From NCBI GenBank assembly GCA_903813345.2, contig CAIIXF020000007.1, positions 623,730-687,729 of the forward strand: 64,000 nucleotides of DNA. The letters are read 5' to 3'. The notes under the pieces were generated by a model. The model had not been told where the DNA came from. It saw only the letters and a list, made by a program, of their open reading frames with translations, and made no database searches. Position numbers and translations under genes: made by a program. Source of the stretch: Owenia fusiformis (lineage: Eukaryota > Annelida > Polychaeta > Sabellida > Oweniidae). Below are positions 1-64,000 of the stretch, in pieces (position 1 is the stretch's first letter; every line of letters starts with the position of its first letter).

Positions 1-2087
1 GTTAGGTGCACCTTGTAAATAGGTTTAAAATGTTACCTTGAAAAATAGAAATTTGGTGCAAAACTAATGGATAGTTATTAGTCATATATGCAGAACCTTA
101 TGAGGACTATATCCTGACAAAATTCAGTTATAAGTAAATTATTCCAATCCAAATAAGTAAAAGGCCCCCATAGGAGCCTCCTTATATGTATAGTTCTAGC
201 TCATTGAAAGTAAGAAGTTCAAATAATGCTGTTTTCATAGTGCAAAAGAATTCAATTCTGAATAACTACAGTGACCTGTACAGCTATTTATAACCATTTT
301 ATTTGCCATGTTGTTCACAGTTCAGTAATGGGATTCAGTGTGGGTGGTGGGATCAATCAAAAGTCTGTCGTCTTGAGCTTTGATAGTACCATTTGTGACC
401 TAGTTTGATGACATTGACCTTTAAAATGTACTTTTCTAGACCTTAACAGGTTCTCTGTGGCCCAGTTTTCAGCTTTCGAAAGTTCTAAAAGACCACGTGC
501 AGTATGGCAGGTGATTTTAAATTGTCATATCTTTCACCATGAGTACTTTCTGGGCATAAATTTTAAAAAAAACTATTTACCTAAAACCTATTTACTCAAA
601 AGAAGATATTCTTTTTATGATTTTTATTGCATGAAAACATTATTCAACAAGGGGTCTAAGACATAAGATAGAATGGTATTGAAAGTCTAGTTTTGAAGAT
701 ATCAATTTTCGATGACCAAAATTATGCTGAAAACAATGGATAGCACAAGTTTTCCCAATGGGAAAATAACATGGGATATGTGGTTTTTAACTTCTAACTC
801 ATTTCAATACCCATCCCCTTTTCAGAAATTGTTAATATAGTGTAGAGGAGACTTTCGATATGTTTAAATTGAGAAAAACAAGATCATCTTTTTAGAAAAT
901 AAGCCTAACATTTTCCAAAAAGTGCCAAGGTGGGGCCCTAATCCATAATTTTTCAGAGAGTTGGATTGATGTTTTACTATCATGGGGACTTCACTTGAAA
1001 GAAAACATATTGTTTTAATAAAAGCCATTGTATTTATGGCCAGTAAGTACTCATGGTGGAAGATATGACTGTCTAAATTCACTTGCCATACATTCAGATA
1101 TGAATTACTCTTGTGATTCTGAAAAAAATTGGTCATGAATCAAGTATGAAAAATATTTTGTCTTCTAATATTTTAAAATCTGGATAGTCATTCAAGACGG
1201 TCTATCCTAATACTAAATTTCAGGCAAAAAATATTAAGTTTTGTGAGAGACTACAGTATAAAATAAACTTTGCTTGATAAAGGTAGGTAAACAATATTTT
1301 CCACCAAGAAGTCTGGCGCAGATCCCTAGTGGGAGTAAAGCAGATTACATTTTGGGTCACTCTGACATTTCTCTTGTATTATTCTATTCTACAAAAGTCT
1401 AATAAAGTGCACTATTAGAAATAGAAAAGCAGATAACTTTCTGCTCATTTACGTGTCAATCAATAAAGCCATCAAAGGATTAACACAAAATTCAAAGAAT
1501 GAATATGTATCAAAAGATCCTTTCCGGAAATGAAACATATTTTTTTGCATGGTATACATCATTTCTGTCATGTTTATTGAACATGTCCTATTGTTTATTA
1601 TGAGACTTAGACCTCCCAAGTATGGTCCATATTGCATCATAGAACTACCCTGGAGGTATGTCAGTATAGTTACAATGACATACCCTCCTTTTATTATAGG
1701 TTATAGAAAACCAATGGCTCTATGATGCCTGGCAAATCAAGAATAAAATTAATTAATTGAGCCTTTAGGTATAAATTCACACATAGCTAAGCATGATATA
1801 TCAAATTCCATACTACATATTGCATGGCTAATTTTATATTCAGCAAACTTTTAGATTCATACAATTGCCTATGTAGGTCAGAATGTCAGATGATCAAATA
1901 TAATACTTTAACCTTGCAAAACCATAGCAAAGAAGGTTTCTAGGAATTAATTTGTCATGCAAATCCAAGCAAATACCATGTCTGCATAAATAACTAAACA
2001 CAAATGCCAAAAGGAAAAGGGCTGTAAAGAAAACTAGCAAGCAAACTCTAAGTGTAAGCCTGTCATAAGAAAAGTAGACTCTATATA
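1..2087. other. Gene-free left edge with an old inverted repeat
   Basis: No supported coding sequence. A diverged inverted repeat is visible: the left arm near 500-565 (GTATGGCAGGTGA...CACCATGAGTACTTTCTGG) is matched in reverse by 1030-1105 (CCAGTAAGTACTCATGGTGG...). A short hairpin, GGAGGTATGTCA / TGACATACCCTCC, lies at about 1650-1690. Short ORFs here have no recognisable domains and no splice context. Confidence 0.4.
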
Positions 2088-3080
2088 CAGGGTGACCGGA
2101 AAAAAAGGAGACCATTGAAATAGGCAATATCTCCTAAAATAGACTAGTGACATCAATGAAATTTTGCATACATCAGGACAGTTCTATGGAAATTTGTTCC
2201 TGAAAGTGTCAATACAAGCAGTCAACTGGTTCAGGAGCTATGATCATTTACATAACATGCTCCAAATAGGCGCAATTGAGACCAACGCAGAGCTGGATAC
2301 ATTTGGCAAATACCCTTACATATTCCGACCTTGTTATGGCATTACATTTAGCATTTATTGCCACCTTTAGGTCAGCAATTGTCTCAGGATTGTTTTGGTA
2401 CACATTGTCTTTCAAATTGCCCCACAAAAAGAAATCAGGTGGATTCAAATTTGAGGTGTATGGAGACGAAGCTTATCTGACCTATGGCTTCTGACTCAGT
2501 GGTCCCACTCAGTTACAGTATCATCCTAAGGAGGTTTTGGGCAGCCCTTGGTTTCCATATGGGATTTAATTGTGCCATATAGTGGTTTTAGTAACATGGC
2601 ACTATGCCCAATACCTAAAGTGACTCTTAAGATTGAGTAAATCAGCACTTTGGCAACAGGATGATGAACCACATGTCAGATAACCCTTCATTGCCATTAC
2701 AGCCTAGACTTGAATCCTGCTGATTTCTTTTTGTATGGATATTTGAAAGACAATCTATACCAAAACAATCCTCAGACTATTGTTGACCTAAAGAAGGCAA
2801 TCACTGCTATATGTAATGCCATAATAATGCCATAGAGGGCAGAACATGTAAGGGTAGTTTGCCATATGAATCCAACTCTGCGTTGGTCTCAATTGTGCCT
2901 ATTTGGAGCATGTTATGTAAATGATCATAGCTCCTGAACCAGTTGAATGATTGTATTGAAACCTTCAGTAACAAATTTCCATATAACTGTTCCAGTGTAT
3001 GCAAAATTTCATTGATGGCACTTGTCTAGTTTAGGAGAAATTGATTACTTCAATGGTCTCCTTTTTTCCCGGTCACCCTG
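2088..3080. mobile_element. Palindromic mariner-type derivative with two opposed transposase 3' ends
   Basis: The ends are perfect inverted repeats (CAGGGTGACCGG / CCGGTCACCCTG) flanked by TA at 2086-2087 and 3081-3082, the target duplication of Tc1/mariner elements. The two halves are inverted copies of the same 3' part of a transposase gene. Reading left on the minus strand from about 2450 gives NPPDFFLWGNLKDNVYQNNP. Reading right on the plus strand from about 2715 gives NPADFFLYGYLKDNLYQNNP. Both match the catalytic-domain end of IS630/Tc1/mariner transposases. Arms of roughly 400 bp flank a short centre. Stops and frame breaks are present, so it is not autonomous. Confidence 0.85.
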
Positions 3081-3316
3081 TATTATATCCCAAAATCAGG
3101 ATCTAATGTGAAAAGAAATAATGTTTAACATTTCCCTTCCCCTCCATTCAAGAACCATTATCACAATCAAGGACCAGAAGACCAAGATATATTTTCATGG
3201 GTAAATCTATAAATGTAACATTTTGAAATATTACAGCATATTACTATTTTTACAATTAAGATAGTCAAATAAGTTGAATTATTGTTTTAGTGGAATATAG
3301 GGTTAAACTTTAGTTA

Positions 3317-5530
3317 TCCAAACGAAGTTTGGTAGGGGTATAGCGAAGCCCTCCGTCCATCAGTCCGTCCGCACTGGAAAATCATTGAGGGAAGACAACA
3401 TTAACAAATAAATATGAAACAGTATATTCTCCGCAAAGAGGCTAAACGAAGTAAAAAAGACCAATCACAAGTAAGAGGTAGGAACTGACAGAAGACAAAT
3501 AATAACATCAGTAAGGGGAAGGGGAGAGTTTTCCGGCCGGATCAAAACGTTGAACCCACCTATGTGCAGTCTCAAGTCTGTGGACCCTGAATAATCAAAT
3601 CAAGACAACAATCAAATCAAGAGAAAGAAAGAAGACAACGAATGAAGACACTGATGCAGCAACAACAAATGACGTCCGTCCATAAAGACAAAGAGGAAGG
3701 GGAGTGTTACCGGTAGAAAAAGCTTTAACCCACCGACGTGTAGTCACAAGTCTGCAGACCCGACACCAAACAAGACCAAAGAAGAAAGTAATAGGGAGAC
3801 AGAAGACCAAGAAAGAAGAAACTAAAGAAGACAAGAAAGTAACAACAACAGAAAAAAGAAGAAACAAAGAAGACAAAGAGTGAAAGGAAAAGACAAATAA
3901 AATCAGAATAAGAAGGAAACAACAGCAACTACAAATAGATTTTCAATCTGGACTGAATGATGATGACATGAACAGCATATAAACAAGACATCCGTCGGGA
4001 AGATAACTCAAATACTAGTGGATGGTGAGCTATTGCAATCACTCACTTGTCCGTCTGTCTTTCCGTCCGTCTGCCTGTCTGTCAACAATTGGCCAGTTTT
4101 AAAACCTATGTCAATAGGATTCCCGTTTTAAGTTATTTTTGTTTAACATCAATATAGAAAACCCCCCTATGACTCCTGGTCCAAAAGCTCGCCTATTTTC
4201 AAAATGGCCGCCATTTTTAACTTTTGGCCCATTTCCTAGCTTTACAAATAATTTCAGGTGTCCTGCACTGTAAAAAGCCATGTCACTGAAAAGAGTAGTT
4301 GTATGAAATAATTTTGTTACAAAAAAATCGGCAAAAAAATGTAATTGTTTTTTTTTTCACTTTCAGCCATTTTAAATAACATTGATTTGTCCATCTATCT
4401 CAGGAAATCCACTTTTGGACCATTGGCCTTAAAACCTTAGTCAATAGGATTCCTGTTTTAAGTTATTTTTGTTCAACATCAATGTAAAAAACTCCTCTAT
4501 GACTCCTGGTTCAAAAGCTCGCCTATTTTCAAAATGGTCGCCATTTTTGTCTCGCAGAATTCACTTTTGGCCCATTTCCAAGAGCAGTTGTATGAAAAAG
4601 ATTTGTTACAAAAATCGGCAAAAAATTCTATCCGTTTTTTATTTTTATTTTTACCCATTTTAATTAACAGTGATTTATCCATCTATCTCGTGAACTCCAC
4701 TTTTAGACCATTTGCCTTAAAACCTCTGTGGATAGGATTCTCGTTTTAAGTTATTTTTGTTCAACATCAATATAGAAAACTCCTCTATGACTCCTGGTTC
4801 AAAAGCTCGCCTATTTTCAAAATCGTCAACATTTTTGTCTTGCGAAATTCACTTGTGGTCCATTTCCTAGCATTACAAATAATTTCAGGTGTCCTGCATT
4901 GTAAAAAGCCATGTCACTCTAAAGAGTTGTTTTATGAAATAATTTTGCTACAAAAATCAGCAAAAATTACATCCATTTTTTTTTATTTTCTGCGAGTTTA
5001 CCCATCATTCACTTTTGAGCAACACCATGTGAGCACTCGTGGTTCTATTGATTTTTAAAAAATATAATCTTTGATAACTCAAATACTAGTCGACCAATTT
5101 GATTCAAATTTTATATGCTGTTGCCTAGGGACAAAGAAGCCTTGCTAAAGAAGAGATTTTCAAGATGACTGCTGAATTTCAAAACGGCCGCAATTTTTGT
5201 AAAAACCCACTCAAATACCAGTGAATGAATTTGGTTCAAACTTTACATGCTGATGCCTAGGGACATAGGAGCTTCTCTCGAGAAGGGAATTTCAAGATGG
5301 CAGTTAAATTTCAAAATGGCCACCATTTTTTGTGAAAGAATGTAATCTTTGATAACTCAGATACTAGTCGACCGATTTGGATCAAATTTGATATGCTGAT
5401 GTCTAGGGACATAGGAGCTCTGCTCAAGAAGAAATTTTAATGATGGCAGCTAAATTTCAAAATGGCCACCATTTTTCATAAAAAAAACAATCTTTGATAA
5501 CTCAAATACCAGTGGATGGATTTGGTTTAA
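3317..5530. repeat. Satellite-like interspersed repeat with tandem internal units
   Basis: It begins with TATCCAAACGAAGTTTGG and a run of CCGTCC/GTCCG pentamers, a start shared with 21264 and, inverted, with the end at 59974. Inside are three diverged units of about 300 bp at roughly 4090-5000 (each with ACTCC...CTCGCCTATTTTCAAAATGG), then about four units of ~135 bp at 5060-5530 (AACTCAAATACTAGT...CCTAGGGACA...AAAATGGCCACCATTTTT). No coding capacity was recognised. I read it as a non-autonomous element or degraded satellite. Confidence 0.7.
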
Positions 5531-5929
5531 ATTTTATTTGGCCTCTATTTCAAAACGTGGATTTGATTTTAAATGCTTCTGAATGATCTTCGAATGCTTG
5601 CTATGATTCCTATTAGAAATGTTTTGACTTCCCCGCTTCATGCTGGGAACTAGTTTTTGAAGTTTCAAGTTTTACCACTTGAGACGCTGAAGGATGTAGG
5701 AATTGTAAGACATTGGCAATGAACTCACAATATTTTCACTTGGCACCTTTTGAGGTGGATCCTGGCTATGGCATTAATGGTTGAGAAATAGGGATCGAAA
5801 CCAGCCATAGTTTTCTCCTGATGACCATTGTGAATTATTGTGTTTTATGGATTATGGCGACGGCTTTTGTGAATGGATGTTGACCCTTTGAAACGCTTAT
5901 GGACTTGGAGACTGGATTTTATCTATCCC

Positions 5930-6215
5930 ACATACTTGTATCTACAACAATTTTTGAGGTTATGAGTATTGGCTATCAATTTCTAATTTTTTCTTCAACA
6001 TGTATTGTAATGACTTCAGTATGAATGAAATGTCCCTTGGTCTTCTTGTCTTGGATTGTGATATTGGTTCTTGAATGGTGGGGGAAAGGGGTAATTAGAC
6101 ATTGTTTCTTTTCACGTTGGTTTTGGGCTATATGTGGTTTGTTTTTCTTGACTGGTATGCACTTAGAGTTTGCTTTTTCTTGCTAAGTTCCATTACAACT
6201 TTTGGTCCTTTCCCT
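5930..6215. repeat. Interspersed repeat A, copy 1
   Basis: About 200 bp closely match 12470-12660: TTCTTCAACATG, TGTAATGACTT, TCTTGAATGGTGGGGGAA and TTAGACATTGTTTC occur in the same order in both. Fragments of the same repeat, inverted, are visible near 3120-3190 and more weakly at 22540-22600. No terminal repeats or ORF seen. Confidence 0.6.
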
Positions 6216-6766
6216 TTGGCACTTGTGCTTATATATTCATAAAAAGAACATTATCACATTTTACTCAACTCGAAAATTCACTTCCAGTCTATCGTAATAT
6301 TTAAGCTGAAAGTTGTCATATACAACTTTTAATCCTCAGTCTTAATATGGCTTTCAAGGTTCAATAGCCAACTTTGAATGGACCTTCATGCAGAGTTTGA
6401 AAATAGAATCATCAGTGAAGGTTTTAAACCATGAAATAAAAATATTTTTGAACCATTAAATCAGCTGTATGTTACAATGTGCATTTAACTCATTGGCGCG
6501 TTATCTAATTATTTTTAAAAGCTACTGAGCGTTAATTAATTTATTAAAGATTAGGATTTTCATGCCTGCCAATTTGAAAGTGGCATAAAATCTAAACCAA
6601 CAGAGATAACACCACCAAATTTTTACTCATGATTAAAAACATATGTATAAATCATATGTTGATGTATGAGTTCATCACAATGAGAGGCACTGATGATAAA
6701 AAATCCTAAACACGTATATTGCAAAAAAAACATAACTATAAACATAAATATTACCTTGGTGTACCC

Positions 6767-6838
6767 CAGCAGCTTCCCTGGCCTGTCCCCCAGCAGCTTC
6801 CCTGGCCTGTCCCCCAGCAGCTTCCCTGGCCTGTCCCC
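6767..6838. repeat. 24-bp tandem repeat, three copies
   Basis: Three identical copies of a 24-bp unit beginning CAGCAGCTTCCCTGGCCTGT. The unit is a multiple of three, so it creates open frames on both strands that I do not regard as genes. Confidence 0.9.
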
Positions 6839-7458
6839 CAGTTGTCAGGCCCATCATCGCTTTGAAATTTCATTTTCTGAGGCTTCAAATATTAGGCTTC
6901 ACTACCAAAATCATTGAATATAGCAGCGATTTGATCATCATTACCCAGTCTGAATCTAGCCCTGGCTGCCATTTTTAAATACCACAATGTCTGATTACTT
7001 CCAGATTCATATTTGTTTCGGAATAAATCAATAAGTGACCAAAATAAATTTTTTTCAATCATTTCTCTTCGCCAAATTAATTTTAAATCACAATATGCAG
7101 GCCTGTCAACTGTCCCTCAATTTGCGTATTTGTCACGCATTTGCTGAAGAATTTGAAGTCACGCCAGTTTTTTGTGCGTGACAGAAAATGTCACGCAAAA
7201 TACGCATTTTACCTGGCAATTGTCAAGCAAAAATATTTCTGTAGAAATTTTTTCGAAATATGTTTACGATACGTTAAAAATACGAACGTCGGAAAAAACC
7301 GAACGCAATTTGTTCGGATTTGTCACGCGAATCCCGTATGTGTCACGCATGTTCATTGGAAATTTTTCGTACCTATTTTTCATAATGTGGGCTTTTCGTC
7401 AGGAAAGATCTTCTCGGACTGTAATAACTAGATAACGGCAACTCCGCGGAGTAGCAAA
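6839..7458. other. Non-coding stretch with recurrent TGTCACGCA motif
   Basis: No supported gene. At 7090-7350 the string TGTCACGC or its complement recurs about six times (for example 7132, 7178, 7190, 7321 and 7341). Two overlapping open frames of 87-96 codons run through it, but neither has a recognisable domain or splice context. Confidence 0.35.
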
Positions 7459-7991
7459 TCCCAACGAACAAAATATCAATTACCGGATTCCAATCAATTA
7501 TACTCATTACTTTGGTTGAAAATGAAAAAATTAGATTTTAGAATAGCCAATTCCTGCAAAGCAGCCATTTTGAATTTTCTGAGGTACAAATCTGAAAAAT
7601 AATACCATAATTGTGATCTACTCCAAAATTCCTTCAATTTGAGTATAATATAGCCATACTTTGAAGGGATCAAAAAATTATTGCGAAATCGTACATTAGA
7701 CGGCCATTTTGAATTTTACGAGGCTCGAATCAGAAAAAAGATACAATATTTGCAATCTACTCTTAATTGCCTTTCATTTGAGTATAATAAAGCTATACTT
7801 CAGAAAGATCTAAAAATTAGTGAAAATTTCTGTTTTCCTGTCCCCCCATACATGGCCCCTGGGGATCAGGATGAAAAACACGGAATATATGTGAAATAGA
7901 TAAATGTTGTGAATACACTACCAAAATTTCAAACAATAATATTAATTACTTTGGTTTAGAATGAAAAATTTATGATTTTCGTTCGTTGGGA
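7459..7991 (-). mobile_element. Non-autonomous element with TCCCAACGAAC terminal repeats
   Basis: The left end TCCCAACGAAC (7459-7469) and right end GTTCGTTGGGA (7981-7991) are perfect 11-bp inverted repeats. The interior carries two diverged units around GCCATTTTGAATTTT (7567, 7701). About 300 bp of its right half reappear inverted at 21480-21780, inside another element that begins with the same TCCCAACGAAC. No transposase. Confidence 0.7.
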
Positions 7992-10257
7992 TAAATACAG
8001 GTCAAAGGGATGCCATTTGTGCTTTCTTGAATTGTAGCATGTTTAATTGATCCAAATGTGTTTGTCTAGAATAAAATAGGCTCATATATAGTACATATGT
8101 TATAAACCCATCTCTTCTCAAATTGACTTTTTGGAGATGCTCGTTATGAAACACCCTGTATGTCATATGTTGAGCTACTGAATGGGTCGTTTCCAGGAAT
8201 TGCTAGAACCTACTGGTTTGATTAATGTTACAAATTGATGGTTAAAGTATTTGATTGGATACTGTTCTCACTCAGCCAATTAATTTCAAAAAATGCTTGC
8301 GGTCAATTGTTCCACACACATGTAGGCAAATCTTTATACGGAGATCCAACTGTATACGTTATCATCTACGTAAATATACCGTTTTGTAAGTTCATTGAAT
8401 TTATACTGATCATGAAAACATTGAAATAATCAACTTGTTTATGTAATGACTCACTTTAAAGAATCACGACTCACTTTAAAGGATCGTGTTTATAATACAC
8501 TACAACTACAAGGACACAGAAGCAAGCATTTTAATTATAATGTGCATAATCTACACGTGCAGATGACAGTGCATTCACAGTCTCTAGTTGATGGAGCTTT
8601 TCTATAACGGGAATAGTTATGTTCTATTAAGTACAATTTAAAATTGATTTTAGTAAATATAATAGTTCGACATGACCCTTTAAACTATACGTATACGTAT
8701 AAGTTGTACTTTCACTTATGTGCAAAATCTCTCTATTAACCAAATAGTTCTTAGTCTATATATATCATACAGTAGTTTTATATTTTGCTATTTTACAGTC
8801 TGCACCATGTTCTTGATATATTTTTTGATATAGTTTTTTTGCTCATGGTAGGATGTTATGGTTTGTTGGATTTAAATGATTTGTGTGATGTTTTGTTGTA
8901 AAACAATCCAATTGTTATATCTTACATGTTCATTGATTCATATGCTACATGTACTTGTTTGTTGTTTGGTTGATGTATACATTGTTTGCTGCTTAACAAA
9001 CCTGAATGTTAACCCTAAATTAAAAGATTTAATTCCCAGAGGGATGAAAATCAAGCTTTTTCAAAGAATTATTACTTTCCCCTCCTTCTAACATAATTGA
9101 ATACATATTTTTCTTTGAAATGTTATGAGCTTGATTTTGATACAGTCTGTGCCTTGATTATCCTTATTAGTGAAGGTCAGACAATGTCATTTATGTCATG
9201 CCTTCAGATACAACTGATTCTGTAATTTCATTTAAGCCAGGAAATAGAGCCACTTTAGAGGCTTGAAAGCAAAAGCTATCTGCTTCAAGGTAAAATCAAT
9301 TTGTAGGAATGAATAACTGTCATGTTATGGTATCCCTTGTATCATTAGGCTACCTAAATGTGAGACTGCCACGCCTGGTTTAATATCATATTTTGTAAAA
9401 TGCCTGGGAATATTTATGCCAGTGATTGATAATGAGTTGGAGAATAGATTTTATCTAAACATATAGAAAATCTCCTATATGAGGTTCAGGATATTTGGAC
9501 TATTGAAATTCATTATTGCCTCATTTCATAAAATAATATAATTTTTGATAACCAGCATGCTTCGCAGTGTTTTTATTTTTTCAAAAACGAGCTGACTAAC
9601 TTTTTGGCAGCCGTATTGCATTCTGGCAGCCATTTTGGAAGTTTTTGAATAAATCTTGTCATTAGAATCTAGAAAAGATTTTTCATTTATTGTGATTTTG
9701 TAACAAAAATGGGGAATCCACCCGAACTAGAAAAAAAAAATTTCAAAGTTGATAAACAATTTTCGAAACTATACCTCTAGATGTACTTTTACATGTAGAT
9801 TTCAAATATGACATCACTGACTGAATTTTGAATGACAATGAGAGCTGATTAACGTTTTGGTTGCCATCTTGTTTTCTGGGTCAACAAGCCCACACTTCTA
9901 TGTTTTAGGTATGACATTTAAAGGAAGAATGCCGAGAATATTAAGACAATTGAAGATGTTGAACAACTGATTTACATACTTTTTGTGGCTTGGTTGAACG
10001 GTTATGAAAACTTTGTAAATTTTTAATCGAGGCTGGGCAAAAAAATGAACATTTATAATGTTATTTTCATGTTTGTTACTGTATTGGTTAAGTTTATCTT
10101 TTGTACTCTTGTACCCTATAAAGGGTGAATTGAGAAATCAATAAATAAATAAAAATATATGATATTTTGTTCCAACAAGGTTCGGAAAGGTATTTTATTT
10201 CATTCTCAAGAATTGGTAGAAAATAACAAAAAGCAATTTTCGCATTAAATTGTTGTC
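7992..10257. other. Gene-free stretch with repeat scraps
   Basis: No supported gene. A solo mariner-like terminus, CACCCTGTA, is at 8152-8160 with no partner found nearby. At about 9560-9960, fragments such as CTGGCAGCCATTTTGG and GCCATCTTGTTTTCTGG relate to the repeat at 42950-43260. Otherwise AT-rich sequence. Confidence 0.4.
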
Positions 10258-11667
10258 TTGTTGCAGCCTTTCAAAAGCAATTTTATTAATACACATGTAC
10301 ACCAACCCATTCAAAATGACTTAGATAATCTTGCTTTATGGGGATATACCTGGAAAATGACTTTTAAAGCACAAAAAATCGCCGATTTGATTTTCACGGG
10401 AACTAGAAACTTACTTATTGAACCTCCCCCTTTACATCTAGGAGATGAACTGATACCAAGGTGCAATAGTCATAAGCACTTGGGGCTAATTCTGGATCAA
10501 CATTTGAACTTTAATGACCATATTGATCAAGTTATCACAATGGTAATTTCTCTAATGAGACCTTTAAAGAAGCTTAGCAAACTTCTTCAGAGTAAACACT
10601 TGGAAACAATTTACAACAATGCTTTCATTATGCCACATTTTGATAACTGTGATATAATTTACAGTTAAGCTTCAAATTTTAGACTTCAGTGTTTAGATAG
10701 ATTGCACTACAGAGCGGCTTGTTTGGTTTCTGGTGTTATACATGGGTCAAACACTGCTTCTGTTCTAAGTTCCTTAAACTGGAAATTCCTATCAACTAGA
10801 AGAGATGAGCACATGTTTAAATGTAGGTACAATTCTAATCCACCTTTCATTTGTAAATTACTTCAAACTTGTGAAAATACTCAGACTAGGCAACTGAGAG
10901 ATACAAGACATTACTTAATTCCTATAAAAGCTAGCAATGCATTCCAGAGGTCAACTATTTTGAATGGAATAAGAACATGGAACAATTTACACCTTGACAT
11001 GAGAAGAGGTCAACCGATATATCATACTTCAAAAGATTAGTAAGAGATTACAGGAGCCCTGTCTCCATGCTACCCACTACCAAAATGGTAAACGAAATGC
11101 CTAGATATGTTGAATGTGCTTTTAACAAACTCAGAGTGGGTCTTCTTTTAAAATCGCAGCTATAGGTTCATAATTTCACCAGTGTTTGTTATCCCTTTTG
11201 TAAATGCAGATTACCACAAACACCTTCTCATTTTATCATAAAATGTCCTCTGCTTGTAAACGAGCGTGAAACTTTATTTGCAGGACTGCGAACTTCAGAT
11301 CTTCATCTTTTGGTTCAGAGTTTGAACACAGTTGACAAAATTCAGTTTATTTTGTATGGTGATGAAGATTTAGATAATTCATTAAATGAAAAATTAATAG
11401 AACTAATGAGTCATTTTGTGAATCAATGTTTTAGCCAAATTGATCGGTTTGGCTAATTTTTGTTTTTGCATGCATGTGTTAACTCATCCCTGGCCCATGG
11501 GATTATAGTTTCTTATATGTTATATGAGTCATAACATTATTTTGATAAATTTTAATATTCATAGATATGATCTATTGTCTAAAATTGCCGCTAATGTTTT
11601 TTATAAAACTTTGGCAATCAATTGTATGTCTATTATTGATTATGTATAAAAAAGTCAATCAGTCAAC
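10258..11667 (+). mobile_element. LINE (Jockey/CR1-like) 3' fragment
   Basis: The conceptual product is the C-terminal half of a non-LTR reverse transcriptase. It has the post-catalytic signature LGLILDQHLNFNDHI near 10480-10525, then a region resembling the usual C-terminal domain with WNNLHLDMR near 10975. Finally there is a cysteine/histidine motif, CYPFCKC...HFIIKCPLL...NERETLF, at about 11190-11275. Frame breaks include a stop at 10666 and another at 11038. The last frame ends at about 11455, and the 3' tail ends in the short repeat TCAATCAGTCAAC near 11655-11667. The catalytic YADD region is missing, so it is a dead 5'-truncated copy. Confidence 0.8.
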
Positions 11668-12469
11668 ATTACATTAAACACTGTTTTTTACAGAATGTTT
11701 TCAATAATTGGTTTAAGAGAAAATTGAATTTTGCTCTTGCAGTTGATCAAAACTGAAACTTTTGTCATCAATATCTAGGTGGGTGATTTTTTCCAGCCTC
11801 CAGTATTTTGACAATAGTAAGTTCAGGTCATAAGCATTCTTCAGGGTGGGTTTTGCGAACCAACAATTTATTTTGGAGTTATTTTTAAGGAATTATCCCC
11901 AGGTTATTAGCATTTCCATCTTCAAGAGTCATTGTTAGTTTCTATTCCAAACTATTGAATTAAATCTTTAATGCTCCCAGTCCCTTCAGTGTTCATGGTT
12001 GCTTGCATTATTTTCTTTTTATTTCTGGTGATGTGATGTGATATGTTGATTCTCCTGTCTGATCCTCCTGTCTGAGTGAATTCTTGTGGTAGACACATTC
12101 ATTTTCTTCGACATCTCATAGATCAGTTTCAAAGAGCTCAATCACACCTCTCTTTCTGACAACATCACCCTCCAAGGTGGGACATCACTACAACGTCGCC
12201 AAAATACTCGGAACTTCTATGCCAAGTTCATTACATGGAGCATGTCCAATATTCACATCACAAATCATACTCCTATTCAATTTATCACTAAGGGAATCAT
12301 CTAGCCTTTATACACCAAAGGGAACTCTAAATTACTTCAAGACTTCTCATATGGCTTATCTAGCAATCTCATCTGAGATATTACCCAAGCCATCTATTAG
12401 TGTGAGAGATGCCAACTTTCTTTGAAATTCTACCACAATCTCTTGCGTTCTTGAAATTTATCTCTAGTA
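11668..12469. other. Intergenic stretch, nothing firm
   Basis: AT-rich non-coding sequence. An 82-codon open frame at 12177-12425 has no recognised domain and no splice context. No tandem repeat or terminal repeat stands out. Confidence 0.4.
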
Positions 12470-12660
12470 TTGTCTATCAATTGTTTCTTCAACATGTGTT
12501 GTAATGACTTTGGTATGCGTGAAATGACCCTTGGTGTTCTGGTCTTGGACTGTGATATTCATTCTTGAATGGTGGGGGAAGGGGGCATTAGACATTGTTT
12601 CTCTTCACGATAGAGATAGAGTTTGATTTTTCTTGCGAGATTCTGTTTTTAAAATTGTTT
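12470..12660. repeat. Interspersed repeat A, copy 2
   Basis: Matches 5930-6215 over about 190 bp in the same orientation, with scattered substitutions (for example GTTGTAATGACTTTGGTATG against ATTGTAATGACTTCAGTATG). Not coding. Confidence 0.6.
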
Positions 12661-13056
12661 TTATTTGGAATTCGTAAGAAATACTTTCCCTGTTTTCATG
12701 CATGTTAATGAATATCCACTGATTAAATTTGGTGATGCGTGAGTTCAAGCTGCCTTATTGTTTCCTCTTTAATTACCTTCACATATACAATATTAACAAA
12801 ATTACTCCACTACCTTTCCAGTTTCCACAGTGTTTACGAAAAAGACCGACCCCACCGACCACCCACCGGTCGGTGTTTTCCACTCCTAGCCTCAAAACAG
12901 CAAGGTTTGAAGAAAATGTGTGAAAGACCGACCATATCATGTAAAAGACCGACCATATTTGTAACCTTAAAATATTGAAACACCGTTTTGCAACAAAATC
13001 GCTCACCTACTGTACTTTTTCTTAATTTGGTGCCCATTTTAATTTCCCATGTTCTT
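12661..13056. other. Stretch with clustered GACCGACC words
   Basis: Between 12840 and 12960 GACCGACC or its variants occur several times, including a small palindrome CCGACC...ACCGGTCGG. Several overlapping open frames cross it on both strands, which fits low-complexity sequence rather than a gene. Confidence 0.4.
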
Positions 13057-13165
13057 TTCTCATAGGGAAAACTCATGCGATCCATTGCTTTCAGCTAATT
13101 TTGGTCACCCATAATGGATATCTTTAAAACCGCCAAAGGAATCACTTATTCCTTTAAAGGGGTTA
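13057..13165. repeat. Interspersed repeat B, copy 1
   Basis: About 100 bp containing ATAGGGAAAACTCATGCGAT and TTTTGGTCACCCATAATGGA, nearly identical to 34902-34990 in VPS50 intron 1. The function is unknown. Confidence 0.7.
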
Positions 13166-14039
13166 AATGTGAAACGCAACATATTGATGCAAGAAAAATT
13201 AAAAAGCAGGGGTGGAAGGGGTTGAAAATCAGAACAACATTTCAGAAAAAACATGTGGATGGGTTGTTTACATCTTCCCTGTCTCAAAGTCGAAATTATT
13301 TTATCATCTCTATGAGTGCTTTTCCTGGAGGTAATGCATTGATCTAATATTATAATGCACCTGTTTAAATCCTCAGAGAATAGCCAAAATCCAACATATG
13401 ACTATCCAAAATCTGTTGCGATACTTTCCCTCCTCCTTTGTCACTTTTGACTTGCCTACTACTAAAAGAAGCAATGACAATTTACTAGTCAAACAAAAGT
13501 CGAACGGATAGCAACAAGGATAAATTTGGGCACATAATTGCATCCTTTGAAGTTCAATTTTTCAATATTCCAGGTCCTCCAAATTATAAGTACATGGGAT
13601 TAGATGGAATTTTAGAATTCAAATACACCAATAATATATACAGATGATATACATTTATGTGATTATAATTAGGGGCAATTATTGTTTTATGATGTCTAGA
13701 GTTGTATTCTTTTGTATTTTTGGCTACGATCCATTACATACAATTATCTTAGCAGGAGAGGGGCTTATTAACGTAATTTGGCTCCTTTAACCTTCCTAAT
13801 ATTATATTAAATATTATACTGTATGTTAAGGCATTTAATATCAGTAGCACTGTAATATATTGAGTGTTATAAAATTGAAGTAAAGATCGATTTATAGTGT
13901 AGAGATACTGCCCTGTCAATTGATCTTAGTACCATTAGTATCAGGGGAGTATTTAATAACTTAACACTATTGACTGAGCAAATACTACAGATAGAGGCTG
14001 TGCAATCAGTAATCAGTTTATTCCTTTATTGTGTTTTAG
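13166..14039. other. Intergenic or intronic, nothing recognised
   Basis: AT-rich sequence without recognised exons, RNA genes or repeats. Because the exon at 14040 needs an upstream partner, part of this stretch is probably intron. Confidence 0.35.
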
Positions 14040-17000
14040 GATTTTTACGTCATTTACGCTCTAATGCAGTGTGTGTTGATGAGGATGGTAAAAGTGAGGA
14101 GCCAACAATTTTAACTGACGAACAATTATTGGTGAATGTATCATCTGAAAGTTCCTGTGACACGAACAATGGATTAACAGATGAAGCTATTAAGACATAT
14201 CAGTACAGAATAGATAACGAAATGAGTGAAATACTTGGAAAAGCCACGAAGGATATGGAAAATACAAAAATGGATGATGTTAATAGAGATACGCCTTCTC
14301 CTGATAAGGCTGTTAGGTTTTCAGTTTCGGATGGTACTCCATCGCAAACAACAGTATTGCCAAAGAAGACAAAGCTGTTGAAACGTAAACCTACTCCCGC
14401 TAGGTTACCTATGATGGAGAGAATAAAAAGTAAGAACTTTTTTTAAAGTAATAACTGAATTAATGTTTAATGCCCAATTTCTTTGCTTTCCTTTTGTTTA
14501 AATCATATGTTTAATGTATGCAGGAGTTCAAGTTGAATTATTGAAAGCACAATGGAGAACATTTAAACAACAAAAAGCCCCATAAATGATGAACCATTGA
14601 TAAGATATGTATAGTATTTATTAAATAAAATGTCAAGTATAGTTTGTGTTGAGAAGATCTAAAGGGAACATGAAACACCAAAATGTCACTGACATTATCC
14701 ATTATTTTAGACTTTATCATATGTTTCAGTTTAATTAAATCCTGAGCCAATAACCTACTTAAACCAAAAGATATCATATTTGATGCAAATAAGATTATTA
14801 AAGTGTTCCATGAGTTCTTAATTCAGTCTTGAAAGTCAATTTATCTTCCTCGTAGATTGAGGCTACATATCTTTTCAATAGAAATCATCAATCATCAGCT
14901 TGAGAGAAGAATTGGTTCTTGATTCTAACTTCAAAGGATTGTGTCCCGGATGAAGATTTGTATCTTGAGGAAAATAAACTCAAATCAGTCGAGATATAAA
15001 TATGCAAATTTGCTGATTGATTATATTCTTATATGAATTCTTATTATGAATTATATTATTTATTATATTCTGTGAGATGTTGAAAATATTTGAATAATTT
15101 ATTGGCTTTTATTACACATACCTGGCCTTGATTGTAGGCTCTATCTATAGATAGTATTCACACTATACAGTAGTTTAAAGGGGTTTATGATTCATTTATG
15201 ATGTTCAGATGTTACCACTCGGGGTCTCAAATTAAAGTGGGAGCAAAGAATGTAGAGGGTTAGATCTTAAAAGCAATCATTATTATCATACCAAATGAAA
15301 TTCAAATGGAATAAGTTTTTTTATTATTTATTTATTTTTGTATCACAACAGATTTTCTAAAATGATACATTTTTAAAATATTGTAAAACACAGCTAGAGT
15401 ATATGAATACAATGAGAAGCTATATCAGTCCATCCTTGCATTCATCCATTCATTCAGTTCATTTATTCATCTATCTGCCCATATTCATCATTTATGGGGG
15501 TCCGTGCTGGTGGTTAATAAGTCCCAGCTCATTATTTTGCCTCATTTTGAAAAATCCACCTATTTGTCAGGATGTGAACCAACTTATTTGTCCAATTTTT
15601 GGAAAAAGGCATGACACGTGATTTTTATGGGTAAAATAAAATTGTTCAGATAGTTCCTCTTAACTTGTCGTATCATTGTTGCCACTTTAAGAACAGTATA
15701 ATGAAGACTTTGGCAAATATCACCTATTAGATGATAGGCCTAGATTTTATTTACTAATGCATGGAGGATGACCTCAATTTGAGACCTTTCCTTAAATTAA
15801 ATTGAACAATACGGCATGTGAAGTATATATCCTCTGAGTGTAGGTTTAAGAGAAAATATGAAGCTAATTGGCATCTATTGATTGATGTCCTCAGACATAG
15901 ATGTGTAGGCTTACTAATATATTGCATTGGAACTAGCAAATAGAATTCACAGATTCTGCAATAATATAAGTTTAATCAATTAACCAACATCAATTACAGA
16001 TTTGCTTCAAATTGAGGAGTCTACAGTAAATAGGCAATTTAGAAAATGAGTATACATCTCATATTAATTTTTTTCTATGATTAATTATATCAATTCAAGT
16101 TTATGTTTTATCTAATTTTCTGCTTGTTATTAAATCATCCAGTTCAAATCTTAGAGAATAATAAATCACTGACATCAAGTGAAATTGGTAAAACAGGATC
16201 TGTTCCAGGGGAATTGTTTAATAAAGCGATATCTGGGATGTCTTGGGAAAATATTTGAAGAAACACCCACAAATCTAATAATTTGCTATATATCAAATCT
16301 TTGATATAACAATCTGAAGTAGATCTAACCTCAAGCTATAAAACAGTCAAACAAGCCTTGAATGATTGTGTTACTTTTTAATATGGTAGCAAATATATGC
16401 TTTTCATTGTGGTAACATTTGATTTTCATTGTATTAATGTTTTATTTCCTTTCTTGTCTTCCAATTCATTTGGTAACCATTCCTATGGGTATCAATGTGG
16501 TGAAATGTTTATGCTTATGTTTATGTGTAATACAGTATGTTTTTTCAGTGTGGTAAGTACATGTACTCCTCCTTCATTCAAGGTGGAAACATCTCTCTTA
16601 GCTTTTCATTTTGGCAACACATCCCTGTGTTGTTGTCAATATTGTAACAACTGGAATGACTTTCAATGTGGTCATAACATTTCCTAATAATCTTTTAAAT
16701 GTGGTAGGGCAAAGGGGTGTAATGTCGATGTTTAGAGTAACCTTGACATAAGAAATGGGGTAACTTCGACAATTACTTATACACAGGCTGGTATCGAAAA
16801 ATTTGTCCGCTGTGACAGAGCGTGCTATTTTGCATAGGAACACTAATAAACCCACAAAATTTATTTTTTACTCATATGTTTTGCTATACCAAAGAAGTGA
16901 CCCTGTAAGTTCTGAAAACCTGTTAGTACCATTGTATATTATGTAAAAATTGTATAAATGTTTTAATTTAGTGAATAAAGTTTATTAATAAAAAAAAGAC

Positions 17001-17681
17001 AAAAAAAGACATGGCTTCCCTAGATCGGGAATTAGAACAAATAAACAACTAGGTAAAGTTACCCCAAATGTCAAAGTTACCCCAAATGTCAAAGTTACCC
17101 CAAATGTCAAAGTTACCCCAAATGTCAAAGTTACCCCAAATGTCAAAGTTACCCCAAATGTCAAAGTTACCCCAAATGTCAAAGTTACCCCAAATGTCAA
17201 AGTTACCCCAAATGTCAAAGTTACCCCAAATGTCAAAGTTACCCCAAATGTCAAAGTTACCCCAAATGTCAAAGTTACCCCAAATGTCAAAGTTACCCCA
17301 AATGTCAAAGTAACCCCAAATGTCAAAGTTATCCCAAATTGGTGTCAACGTTATACCCCTTCCCCCTAACTTGAAGATTTGAAGTCTTATATCTTCTCAA
17401 AATTTGATTATTTTTATTTTTTTCAAAGTAGTTATAATTATATTCAGTGCAATATCTATGAAGTAACATCATCCAAACATATGTTCCTTTCAGTGAAGGA
17501 TGGCACAGAGACTATAGTATGCGAAGAACTAGAAGAGGAAGGGGATCCAACAAACAGTGAAGATCAATCTGAAAATGAACTCCAACAATCTGGTAATAAT
17601 CCTAACATAGATGAACAGGTAGAAATAGAAGAACAGAATCACGTGGATGACAAATCTGATGCACCATCTGATAGGACCTAA
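14040..17681 (+). CDS. Unidentified acidic protein, two C-terminal exons (partial gene)
   Basis: I do not recognise this gene. Two exons are supported by splice signals and matching phase: 14040-14429 (acceptor TTTTAG, donor GTAAGA) and 17494-17681 (acceptor CCTTTCAG, ending in TAA). The first leaves one base (A) and the second begins TG, which together make an ATG codon and keep the frame. The visible product is about 190 residues: an acidic, serine-rich stretch, then a basic patch (KKTKLLKRKPTPARLPMMER), then a strongly acidic tail rich in Glu, Asp, Asn and Gln. No transmembrane segment or enzymatic motif is apparent. Upstream exons were not found with confidence; they may lie before 14040. 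The intron holds the foldback element and 18-bp minisatellite at 16703-17370, ending only about 120 bp before the last exon. Confidence 0.6.
16703..17370. mobile_element. Foldback MITE whose right arm has become a minisatellite
   Basis: The left end (GGTAGGGCAAAGGGGTGTAA) and the inverted right end (GTTAGGGGGAAGGGGTATAA) are imperfect inverted repeats. The subterminal motif GGGGTAACTTTGACAT occurs once in the left arm as GGGGTAACTTCGACA and many times in the right arm. It lies in the intron of the unidentified gene. Confidence 0.6.
17053..17340. repeat. 18-bp minisatellite, about 16 copies
   Basis: Nearly perfect tandem copies of GTTACCCCAAATGTCAAA. Only the last two units show substitutions. 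Since 18 is a multiple of three, the array is open in several frames on both strands; these frames are artefacts. Confidence 0.95.
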
Positions 17682-18058
17682 ATACAGTGAGATAATAGGG
17701 CATCCTGCAATATTTAGCAACAACATGTTGTGGATAATATTACAAACTCACGAATCAAAGTATTAACAATGTATTAATGACTGGTTTGAATTGCATTGTA
17801 CAGTGTATCGCTGTTCTATGACTAAAAGTATCTGATTCGCCCCATTAGGATATGAGTATAAATTAGATAAAGTGTACAAATGAATTGAATCTATGAAAAT
17901 GAGAATAGAGTTTTGTTGCGGTGAATGGATGAAACATTGAGAAGTACTTCTAACAGAAGTGGCCTGTCAAGAGTTGATGGATTGAAATGTCACTTTGAAC
18001 TTCATTATCTGACTGTAGAATTATATGTGTGTACTATTTAAGTAGGAAAATGCTTTTT

Positions 18059-19560
18059 ATGTCCCCACCACATAGTGTGGGGCCATATTGTCGGCCTAGG
18101 CGCGTCCGTCTGTCCGTCTGTCCGTCTGTCTGTCCGTCTGTCTGTCCGTACGTCCGGCAGTTTTCTCCAAAACCGCTACAGATATCACCTTCAAATTTTC
18201 AGGGATAACTTATGAGTGCATACAGATGTGGATGAAAAAAAATTAACTCGATACCTACTTCCTGTCGGCCATTTTGAAGTCGAATGCTAAAATCCTTGTC
18301 TGCAAACTTTAAGAAAAACTGCTTCACAGTTGCTTTTAAAACTTTAACATCTTGTTCAGCTCACTTCATTCTAGATCTGATTAGGTTTTGGACCTGCTAG
18401 CTCAGTCATGTCAGCCATTTTGAATGTCTTAAGAAAAGTTAGCGCGCGATAATACTTTGTATCATATTGAATGGTGTTTTTGAGTTTTCATACTTTAACT
18501 ATTTAGTAGCTTTATAAATAATTTCAGATGTACTTTGCTGTAAAAGCCTACTTTATTGTTAACAGTAGTTATATGTGATAATTTTGTAAAAAGAAATCAG
18601 CAAAAACTCATAAGGACTTTTTTATTGTCGGCCATTTTGGATTTTTCGGTCCTAAAATCTTGTCTGTGAAGTCTTGTCTGCGCGTTTTCAGGTGAACCGT
18701 TTGGTGGATCAATTTCAAATTTTCAGGGATGATTCTTAGTATAAAAATCTAGATCTCATTAGTTTTTTGGCATTCTGGGTAAATGTCAAGGCAGCCATTT
18801 TGGATTTTCCGTCCTAAAATCTTGTCTGTAAAGTCTTGTCTACTCGTTTTCAGGTGAACTGTTTCGTAGATCAATTTCAAATTTTCAGGAATGATTCTTA
18901 GTATGAAAATCTAGAACTGATTAGTTTTTTTGCATTCTGGGTAAATGTCAAGGCAGCCATTTTGGATTTTCCGTCTTAAAATCTTGCCTGTAAAGTCTTG
19001 TCTACGCGTTTTTAGGAGAACGGTTTGATAGATCAATTTCAAATTTTCAGGGATGATTCTTTGTATGAAAATCTACATCTGATTACTTTTTTTGCATTCT
19101 GCGTAAATGTTAAGGCAGCTATTTTGGATTTTCTGTCCTAAAATCTTGTCTGTAAAGTCTTGTCTACCCGTTTTCAGGTGAACCGTTTGGTAGATCAATT
19201 TCATATTTTCAGGGATGATTCTTAGTATGAAAATCTACAAACAGATTAGTTTTTTGACATTCTTGGTAAATGTCAAGGCAGCCATTTTGGATTTTCCATC
19301 CTGAAATCTTGTCTGTAAAGTCTTGTTTACATGTTTTCTGGTTAACTGTGTGACGGATCAATTTCAAATTTTCAGGGGTGGTTCTTAGTATGAAAATCTA
19401 GAACTGACTAAATTTTTGGCATTCTGGGTAAATTTTAAGGTGGCCACTTTGGATTTTCCGTCCTCAAATTGTGTTGGTAAAGTCTTGTCTACTCATTTTC
19501 AGGATAACCATTTCACGGGATCACCACTTGGTGGGGACATTTTGTACACATTTGTGTTCT
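18059..19560 (+). repeat. Interspersed element with five internal ~163-bp units
   Basis: It starts ATGTCCCCACCACA with GTCCGTCT microsatellite, and ends TGGTGGGGACATTTTGTACA. About five internal units of ~163 bp, anchored on TTTTCAGGGATGATTCTTAG (near 18721, 18886, 19049, 19210 and 19371), each carry GGCAGCCATTTTGGATTTTC and AAATCTTGTCTGTAAAGTC. An inverted partial copy is at 58140-58735. No ORF with a recognisable domain, so non-autonomous or satellite-like. Confidence 0.75.
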
Positions 19561-20776
19561 TGTATAACAAATGTTATACCATAAATAATATTCTTTCTAT
19601 CAAGAACAGATTCATGTGCTACCGCACACCATACTTTTTCATGTAAGATCTTTGCAGCTTGGTGACATAAATCAAGAAAAATTGTAATTCGAAAAAAATG
19701 TTTCGGCATTAGGCCTTATAGGTTTGATTCACTTAAATGGTTATCAACTGAGCTGTTTCTGTGCACAATGCTCTTACAGTGTCTCCAGCAGCTTTAAAAC
19801 TATGACTATATATATGAGAGCCTTAAAGTCATGAGTTACATCATCTGCCAACATATTTACCTTTGAAAAATCCTACAGGAGAATTTGGGAGATGTACTGT
19901 GCGTTTAATAGAGAGAATATGGAAAAAGATGTTTTTATAATTTCAATATTTTAGAATTTGACGTACCTGTTTTATGCATGACTGTAATATATTTGATTCT
20001 ATAAGACACATTGAGCAAGTAATCTCCAGTGCAAGTTTTGAAGTACTTTTGAAATTCATGGGTATAAACCCCATTTAGGTAGCAACACTATAGAATGAAA
20101 TGTAGTTATTTTATAGAATGTACAGTTGTACCAAGAGAAGAGTACATTCTTTTTCTATTGTTTTGAAAGAATCCATTTACAAGCGATAGTGTCCATCATT
20201 CAAAAACAACATAAAAATGTACATGTACCTTCTGTATTGAGCTAAGCTAATTTACGCATTCTCCTCAATATTCAATGTCTCACTGTACCTAAAATGGTTC
20301 ATGCCATGCACTGAAGCTGACCTAATAACACCTTACTCGCTCTCTCATCAACTCACTTCCCTTATAGTTGAATAGTTAATACAAAAGAAATGTTACAGTT
20401 GAATGGTAAAGTTGTACATGTACACTATAAATGACAAGGGATTGATGTACTCGTGTATTTTTTCATTTAAAACAAAATACAATGTATGTCTGTTCATGTG
20501 CTCCCCATGGGTAATCAGACAACTCAACCACATTTGAAAATCTAATATAAATGAATAATGTAATATTAAAATCCTAATAAATGACAAAGGATGATTTGTC
20601 CAGGGGATGAGTTGCCCAGTTGGCTGATTGCCAGTTTAGTTGTTGCTCTAAGAAATATAAATTAAAATGCTTTGAACAAATGTCGCTCATTCGAGACCAT
20701 GTGTACATTGTAGAGTGAATGAAAAATAAGTTTTTTGGAAATTACAGTATTTTTATTAATTTCAGTCTATACAATG
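19561..20776. other. Gene-free AT-rich stretch
   Basis: No exon, RNA gene or repeat that I can support. Confidence 0.35.
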
Positions 20777-20976
20777 CAGTCATCTCCCCAGCATTAAAGC
20801 ATGTTGGCGCAACACCCACCTGAGATTTTGAAAATAGGCTTGCACCCACCTGAAAATCCATTTGCACCCACTTGAAAATGAGAAAATCATGAATGATTGG
20901 CATATTTTGACCAATTTTTCTCTGAATTGTAAAAATGAAAATTTTGCACCCACCTGTGAAAAATCCTGAGATCACT
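20777..20976 (+). mobile_element. MITE family C, copy 1
   Basis: The ends CAGTCATCTCCCCAGCA and GAGATCACTG are inverted-repeat-like. The interior has three CACCCACCTG / GCACCCACTTG words and GGCATATTTTGACCAA. Closely related copies are at 57358-57564 (same orientation) and 56581-56739 (inverted). About 200 bp, no coding capacity. Confidence 0.75.
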
Positions 20977-21263
20977 GCAGTGTGTTAAAATAGTCAACTA
21001 TATTCTCTCTCAGACATGTATAATTTATCAGTAGACAGTAATTGATGAACTGTACTAGAGAAATTCCTTATACATATGTGAAATGTTTGAATTTTGATGT
21101 ACATGTATTCCATATGACGGAATCATATAGATGGCTTCAAAATGGGCTCCATGTAAAAATAAGTTAAGTGTACGTCTTTGATAAATCCGAATCATAAAAG
21201 ATATATAGTATATGTTACCTATAACAAAAATAGAGATGTTTACTTTATCCATTTAAGTAATTA
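20977..21263. other. Short non-coding gap between two repeats
   Basis: Nothing recognisable. Confidence 0.3.
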
Positions 21264-21785
21264 TCCCAACGAACAAAGTTCCGTAGGGATATAGTGAAGC
21301 CCTCCGTCCGTCAGTCCGTCCGTCCATCCGGAAGATAACTCAAATACTAGTAGACAGATTTTCTTCATATTTAGTGGAAAGATGTATATTGGTGAATAGT
21401 TTTATGCAAAAAAAATGTTTCAAGATGGCCACCGCTTTAAAAATGACGGGACTTTTTCGCAAAAATCATAAATTTTTCATTCTGAACCAAATTAATATTA
21501 TTGTTTGAAATTTTGGTAGTATATTCACAACATTTATCTATTTCACATATATTCCATGTTTCTCATCCTGAGGAAAACAAATTTTCGCTAATTTTTAGAT
21601 CTTTCTGAAGTATAGCTTTATTATACTCAAATGAAAGGCAATTAAGAGTAGATTGCAAATATTGTATCTTTTTTCTGATTCGAGCCTCATAAATTCAAAA
21701 TGGCCGTCTAATGTACGATTTCGCAATAATTTTTCGATTCCTTCAAAGTATGGCTATATAAATCGAAGGAATTTTGTAAATGCAT
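21264..21785 (+). repeat. TCCCAACGAAC-family element, 5' part
   Basis: Begins TCCCAACGAAC followed by GGGATATAGTGAAGCCCTCC and CCGTCCGTC repeats, resembling 3317-3375. From about 21480 it matches, inverted, the interior of the element at 7459-7991 (for example GGCCGTCTAATGTACGATTT). The right terminal repeat was not found, so the copy is truncated or chimeric. Confidence 0.65.
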
Positions 21786-22150
21786 TTTAAATCTCCAATT
21801 TAGGATTTGATCAAGGAGGATTGATCTCCATATTTTATTTTGTTCTGTACACATACTAAACCCACAGTTCTTGACAGATGTCATTATTCCAAAATTAAAA
21901 ATTAAACAGTCACCATTTTTTCATTTCAGATTTTGAATCACAAGTTTTCGAAACAAGAAGTGATCAAGAAATTAGCTCAAATCTTTTGGATTGCTGATAA
22001 TGATTTTATACCCAGTTTATTGTCAGACAATAAAAACATTTTCAATGTTGAAAATATTGAGATTGCATTCTGGGAGCCAATCAAGTTTTAGATTTAAGAT
22101 TTTAAAGATGACCATCCATCGGTGTTAAAAATGGTGCATGGCTACACTAG
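21786..22150. repeat. Interspersed repeat D, copy 1
   Basis: Shares AGAAGTGATCAAGA, CAGTCACCATTTTTTCA, TTTTCAATGTTGA and GATTGCATTCTGGGAGCCAATC with 24950-25255, where the last of these appears inverted. Probably two rearranged copies of one old element. Confidence 0.45.
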
Positions 22151-24689
22151 AAGACTGGAAACACATTTTCTATTGCATCCATGATCATGGCATCAAGAAA
22201 CTCTAACTAAGACTTATAAGAGGATCTAACGAACAAACATTTATTGTTTCTGACTGAGTACAATTGCTATATTCATTGCTAACAATAGGTTATTGTATAA
22301 TTTCAAGACATTTTGACTTTCACTACCCTATTATCCTAGATCTTTTGATGTTTCGACACATCAAATATTTTTCTCTCATATTAGTTCCAATTATTATTGT
22401 CCTTCTGTGCAGCATATGTAAACATCTAAGGGTAGAGACCTTAAAAGTATTAATAGAATAGAACATTGTTTAAAATGCTGTATAATCATTGAGTACTTTT
22501 GCAATGACCAAAATGTCCAAAGGTGCAGTACTTGTGTCTGTAACATCACTCCCAACATTCAGAGACCATTATCACAATCCAAAGTCACAGGGGGATGGGA
22601 CTTTTTATTATTATCAAATATAAATCATCCTTGATAAATCTAGATGGTGAAAATATGAGGTGTAATAATAGTTATCAATAACAATGTTGAATACAATTGG
22701 ATTATAATGATCACCTGCTATGGCCATGATGAAGGCAATCATTTCTTTATTTCGTGTGGAATATAATGAATCTTTATTCCAATAAAATGCCTTCAGTAAT
22801 TTTAGATACGTATTTTTACTGTACTCCAAGACCTATGTATAGAGAGCAAAGATCTGAATTGACCGGGTGCTACATTACTTGGGGATATGTTAAAGTGGTA
22901 GGGGTCTTTTCAGAAAGCATGCCAGTGTTAGCTTACAATCCTAATCTGATTGCGAAGAGATGAACATTTCATCAATTGTAAAACTAATTGAAGATTTAAA
23001 ATTCATCAGAATAAAAAATGGACGTCTTTATCATCATAACTATTGCAAAATTACCTTGAAATCAAATCATCACAATAAAATAAAGTCAGAACTTGGCCTT
23101 TTAGAAAGTAAGCTTGATATGGAATGTTGTGATTTATACATTTAAAATTGTGACAGTTCTTAAAAAGTTACTCTCAGCTCATCTCTAGGCTTTGTTTCCC
23201 CTTTAAAGTTGACTGCATCATTGATTCATTGGGAAAAGGCCGAGTTCACCATCTTAACGATATTGGTATGTTATTAAGACAATTCTGATTTTATTGATTT
23301 TTGTGTTAGTATTCTGGAAAACAAGTGTAAAAGAAAGTCTAGCTATTAAACGTTCAAATATAAGTTATTTTGACATAAATTGCAATAATTCTTTGTTAGG
23401 ATTGTCATAAAAATTAGCGGCCCATTAGCAATTTCCATTTCCACATCTATAAGGATGTACGGGTTCATCCATTACCGTCAAAACTCTAAGCCTACTTGTA
23501 CTTGATGAAAATCAATGGCTTCTTTTAGAGTAACATAGAAAATGATTTTCAAAGCATTAGTAAAGATAGTGGGTTATGCTAGCATTACATAAATTAGCCT
23601 TATTTGAACAAAACCTTCCATATTTTAAAGAAGTCATGAGTTACAGGATTGCACCATTAAATCAAATACCTCGGATTCTGAGATAATCTATAGATGATTG
23701 CCAGAGCATGTTATTGGGATATTTTACTGGATTTGAAAAAAGCAACTTTTCATTTAATTTTCCAAGGTGTGTTCACTTTGCCCTATGCTGGTTATATGTA
23801 AGAATATTTTCCCTTACAAAAAATTTCTCAGAAACTTGGAAAAATAAATAGCATTAAAAGTGCAGCCAATAAAGTGATCCTCAATTAGGCGATAGCTAAG
23901 CCTACTTCTAATTGTTACTTTGTAATTGGCAAAATATGAAAGAAATTCCACTTTAAATATTCATGATAAGTAATCAACTTAAAAGAATGAATGTGTATAT
24001 TTTGATAATCTTTATAATAGGTAACTCATAAGCAAAATGTATAAATAAGCTTGTGATTTATAATTCTGTACAATAGTTTTTATTTATACAAGAGCTGTAA
24101 CAAACACAATAGTAAAAACATTATTATTCCCATAGGATATTTATGATGGCTTCTATTTTGTATGTTATTTATCAACATGTATGCAGATACAATCGTGATT
24201 TTGTTTTTTAGTTATTTCTTTAAATTATATGAGAAATACAAAATAAGCTTTTTCTTGCAATTTGGACAGGAAGCATTTTTCTCCAATTTTGAAAAACGCC
24301 GTATGCAATGCTCATATATCTCTATGTATTTCACACTTGAGTGGGTTTCGGGTAGATATCACCCGGGAATATATATCATATCTGAGGAGCGGGCAGGATA
24401 TATTGTATATGTCCCGCTCTAGGCCAAATGCGGGCAGATATAATATATCCATCCCGCTCCCGGGAATTTTTTCAAAAGTTTAAAAAAGTTTAAAAATTTC
24501 AAAAATTTAAATTTCAGAAGTTTAAAATTTTTCAAAAAGTTTAAATGTTACAATTCTATTGATTGAACTGAAGGAATATTATGAAAATGTTAAATATAAA
24601 TTGTGCTTTTACAGTATAGGCCTATCTTGTCATTTGAAAAAGGTGGTAAAGGTTATATCTACCCCAAACCCACTCAAGTATGAGATACC
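22151..24689. other. Gene-free stretch
   Basis: No supported exon. At 24340-24470 there is a local palindromic patch, GAGCGGG...CCCGCTC, within CCCGGGAATATAT...CTCCCGGGAA. The rest is AT-rich sequence with nothing recognised. Confidence 0.35.
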
Positions 24690-24837
24690 CCAGTTATGTA
24701 CGGTCGGTTTTGGATACAGTGTTTATCCCGCGGGAAATATGTGTATCTCCCTCGGTCCCTGCGGTCCCTCGTGAGATACACATATTTCCCTTGGGATAAA
24801 CCCTGTATCCAAAACCTCCCAGTACATAACCCTTATA
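24690..24837. mobile_element. Palindromic element P, copy 1
   Basis: Near-perfect hairpin of about 145 bp. GTTATGTACGGTCGGTTTTG pairs with CAAAACCTCCCAGTACATAAC, and GGATACAGTGTTTATCCC pairs with GGGATAAACCCTGTATCC. The centre is GGTCCCTGCGGTCCCTC. A diverged second copy is at 27105-27243. Fits a foldback MITE. Confidence 0.7.
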
Positions 24838-24949
24838 TAGAATATGGGAAGTTGCATAACCTTCTCTTGAAGGGCCATGATATTATTAAGTTCTGGATGA
24901 AATTGACTTTCCAATGAACCCTGCCAACTTTTGCTACACCAAAGAAACT

Positions 24950-25255
24950 AGTATATACTGCAAGGAGGATTGGTTCCCAGAATGCAATCTCGATATTTTC
25001 TAACAATGAATCCAATCTTGAAGGATCTCATGATTATAAAATTCAAAATCAAACAGCAGCCATTTTTTCAATTCAGAATTTGTATTGCAAGTTTTGTTCT
25101 TATTGTTCTACAAAAAAATGTCAAGAAGACAAGAAGTGATCAAGACATTGGTTTAAATCTTATGGATCACTGATTATAAATAAGGACATTTTCAATGTTG
25201 ATATCGATCAAGGTCAAGCCAATCCTCCTTGGATGGCAGATTCACGATGTCATAG
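24950..25255. repeat. Interspersed repeat D, copy 2
   Basis: See 21786-22150. Contains GGATTGGTTCCCAGAATGCAATCTC, an inverted match to the tail of copy 1, and GACAAGAAGTGATCAAGACATT in the direct orientation. Confidence 0.45.
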
Positions 25256-26253
25256 GTTGTAACTAGCTTAAATCCTAAAAATGTTTTACACAATATAGAA
25301 TTAGCAATAAGTTAATCCTATTTTGGCTTAAAAATAATATTCTCCAAAAGGTTTTTTATAGTTTAAGGCCTCTGATAAGGCTATATTCAGACCCTATCGC
25401 TTATGTAATTTCAAGCACCATTTAATATTCTATAGTGATTCCATATTCCCCATTTATATGAGACATGCTTCAAAGTATCATGCAATCCATAGGGAAATCT
25501 AGCCAATTTTAAGGGGTTAATAGATAATATAATTGTCATCTTGCTTCCTTTGTAATATGTCATGCATTTTAATTAACTTTACTTGGGCACCTGGGTATAA
25601 GTGACATTTTCATTTTTAAGAATATGTCAACAATATGTATGCAGTTGAGGCATTTCAAGAAAGGAAGGAACGGGGATGTTTGTGGGGGGAAACTGGCAGA
25701 AAGTTAATTAAACCTTGTAAAACCTGAGTTAGTGAACACATCTCTCTAGTAACATTGGATCAGATATAAGATTTCCTGCGGATTTTCTGCAACTGTCTTA
25801 TCAGAGTTGAGCAGTTAATGTTAATATTACCTGCGAAAAATAATCAAAAGGTAAATTTGGGATGTGACTAATTATAATTCTTATGCTTTAATTATAATTA
25901 ATTATAATGCTTTGTTTTTGTAATACAGGAAAAGTGTCTAGCCTTGATTGCTTTAAAGATAATCTGGTCTACTATTATTACCTCTATCTGTTAAGTCCCA
26001 ACTTAATCTTTTTCTCATCCCCATCAATTTAAAAAAACAGATTGAAAGAAAAACATAATGACCACCCTTAACTCTGCCATGTCCTTTAATTAATTCAATT
26101 ACATCTTTTAACAGGGTGAAATGTGTCAAAGATTCAACTATTTAAAGGATCATCTTGATGAGATTATAAAGGATTAAAAGAGATTGAAATTTGACAAGAA
26201 AAGGATGAACCATTCAGATGACAGTCAGTCTAAAATAAGTCAATTTATATAAC
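25256..26253. other. Gene-free stretch
   Basis: AT-rich sequence with no supported feature. Confidence 0.3.
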
Positions 26254-26560
26254 CACGCGGTCCTAACTTCGACCGTTAATTGAATTTTTGACCTACCAGA
26301 TGCTTGAAAATTAAGGATTGCGAGTCTCATACTGCACCGTTTTTCTTCAAACCTATACCATTAAAATCAAAACAAAATTGTCTTTCTGTCGGTGCATTGC
26401 TTTATTGTAAAGAGTCCCTCGTTCTAGCAGCATTTTGGTCCCAAGCTGTTAGAAGGCCTTCTACCAGCTGGGGACCAAAATGCCGCTGGAAGTAGGGACT
26501 CTGTTTAAGAGAATAATGTACCATCAGAAAGGGATTTTTGTTATGCTTTGAATGGAACAA
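26254..26560 (+). mobile_element. Foldback MITE F, copy 1 (3' arm missing)
   Basis: Matches 29791-30120 over about 300 bp, including CTAACTTCGACC at the start, GCACCGTTTTTCTTCAAAC, the stem TTGGTCCC...GCTGTTAGAAGGCCTTCT and GGGACCAAAATGCCGCTGGA. The right terminal arm present in copy 2 is absent here, so this copy is truncated or was joined to other sequence near 26560. Confidence 0.75.
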
Positions 26561-27104
26561 GTTTGAAGAAAATCGGTGGATGGATTGTTTTTTGAAGAAT
26601 AGTTTTTCACCAATTGCATCTACTTTCTAATTCCCTTGAGAATGAAATGGTAGTTACAGCACTTAATGCATCTTTATTTGAAAAAGACACTACGTGGAAT
26701 GTTGCAATTATTTTCTGTTAACATAAACATTTAGATCTATTACATCTATGCAGTGTCTCTAGGATATTGAATTTCATCAGGTACTGCAGAGATAAGGCTT
26801 TGGGTTTATTAGCTAGGCGTTGTCTATAAAGCATGCTGTTATACCCTAATTATAAGGGAAATAATACCAGATTTCATCTCCATGAATTGTATCGGTACAT
26901 GCAATTCCCTAATTCGTAGGAAATCAGACAAGCCCTTTACCAACATAAAAGTGCTTCAATTCACCTACACAAAAATACAGTATTGTTTTTATAAACACTG
27001 ATTATTTTTTGTTTGTTTGGATCATCACAATGTAAAAGATATTTAAAAAAGACAGTACAAATCTGGAGGAATTAGATCTACACTTTATAGGGGATATAAG
27101 AGCT
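26561..27104. other. Gene-free gap between a foldback MITE and a palindromic element
   Basis: AT-rich sequence with nothing recognised. Confidence 0.3.
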
Positions 27105-27243
27105 ATGTACTGTTAGTTTTTGGATACAGAATTTATCCCAAAGGAAATGGATGTCTCCTGAGGGACCACAACGATCAAGGGAGATACAGTTCTCATATTT
27201 TCCAAGGGATAAACCCTGTATCCAAAACTAGCTGTACTTACGC
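27105..27243. mobile_element. Palindromic element P, copy 2
   Basis: CTATGTACTGTTAGTTTTTG pairs with CAAAACTAGCTGTACTTA, and GGATACAGAATTTATCCC pairs with GGGATAAACCCTGTATCC. Same layout as 24690-24837 but more diverged, so the two are independent insertions. Confidence 0.6.
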
Positions 27244-28341
27244 ACAAAGGAAATGCATCCAGTACTTACAGAGTACAATCTACCTTCTAAGGTCCCTTTT
27301 AAAAATGGATTTTTAAATATTAATTAAACTTTAGATAATTCTTTTCAAAGACCAATTTCTTAAAAAATATTTTAAAGTAACTTTTTAAAACAATTAAAAT
27401 GTTTATATTTTCAGTTTTAAAATCAATATTAAAAAATACATTTTTAAAATCTTACGAAATGGGACCAGGATGGGTACAGAGGTTATTTACTGAGAGGGAC
27501 TGAATATGGGTTTTATTCCGAGGGAAAATATGGTATTTACAAGGGACAATATTATTCTAAGGAACAATGTGATATTTATGAATAAACTCAATCCCAACCA
27601 GTGTATAAGCTTTTCATCCCATGATATTCATGACACCCACTTCATGAAATTATTAGTTCAGAATCCATATCTGATTTTAGTATGAAACAAAACCAGACTA
27701 TATCTCTACTGAAATGAAATATGACTTAACTTTATGACATCTTGAAATATGAAAACTCTATTGAATAACATAAACGCATCATCAAATTCAATGTTGCACT
27801 TTCATTAGCAGCCCACAGGGATCAAATACATTAGCTTATTGCTCAGATGTCTGTGACTTTGACTGTCTGTGTCAGAGCATGATGATGAAATTATACTTAG
27901 CCTGTGTTTAATAGGCTTACATGGCTTCACACTATTTACATTGAAAATCTCTATTTTCAACTGTTTGGAAAATATCGCAACATCGAACCAAATGAACAAA
28001 ACGGGAAGCATTGTTCGGCATAAAGTCCCGGGAGGTGAATATTATTGCAAGAGGGATTGGCCAATGTTAACCAATTTCGTGATAAATTAGGAAGGTCAAT
28101 ATGATTTTTTTTTCAATTTCAAAAACATTCCCTGTTGTTATTCAATGGGAAGTAGTACTATCATGGGATAAATAGAGGATATCCTATGATTTTTGAGGGA
28201 TACCATTTTTATCCATGAGTGGATATTGCTCATCTCCATGAGTGAGCCACAAAGTAAATATTCCATATGTGGGATTGTATGTACTGTATGAATGGAATTA
28301 GAACAAAACAAATATTATGATGGCACTTTGATTAAATTGTG
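27244..28341. other. Downstream of the COA1-like gene; nothing firm
   Basis: No exon supported. Two overlapping open frames near 27805-28090 on opposite strands have no recognisable domain. The 3' UTR of the COA1-like gene should begin below 28342; no clear AATAAA complement was picked out. Confidence 0.35.
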
Positions 28342-31300
28342 TTATTTAGTTTCAACATTCCATGGGGGCCATCTTACATCATTAATTTTCATTTTCTTAT
28401 TGCTTAAATTAGGAGTTACACTCTCATTCTTATCTATATAAACCAAATGTTCTTTATCGTCTTTTATTGATTTAGCATCAGGATTTTGTTCTTCAATAGA
28501 AGATTCATTAGCTTTGGCACTGGTTCTTTCCCTAGAGTCTGAATTGAGTTTCAGTGTTTTTGCATCCTGAATTACAGTTTCAGCTGTGGTATCTATTGCA
28601 ATGTCATTTGAAGCTGTATGCTCAAAGAACTGCCATCTTTTTTGAGTTGTGAAGATCTGCAAGTCAAGTCTGTCCACTTGCCAACTGAAATGATTTGATC
28701 ATAAATTAGTTCTCTTATAGATCAGTGGTGTTGACTAAGATTATGTGGAGAGAGAGAAACCCTAAACTCACTTTATAAAAGATTGTATTGAACTTGATTG
28801 ACACAGACTTTTATTTCAACCCCTTATTGCCAAATATAGAAATAATGTACTGCCTTTTATGTTTGCTTCAGTCAAGCAAGATGATTGTGTTTTTATTGCT
28901 AATACATTGTTTGCGAAAAAAAACGCCCCTCTGTAAATATTTTTCCCAACCTTGTGTTTTTCACCTGTTTATATAATGTTGAAATAAATAATGTACATTA
29001 TAATATCAATGTCACTCTCTTATTGGTCTGTACCATACATGTGACCAAACATAAGAAGACATATTCATCAGTTAAGCACTGTGACGTCAGTAAAAATGTG
29101 TATTCAATGAGCGTATTCACCAGCTGTGGCATTTTTTCGTCCAGTGGAAATCTAAAATCAGTCACATAATAATGCGAAAAAGGGCCACATGAAAGTAATT
29201 CATTCTTGTTTTTTAAGACATTAATAAGAGAGTGGGGAATATAACAGCGAATACTAAAACAAATGTTTCATACTATTTTAGTTCAATACCTGATGCACTT
29301 TCAATGATTCTGCAAGGTGTATTCCTTGCTAAAATCTTGCTAGAATCATTGAAAGATGAACAGGTGTTCACCTCAATAGTATGAAATATTTGAATCATAT
29401 GATTATCAAACATGGTTGCAATAAAGAAATATGTATACAGGGTGGGCCAAAAAACAATACCCAAATTTAAAGATGAATGATTCATATGATATATGTTAAA
29501 CCATTCTATGTACCATATATCATTTTGAAGATAAATCATTTCCTAACAATATGACAGCATCCAATTGAACTTTTGTTTCCTTGTGAAGATAGAGGCTTAA
29601 ATTGACACTAGGAGTATCAAGAGTGACCAAAAATTAGAAAATGAAAATTCAAAAAATGTACACCCGTATCGTAGTCACAGCTGCTCTCAATATGCTTGAC
29701 CGAATCCTAGTTCATGCTGTTGACTTAAAATACAAATTGGGAATCTAGACTGAGGCAATAACAAACCATACATTGTACTGTTTTATTACTCACACGGTAC
29801 TAACTTCGACCATTAATTTGAATTTTTGACCTACCGGATGTTTGAAAATCAAGGATTGCGAGTCTCATACAGCACCGTTTTTCTTCAAACTTATACCATT
29901 AAAAGCAAAACAAAATTGCCTTTCTGTCGGTGCATTACTTTATTGTAAAGAGTTCCTCGTTCTAGCAGGGTTTTGGTCCCCAGCTGTTAGAAGGCCTTCT
30001 TACAGCTGGGGACCAAAATGCCGCTGGAAGAAGGGACTCTGTTTAGAAGAATAATGTACCAACAGAAAGGGATTTTTGTATTGCTTTGAATGAAACAAGT
30101 TTGAAGAAAAACGGTGCACTATGAGACTCGTAATCCTTGATTTTCAAACATCCAGTAGGTCAAAAATTCAAATTTACGGTCGAAGTTATATGTTACTGTA
30201 AAAATTGGAATGGTTTTGTCTTTTTGAAGTTTTAAAGATGTATACAGTGATTGGGAAAACATTAAAAGTTTTGACTTACTCATCTCCAGCGTCTTTCCTA
30301 CTGGCAAACACAAATAACGTTCCCTTGTTCTTGGGTCCCTTTACTGGAACAGCCAGCTGAAAAAAACAAATTAGTTAATCAATACTGAAATAATCCTTGT
30401 ATCACTCTGGTGTCATGAAACCTAGTGTTCAGCCAAAACATTTAGAAATTGGCCAAGGTAAATAAATGAAGGGTTGAATAAATCATTGTATTATTTGTCT
30501 TGCTGTTCGGTAGGATAGAAAGCATTTGTACAAATAATTATTGAACAGTCCTAAGACATACATGTACCTTTGCCTTACACACATCAGCAAAGTTATGTTC
30601 TATATCTGTGAGATCTAGCCTTGTTGATCTGATAGGTTCTCCGAGAGCCTCTACAGCTGGCTTATACTTGCGTAGCAATGATGTCCCCTCTCTGTAATAG
30701 TCTGTACCTCTGAACTTTTCTGAAATAACATATACACTACACTCAGACAAACTGGTTTCCATCACCACCTTCAAATCAAGAACAACACTACAACATAGTA
30801 TAACAAAACGGAGCACAAGTACACACCCCAAAAGAATGACAACAAGAAGACCAGTTTACAAGTCTGAGCTTTGAGGGTCATACTTCAAACTTCGCCCATA
30901 GATGTTAGCCAGATCGTTTTGCAGTAGGATCTCATGGGCTCAAAGAATAATTCTGAAGATGAGACATCAAATTGGGAAATTTCAAAAAAAGTGACCACCT
31001 TTCAAAACGTTCCTTATACAAAATGGTACCTGCTTCCATATGACAGATTTTGCACTTAATTTATAAGCTGAGATCTTCATCTTTCTATTTCTACTTGTTT
31101 GGTTCGATTAAATAACGCAGTAATTTGACTTTTGATATGGCAAATATTTTTCACTTGATCCGGGCTCTTGTGTGTCCAAATCTCATTTTAATTCTGGTGT
31201 CACATTTCTGGAATCACAGGAGCACCATTCATATTTGGACAGACAAGAGCCCAGTGATAAAATATTAGTGTTTTGGCCTCTTATCAACGCAGTATTGCTT

Positions 31301-32238
31301 GAATAACATTCATTAGTGATAAAAAGGTTAAAGAATAATAAGGCGCTTCGAATGAGGTATGATTTGTCTCATATTTTTAGAAATGGCTGCACAATCGTCA
31401 TTTTAAAATTTCGAAAACTTTTTTGGGGTCTCATCTTGAGGAATATTTATTGAGCTACTGATTCTTCTAAAGTCGGTTACACTGCTTCAAAGGCAAGCAG
31501 TTAAACATGAAATATAGGAAATCTAAATAATATTGTGCAAAAATATATAGAAAAATATATTCATATTGCACACGAATGACATTTGTATATGTTGGATTGC
31601 TTGTAAATTGGCTCATAAAGTCTGTAACCTCTTATAGTTTGATGCTTCTCTACCATGTTAATTCTCAAAAAATAACATGGCGGACAGACCTCAAATTACA
31701 AGAGAGCACAGGCTTATTGCACTAAACACTAAATAATCTGAAAAATATACAAATGTTTTTCGTGTGCAATATCATGGGCTTTCAACTAAAAATCTAATTG
31801 AAAGCCCATGGCAATATGAATATATTTTTTTTATATATTATGGCACAATGGTCTATACATTTCTTAATTTTCAGGTTCAACTGCTTGCCTTTGAAGCAGT
31901 GTAACAGACTGTACAAACGAATCTGGCTGGGATCTTTGACTTCGCCTTTCAAATTTTCTCTGAGAAATATAAATCCCAAATGAGGATGAGTTTTATCCGA
32001 TAAAGATAAAATGAACTTAGCAACAGTCTAAAAGACAGAGTATTCAACGATGATGATTATGCACCAATATGTTGTTGTTGTTGTAAATAAAATATCTATT
32101 ATCACCCATCAATTCTATTTTTTCAAAATCAACTTGGAATAAATATGTTTAAAAATCCATACGCTGTATGCCGTTCACAAAATATAATGCACCAAAACTG
32201 GCTGCCATTCCGCCAAATATTGCAATTTTCGCTAGCAT
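28342..32238 (-). CDS. COA1: COA1-like cytochrome c oxidase assembly factor (MITRAC15 family)
   Basis: Four exons in transcript order: 32238-32163, 30719-30568, 30356-30280, 28684-28342. All junctions are GT-AG and phases close, giving 215 codons. Exon 1 encodes a short N-terminus that is one hydrophobic segment (MLAKIAIFGGMAASFGALYF), as expected for a single-pass inner-membrane anchor. Exons 2-3 carry the conserved core: YYREG...LRKYKPAVEALGEPIR...LDL...NFADVCKAKLAVPVKGPKNKG, then a short strand-rich stretch into exon 4, WQVDRLDLQI. This order (membrane segment, EALG-P motif, AKL-PV-G, W-hydrophobic strands) is that of COA1, an early COX1-assembly factor in mitochondria. The product is longer than the ~146-residue human protein because exon 4 adds a charged, low-complexity tail of about 90 residues. 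The start is the first ATG before the membrane segment. It is divergent from VPS50. Intron 3 holds a foldback MITE and a solo mariner end. Confidence 0.75.
29437..29760. mobile_element. Solo mariner-like end in COA1 intron
   Basis: TATACAGGGTGGGCCAAAAA at 29435 looks like a Tc1/mariner terminus next to TA. No matching CACCCTGTA was found downstream. AGCTGCTCTCAATATGCTTG near 29690 may belong to the same degraded element. Confidence 0.4.
29791..30188. mobile_element. Foldback MITE F, copy 2 (complete)
   Basis: Terminal inverted arms of about 95 bp run from 29801 (TAACTTCGACCATTAATTTG) to the reverse complement ending CGAAGTTA at 30188. They share GACCTAC.GGATGTTTGAAA, AAGGATT.CGAGTCTCATA and GCACCGTTTTTCTTCAAACT. 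A second, internal stem of about 23 bp per side (TTTGGTCCCCAGCTGTTAGA with its complement) sits near 29970-30018. Non-coding; lies in COA1 intron 3. Confidence 0.85.
30881..32120. other. COA1 intron 1 with nested palindromes
   Basis: This intron contains a hairpin at 31162-31252 (GGGCTCTTGTGTGTCCAAAT / ATTTGGACAGACAAGAGCCC). It also contains an inverted repeat of about 150 bp per arm (31449-31590 against 31735-31915, sharing TTACACTGCTTCAAAGGCAA). A 38-bp palindromic insertion sits in the right arm at 31773-31810. No exon seen. Confidence 0.7.
31766..31817. mobile_element. 38-bp palindromic insertion with 7-bp target duplication
   Basis: GCAATAT (31766-31772) and GCAATAT (31811-31817) flank a 38-bp near-perfect palindrome whose ends are CATGGGCTTTCAA and TTGAAAGCCCATG. 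The inverted sister arm at 31555-31575 has the same flanks joined through one GCAATAT (31563-31569 on the other strand), i.e. the empty site. Confidence 0.85.
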
Positions 32239-32597
32239 CTTCTCGTTTAACAGGTTCAAATTTGCACTTTAGAAAAAAGAAATAATTTTTTCCATTTTGC
32301 TCAGTCTCGTGACCTACTTTTAGGCACTCGCGAGATCAAATAATTGAAATCCATTTATTTACAATAATAGGGGATACTGTTATCAATTGTTGGATTAGAA
32401 ATGTTGAAGGTCATATGAATGTTCATGGTGAATACATTTTGAGACTCCAGTAAGATTACTAGGAGAAATAATACAATTTGTACGACCAATAAATCATGTG
32501 ACCACGAGACTTAAAAATATTCAAGATGGAATCTTGAAAGTAGGAGTTTCTTCCACCTTTTAGCTAATATCCTTGCACCCTAGGTTAATACTGCACG
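32239..32597. promoter_or_regulatory. Bidirectional promoter between COA1 and VPS50
   Basis: The two start codons point away from each other across 359 bp. A CTCGCGAGA word at 32327-32335 matches nine of ten bases of the TCTCGCGAGA promoter element (BANP-type in vertebrates). Related half-words lie at 32305 (TCTCGTGAC) and 32502 (CCACGAGAC). No obvious TATA box for either gene, which fits a housekeeping-type promoter. Assignment is by position and motif only. Confidence 0.6.
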
Positions 32598-35500
32598 ATG
32601 GCACAGCTGAAGCAAAAGTTTAAGTCCTTGCAAAACCTTATACAGAAACAGGTTAGTGGCCATATGTCATTTCAGAGTGCTAATCAATATTTTGTAAACT
32701 GAGTATGAGTTTTTCAATGATGATTCTTGAATTTCTGCCAATCAGTGATGATTTGTTCATTATTTTCGATCTGAATAAACTTATAAACAACATAGGGGAA
32801 GAACCAGTTGACAAAATATCCTGCTAGTACCTTTGCATGCGTTTGACTTCACTTCTTCGTCTTCACTCTTTCAAACTAAAATAAACCTGTGAATTCACTG
32901 CGCCAATCAGTGTTCGTCGGCCAAATTTGACCGATGTTCTATATATGGTCATTCCTTCTGACGTCATCGTTGAGCCCAGAATTGACCAATGACATGTGCA
33001 TATTTATTAGAACGCATTTGGCGTGTTTCTTCAAGCTCGCTGATTGGTGGAAGAAAGGTCACCACGTAGGTCAGAAGTGATTTACTACCCAAACTGTCAC
33101 CGGTACCTGCCGTGGGGGCGGGGCTACTAAACTGTAATATGGTCTCTACTAGGCAGATTGTAGTTTTAAACTAGACTCTGCATGCAGGGTAGCTAGTACA
33201 GTTTGGGCAATAGAGAATTCAAAGTGTCTGGAACCTTAAATTTTAAGGCCCTTTAGCCATAAGGCTATATAGCAAAGAATATAGTATTTTGGCTAGAGGG
33301 CCTTAGTGTTTATAATCAGTGTTTATATTGTTTTTAACGATGCATGTACATGTATTTACAGCAGTCTCTTATAGTTTCTCGACCGAAAATGTCACTTAAA
33401 AAATATTACACATATTAAATATATGCTTGTATTTGCAAAATTTTCAGAGTTGTTCTTGCCAAACCGCCCTGGTCTAGTGGTTAATGCATTTGCCAAACAT
33501 GATTAATTCTATTTTTATAGAGATTCTTTGGCTTTATTGATAAGATATTATCTATGCTTACTGGAATAAATCATGTGGATTGGTTTTTGGTTTTGCTTGA
33601 GTCTCAAGCTTACAGCATAAAGGGAATCCCGTTTGAAGGTGGCAAATAGTCGGGCAAAAAGTATGATAAACCCTTTCACAACGATAGGCTCCATAGGCTC
33701 GGAGCAGAAACAGGAAACAAAAATCTTGACCCTAGACATCGAAACTTGCCAGAGAATACTGAGAGCAGAAACCAAGAACTAAGGAAGCAAAGTGTCATAC
33801 TTAATGGAGAAGCATCGTCATGGAAGGACGTCATTTCTGGAATCCCACAGGGGACAGTCCTGGGTCCTGTGATGTTTCTCATCTTTGTAAATGATATCCT
33901 CCAGTATGTTAACAGCCCTCTGATAATGTTTGCGGATGACACAAAGTTATATCGGGAAGTGAACAACACAGATGATTGTAATGAGCTCCAAGAAGATATT
34001 CAATCCTTAATGAATTGGACAAATGACTGGCAATTACAATTCAACAGCAAAAAGTGTAAGGTCTTAAGAATTGGTAGATCTTCTCCAGATTACAGTTATA
34101 CCATGGGTGATACAATTCTTCAGGAATCTGAATCTGAGTGTGAAAAAGACTTGGGACTAATGGTGTCGAGGGACCTAAAGAACAATACACACATACAAAT
34201 GGTGGTAAAAAAGGCCAACCAAATCCTCGGTCTGATGGTCACCATATTTAATCCAGGACATTGAGGCTGTTGAAGCTGTTCAAAGAAGGGCAACCAGATG
34301 CATACCAGGATTCCAAGACAAAGAATACTCTCAAAGACTTAAGGATCTAAAGCTACCAACACTTGTGTTCAGGCCCCTGAGTGGTGATGTGATTGAAACT
34401 TGGAAAATCCTAAATGAACAACATGACCTCCCAATTAGTAATATACTACCCCTCTCACACAACCTAGGAAGGACCCGAGGCAACAATAAGAGGATTCTGA
34501 AGAATCAAAGCAGATTAATTCTGAGAAGAGGATTCTTTACCCAAAGGGTTGTTAACACTTAGAACTCCCTCCCTCAAGAAGTAGTGGAAGCTGACAATCT
34601 AAACCACTTTAAAAACAAGCTAGACGGACTATGGAGTGACCACCCAGCCAAGTACAACTACAGAACCCTGAAGTAGATCCAAGTCAATCATTTGGGTTCA
34701 ATGCTAAACTTTATGCTCATTTTTACTCTCTTAAGAACGGCCACAGGTCAATACGACCTAAGCAGTGATAACTATAACTATATGGAGCCCTATTATGTAA
34801 TACCTTTCAGTACAGCTTCTTTTGGCACCATTATTTCTATTTATATATATCAATGAAATTACAATATCTCCAGTTCTATTCAGTATTTTTACATCAAATT
34901 TTCCCATAGGGAAAACTCATGCGATCCATTGCTCTCAGCTTAATTTTGGTCACCCATAATGGATATCTTTAAACCCCTGAAGGAATTGCTTATTTTTTGT
35001 TATAGCCGGATTCACAAAAGGCAACAAAGTCTCCTGAGTTAGAAGTGAATGTCACATCAGCTGAGTTAACAGCAGAAGCTGTCGTAGTAAAGGTATGTAG
35101 TAATGTACCAGAACATAGAGTTTTGTTTCATATAGATTAAAAATACCATTCTCCTTTCACATATTTATTTTTGTCTGTTAGTCTGTCAACATTAGTGGCA
35201 TGTTTTAAAACCTCTGTTGATACTCAATAGGATTCCTGTTTTAAGTTATTGTGGATGATCATGGTGGTTGGTGTGCAGTAAGTGTTCAGCATTCAGTTTT
35301 GTGACAAATGGCAGGTGACATTTTGCATGTTAATGCCTTTTTTTGTAGTTTGGAGAGCAATAAGAAATAATTTTTGTTTCTGACTTCTAAAATGTAAATC
35401 ATTTCTCAAAATCAAAACCTAATACTCTCCTTACTCCAAATATCTTCCTCTGCAGTTTTTGATGATACAAATCATTGAGAATTGATACATTCTGAATATG

Positions 35501-38500
35501 TTACTGCTAGTATGCAATGTTATTTAAGTGTTAAGTGTAGTCTTATAGTCACACTGACTCTGAATCTTATCTTATTGTACCTCTCATATCTTGTAAAACA
35601 ATACTCAGGATGAGATAATTCTATCTTGAAACAATCCTTGGAGTGTAAATGTATTGAACATAAGTTAACCTTCTTGTCGTGAACACCGTGAGAAAAATAG
35701 AGAGCATGTTGAAAGTTTTTATGTATTTTTTCGTTATCATTAAAGCATGGTTTACACACGCAATTTACTTAGTTTAATATGAACTTATGAAGTGATTTAC
35801 TTAGTTTAATATGAACTCTGAAGTGATTTACTTAGTTAAATATGAACTTATGAAGTGATAGGTACTGTTCAATGTTATTTATTACAGATATTTTGTCTTG
35901 AATTCTGAAGGTCATAGTATTCTCATTTATTTAAAGATTTCATGAATTGATATTAATGGTAAAATTATTTATTATAGGGAAAATTCATGAAGTTGTCCTG
36001 TATTGCTATTGCTATGCTCCAAAAATATGATCCTTAGATTCCATATGTGTTGTACTCTTTGGGAAGAAGCCCCAATATAAATCCCTCAGTTACATGTTAA
36101 TAACTTAAAGTCTGTTATATTCTTCAGGAAAAAGCCCCTGTGTATGATCCCCAGGTTGACCAGGAGATACTTGACAGCATAGAGAAAGATTACTTTGATA
36201 GCCAACAATTTGATGCTAGTCTCTTTGAATTAGAGGTAACAGTTTTTTTACAGTGGGATTCCTTTAATGTGAAAATCACCACACCTTTCTTCTGGGTAAT
36301 TTAGTTTGACCTTTAAAAATTGGGTCAAAAGGGTAAAAAATGTCAGGAAATTTTGAAACTGTTGATGTGTCGGGGAAACTATAGGGAATTTTGTTTTTAA
36401 AAATGTGTAGGAACACTGCCTAGGAGTCAGCTCCACAAATCTTTATCAAGTTCTGAACTTTGAACAAGTTCTGAGTATTTAGGAAAAGGAATCTGACAGA
36501 GATATTTGAGCTTTATGTACCATGTCAAATGAACTTTTCAGAAACTTCCAGAGGTAGGAGAGTCCTTGGAACTAGGGCAGATAGACAGTGACAGGCAGAG
36601 GTTGAGAGGACAGCTGCAAGCTGTAAGTGGAAACTTGTTTGCTTTTCAAAGACCACCAACAAAAATAACTCAATATCAAAAATAAATAAAAATGCCAGGG
36701 CTTACTTATTTTGAAGCAAAACTTTGACTATGGGATCATATTTTTATGTATAAAATAGAATTTAGACAGTGCAGTCTAGAGCATCTTACTGTTCTTACAC
36801 TTTCAATATATTTTTACATTTCCAAATGAAATTGTAGGTTTCCAAGAAAGTGTCTGATTTAGTGCTCCAGAACCATTCAGCATTTGTAGATGAGTTGCAT
36901 CGTGTTATAGACCTACAGGAGTCATTACAAACTGCAACAGTGGTCTGCAAGAATGGCAGAAGGTAATATAGCAGATGGATGGGACTTACATAATCTGTGT
37001 TACATCGTTTACAATGGGCTACTTACCTCAGATAACTTTGTCAAATATTTCAGAATTTTGACATAAATCATGCAAATGTTCTGTATTTGGAATCATATTT
37101 TTTGCTTTTGTAGACAATTGTCCAGTGCCAAGGAAAGATTCACTACTGCAAGCTTGGGTTTGCTTGCGAATTACAAGAAAAGACAAAAGTTGGTTGGTCT
37201 CCTCAATTCTATGAGCACAATAAAAACATTGGTGGGTGCATAGATAAATTAACAAATGTACTAGAAAAATGTATTTGTGATACATCATACAACAATGCAC
37301 TTCATAATTATTGGTTCACTTCATACAATAATGTTTTTATAACAGTGTGCTCGTTATACATGTTGTAAATTGATTAAGAGTTGACTGAACTGTAGACTAA
37401 TCTACTTGGGTGTTTTATGTTCTAGCAAAGGACAGACATTAGACTTAGGGAAATGCTGGAAGAGGAAGACTACCCAGGAGCTATTCAACTCTGCCTGGAG
37501 TGCCAGAAGGCTGCTAGTACATTCAGGCACTATAAATGTATCAGGTTAGACATAACAGATTGAATTTGCTCAGTTTCATTGGTTCTTGCTCATTTCACTA
37601 TGAGCCTATATGTGGAGGTTCTCAAATCAGCAGTCACATTCAAATTAGGGGCCAGTATTTATGGAACAACCTCTTCACAAGCTTAATGATAAAATAGATT
37701 GATTGCATTGTTTAAATTGCTTCATTACATATATCTGACATCACAGGCATCCATTTCCTTGAGTAACTTATATAAAAGGCATGAAAATACACCATTTAAA
37801 TGTTAAATATGATGGCACTCAAACTAGACATTGTCAATCAATTACTTATGTTGTTCTTTAGTGAGCTGAGCTCCAAGCTAGACATTGTCAATCAATTATT
37901 TATGTTGTGCTTTATTGAGCTGAGCTCCAAGCTAGACATTGTCAATCAATTACTTATGTTGTTCTTTAGTGAGCTGAGCTCCAAGCTAGACATTGTCAAT
38001 CAATTATTTATGTTGTGCTTTATTGAGCTGAGCTCCAAGCTAGACATTGTCAATCAATTACTTATGTTGTGCTTTATTGAGCTGAGCTCCAAGCTAGACA
38101 TTGTCAATCAATTACTTATGTTGTTCTTTAGTGAGCTGAGCTCTAAGCTAGACATTGTCAATCAATTATTTATGTTGTGCTTTAGTGAGCTGAGCTCCAA
38201 GCTAGACATTGTCAATCAATTACTTATGTTGTGCTTTAGTGAGCTGAGCTCCAAGCTAGACATTGTCAATCAATTACTTATTTTGTGCTTTATTGAGCTG
38301 AGCTCCAAGCTAGACATTGTCAATCAATTACTTATGTTGTGCTTTACTGAGCTGAGCTCCAAGCTAGACATTGTCAATCAATTACTTATGTTGTGCTTTA
38401 GTGAGCTGAGCTCCAAGCTAGACATTGTCAATCAATTACTTATGTTGTGCTTTAGTGAGCTGAGCTCCAAGCTAGACATTGTCAATCAATTACCTATGTT

Positions 38501-41500
38501 GTGCTTTATTGAGCTGAGCTCCAAGCTAGACATTTTCAATCAATTACTTATTTTGTGCTTTATTGAGCTGAGCTCCAAGCTAGACATTGTCAATCAATTA
38601 CTTATGTTGTGCTTTATTGAGCTGAGCTCCAAGCTAGACATTGTCAATCAATTACTTATGTTGTGCTTTAGTGAGCTGAGCTCCAAGCTAGACATTGTCA
38701 ATCAATTACCTATGTTGTGCTTTATTGAGCTGAGCTCCAAGCTAGACATTGTCAATCAATTACTTATGTTGTTCTTTAGTGAGCTGAGCTCCAAGCTAGA
38801 CATTGTCAATCAATTACTTATGTTGTGCTTTATTGAGCTGAGCTCCAAGCTAGACATTGTCAATCAATTACTTATGTTGTGCTTTATTGAGCTGAGCTCC
38901 AAGCTAGACATTGTCAATCAATTACTTATGTTGTGCTTTAGTGAGCTGAGCTCCAAGCTACAAGATACACTGGAGATGATAGAGGAACAACTAGATGTTG
39001 CCTTATCAAAGACTTGTGGCAACTTTGACATGAAGTATTACGACAAAGTGCAGACTGCTTATAGGTTACTGGGGAAAACACAGGTTTGTGGATTCTATTA
39101 AAATAGTTGCTCAAAATAATTTGACTCACTCCTGATGTAAAGTAAGTAGAAAGCACATCTATGGTTTTAGTACTTTAAGATAACAATGTACTCACAGTAT
39201 TTTTTATATTGTTAGCTGCTTACGATCCAACTTTGGATTATCCCATAAATTAATCATTGGTTTTCAAGTTAAATCATGATAACCATCGTTGATATCTTAA
39301 AATTATGTTTTTAGACTGCTATGGACCAGTTACACATGCACTTCACCAGTGCAGTGCACAATACAGCATTCACCATTGTGCTTGGCTATGTGGAGCTAAC
39401 TGCTGCAACATCAGGGAGCAACTTCCAGAAACGACAGTATAATGATCTTTGTAAAGTGAGTTTAAGATTATGATTAATCCAGCATTAATTCCATGCATAT
39501 GATTCTCAATGTAAATATTCTTTTATTAAACGAGTATCATAGTTTTGTAATCAAATAACAATAACATAAATTATGAGTAAATGTTAACTTGCATAAATCT
39601 TTTTCAAACAGTAATGAATAATTCTAGAAGCGTTTGTGTCCACTGAATTACATAAAATTTGAAAGTGTAGTTATTGTTTCCAAATTCATTGTATTGCAGA
39701 ATGTTACGCCAGAGACATTCACTTCCTGTTTGATAGACCTGTGCAAGGCATTATGGGAAGTGATGAAGAGCTATCACCAGACGATGGAGTGGCATGAACA
39801 AAAAGACAAGTCATTAGAAGAGTCGGGTATGAGTATAAGATTTCAATCGCTTTATTCCAATTCTGAAAGAACTAACCTAATTTCTTGAATTATCTTTCTA
39901 TTTTATACAGAGATAGGACAAACTTGCTGCTTTGCACTTAAGTCATGATTGTCTTAAAGAGATTTACCTACTCCTGGATAAAAATGTGAATCTTTATTTT
40001 CTAGGCTCTGGGAGCACCAATGTAGATGCACATTTTACAAGGCGCTATGTGAAGCAGAAATTGGAGCATGGTTTATCCAGGATCTGGGGAGATGTCCAGC
40101 AGAAAGTGAAGACGTACATCCTCAGTACAGATCTCTCCTATTTCAAATTTGATGAGTTTATTGATGTTCTAGACATCATCAATAGGTAGGTGTTAGGGAC
40201 CTGCTCAATATTTTGATGTTGACCTAAAATATAATCTTAATCAGTGTAAATCGAAAAATTGATTTTAGTCAAATTGAAAATCATTTCTATTTAGCAATCA
40301 ATGTAGGCTCACCTCTTCCCCCTTCCAATTCAATTTATTACATTTGTAAGGGCACATGGATGAATTAACTTTTTCCCATCAGGAGGCATACATGACATAA
40401 TGTGATAAGTTAGCTCAATTGCTTGGAAATTATATCCACAAGTAATTTTAAAAAGAATCTTAGACCAGTCTCATTAGGATTATCATCTGAAGAGAAGTTT
40501 CCATATCACAGAAACAAATGGCATGTACAGGGTGATCCAGAAGTAACGTCAAAGACATTGTAATTTCAAAAGTATTCATCAGATCTTCATGAAATTTGGT
40601 ATACATGTACCCACAACATTTCTGAGTTACCATCTCAAAGATTGGAATTCAATCATTTCATTGGTTGAAATTATGGTTGCTATAGTAACCCGATATCGCG
40701 TAACCCGGGGCAAATTGAAGAGAAACCATAACGTTTTTGTGAATTTCTCTAATTTAAAAAGTCAGTAACATTTGAAAATGTTCATTGTTTGTTTTCTATG
40801 ATTTTTATATTTGTTGCCATGGTAACAAATATGTAATAGTTGTGATGTCACAATAGGCATTCATAAAAAGCTTTCAATTTCTTTGAATTGCTTCCATCAT
40901 CCATGACAAATACTAACATGACCAAGGACACGAACCCACCCAATTCAAGATGGCGCCAAGTCAGAGTAAAATAGAGCAAAGAACAAACATTAAGTTCTGT
41001 GTAAAGTTGGGGAAAGGTGTAAAAGAGACTATAAGACAGATAAAGAAGGCATATGGTAAAGCTGCCATTGCTGAGAGAAACATTTACAGGTGGTTTAACA
41101 AGTATTCCAGTGGATATGATGAAGTGGTAGACAAGCAGCGAGGAGGCAGGCCAGTGTCGTCATTCGATGATCAAACCATCAAAGCAATTGAAGCTGATGT
41201 TATGGACAATAGGCAAATTTCTATCAGAGAATTGGCTGAAAAACACGATCTGAGCTATGGGACTGTGCAACGGATACTGACAAAGAACTGTCTGTTAAAG
41301 AAGGTGTCTGCTAAATGGGTGCCGCATGACTTGACACAGGAGCAGAAAGACCGGCGTGTTAAGGCTTCAAGGGACTTTCTTGCAAAATATCGGAGAGATG
41401 GAGATGACTTTCTTAACAAGATCATTACGAGTGACGAATCATTGCTATCATTCTACATCCCAGAGACCACGCAACAAAGTTCATCGTGGAAACATGACAA

Positions 41501-44500
41501 CTCCCCAACACCAACCAAGCCTAAAATAGTACCAGGAATTCCACAAAAGAAACAAATGGTTGTGACATTCTTTGACATTAGAGGAATGGTGTTAACCCAT
41601 TTTGTTCCCATTGGCCAGAGAATTAATGCCGTTTACATTGCAAAGGTAAGATATCATTTGTTCTAATAATACATCATACTGTGAATTTTATTTTTAAATT
41701 AAAGTATTTAAATGTTGTTCACTGTCAATATAATTATAACTCCATGGCCATGATTCAAATCCAAATCCAATCAATGAAACAACTGGTTTAACAACCATTA
41801 AACATTTGTTTTTCAGGTTCTGAAGCGTGATCTTCAACGTTCCCTGAGGAAAAAGCGTCCCGGACATCTGCAGCAGTTTATCTTGCATTGGGACAATGCC
41901 CCTACGCACACTGCAATCCTGACCAGCAACACAGTCCAAACACTTGGATTTCAACAACTTGAACATGCCCCTTATTCACCTGATCTCGCCCCCAGTGACT
42001 TTTATTTGTATGGGGAACTAAAAAGAAACCTTAGTGGAAATAATTTTCAATCCTGTGAGGAATTGAAAAATGCCGTAGTACTAGCCCTACAAGGAATGAG
42101 TTCTAATGGATTTAATTCTGTGTTCAAGGAATGGGTATCCAGACATGAGAAATGTGTTGCAAATGGTGGCAATTATGTAGAATGAACTATTATTAGTAAC
42201 TGTGCAATAGTATGATTTATATTGTTGTGAAATAAAATGTTGAGGATATAACAATTTCAGATCTTGTTGATATTTTGAGATTACGCATTACACGTTAAGT
42301 AATTTGCCCCGGGTTACGCGATATCGGGTTACTATAGCAACCATAATTTCAACCAATGAAATGATTGAATTCCAATCTTTGAGATGGTAACTCAGAAATG
42401 TTGTGGGTACATGTATACCAAATTTCATGAAGATCTGATGAATACTTTTGAAATTACAACATCTTTGACGTTACTTCTGGATCACCCTGTATGTAACTTC
42501 ACACATATTTCCCTGAAATCCGTAAGTATGATTGATAAATTGTATCAGACAAAATAAGGGGACTGACAAGGCGTACTGTGTTTTTAGATTAATTATTAAT
42601 TATTTAATTGATTTCTACAGGTTGATTATGATTGGAGAGGAATTCTGTGGCAGTAAATCTGAAGGTCTCCAAGACTCAATTAGGAAACAGAGCGTCAATT
42701 ACTTCCGCAATTATCACCGTGCCAGAATGGACGAATTGAAGATGTTCTTGGAGAATGAAGCCTGGCAGTTGTGTCCAGTTAAAGCCAATTTTAGCATCAT
42801 GCAATTACAGGTATGTTCATGTACTTGACAGGCTGTTCAATAAGTACCAAGAAAATATCATCAAGCACTTCATGATTATTTACATGAAGATTTTAAAAAT
42901 AAATATTATTTGTTACTTATTGATGTTTTTTGTTTTTATCGTATCTTCACTTTCAAGACTTGTCTACAGATTTTCAGCCAAACCATTTGAGGGATTCATC
43001 TGAAATTTTCAGGGATGTTTCTACATATCAACGTCAAGAACTGATTGATTTTTGGGCATTCTGGGTAAATTTTAAGGTGGCCATTTTGGATTTTCCGTCC
43101 TAAAATCTTCACTTTCAAGACTTGTCTACAGGTTTCCAGCCAAACCGTTCAAATTTTTACATATGTTACACAGTGATAAGTTCTAGAGCTGATTAACTTT
43201 TCTGCGGCCATCTTGCTTTCTTGGTCAACAAGACCTCAATGCTGTGTTTTAGGTACGATATTGTTCACGTCTGTGCCTTGTTTTTTATATACTTATTGAT
43301 GTTATGTGTCTTGAAAAATTTTTGTATGAGATATTCATTATTAATATTAAAACTAGAAAAAAGTCATCAAAACTGAATTTCCCATTCATCTATCACAAGC
43401 AAAAAAGCATAATTTTATATCTGGTTAGTGTATCATGAATTTCATTTGTAGGAGTTCAAGTTTTTACGAAGTCATGCACAACAACAGAGAAATATTATAG
43501 CTACCCCTACGCAATCACCTGAACATACTGTACCAACCAACCGTCCAAACTACGGCTTTTTCACAAAGTTTGACAACTCCAGTCCATTTGATCTCCCGGC
43601 TCAGGAGGATGAGGATGAGGAGAAAGAGGATGTCATGGCAACCAATGGGGTGAGTCTTTTAGATGTAGCCATGGCAACAAATGGAGTGAATCATTTAGTT
43701 ATGGCAATCAATTGGAGGATAAATTGAGAAATGAATGAAAAATTGACTATCATATGATATTTTTTATTTTTCTCAGACCGTGCATTTTGATAATCAAGAA
43801 ATTGATTTTTCAGTACATGGAGGATCGTCAACTGTCAGTAGATAGCGAATCAGATGAAGACATTCCAGAGGAATTAAAACAGGACTTTGTGGACGAACAG
43901 ACAGGAGAGCTTCCTGTTAAACGTCCTACTAAACTACCCAAGAGTCACTCTGGCAGTTTGAAAAGACAAACCAAGCTAGGTCCTGTGTTAACCAATACAA
44001 CTTTAAATGTGATACGTTTAATAGGTGAGATGCTCATCAATTGAGATAATTATTTCTTGCTTATATTTCATTTCAAAATTACTTCATGTCGCTCTTTCTA
44101 AGAATTCCAATCATTGACAGATGTTCCAACCCTTCTAATAATATTCTGTATTGGCTCTAAGCCTTTTCACTTAATTTCTTGTTTATGTCATTCTTCTTCA
44201 CTTCATTTTTCATTTAAAGATGATTTGTTTGTTCATTTGCAGGTAAATATGCTCAGATGATGAGTGTGTTGAAGCCAATAGCCTTTGATGTGATTATATG
44301 TATGTCCCAGATCTTCGACTATTATTTATATACAGTGAGTATCATTCATAAATAAGTACAAACAATATGTTGCAATATGTTCAAAACAAAGCTATTGCAA
44401 GAATAATCAGGCTCTGTGATTATGCCTTATGGATTACTTTTGATTTCTAATTTAACTTATTTTATAATTCTTGAGAAATATATTGAGAGCTGCTTTTTAT

Positions 44501-47500
44501 ACATGCTCCATAAAAATGCAATAATTAGAGTGAATGGATGAAAAATTCTATTTTTCAGATATACAGCTTCTTTGGGATAGACCTTGGGGATGTGAATGAG
44601 TTGTCACTCAGCAACAAACTGAGAACAACATTGAAGAGAATCAAAGATAATCTTATTTATGAAGAACAACAGGTCACCCCTACCACACCAGGAGTCCCCA
44701 CAGTGCCAACAGCTGAAGAGAAAAAGGTATTTTGAATGTCTTAATTGAATTTTGCCCAGTGCGGTAGCGACAGTATTAAAATCCATACAATAGATATGTA
44801 TTGAAATCAGTTGTCACACAATATTTATTATCATTATTACATATATTACAGTGCTTAATGTGGATTGGTCCATAATATTGGTTGATATTGATAGGTGTTT
44901 TCTGTGTTTTCCAACTGTTGTCACTCATGATATTAATAACATTTCAGATATATGATGTAGCAATATATTATGAGGTTATATAATGGTTGATTCCGTATAT
45001 CGTGTTTATACTCAAGTGAGTATATGATATAGATGTATTCACGAGTGACTGAAGGGAACAAATGAGTATATCATATACTCACGAGAGTTAATAACGATAT
45101 ACAGAATCAACCATTATATGATCTTATCATCCCACCCTAATCTTTAATCAATAAAAGGTTAATCTAAATTCTGCAGTTGTATATCAAGTCGAGGAGTTGT
45201 ATACGCTACCCAGGAGTTGCATATCGTTCTCAAGAGTTGTATACGATGAATGTTGATTTTATATCGCAGTTATACAATGCTATTATACAATCATATAATG
45301 CTCTTAGGGTGGGATAAGATTAGTTCTCCTCATCCTGTTCTTGATGTAGTCTTGATGTAGTTTTGGATGGTTCTCTAAAAAGTACAAGACGGTATAGTAA
45401 ACAAACTATATGGTAATTTCCTACATATATTATCTTTTTGTTGCAACAGGACAAATTTGGCCAGCCTTATCTATCTGGAATGGTTGACCTTAGTGTAAGA
45501 GAGTCCCTGTATGGGTTAGCTGCTAGGGTTGTAGCTGCTGAGTCACTGTAAGTATGCCACAATTGTATATCAATTAAGTCAAGGAGTTGAACTAGGGCTA
45601 GAGAGTTAGAGTGTTATATGAATAAGAGCCATTCTAAATCAGTAATATGTAACTTCAAACATACTTCATACATTCAATTATTTCAAAATGTATACTTTTA
45701 TATGCCTGGGTTTTGTTTATTTTACAGTATTTCTTGTTATACTTGTAAATGTATTAATATTTAGTTCAACATGTTCTTGTCACTTTTTCAGTGTGTTCCT
45801 GGCTGAACAGTTTGAGTACCTACAGCCTACTTTAGATAATATGATTCCACAAGCCAAGAAAGCATTCCTTCAACAATTCTACTCTCAAGTAAGTGTGTTT
45901 GCCATCAGTCTTTTTGGGTTCATTTACTTATTTCAAGTTCATCAAAATTTAGTTTCTATTAGAGTTGGTGAATGTTTCTTATCTTGTCCATGTATCTATA
46001 CTCAATATTGCTTTTTGTAAATTGTAAGAAAAATAAATAAGAATCCAATGATTATTTTAAACTATCCCTACTTATCTAGGTAATGTATGTAAATATACGA
46101 AATGCATGCATAAACATATTTTGAAAACCCTAGTGTTGACTTATATTGTGTGACTTGATTTCATGTTTTAGACTGTTACAACAGCTGTAGAAATCAGAAA
46201 GCCAGTGTATCGTACCGTGGCTGCCAAATCAATAGACTATGAGAACCTCTTCAATCTGATGGCCACCACAGTCAAGTGGGACATTAAAGATATCATGTCA
46301 CAACACAGCAGTTATGTAGATAGGTTACTTCAGGTGAGGAGATATGGATAACTTCCTTCAATGATCTCATGTAGTTTGGACCATAAATAATTGAGTAGTC
46401 GATTTTCTATCACCATTTCCAAACCTTGGTGGTTTGAAAGCCCATAATTTCCTATATTGTCCAGATACATATCCCCTAAAATTTCTATATTTTACATTTT
46501 GTATACTGTCATCCACTGAAGTATGGCCTCTTGAAATTTTTTATGAGTGGTCCTTATGGGTCAGTCAAAAGTATGTGTATCAATATTTCAGGAATTCCAT
46601 GCATTCAAAAGTATGTGCATCAATATTTCAGGAATTCCATTCATTCAACAGTATGTGTATCAATATTTCAGGAATTCCATGCATTCAACAGTAGGCTGCA
46701 GGAAGTGAGTCGGAGGGTGCCAATACCAAAAGTTGTGGAACACATTCTCTGGGAATACTGTATAAGGCTATCCAATAGAACATTTGTAGAGGGGTAAGAT
46801 TTAAGGTATTAAATTGGATTAGTATGTTGGACATGTTCTGAAATAAAAATTGTTCAATTTACTTGTAATCAATTGAATGTACTCAATCTAATGAATAACT
46901 GGTAAACAGATATGTGACCTGCCCTATTTCAATTTGAACAATTTCAGGTTGCTTTAACATGTTTAATCAGCTTCTAACCCATGAACTTATATATTTCTTT
47001 AGGTACGCTAGTGCTAAGAAATGCACTAATGAGGGGAGAGCTTTGATGCAGCTTGACTTCCAACAGTTTCTCATGAAGTTAGAAAAACTCACTGACCTCC
47101 GCCCAATTCCCGACCGTGAGTATGTAGAGGCGTACATAAAGGCATATTACCTACCTGAAGCCCAGTTGGAGCTCTGGGTCAAAGACCATCGGGTAATTAA
47201 CAAATCATTAAAATTTGACACTTGAAAGTTTTTTTAAAAACATTTGTATATGACAATGAAATGGTGAAAATTCTTGTCAACCTCAGAGTCAACTCAACCC
47301 TGTAAAACTCAACCGCATTAATTTCTTACAATATTTTTGAATCATTCACTAGGTTGAGTTGACTTGGGGTTGAGATGACCTGGAATTTTAAAAAAGATTA
47401 AGTTTGTCCATATTGGACAAATTAATTGAACAAGATTAGGTTTAACAAGACAAACGAATTCGCCATTTAGTTCATTCCACTTTCCAAAAGTTTTAAAGTT

Positions 47501-47714
47501 AAAGAGTTTTTAAAGTTTTAACAATACATTTGGTAGTTTAAACTAACATTTCATCTTTTGCATTGTTTTTCAACATATTAAACATACCTTTATTTTATTT
47601 TAGGAATACTCTGTGAAACAGCTGGTTTCCATAGTGAACTGTGTTGACCATAAAAACAAGAAGGCCAGACAAAGACTTATAAACTCAATAGAAGAAACCT
47701 GGAATAGGCGGTGA
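32598..47714 (+). CDS. VPS50: VPS50 / syndetin, EARP complex subunit
   Basis: Complete gene, 22 coding exons: 32598-32651, 35006-35092, 36128-36235, 36542-36622, 36838-36962, 37114-37231, 37426-37544, 38942-39083, 39315-39455, 39700-39826, 40005-40185, 42621-42810, 43452-43649, 43814-44024, 44243-44334, 44559-44726, 45450-45547, 45792-45888, 46172-46333, 46672-46793, 47003-47192, 47604-47714. All junctions are GT-AG and all phases close: 973 residues, close to the ~964 of the human protein. Diagnostic stretches include [20 protein letters not shown] (exon 7), [17 protein letters not shown] (exons 8-9), [10 protein letters not shown] (exon 12) and [20 protein letters not shown] (exon 21). Residues ~48-330 are the Vps54-like N-terminal helical region and the last ~240 the syndetin C-terminal domain; an acidic linker falls at ~540-600. 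With VPS51, VPS52 and VPS53 the family tethers endosomal recycling carriers. Introns hold a LINE, an intact-looking mariner and MITEs. Three exon edges carry tandem duplications. Confidence 0.97.
32895..33125 (+). promoter_or_regulatory. Promoter-like motif cluster in VPS50 intron 1
   Basis: Within 230 bp: CCAAT at 32903-32907 and 32986-32990, a perfect CRE TGACGTCA at 32959-32966, inverted CCAAT (ATTGG) at 33043-33047, and a GC box GGGGCGGGGC at 33115-33124. The base composition is also less AT-rich than the neighbourhood. Could be an alternative promoter or enhancer; motif evidence only. Confidence 0.4.
33238..33306. repeat. Short hairpin in VPS50 intron 1
   Basis: TTTTAAGGCCCTTTAGCC pairs with GGCTAGAGGGCCTTA across about 35 bp. 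Could be a tiny MITE; no target duplication identified. Confidence 0.4.
33462..33495 (+). other. tRNA-like A-box fragment
   Basis: GCCCTGGTCTAGTGGTTAAT resembles the 5' part of a tRNA, with an A box of the TRGYNNARNNG type. No B box or cloverleaf follows, so this looks like the head of a tRNA-derived SINE or a truncated tRNA copy, not a working tRNA. Confidence 0.35.
33660..34785 (+). mobile_element. LINE (CR1/L2-like) 3' fragment in VPS50 intron 1
   Basis: The frame from 33746 encodes reverse transcriptase core motifs: [20 protein letters not shown], the catalytic box FADDTK, then [13 protein letters not shown] and the [10 protein letters not shown] motif. Near 34255 the frame breaks and an internal deletion is likely. 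The C-terminal part continues in another frame with [14 protein letters not shown]...[13 protein letters not shown], and after a stop at 34559 with [10 protein letters not shown]. The end carries ATAACTATAACTATA, like the short tail repeats of CR1/L2 elements. Frame breaks mark it as dead. Same orientation as VPS50. Confidence 0.85.
34902..34997. repeat. Interspersed repeat B, copy 2, abutting a VPS50 splice acceptor
   Basis: Matches 13057-13165 (ATAGGGAAAACTCATGCGAT, TTTTGGTCACCCATAATGGA). Similarity ends about 10-15 bases before the TTGTTATAG acceptor of VPS50 exon 2 at 35005. Confidence 0.7.
35745..35865. repeat. Three-copy ~36-bp tandem repeat in VPS50 intron 2
   Basis: Three copies of a unit containing TTTACTTAGTTTAATATGAA and CTGAAGTGA, slightly diverged. 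It does not touch an exon. Confidence 0.8.
37824..38960 (+). repeat. 54-bp minisatellite spanning the VPS50 exon 8 splice acceptor
   Basis: Twenty-one tandem copies of a 54-bp unit. Each copy contains an acceptor-like GTGCTTTAG or GTTCTTTAG followed by TGAGCTGAGCTCCAAGCTA, which is the exact first 19 bases of VPS50 exon 8 (38942). The last copy is the real acceptor and exon start. The unit is 18 codons ([18 protein letters not shown]) and is open through the whole array, in frame with exon 8. Ten copies keep the AG at the splice position; ten have ATT and one ACT. Confidence 0.95.
40528..42489 (+). mobile_element. Mariner element with 189-bp terminal inverted repeats
   Basis: Flanked by TA at 40526-40527 and 42490-42491. 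The 5' repeat 40528-40716 starts CAGGGTGATCCAGAAGTAAC and is matched by 42301-42489 without indels; comparing the arms I see only two adjacent-region substitutions. That near identity implies a recent insertion. It lies in VPS50 intron 11, same orientation as the gene, and its transposase frame is open. Confidence 0.95.
40950..42185 (+). CDS. Mariner transposase (DD34D), interrupted by a 171-bp intron
   Basis: Two exons, 40950-41645 and 41817-42185, separated by a 171-bp GT-AG intron (AAAG/GTAAGA ... TTTTTCAG/GTT), give 354 residues, normal for mariner. The N-terminal half has two helix-turn-helix-like regions ([40 protein letters not shown]). Catalytic residues: first Asp in ITSDES near residue 156, second in HWDNAPTHT, third in [14 protein letters not shown]. 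The last two are separated by 34 residues, the DD34D spacing of true mariners. The start ATG lies in CAAGATGGCGCC. No internal stops were seen, so it may be functional if the intron is spliced. The element sits in a host intron, so expression could also come from read-through. Confidence 0.9.
42950..43270 (+). repeat. Fragment of the GCCATTTTGGATTTTCCGTCC repeat family
   Basis: Two diverged units related to 18059-19560: GGTGGCCATTTTGGATTTTC, GTCCTAAAATCTTCACTTTC, TTTTCAGGGATGTTTCTACA. Intron 12 of VPS50. Confidence 0.65.
43629..43719 (+). repeat. Tandem duplication across a VPS50 splice donor
   Basis: Unit 1 (43629-43661) contains the end of exon 13 and its donor, ATGGCAACCAATGGG/GTGAGT. Unit 2 (43662-43697) repeats it as ATGGCAACAAATGGA/GTGAAT. 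Unit 3 (43698-43719) is ATGGCAATCAATTGGAGGA, with the donor lost. Use of the unit 2 site would lengthen exon 13 by 36 bases, in frame and without a stop. Confidence 0.85.
44972..45321. mobile_element. Compound MITE in VPS50 intron 16
   Basis: A hairpin at 44975-45125 pairs TATAATGGTTGATTCCGTAT with ATACAGAATCAACCATTATA. Directly after it, ATCTTATCATCCCACCCTAA (45120-45140) pairs with TTAGGGTGGGATAAGAT (45304-45320). Either two adjacent foldback elements or one with internal and external arms. Confidence 0.65.
46561..46693 (+). repeat. Triplicated 40-bp splice acceptor of VPS50 exon 20
   Basis: Units at 46592-46631 and 46632-46671, plus the real exon start at 46672, all read GAATTCCATGCATTCAACAG or close variants, and each is preceded by the same CAATATTTCAG acceptor (AGs at 46590-46591, 46630-46631, 46670-46671). 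Only the last gives the conserved protein. Using either earlier AG shifts the frame and reaches a stop. Confidence 0.9.
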
Positions 47715-49789
47715 TATTCTGATACACTGGAATAATACTACGACCACTTGATATATTAGAAAACTCCCCTGGTGTTCTAGCTTTCTTATTAGGTGCTTTG
47801 GGAAAATTGAATTTGATTTTAAATATTCCATGGGCTGAAAAGAAATATTCAAATTGATGCAATATTTGTAGTAAATATTACACATTGCTTAGATTCATAT
47901 GATATATAGTATCATCATAGGAAATAATATGTAGTAATATCACTGAGCCATTCCGTTCAATGGAAGGAGAATTTGTAGCATTATTATATAATAGTTAGCC
48001 ACGACATGTAAGGTGATCAAACACTTATTTTGATTTAACTACTATTTTTAGCCCACTACTCTTTCAAATTTTCTGATATTTATCTTATGAAAATTTTGGA
48101 CATTCAAAATGGAAAATTTTGGGTTAAAAATGACAATTTGAGAATATAATAAGTGGGAGATCATCTTATATATCAAGGCTACTATCTAGCTGTTCTGCGT
48201 GAACTATGTTATTCACTGAATAATTTACTACTTACATTATGTTCAACATGAATGTAAAAATTTATTGAATTAAATTGCATAGATGAACTGCTTAGAGTAG
48301 ATATTTATTTATTTGTGGTGCAAAGATGAGCAAACTGTGATGATATTGCCAATAAATATTTAAGGTTATATCAATGTAAAAGTAGCCTTAATAATCTATA
48401 TATTAAAAAGTATTGTATCATTAATGTAACTACTTTAAATGTTGTACATTTGTTGAACATTTATATGGTTATAAGATAAACTACTTACACATCCGTGAAT
48501 TAATACAAATTAAGGGAAGTAGAAACAGTTCAAAGATGGCATAAATATTGCAAATGACTGACTTTTTATACAGATTTGGAGCTATAATGTTGATAAAGGT
48601 TGAAACATTGAGACCGTTTCTCATTGTTAATGAGCAAAATCAGTTTTTAGTAAATTGTGACATCACAATCCAAAATTGTCATAACTTCTGTAGCATTGAA
48701 GATATGTGATATATTCATATATTTCGCAAAAGTTCATTAAATTGAAAATTAAATTCTTTTTGTTTGGGTATGTTACACATAGTTCATATATATGTGCTGT
48801 CTAATGTTTTTAATAATCATGCAATGTCCCATTTTTATGGCCCACTCTGTATACTTGTGCAATAAATGTAAATAAAGATGTTTATATTTACTATTTAATA
48901 AAATGTCATAGGACTGCTAAAATGAAATAAAAGTTGTTATATAACATAATTTAAAATATTGTTTCTTTAAATTATGAAAGATCACTGGTTTGCCATTAAA
49001 ATTTGCCTACAAGAAGGTGGAAGTTGTGAGAGAACTTGTATCACCATTTAAGAGAGCAGCCCAGAACAACAAAACATGTCTGGTTGAAAGCCATTGAGAC
49101 CCGGAATAAGTGTATTTTTAAAAGCAGATTGGCCACATGTCATTCAATTTTGTAAAATATCAAACTTTCTATGAAAAAGTCATGTAACTTAAAGTGACAG
49201 CAAAGACTATATAGAAAGTGTAAAATGTTGGAAGCAACCTTTTCAAAAAGCATACCTATGTTTCCCTCACAATCCCTAATCTGATAAAATAGAGATTTGA
49301 TCTGTTAGTTATTTAAGATGCAGAAATGTCCAAAGCCATTAGAATTGAAAACAGCAATAAATTGGAATTAAAGCAAAACATTTTTGAAACCAAACATCAA
49401 CTCCTCTAGTCATTGATGTCACTTTTACCTATAAGTGGAATAGTTGATTTGAACTTGACCAATAATTAACATCAAAGGTCCGGGTCAAAGATCAGCTCTA
49501 TAAAATATTGAATAACAAAACATAATTTGAGTTTATTTCTCAGTTCTGATACTGTATTCTCAGTACAAATAATGCAACATAATGATTGTTCTCCCTCATC
49601 ACATTAGAATTGGATGAGGCTCAGATGGGGATTCAAGATTCTATTTCTTCATTATACATATGAGGCATCTCATAACAAAAGCTTGTGTAAGTCATTCACT
49701 CCCATGCAGTGTGTAAAAGTGTGACATTCCTCTCTGGCTCAATCCTTAGCCATTAATGCCAGGGCTGATAAGAACTGAATGAATTATTT
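47715..49789. other. Convergent 3' region between VPS50 and PRPF3
   Basis: Holds the 3' UTRs of both genes. Plus-strand AATAAA signals for VPS50: 48351-48356, 48861-48866 and 48871-48876. For PRPF3, TTTATT at 49532-49537 is AATAAA on the minus strand, about 340 bases past the stop. GGCCCACTCTGTATAC at 48840-48855 resembles a mariner terminus. Confidence 0.6.
48861..48876 (+). terminator. Tandem AATAAA polyadenylation signals, VPS50
   Basis: AATAAATGTAAATAAA: two signals ten bases apart, 1.15 kb past the VPS50 stop and eight bases after a mariner-like terminus. An earlier candidate is at 48351. Which is used cannot be told from sequence. Confidence 0.45.
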
Positions 49790-49915
49790 CATCAGCCCTA
49801 TGTAGCATCTATGTAGTATACCAATACAGTAGGCTAATCATCCCCTGTAGCATCTAGAATACCAATACAGTATGCTAATCATCCCCTGTAGCATCTAGAA
49901 TACCAGTACTATACG
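49790..49915 (-). repeat. 41-bp tandem duplication over the PRPF3 stop codon
   Basis: On the minus strand TGGTATTCTAGATGCTACAG plus GGGATGATTAG (the last codons and stop of PRPF3) is followed by a 41-bp copy of the same sequence (49834-49874) and a more diverged third unit (49790-49833). The extra copies lie in the 3' UTR. Confidence 0.85.
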
Positions 49916-52900
49916 CTAAGTTCCAATAATGTTCTACATTGTGTTTCCTAAACTGTTCTCTAGCAAATGTTTCTGTTGGACATTGTTTAAAGATTATTTC
50001 TCCAAATGCTCGGTCTTTTGTTGTACCCTGGAAGAGAAATTGAAAGAAATGTGATTTTGGAAATGAGAAAATAAGAAGTCATTCTGAATGATTTGTTAAG
50101 AAATGGTGACAGGAAAAAAGGCCATTTAAATGAACACAATTAAAAATCATTTCTTTGGAACGTTGATTTGATTAATCTTGATAAAACTGGCTACAAATCC
50201 ATATTGTTGATGTTAATATGACGAGAGTTCTAATTGGCTAATTTATCTGGTTTGAGTCAATTATTAACTGAAAATGAATTACATGTATGCGAAAATGTCA
50301 TGTTGGTCGGAAGTCCAAAATGGAAAATAACGTGGAATAAGACATATATCTAGAACAGGCACATAGAATACAAAACCACAAAATCAAAATGTTATGAGCA
50401 AAGAGTCATTGAGTTTTTCTATTAATAATGTGTATGAAACTTACCTCCCAGACCAGTTTGCACTCATTAGGCTCCCCTTCATCACCAGACTCATCATCTG
50501 TAACACACAAAACAAAATGTTATCAAGGATACACTCTGACATACAAAACAAGATAGTAGAAAAGGGATACATAAAATACATGAAATTAAACAAGCAGGTA
50601 ACACACAAGTAATCAACAATACAATCAGTAACAAACCTTAATGACATTATACTGCCTGCCTAATTTAAGAAACTAAGTAGTTAATCATCTGTTCATCTGA
50701 TATGAAACTCACTGCCATGCTTTCAACTCTTACATAATGCAAAAATAGTATTATAACTGGAGTGACCATATTTGAAAATATAATTTATCACTATTACTTG
50801 GTTGAGAATTTATTCAATATTCAATTGTAGTGCTAATACGAAGTACTTACCATCATCTTTAGAAGCTTTTATGGTGTCTTCAGCCCACTTTATCCTATGA
50901 AGCATTAACCTGTTGAATTTTTTCTGTTGTTTAGGGCCTCCTTCTACGACTACAACATTACAGTCTCTGTATAGAACCACAATTCCAGTCATGTAGAGTT
51001 GTTTGGCATTCGCCTCCACTTTAAACTTCTTGGAGGGATTTTTAAATTCTTTTATTCTGAAATACAAAATGAGGTTGACATGTGTGATCCAGTTAAGTAG
51101 CATACATCATGTTTAACAAATGAAATCCTGATTTTCATCTTACTAGTTTTTAAATAGTATTTAGATGTATGAGCAGTTATATCAGGAAATTCATTGCAAT
51201 CAAAACAAGGCATTAACATTAAATGTCACCATATGCCATTCGTACTCTCCTTGGCGTTGATGTAAACCATTAACATCATGGTTAACATACCTATATATTG
51301 CCACATGAACACCATTTGTTGTGTCTTCCTTCAGTTTCTTGGCTTTCTTATCTTTACGCTGATCAGGTGTGAGTTTACGTGCAGCATTGGCTTCCTCATG
51401 ACCCCTGAAACCAAATTCATTTCCAATATGAAGCATATATTTTCATGTACATGTATAAACAAGAACATCCTTGGGGACCTATAAAGCCTTGATAACCTCG
51501 GTCAGACATGTTTATTAAAGGAATGAGATATATTGGCATTCAAAGTACATAAGGATAATTACACTATAGTAGATAGAACATAATACACTCAAGAGGTGTT
51601 GCTCACCTTCATAGGTGGTGAAGAACTACAATAGAAAAGGCCCATGTTTATGCTGCAACACCAACTTACCTTTGTCTCTTGGCCATCTGGGCTCTGACAT
51701 GAGCTTCTATCTTAGTGGGGTCTTGTACAGCCTCCGTACCCAGCACCCGCATCAGGTTAGCCATCTTCACTGGAATAGCATGACAAGACTGAATAAATTG
51801 TCCAAACATAAATTGGTAAAATAGAGACAAGATTTAGATACAAAATAAACAAATTAATCAGGAGGTCAGGAGAGACTTCAGACAATTTTATGATAACTTC
51901 AATGCATTTATGAAACTGGGTAATCTTACATGTTCTGTGTTCATCTTTGTTTCTTACTTTCAATCAATTCTTTATCTTTATTTGATTTAAAGTCATATAC
52001 TTCCTATATTTCTCCCTACCTTTAGGTTCTGGTGCAGGCATGAGACCAAGACGTATCTTTTCAGTTACTTCCTTCTGTGCCTCCTCTCTATTCTGTCTCC
52101 GCAACTTCTTGCGTTCTTTCTTGGTTAACATCACCTTGATCTCAACGGACTTCTGGTCAACTACAAACAATACACATCATAGGCATGTAGTGCATAGGTG
52201 GTTCATAGGATAATCACTAATCATATCAGAAAAATTGTGCAATGTTAATTTAAACACAAGGCACTTTAACATGCAAATAGTTACCACATGCCATTTGTTA
52301 CAGATGTTGAACTTCGAATATGTAACCACTTGCGCTTTCATTTTGTTAACATTTCACATGGTCTGATATATTGGAACATCTCAGATTTTTGCAAGTTCAA
52401 GGTTGAGGAACAAGAATTTGAGAGGAAGAGTTTGATTGAGAGAATAGCAATATTAATACCTGGGGGCTTCATCTGTATAGGATGTTCCACATAATGTGTG
52501 ACTCCCTTGATCTTCTCCTGATAGCCCTTCTCTCCAACAATGTCATAGCTGCAAATATAACATATGAACAGATTATACAAAATGCTTGTAATGTTTAAAT
52601 TTAGTTATCACAGAGAAGAATCTTGAATTTGAAATACTGTTTTTTATTTAAGTAGACCAGATACACAATATCAAAGCACTGTAACAATTTACAGTACAAT
52701 GGTAAATCTTATACATGTACTTCAAAATTATTAAACAAGTGCTTAATGTGAGGTTGAGAGGGGAGGTAAAATTGTTCATCAGGGCTGGGAAATTTCTACA
52801 TTATTCTAAAGACTGTGACATAAAAAAGTATCTGATATAACGTACTTGTCAACTTGAAGTATCACATTGTCCCACCACTCTATGTTTGGGATCTCACCCT

Positions 52901-55900
52901 CTTCCTGGAACATTCAAACCATTAGTTTAGATTCAAATGTGTTGGTGACATTCATAACATAAGATTCAAATGTGCAAGGAACAGCAGGGGAGTAGATTTC
53001 TAATTACATAGAGATTTCTTCTTTAAAATTACATGTACTAGGAATATGTATTCAATGCCAAATTCTCTCATAATTAAAAACATGTGCCATGTACAATTTC
53101 TTTGAAAAGTTAATCAATGAACTTGTTTCTTTGCTAGATAGTCTGATGATGAGCCAATGCCTAGCTTTAAAGTCCATCATCTGTGTACTGTAGCCCGCAT
53201 ACTGTGGCTTAGTAGTTTGCACATCTCAAATACTTACAATTGCCTTCTTTGGTTGGGTTGAGATAAGACGTGTCATAGTTGCAATACCAGTTTTCTTGGC
53301 AGCTTGAGCGATCTCATTCTGTAGCTTGTCTAGTTGAGCCTGAAGAAACATAATAGGATATTTATAGCAGGGAAGTACTAATACAGCTTCATTACTTTCT
53401 CATGCATCTATCTATGGTCCGACATCGACCTATCTAACACTTACTTGCAAACAAGTAGTGAAGTAATCATTCAACTGAAACTTCTATGTTACACAATGGC
53501 AACTCTGATATACACAGTAAAACCTGTAAAGTGAAACATGTCTCTGTAAGTGGAACACCCCGTAAATGGAACACTTTTCAGTCATACACTTTTTATGTAC
53601 CAGAGTCCAGAGGTGTTCCACTTAAAGAGATTTGATACTTGTACTTGATTTGGTAATATATTTTGGATCCTGTCTGTTAAAGATGTGTCACCTGGACGCC
53701 GTAAGAAACAATACAGGTAATTTATCCCAATAGGGATATAATGTGTTTACAGAAGAGAATTGATTACCTTTGTACGCAGTCTGGCAGCAATTTCTTGAAA
53801 CTTGCCCTGGTCGTGGAACTGAAATGATCTCCTCTGTCTGACTGCTCCCTTGTCACTGGATAAATAAGAAACAAATCTTAAATTAAACTTAAGGAAACTA
53901 AAATGTGTTTGCAAATGCAAGACTGGGGGGATCTTCTATACTCATGAATATTTTATTTGAGAAGTGAAATTCATTAACATTGACTGATTAGGATTTTGCA
54001 CTCTGGTTGAGTTTTTAAATAATAGTTTTGTTTTGAAATAAGATTCTCATGTAATCTATCTCAGCTAAGTCTATTTTTCTTTACTCCTCTACCTAAACCA
54101 TACTTATGTCACTGGAAAATCTTACCCAACTCTAGGATCAAAGAATTTAGATTCACTAATTTCTTCAGGAGGTCTAGAAATAACAGTTTTGAATTCTTCT
54201 CTCTTCTTCGCTCGAATGTTAGCCTGAAAATACAAGGAAATAAATTGTAAAACTCAGAGAGATGTTTTTTGAATATTTGATTTTATGTGGAACAAATAAG
54301 CCTCACAAATTCAATTTCTATTTATTGGTGCCTACTTGCTCTTTGAAAAACATCCCAAGTAAAATAATTTTCTTGCCTTTTTCAAGATCCATAAACTTTT
54401 TTCATTCAGATATATCTTTTTACCTTTAAAAGTAAAATTAATAGTACTAAGAGCCTGGTCACCATAGCAAATCCCACTTAACGAACAGCTAACCTGTTTT
54501 GACAGAATTGAGAATGTCTTTTAATATGTACAATTACTTGTAGTATAATGCTGTTATACTTGTACACTAGCCATATAGTTTATTTTCCTCTATGGAAATC
54601 CTAAAGATGGGTTCTATTATTCCTCATACCTTAAGTGTTGGCATATGATGAGTAAGTTGTACAGTCTCCCCAGTGTTTACATCTATGGTACGTCCCATCT
54701 CATCCAAAATTAGAGGGGTTGGTCTAAAACACAATAACCAACAATGATTTATGAAATAAATAACAAACTTTTATAACAAAACCCTTATTAAATATTTGAA
54801 CATTGACTATTACATTGATACTTGTGCATGAAACAATCACGGTGCTATCAATGGCTACTTTTAGAGATTTCCTCCAAGATATTGCTACAGTTATGTAATC
54901 AAAGTTAATAGTTTTTACTTACTGTCCAGGTATGATAGCTTCAGCAGGGGATTGTCTAAAAAAAAAAAAAAAACATAAAATGGTAATGCAGCATAATATT
55001 CAAAAAATATTAAAACTCAAAAATTACTTTTATAATTTCAGGTTCAATTTCTCATGCCTAACTATAACCACTTTTTGAACCTAAGATTGTGATTAATCAT
55101 TTTACATTGAGCTAATGAGCATTTAAACTTACTGTAGTGGTGGAGGTTTGATTGGAGATACCCCAACTCCTATGCCTGCATTAGCCAACTGTGCTTGGAT
55201 CCTTGCTTGCAGATCTGCTGCCTTCTTAGCTTTATCCATAGCATCAGACATAAGCTTTTGGGACTGTGGAGGGGGAGGAGGCCTGGCTGGAGGTGCATCC
55301 TTTAAAAGAGAAATATTGAGATATCAAAAATGTCAACAGATAATGAGCCTAAAATCAGGCCGTGTCATATGAGTATGAGTATAAAATGAAAAATATACAG
55401 GTCGAAAGGATCAGATGCCATGACAAGGGTCATACATGTTAAAAAGAATAGCTAGGCCAAATCTCAACTTAATGGCTCTGGGCTGGACTGTCACATGACT
55501 TCCCAAATCTGTTTCAAAATAATAATATTGCGCAGGGTATTTAGACACCATGTAGAAATTTAAGAATTTGGGAAATAAAATAACCAACAAGAAGGATTTA
55601 TCATTAAATTATAAAAATGAAAGAAATTACAAAATTCAAAAAGTGATATAGATAACATATTTATACTTACAGGTATATTAAGTTGTGCCTTTCTCTCCTT
55701 GATCATTCGCTGTGCACTTGCCATCATATCTTTAATCTGACACATAAGAAATTTATTGAGAATTATTCCATAAGAAAAATTTGTGATAAAATATGTGAGG
55801 GTTTTTATATAAAATCTTCAATCAGAATGCTTGTTTCTGAAAGTGTATAAAATGATTATTTTGATGCCAAGATTGAATACGTTTTGAGAGAATCTTAACA

Positions 55901-57311
55901 TAAAATACAGTGTACCACACATTGTACCATGTATATTTCTGAGAATGAAGACAGTGCAAAAATTACTTTTTGAATGTTCCCAAAATTTTTAGAAATAATT
56001 CAAACTGCATTTCAAAAATATTATTTCAAATTGTAAGTCAAAATCTTACTTTATCTGCAGTGAGCTGTCCTGGACTTGGTTGACCTGGCTCAGGGACAAC
56101 AACATTTGTTGGAGGCTTTGTCTCTTCAAATCTCTTAACTTTCTTACTCTTTGAGACATCTTCTTCTGTGTTCTCATCATCTCTGCTCCTTTCCTGAGAG
56201 ATAAACACAATTTTATTTTGGAATAGATAAACAGAGAAATCAGGGAGGATTGGCAGCCATTATTCAAACTCTATATTCTTTTAGCTGGCGTGGAACAATT
56301 TAGTAAAAAGTATTCTATAAGATTCTCTTTAGACCAAGAATACCGTTGGTAGATGAACATTACAAATATTATGGTGATATTCAAGTTTCCTTGGCAGTTC
56401 TAGTTTTCAAATAAGGAGTAATGTTGTTACCAAATTGATCTATGCTGGGCAATGGAGTATCAAGTTAGAATAATGGCTACCAATCCTCTTTGCACGCAGA
56501 AATGAAGAATACATCATAGGGATTGGAAACAGAAATAATTGTATTATTGGCTTATCAGCTCTAATAAACATAGTACACATAGTGATCTCCGCAGGATTTT
56601 TTCTCAAGTGGGTGCAAAATTCCATTTTAACAATTTGGTCAAAATATGCCAATTTTTCATGATTTTTCTTATTTACAGTGGGTGCAAATGGATTTGCAGG
56701 TGGGTGCAGGACTATTTACAAATGCTGGGGAGATCACTGATACGTGTACTCTAAAAAGGTGTTTTAATATTATGGACAAACAGAGAATGTTATGGTTAAA
56801 TACACAATTAAGATATTTCTAAAATAGAAAATACACCAATGTTCATACCTTGTCTCTACGTTTTCTGCTACTACTGCTACTACTACTGCTGCTACTGTGG
56901 CTCCTGTGCCGACTGTTACTGTCTACTACATCAAATAACTTCTCAACAAACTTAGATGCCTGGCGATCATCGAGATAGGAGGAGAGCTTTGCTAAAACAA
57001 TAAATAATTATATCAAAAACTAAATTTGTAGTCAAGATTTACCCAATCATATAGCCTGTTAAAAGACTCCAATGTTGACGACCATAGAAAAATGTTTTTT
57101 TCAGACTACAATACCAAAAATAACAAACTAAATATTTGAGATACTTGGGATTTTTAAATCACTTACAAATTGCCTTTCTTCTGTCATATCCTTTGTCTAT
57201 ACAGTTGATGGAGGCTGTGACAAGTGTAGGCTCACTGAACCCTAAGAACTTCTGTACAGCTTTCTCTACGGCATACTTGAGATCATCTCTCTCTTTGTCA
57301 CGCTTTGACAT
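49875..57311 (-). CDS. PRPF3: PRPF3, U4/U6 small nuclear ribonucleoprotein Prp3
   Basis: Complete gene, 18 coding exons in transcript order: 57311-57167, 56991-56849, 56193-56050, 55736-55671, 55299-55133, 54955-54923, 54723-54630, 54223-54126, 53855-53768, 53339-53238, 52904-52846, 52548-52460, 52160-52020, 51769-51670, 51404-51291, 51056-50851, 50497-50445, 50027-49875. All junctions are GT-AG and phases close: 664 residues (human about 683). Prp3 binds the U4/U6 snRNA duplex in the tri-snRNP needed for spliceosome assembly. Seen: an N-terminal PWI-like domain ([15 protein letters not shown]) followed by a serine run; the proline-rich segment before [16 protein letters not shown]; the core PRP3 region with IPNIEWWD and [11 protein letters not shown]...[10 protein letters not shown]; and the C-terminal RNA-binding domain with VVVVEGGPK...[12 protein letters not shown] and EHYWNLAYS. 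The start gives [10 protein letters not shown], aligned with the family's N-terminus. The PWI tripeptide itself is YAV here. Tail to tail with VPS50. Confidence 0.97.
53518..53645. repeat. Imperfect hairpin in PRPF3 intron 9
   Basis: GTAAGTGGAACACC (53547-53560) pairs imperfectly with AGGTGTTCCACTTAAAGAGA (53610-53629), and CCTGTAAAGTGAAACATGTC lies just upstream. Possible small MITE. Confidence 0.4.
56581..56739 (-). mobile_element. MITE family C, copy 2 (inverted) in PRPF3 intron 2
   Basis: Reverse of 20777-20976: AGTGATCTCC at the left, AATGCTGGGGAGATCACTG at the right, with CAAGTGGGTGCAAAAT, GGTCAAAATATGCCAA and CAGGTGGGTGCAGG inside. Confidence 0.75.
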
Positions 57312-57357
57312 CTTTCACAAAGAGCTATAAACAAAATATGTATATTACCACAGGAAT

Positions 57358-57564
57358 CAGTGATCTCCCCAGCATTAAAGCAAGAGGGCGCAGCACCCAC
57401 CTGAGATTTTGAAAATAGGCTTGCACCCACCTGAAAATCCATTTGCACCCACTTGAAAATGAAAAAGAAACATGAAAAATTGGCATATTTTGACCAATTT
57501 TGGTCAAAATTATGAAAATGAGAATTTTGCCCCCACCCAATAAAAAATCCTGGTTAAATCACTG
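57358..57564 (+). mobile_element. MITE family C, copy 3, 47 bp from the PRPF3 start codon
   Basis: CAGTGATCTCCCCAGCATTA at the left and AAATCACTG at the right, with the family's CACCCACCTG words. GGAAT occurs directly on both sides (57353-57357 and 57565-57569), a possible short target duplication. Its position places it in the promoter or 5' UTR of PRPF3. Confidence 0.75.
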
Positions 57565-57733
57565 GGAATGACAAATGAGTAGGATTCTGAGGTGGTCTAA
57601 GAATTCAAAGTTGAGCCTTCATGTAAAGATAAACCTCTATTTTATTGATCTTTGAATATCATATGTGGAGCCATTTCACCGTTACCGAAAGTCAAAAGGC
57701 ATTTACTGATAATGAGAAACAAAATGGTGGCTT

Positions 57734-58129
57734 AAAGGACGATTCTCGGTTTGGAGAACAGTCTCCTGGGCTAATATTTTTTTGCATGAAAAATATAGAA
57801 ATATTACCCAAATTAAACTATGAATATTCAAAAGAGGACATTTAAATCTACAAGATGTAAAAATATCAAATTGGTCTGGAGCAGGGATAAATGCTCAATT
57901 TTACCGATTTTAATAAAATACAAGTCTCTATTTGGGGAAAGAAGTTCATCAGTGTACTGCGCTAATGTTTTTTTGAGAAAAATCTAGAAATATTACCCAA
58001 ATTAAATTATGACTATTCCAAAGAAGACATTCAAATCTATATTATGTAAAAAAATCAAATTTGTCCGAAGCAGGGATAATGCTCATTTAGATTGATGAAC
58101 TTCGTTCTCCAAACCGAGAATCGTCCTTT
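57734..58129. mobile_element. MITE with 26-bp inverted ends and an internal direct duplication
   Basis: AAAGGACGATTCTCGGTTTG plus GAGAAC (57734-57759) is perfectly matched in reverse by 58104-58129. Inside, ATATTACCCAAATTAAA.TATGA through GCAGGGATAA.TGCTCA.TT occurs twice (about 57801-57905 and 57990-58090). Non-coding. Confidence 0.85.
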
Positions 58130-58139
58130 GCAAACTAAC

Positions 58140-58735
58140 TTCAAACAAGAACACAAATGTATACAAAATGTCCCCACCAATGGGTGATCCCGTCAAATGG
58201 TTATCCTGAAAATGAGTAAACAAGACTTTACAGACAAAATTTTAGGATGGAAAATCTAAAATGGCTGCCTTGTCATTTACCTAGAATGCTAAAAAACTAA
58301 TCATATCTAGATTTTCATACTAAGAATCATCCCTGAAAATTTGAAATTGATCTACCGAACGGTTCACCTAAAAAACGCGTAGACAAGACTTTACAGGCAA
58401 GGTTTTAAGATGGAAAATCCAGAATGGCTGCCTTGACATTTATCTAGAATGCCAAAAAACTAATCAGATCAAGATTTTCATACTAACAATCATCCCTGAA
58501 AATTTGAAATTGATCTACCGAACGGTTCACCTGGAAATGCGTAGACAAGACTTTACAGACAAGATTTGAGGATGGAAAATCTAAAATGGCTGCCTTGACA
58601 TTTACCCAGAATGCCAAAAAACTAGTCAGATCTAGATTTTCATATTATGAATCATCCCTTAAAATTTGAAATTGATCTACCAAATGGTTCACCTGAAAAC
58701 ACGTAGACAAGACTTTACAGACAAGATTTTAAATG
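58140..58735 (-). repeat. Inverted partial copy of the 18059-19560 element
   Basis: Begins with the complement of that element's right end (CAAAATGTCCCCACCAATGG) and carries three to four ~165-bp units with GAATCATCCCTGAAAATTTG and GACAAGACTTTACAGACAAG. It ends near GGCCGACAATAAAAAAAGTG, matching the other element's left part. Confidence 0.75.
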
Positions 58736-59974
58736 GCCGACAATAAAAAAAGTGATTATGAGTTTTTGCTGATTTCTTTTTACAAAACCAGAACAACGGC
58801 AACGGCAACGCCAAAGCGTAGCGAATCCAATCGAACAGAAATGGCTGGCATTTTTACAAACGAAATATATAGCAAATATCATAAAATAACACACATAAGA
58901 AAGGCCAACATTTTCAAAATGGTTGCTTACTAGCCAAGTTGTCATCAGAAGAAGTAATATGGTTTTAAGTAGCCACATCAAAACTTTTAAAAATCGAACA
59001 CACATACATGTAAATGGTGGCCATTTCTAAAATGGCCGCCTACTACCCAAAATGTCACAAGACAGTATGTAATCCTTACGAGTATTCACATATCAAATAT
59101 GAACAAAATCGCTCTATTACTTTTTGATTTTAATAAAAAATGTAAAATAACATACATAAAAATGGTGGCCACTTTTCAAAATGGCCGACTACTCCCCAAA
59201 GTTTTATTAGACAATGTGCCATGCTTAAAGTATTCACATATAAAAAATGAACAAAATTGCTCCAATACTTTTCGAGTTATAGTAAAAAATGTAAAATAGC
59301 ACACGTAAAAATGGCGGCCATTTTTTTAAATGGCCACCTACTACCCAAAGTGTCATTAGGCAGTGTGCCATGCTTATAGTATTCACATATAAAATGGCGG
59401 CCATTTTTCAAAATGGCCGCCTACAACCCAAAATGTCATTAGACATTGTGCCATGCTCCACTACTTTTTGGGTTACCGTAAAAAATGTTAAACAACACAC
59501 ATAAAAATGGCGGCCATTTTTCAAAATGGCCACATACTACCCAAAATTTTATTATACATTGTGCCATGCTTAAAGTATTCACATACCAAATATGAACAAA
59601 ATCGCTCCACTACTTTTCCAGTTACAGCAAAAATCGTAAAATGACGCGCAAAGGCAGCCATTTTTCAAGATGGCTGCCATGTATTTCTTCTGAATTTACA
59701 TTTCTAGCTTAATCAATGTTCTATATAACTTTTTTACATTTAAAACATATTGCTATTACAGTTTTATATGCAGAACCTAAATTACTTTAAAATCGGCACT
59801 AAAATGGCCGCCATTTTTAAATGAGCAGCCATTTTTAAAATCGGCTTTCGAGCAGAACTTCTATTTCCATAGGGTATATGTATACAAAATATGAACAAAA
59901 TCGGGCCAACGGTATTTGAGTTATTGCCAGGACGGACGCGTTCCCTATATCCCTCTGAACTTCGTTCGATGGGA
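58736..59974 (-). repeat. Tandem repeat element rich in AAAATGGC/GCCATTTT hairpins
   Basis: Irregular units of about 90-180 bp, each with a hairpin such as AAAATGGCGGCCATTTTTCA followed by AAAATGGCC, and TATGAACAAAATCGCTCC. The right end, GGGATATAGGGAACGCGTCC when reversed, then CTTCGTTCGATGGGA (ending at 59974), is the terminus seen at 3317 and 21264. About seven hairpin units are visible. Confidence 0.7.
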
Positions 59975-60240
59975 TAATTATCACATATAACTACTGTTAA
60001 CAATAACATAGGCTTCTACAACAAAAATCAACCCCATTTATGGGGGTATCTTAAAGTAAGTCTGCATGTTTGGAATTTCGCTGCATTCCTCAATTAAGTC
60101 ACATGTTATTTTTCAAATAGGAATCACTCCTTCCACACACTGTCTACATCTTTCAGTTTTGCACAGAGTGCACTAATGGAAAGACAGGTGAGAAGATTGT
60201 TTTGTAAATGTATAAAAAACGAGAAGACATCATGGAGACC

Positions 60241-62689
60241 CTATCTGTTGCAAGACTAACGCCTGGAGTAACCGTCACCATGTTATTCAGTGTTTTTAAG
60301 TAGCGCAAGGATCCTGCCATGACTGTGGTAATGTTATCGTGAAAGCCTGGTATAACCGCGACAATGCTGTCTTATATTGCAATGCCTCCCATGACCGTGA
60401 CAATGTAATATAGTTCTGCAAGGCTTGGCATGACCGTGACAATGTAATATAGTACTGCAAGGCCTGGCATGACCGTGGCAATGTAATATATTACTGCAAG
60501 GCTTGGCATGGCCGTGACAATGTAATATAGTATTGCAAGGCTTGGTATGACCGCCATGGCAATGTGATATAGTATTCCAAGTTCGGGCATGAGAGTGGTA
60601 ATGTAGAAATTTATGATTGCTATAAGAGACCGTGACAATGTGTATTTGAAAACCTGGCATGACCTTGACAATGTATTATGGGATCACAAAGCCTGGTATG
60701 ACCTTGGCAATGTAATAAAAATTTGGTCAATTTGAAGCAAGTTGAAAACAGACCTTTTGACCTTTTTTGACCTTGAGAAGGTCATTAAAGGTCAAATGTC
60801 AAATCTAAAGTCAGATTTGAATTTCTGAGAACATGTAGATGATTTTGAAAAAAAAAAATTAGTCAATTTGAAGCAAGTTGAAAAAAGAATTTTTTTGACC
60901 TTGAGAAGGTAATTGAAGGTCAAATGTCAAATCTAAAGTCATATTTGAATTTCTGAGAACATGTAGATGATTTTGAAAAAAAAATTTAGTCAATTTGGAG
61001 CAAGATGAAAAAATACCTTTTTGACCTTTTTTGACCTTGAAAAGGTCATTGAAGGTCAAATGTCAAATCTAAAGTCAGATTTGAATTTCTGAGAACATGT
61101 AGATGATTTTGAAAAAAATTTTTAGTCAATTTGAAGCAAGTTGAAAATAGACCTTTTTGACCTTTTTTGACTTTGAGAAGGTCATTGAAGGTCAAATGTC
61201 AAATCTTAAGTCAAATCTAAAGTCAGATTTGAATTTCTGAGAACATGTAGATGATTGTGAAAAAATATTAAAGTCAATATGAAGCAAGTTGAAAACAGAC
61301 CTTTTTGACCTTTTTTGACCTTGAGAAGGTCATTGAAGGTCAAATGTCAAATCTTAAGTTAGATTTGAATTTCTGAGAACACGTAGATGATTTTGAAAAA
61401 AAAATTTAGTCAATTTGAAGCAAGTTGAAAACAGACCTTTTTGACCTTTTTTTGACCTTGAGAAGGTCATTGAAGGTCAAATGTCAAATCTAAAGTCAGA
61501 TTTGAAGGTCAAATGTCAAATCTAAAGTCAGATTTGAATTTCTGAGAACATGTAGATGATTTTGAAAAAAAATTTAGTCAATGTGAAGCAAGTTGAAAAA
61601 AGACCTTTTTGACCTTGAGAAGGTCATTGAAGGTCAAATGTCAAATCTAAAGTCAGATTTGAACTTCTGAGAACATGTAGATGATTTAGAAAAAAATTGA
61701 AGTCAGTCTAAACAGTATTTGTTAAGTTATAGGAAGTTGTAAGAAATTGTTACAGACGCCGGACGCCAACCGCCGGACGCCAACCGCCGGACGCCGTCGC
61801 AAAAAAACGGAGACCATAACAATATGTCACCACTTTTGGTGGTGACATAATAGTATTGCAAGGCCAGGTATGAGGGTGGTAATGTAGAAATCTAGGCTTA
61901 GTCCTACTATGACTGTTAGACTATATCCTATTTAGTCTGAATTATATTCAGACTATAAGGCACCTATGTTAAAGTTTGGTAAACCTAAATATTTGTTTAC
62001 ATAGGAAGTGCTATTCAAAATGGCCGATTGGGTAAAAATTAATTTGCAAATTTGTAACTTCAACTAGCTTTATTTCCACTTGACAGTACACTGTGTCACT
62101 TTTTATTGCATTTAATTGTACCTTACTATTTAATTGAAATTTTGTAACGTTTATTTTATTGAAGAAATGATTCCTCCAATTGATAATTTTGTGCAAAACA
62201 TTTCACTGCAATTTCCACAGGAAAGTAGTACATCATAACAGACTGACTTATAGTCAGTCTGTTGGATACATACTACTATGACTGTTATAATGTATTGCAA
62301 TGACTAGTAAATATGTATGAGATTAATGCCAGGAATATCCTTAACAATTTTAAGTGATCGCCATTACAATTAAACAGTTTAATACTATGATCATGGTGTT
62401 TAACAACCTTAATCATGTCAAAATCAAAATTACTACTGTACATTATTATTCACATTCGCTTATAAACCACAATAAAGGCTACGGTCGCGCCAGGCTTCCA
62501 CGATAACACTTCCAGGGTCATGACAGGCCTTGCAATATAATACAGCATTGTCACGGTTATACCAGCCTGTCACGGTTATACCAGGCTTACACGATAACAC
62601 TACCACGGTCATGGCAGGATCCTTGCGCTACTTAAAACACTGATTAACATGGCGACGGTTGTGGCAGGCGTAAGTCTTGCAATAGATAG
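60241..62689. mobile_element. Foldback element with ~200-bp complex inverted ends
   Basis: Left end CTATCTGTTGCAAGACTAAC, then TAGCGCAAGGATCCTGCCAT and GTTATCGTG.AAGCCTGGTAT. The reverse complement of 62480-62689 repeats this order (CTATCTATTGCAAGACTTAC, TAGCGCAAGGATCCTGCCAT, ...). Internal to the left arm is a tandem array of about 60-bp units with GGCATGACCGTGACAATGTA. A separate repeat block (60715-61850) interrupts it. Confidence 0.75.
60715..61850. repeat. Nested tandem repeat block, about seven ~140-bp units
   Basis: Units carry TGACCTTGAGAAGGTCATTG, AGGTCAAATGTCAAATCTAA and TTCTGAGAACATGTAGATGA at about 60770, 60897, 61033, 61169, 61317, 61454 and 61610. It closes with three GACGCCGGACGCCAACC-type words and a perfect hairpin GTCACCAC-TTTT-GGTGGTGAC. 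The outer element's motif resumes directly after it, so the block is an insertion. Confidence 0.75.
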
Positions 62690-64000
62690 CATGTGCAATT
62701 TTTTACCAAAATGTTACTTTCCAGCTGAGTAATTCTATGACTATTTAAACGAAGGGATTATGCCTGTTGGCATAAGTGTGAGGTAGTGTGAGAGAATCCT
62801 TATTACATTAGGCCTATATGCTTATCGAGTAAGTTAGTGACTTGCCTTTACTTTTTCAAATAAAATGAACCAAATTTTAATGAAATATTTAGTTCCGGTC
62901 TGTATGAAATGACGATTTTGTGCAAAACGGTTGAAAACACATTCCTAATATTTCTCTTATTATTTTGAATTATCTCAGGGTATTGCACAAGATCAAATAA
63001 ATTAAATATGCTTTGTTAAATCACTGTCAAGACTTACTTTAGTTCCCAAAATGTGTTCGGTTTTCTACGACAAAAATGGCGGCAGGTAATGACAATAGAT
63101 TGTCATGATATGTCAATGGTAATTAAGGACACATTTGATAGTTATTTTAGTGTTTACAGTCAAATTCAAATGAAAATATTGATTCGAAAATATATTGAAT
63201 GGTGAGAAAATATAAACGTGAATTTTACACAAACCACTTATTGATTTTCAGCCTAAATACCTCTTGTCATGGCAATGACGTCACGTAGCAATAAAATACC
63301 AGAGGAAATACAAAGTTTTCCAATTAGTATTATATTACTAAATTCCTTCATTATTTGAACCCCCTGTTCATCAAAATGTTTCTAGCTCGAATGAAACAAG
63401 TATACTTTAGAAGTTAAATTCTAAAAAATGCAGTTTTAGACACATTTTTGCAAGTAAACAGCACCTGAAAGTAAGTAATTTTTATTCAAATTGAATTTCA
63501 ATTCAGAACTTATTTACTTTTTGTAAGTTCCATTGATTGATCTCATATCTGAGATTTGTTAACATAATGTGTCTGGTATAAAAGAGTCGATAAAATACTG
63601 ATGGGTTTCTGCCATTCTGACACATATGGCTATGGCTTTCAGTAGACAGGGATGCCCCCAACTCTGATAAGTTAAGACTATCGCAGTTTTGACTTAAATC
63701 AGAGCTGTAGCGTCAACATCCATGTCAGATTCATTAATAAAGACATTACAAGTGCACATGTACATCTATGCATGGGCTTTCAATTGTAATCTACAATAGA
63801 CTTAGGGCAAGCCTACCGAAAGGGTTTGAGCAAACTGTATATACCTCTTTGCACTGGCGGAATAAAACTGATTACCCAAGTGCATCATAATTTGATGATA
63901 ATTATAAGGTAATTATAGATACGTCTTGAGGGCGCCTCTGTGGAAATGTGGTGTAGCAAGCCAGATACCTCTAGTGTGTTAAATTCAATGCACCATTTGG
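62690..64000. other. Right edge, no supported gene
   Basis: AT-rich sequence. A perfect CRE, TGACGTCA, is at 63276-63283. ATGGCGGCAG/GTAATG at 63076 looks like a start codon with a splice donor, but no second exon could be tied to it. CATGGGCTTTCAATTG at 63771-63786 matches the terminus of the 38-bp palindrome at 31773. Confidence 0.35.

Follow-up and report, generated by a model that had tools for sequence, protein, structure and literature searches.

Tandem repeats that span a splice boundary have been described before, though seldom, and the array in the VPS50 gene reported here is a large example. In amphioxus, such minisatellite-like duplications of intron-exon boundaries have been named 'mirages', and the excerpted accounts place them in Adh3, the globin genes BflGb6 and BflGb9, troponin C and PGBD5 (PMC3087553, PMC3902484). 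In the BflGb6 mirage, the repeated unit joins an intron's 3' end to the start of the exon; both kinds of boundary are hit, and the AG or GT is kept in many, not all, of the units (PMC3087553, PMC3902484). According to the same excerpts, RT-PCR and the data on Adh3 suggest that mirages leave regular splicing undisturbed (PMC3087553, PMC3902484).

Related structures have been reported in human genes. The 844ins68 variant of CBS duplicates the intron 7/exon 8 junction, and in the excerpted text splicing takes place at the more distal site, with removal of the upstream copy (PMC2630376). The wording there is 'donor', while the title of the reference it gives (b37) concerns 3' splice site selection. 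Intron 7 of F7 carries 37-bp repeats with donor sites, of which normally only the most upstream is used (PMC6627357, in excerpt), and CBS also contains a 31-bp VNTR (c.1444_1467+7) of 16-21 units (PMC2630376, in excerpt). More generally, human tandem repeats at exon-intron boundaries are described in part of a further survey as often giving alternative transcripts, and the boundary repeats of genes in segmental duplications, which are recently duplicated paralogs, have an average unit of 30 bp and four repeats (PMC2812944). A narrow combination of terms, matched against titles and the starts of abstracts in the open-licence literature, returned no description of the VPS50 array.

The window analysed here, a stretch of 64,000 nucleotides from Owenia fusiformis with a GC content of 34%, holds most of the VPS50 (syndetin) gene, with PRPF3 as its neighbour. 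The VPS50 model, at 36128-47714 on the + strand, comprises 20 exons, bounded by GT donors and AG acceptors, that join into a 926-residue open frame without internal stop. Pfam assigned Vps54_N to residues 15-309 (E 7.6e-101) and Syndetin_C to residues 687-920 (E 2.3e-93). The model starts after the 5' exons, and the exon that follows the array (38942-39083), numbered exon 8 in the original prediction, is the sixth in it. Exons of the VPS50 and PRPF3 models measure 33-211 nt (n=35). A search of solved structures with the first 278 modelled VPS50 residues returned no chain at E up to 0.001. The features around the array are as follows.

37426-37544, + strand: VPS50 exon before the array (gene model), ending in ..TGT ATC AG, phase 2
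37545-38941, + strand: intron of 1397 bp (gene model), the 3' part of which is the array
37826-38959, + strand: array of 21 x 54 bp, each unit being the last 36 nt of the intron (AGACATTG..TTTAG) followed by the first 18 nt of the exon
38942-39083, + strand: VPS50 exon after the array, 142 nt (gene model), with the acceptor of unit 21

The original prediction of a 21-copy, 54-bp array upstream of a VPS50 exon was borne out by Tandem Repeats Finder (37820-38960, period 54, 21.1 copies, 96% matches, 0 indels, score 2107) and by unit splitting, which gave head-to-tail units spaced exactly 54 bp apart throughout, again with 0 indels. The 3' end of the array is the acceptor of exon 38942-39083, supplied by unit 21. 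The base after the 18 exonic nt of a unit is again A, giving 19 bases that match the exon start. These were said to be exact in each unit and are so in 20 of 21, unit 6 having one C to T change; TTTAG, likewise attributed to each unit, occurs in ten, and the other eleven read TTTAT or TTTAC. Seven columns of the unit vary, the final base of TTTAG among them. The 21 units fall into ten distinct sequences, which are interspersed; the unit pair 1-2 is identical to the pair 3-4, and units 8, 11, 12 and 16 share all 54 bases with unit 21. An assembly artefact, with a wrong copy number or a false expansion, is extremely unlikely given such interspersed diversity, which is unlike a simple block copy, although the array is read from a single sequence and an amphioxus mirage was reported, in the excerpted account, to be aberrantly assembled in a genome draft (PMC3087553). 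A 22-base sequence from the unit junction and a 28-base sequence from a satellite within the window each had 0 exact matches in IMG/VR.

Two further boundaries of VPS50 are spanned by local duplications, so that the spanned boundaries are acceptor 38942, acceptor 46672 and donor 43649, or 3 of the 38 boundaries of 19 introns, vs 0 of 30 in PRPF3.

46565-46693, + strand: array of 40 bp x 3.2, made of the last 27 nt of the intron and the first 13 nt of exon 46672-46793
43625-43708, + strand: degenerate 36-bp tandem duplication over the VPS50 5' splice site at exon end 43649 (P 0.005, none of 200 shuffles being as good)

The scan used slightly different cut-offs for the two genes (shuffle P < 0.02 for VPS50, score >= 18 for PRPF3), and rerunning VPS50 with the score cut-off gave the same three boundaries. 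In the 40-bp array, the unit length is not a multiple of 3, yet all three TTTCAG acceptors (46592, 46632 and 46672) are intact. Splicing to 46592 would truncate the protein after residue 824, and splicing to 46632 after residue 806. Thus, an in-frame length is no rule in VPS50, and the three hits vs none in PRPF3 show that duplication has recurred in this gene regardless of frame. In addition, the exon-nearest acceptor is probably the one normally used at the 40-bp array, since its frame-breaking upstream AGs persist. The donor copied by the 36-bp duplication scores -0.8.

Any enrichment of duplications at the splice boundaries of VPS50 is suggestive only. Three of its five duplication clusters hold a boundary (circular-shift P 0.19), the other two lying at 42950-42978 and 43111-43139. 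The chance of a founder straddling a boundary is 0.18 for 54 bp, 0.13 for 40 bp and 0.12 for 36 bp; beside these values three hits look unusual, but the comparison is post hoc, selection would remove exon-internal duplications, and it too is suggestive only. Tandem Repeats Finder also listed two weak arrays away from the boundaries of VPS50, at 45192-45245 and 47352-47383.

The arrays resemble amphioxus mirages. The VPS50 units likewise join an intron end to an exon start, with 36 + 18 nt repeated 21 times and 27 + 13 nt repeated 3 times; the AG is kept in 10 of 21 units of the larger array and in 3 of 3 units of the 40-bp array; and the unit of the larger array, at 54 bp, falls inside the 10-72 bp range given for Adh3 in the excerpts (PMC3087553, PMC3902484). 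Differences were also seen. The larger VPS50 array has 21 units, whereas the two BflGb6 haplotypes, as excerpted, have 6 and 3, each 150-160 bp long. GC content is 34% in the window and about 41% in amphioxus. The edge units of BflGb6 are described there as diverged, whereas units 1 and 21 of VPS50 are common types that show no divergence from the rest. In addition, the VPS50 unit is in frame and open, a feature absent from the amphioxus accounts in their excerpted form. Among the human cases, as excerpted, CBS 844ins68 shares the duplicated intron-exon junction but is one 68-bp duplication, in contrast to a 21-copy array; the F7 and CBS VNTR repeats are also minisatellites over an exon-intron junction but lie on the donor (5') side, whereas that of VPS50 is on the acceptor side; and the repeats of segmental-duplication genes are also minisatellite units at boundaries but have, on average, shorter units of 30 bp, four in number, in paralogs.

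Taken together, we consider it likely that the locus represents a mirage-type minisatellite lying across the boundary and that splicing occurs mainly at 38942, the acceptor closest to the exon. The perfect 54-bp periodicity and the variants common to several units support this reading. The array is bounded by short imperfect repeats, CAAACTA in the intron and CAAGCTA in the exon, and the 40-bp array by TCAAAAGTA/TCAACAGTA, as slippage or microhomology repair would leave. We infer an origin by slippage, growth by unequal exchange and use of the last acceptor. Slippage or repair between CAAACTA and CAAGCTA would have duplicated a 54-bp piece comprising the end of the intron, AG included, and the beginning of the exon; the array would then have expanded to 21 copies through unequal exchange, with the two main unit types, AG and AT, left interspersed. 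In most transcripts, the upstream exon would be joined to 38942, as expected because a normal exon size results, and the remaining array would be removed as intron. The persistence of three frame-breaking AGs in the 40-bp array is likewise easiest to understand if the exon-nearest acceptor is used. The amphioxus mirages and CBS 844ins68 are precedents for this mode of splicing. By analogy with human F7, a donor-side case, the order of the sites could nevertheless rule instead of proximity to the exon, and the alternative transcripts common among human boundary repeats also speak against it.

The array was predicted to lie in the frame of the exon without a stop in 21 copies, and translation begun at the boundary position of any unit was found to run uninterrupted to the natural stop (21/21). 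This openness is uninformative, because a similar outcome is common in simulation: in-frame-length duplications of the 19 VPS50 acceptors were open in 1205 of 2394 cases, which are nested in length, not independent, and include the two array acceptors, and with the one-in-three length factor the chance of being both in frame and open is ~0.17, or about one in six. Of the 162 single-base changes that a unit can undergo, seven would create a stop, and zero stops among the 8 distinct unit substitutions has P 0.70 without constraint. One of the eight substitutions is synonymous, vs 1.6 expected, and seven alter a residue, L to P included. Thus, there is no sign of protein-level constraint, eight substitutions having little power, and the open frame would be a by-product of the founding unit.

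The choice among the acceptors of the array was considered with a position weight matrix (PWM) built from the 33 VPS50 and PRPF3 acceptors that remain once those of the two arrays are excluded. Nine acceptors with an intact AG precede that of unit 21.

37862, 37970, 38132, 38186, 38240, 38402, 38456, 38672 and 38780, + strand: upstream intact-AG acceptors (exon starts)

The ten AG acceptors score 7.7-8.6, with unit 21 tied lowest at 7.7, and the 33 real acceptors score 1.2-15.5 (leave-one-out). The PWM is coarse: with a version built from 18 acceptors, 11 of 334 decoy AGs in the introns equalled or exceeded the score of the authentic site. Local signals cannot pick the acceptor, since the scores are similar and unit 21 has the same sequence as four of the units before it. 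Exon size might decide the choice: the nearest competing AG, in unit 18, would give an exon of 304 nt and that of unit 1 one of 1222 nt, so that every alternative is 304 nt or more vs 33-211 nt for modelled exons. The same figures make it highly improbable that the exon begins constitutively at unit 1, with syndetin always carrying 360 extra residues. The acceptor of unit 1 (37862) does score 8.0 against 7.7 for the authentic site, the frame is open throughout, and a most-upstream rule is known for the donors of F7 from the excerpted account (PMC6627357), but a 1222-nt exon would lie far outside the range of the two gene models, and the seven residue-altering substitutions, with their L to P change, also argue against it.

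The remaining units lack the AG. It was claimed that ten copies keep the AG and eleven have lost it at the same base, and the counts agree: TTTA is followed by G in ten units (1, 3, 6, 7, 8, 11, 12, 16, 18 and 21), by T in ten and by C in unit 10. As to whether units without AG are enriched at particular positions, no clustering was found, the two classes being interspersed in 13 runs vs 11.5 expected. The variants T25, C21 and T8 occur only on the T36 background; T20 occurs on both the T36 and the G36 backgrounds, and exchange or recurrence is therefore needed. Between silencing of cryptic acceptors and spread of two unit types, both offered by the original prediction, the runs and the T36-linked variants favour spread, and silencing is left without a positional pattern; AG loss looks like the outcome of two unit types having spread and been intermingled by unequal exchange.

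Selection may still have acted on this base. Were upstream use harmful, an AG-lacking type could have been spread by selection as a silencer, a reading that fits the loss of the same base in 11 of 21 units, the absence of AG from both units adjoining the authentic acceptor (P 0.29) and the fact that the lost G also begins the GTGAGC of the unit's best donor-like site, TTA/GTGAGC, although this site scores 1.9, below all 35 real donors (2.6-12.2, leave-one-out). Slight scope for selection also comes from the occurrence of two different substitutions at a single AG base (P 0.033, post hoc), but the TTTAC form may have arisen from TTTAT. Nine of the upstream AGs are still intact, the 40-bp sister array retains all of its AGs, and the AG-lacking units keep a very low-scoring GAG four bases on (-4.2 to -9.9 over all units), the use of which would bring a stop after residue 184. 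Purging of harmful acceptors is thus quite unlikely. The low donor score also led us to set aside internal exons within the array, and the repeated 5' splice sites of the F7 and CBS VNTR type do not apply here for the same low value. Tandem acceptors of the NAGNAG type are alternative acceptors a few nt apart, while the TTTAG acceptors lie 54-216 nt apart. Recursive splicing sites juxtapose an acceptor and a donor as AG/GT; in TTTAG/TGAGC, the GT overlaps the acceptor G instead of following it.

Nine upstream choices would add 54, 90, 162, 180, 234, 252, 270, 324 or 360 residues. The predicted addition of n x 18 residues thus holds as multiples of 18 with the frame intact, but for these nine values only, not for every n. 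It is improbable that the array generates isoforms from ten interchangeable acceptors, lengthening a helix in Vps54_N by 54 to 360 residues. Ten in-frame, open acceptors of like score are indeed present, as the isoform reading of the original prediction had it, but their use, or their retention for use, is unsupported: there is neither an excess of synonymous changes nor an excess of openness, and the sister 40-bp array is frame-breaking. Further, the insertion point (after residue 183-184) falls inside the Vps54_N match, which covers the whole profile without the insertion.

An alpha-helix has 3.6 residues per turn, so that 18 residues make five turns. In an AlphaFold prediction, three units followed by the exon formed a single helix (residues 2-96 of 101, mean pLDDT 90.3, pTM 0.52), from a single-sequence input and without a control. 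A helix-lengthening series of isoforms is therefore not absurd. It is very doubtful, though, that the array acts as a length dial for syndetin, in which the nine upstream acceptors would lengthen the Vps54_N helix by multiples of 18 residues with its phase unchanged, tether length would vary by individual or tissue, and the lost G would set the allowed lengths. If upstream sites were used, protein length would be set by a minisatellite.

The mirage-like array may also serve as a natural experiment in 3' splice-site choice, with ten similarly strong acceptors that differ mainly in position, five of which lie in units of identical sequence. The three boundary duplications in VPS50 suggest that minisatellites can arise repeatedly from splice boundaries, and minisatellite seeding at boundaries is a proposed route of intron gain in amphioxus globins, as excerpted (PMC3087553). 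Because tandem repeats pair with one another, no functional meaning is given to the stability of the predicted RNA fold of the four last units and the exon start (247 nt), for which z was -2.39 and 2 of 200 shuffles were as stable.

The VPS50 (syndetin) gene carries a second tandem array across an acceptor, in which three TTTCAG acceptors are intact, and use of an upstream acceptor (a copied AG site 5' of the one nearest the exon) would break the reading frame. A duplication also spans one of its donor sites. These features and others in the window are as follows.

Features of the window
6760-6841: GC-rich array, 24 bp x 3.4
17055-17339: array of 18-bp units (15.8 copies, 98% similar)
18631-19503 and 58205-58731: 162-bp satellite-like repeat, two arrays
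33650-34264: reverse transcriptase fragment, 5' of the modelled VPS50 exons (RVT_1 match, E 5.9e-14)
40526-42491: mariner-like element, inside a VPS50 intron
43625-43708: degenerate 36-bp duplication spanning the VPS50 donor site 43649
46565-46693: second acceptor-spanning tandem array of VPS50, 40 bp x 3.2
about 50851-57300, minus strand: PRPF3 (U4/U6 snRNP Prp3) gene

The PRPF3 gene, whose splice boundaries were scanned for spanning duplications, served as the boundary control for those in VPS50. Its model, which stops short of both ends of the gene, comprises 16 exons with an open frame.

The mariner-like element has TA at each end and terminal inverted repeats of 191 bp (189/191 matching). 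Its transposase frame is split in two by a GT..AG stretch (41646-41816), which may be an intron.

Among the remaining repeats, several frames of the array of 18-bp units are without stops, and the GC-rich array is possibly coding on the minus strand. The two arrays of the 162-bp repeat, judged by eye, are apparently in opposite orientation.
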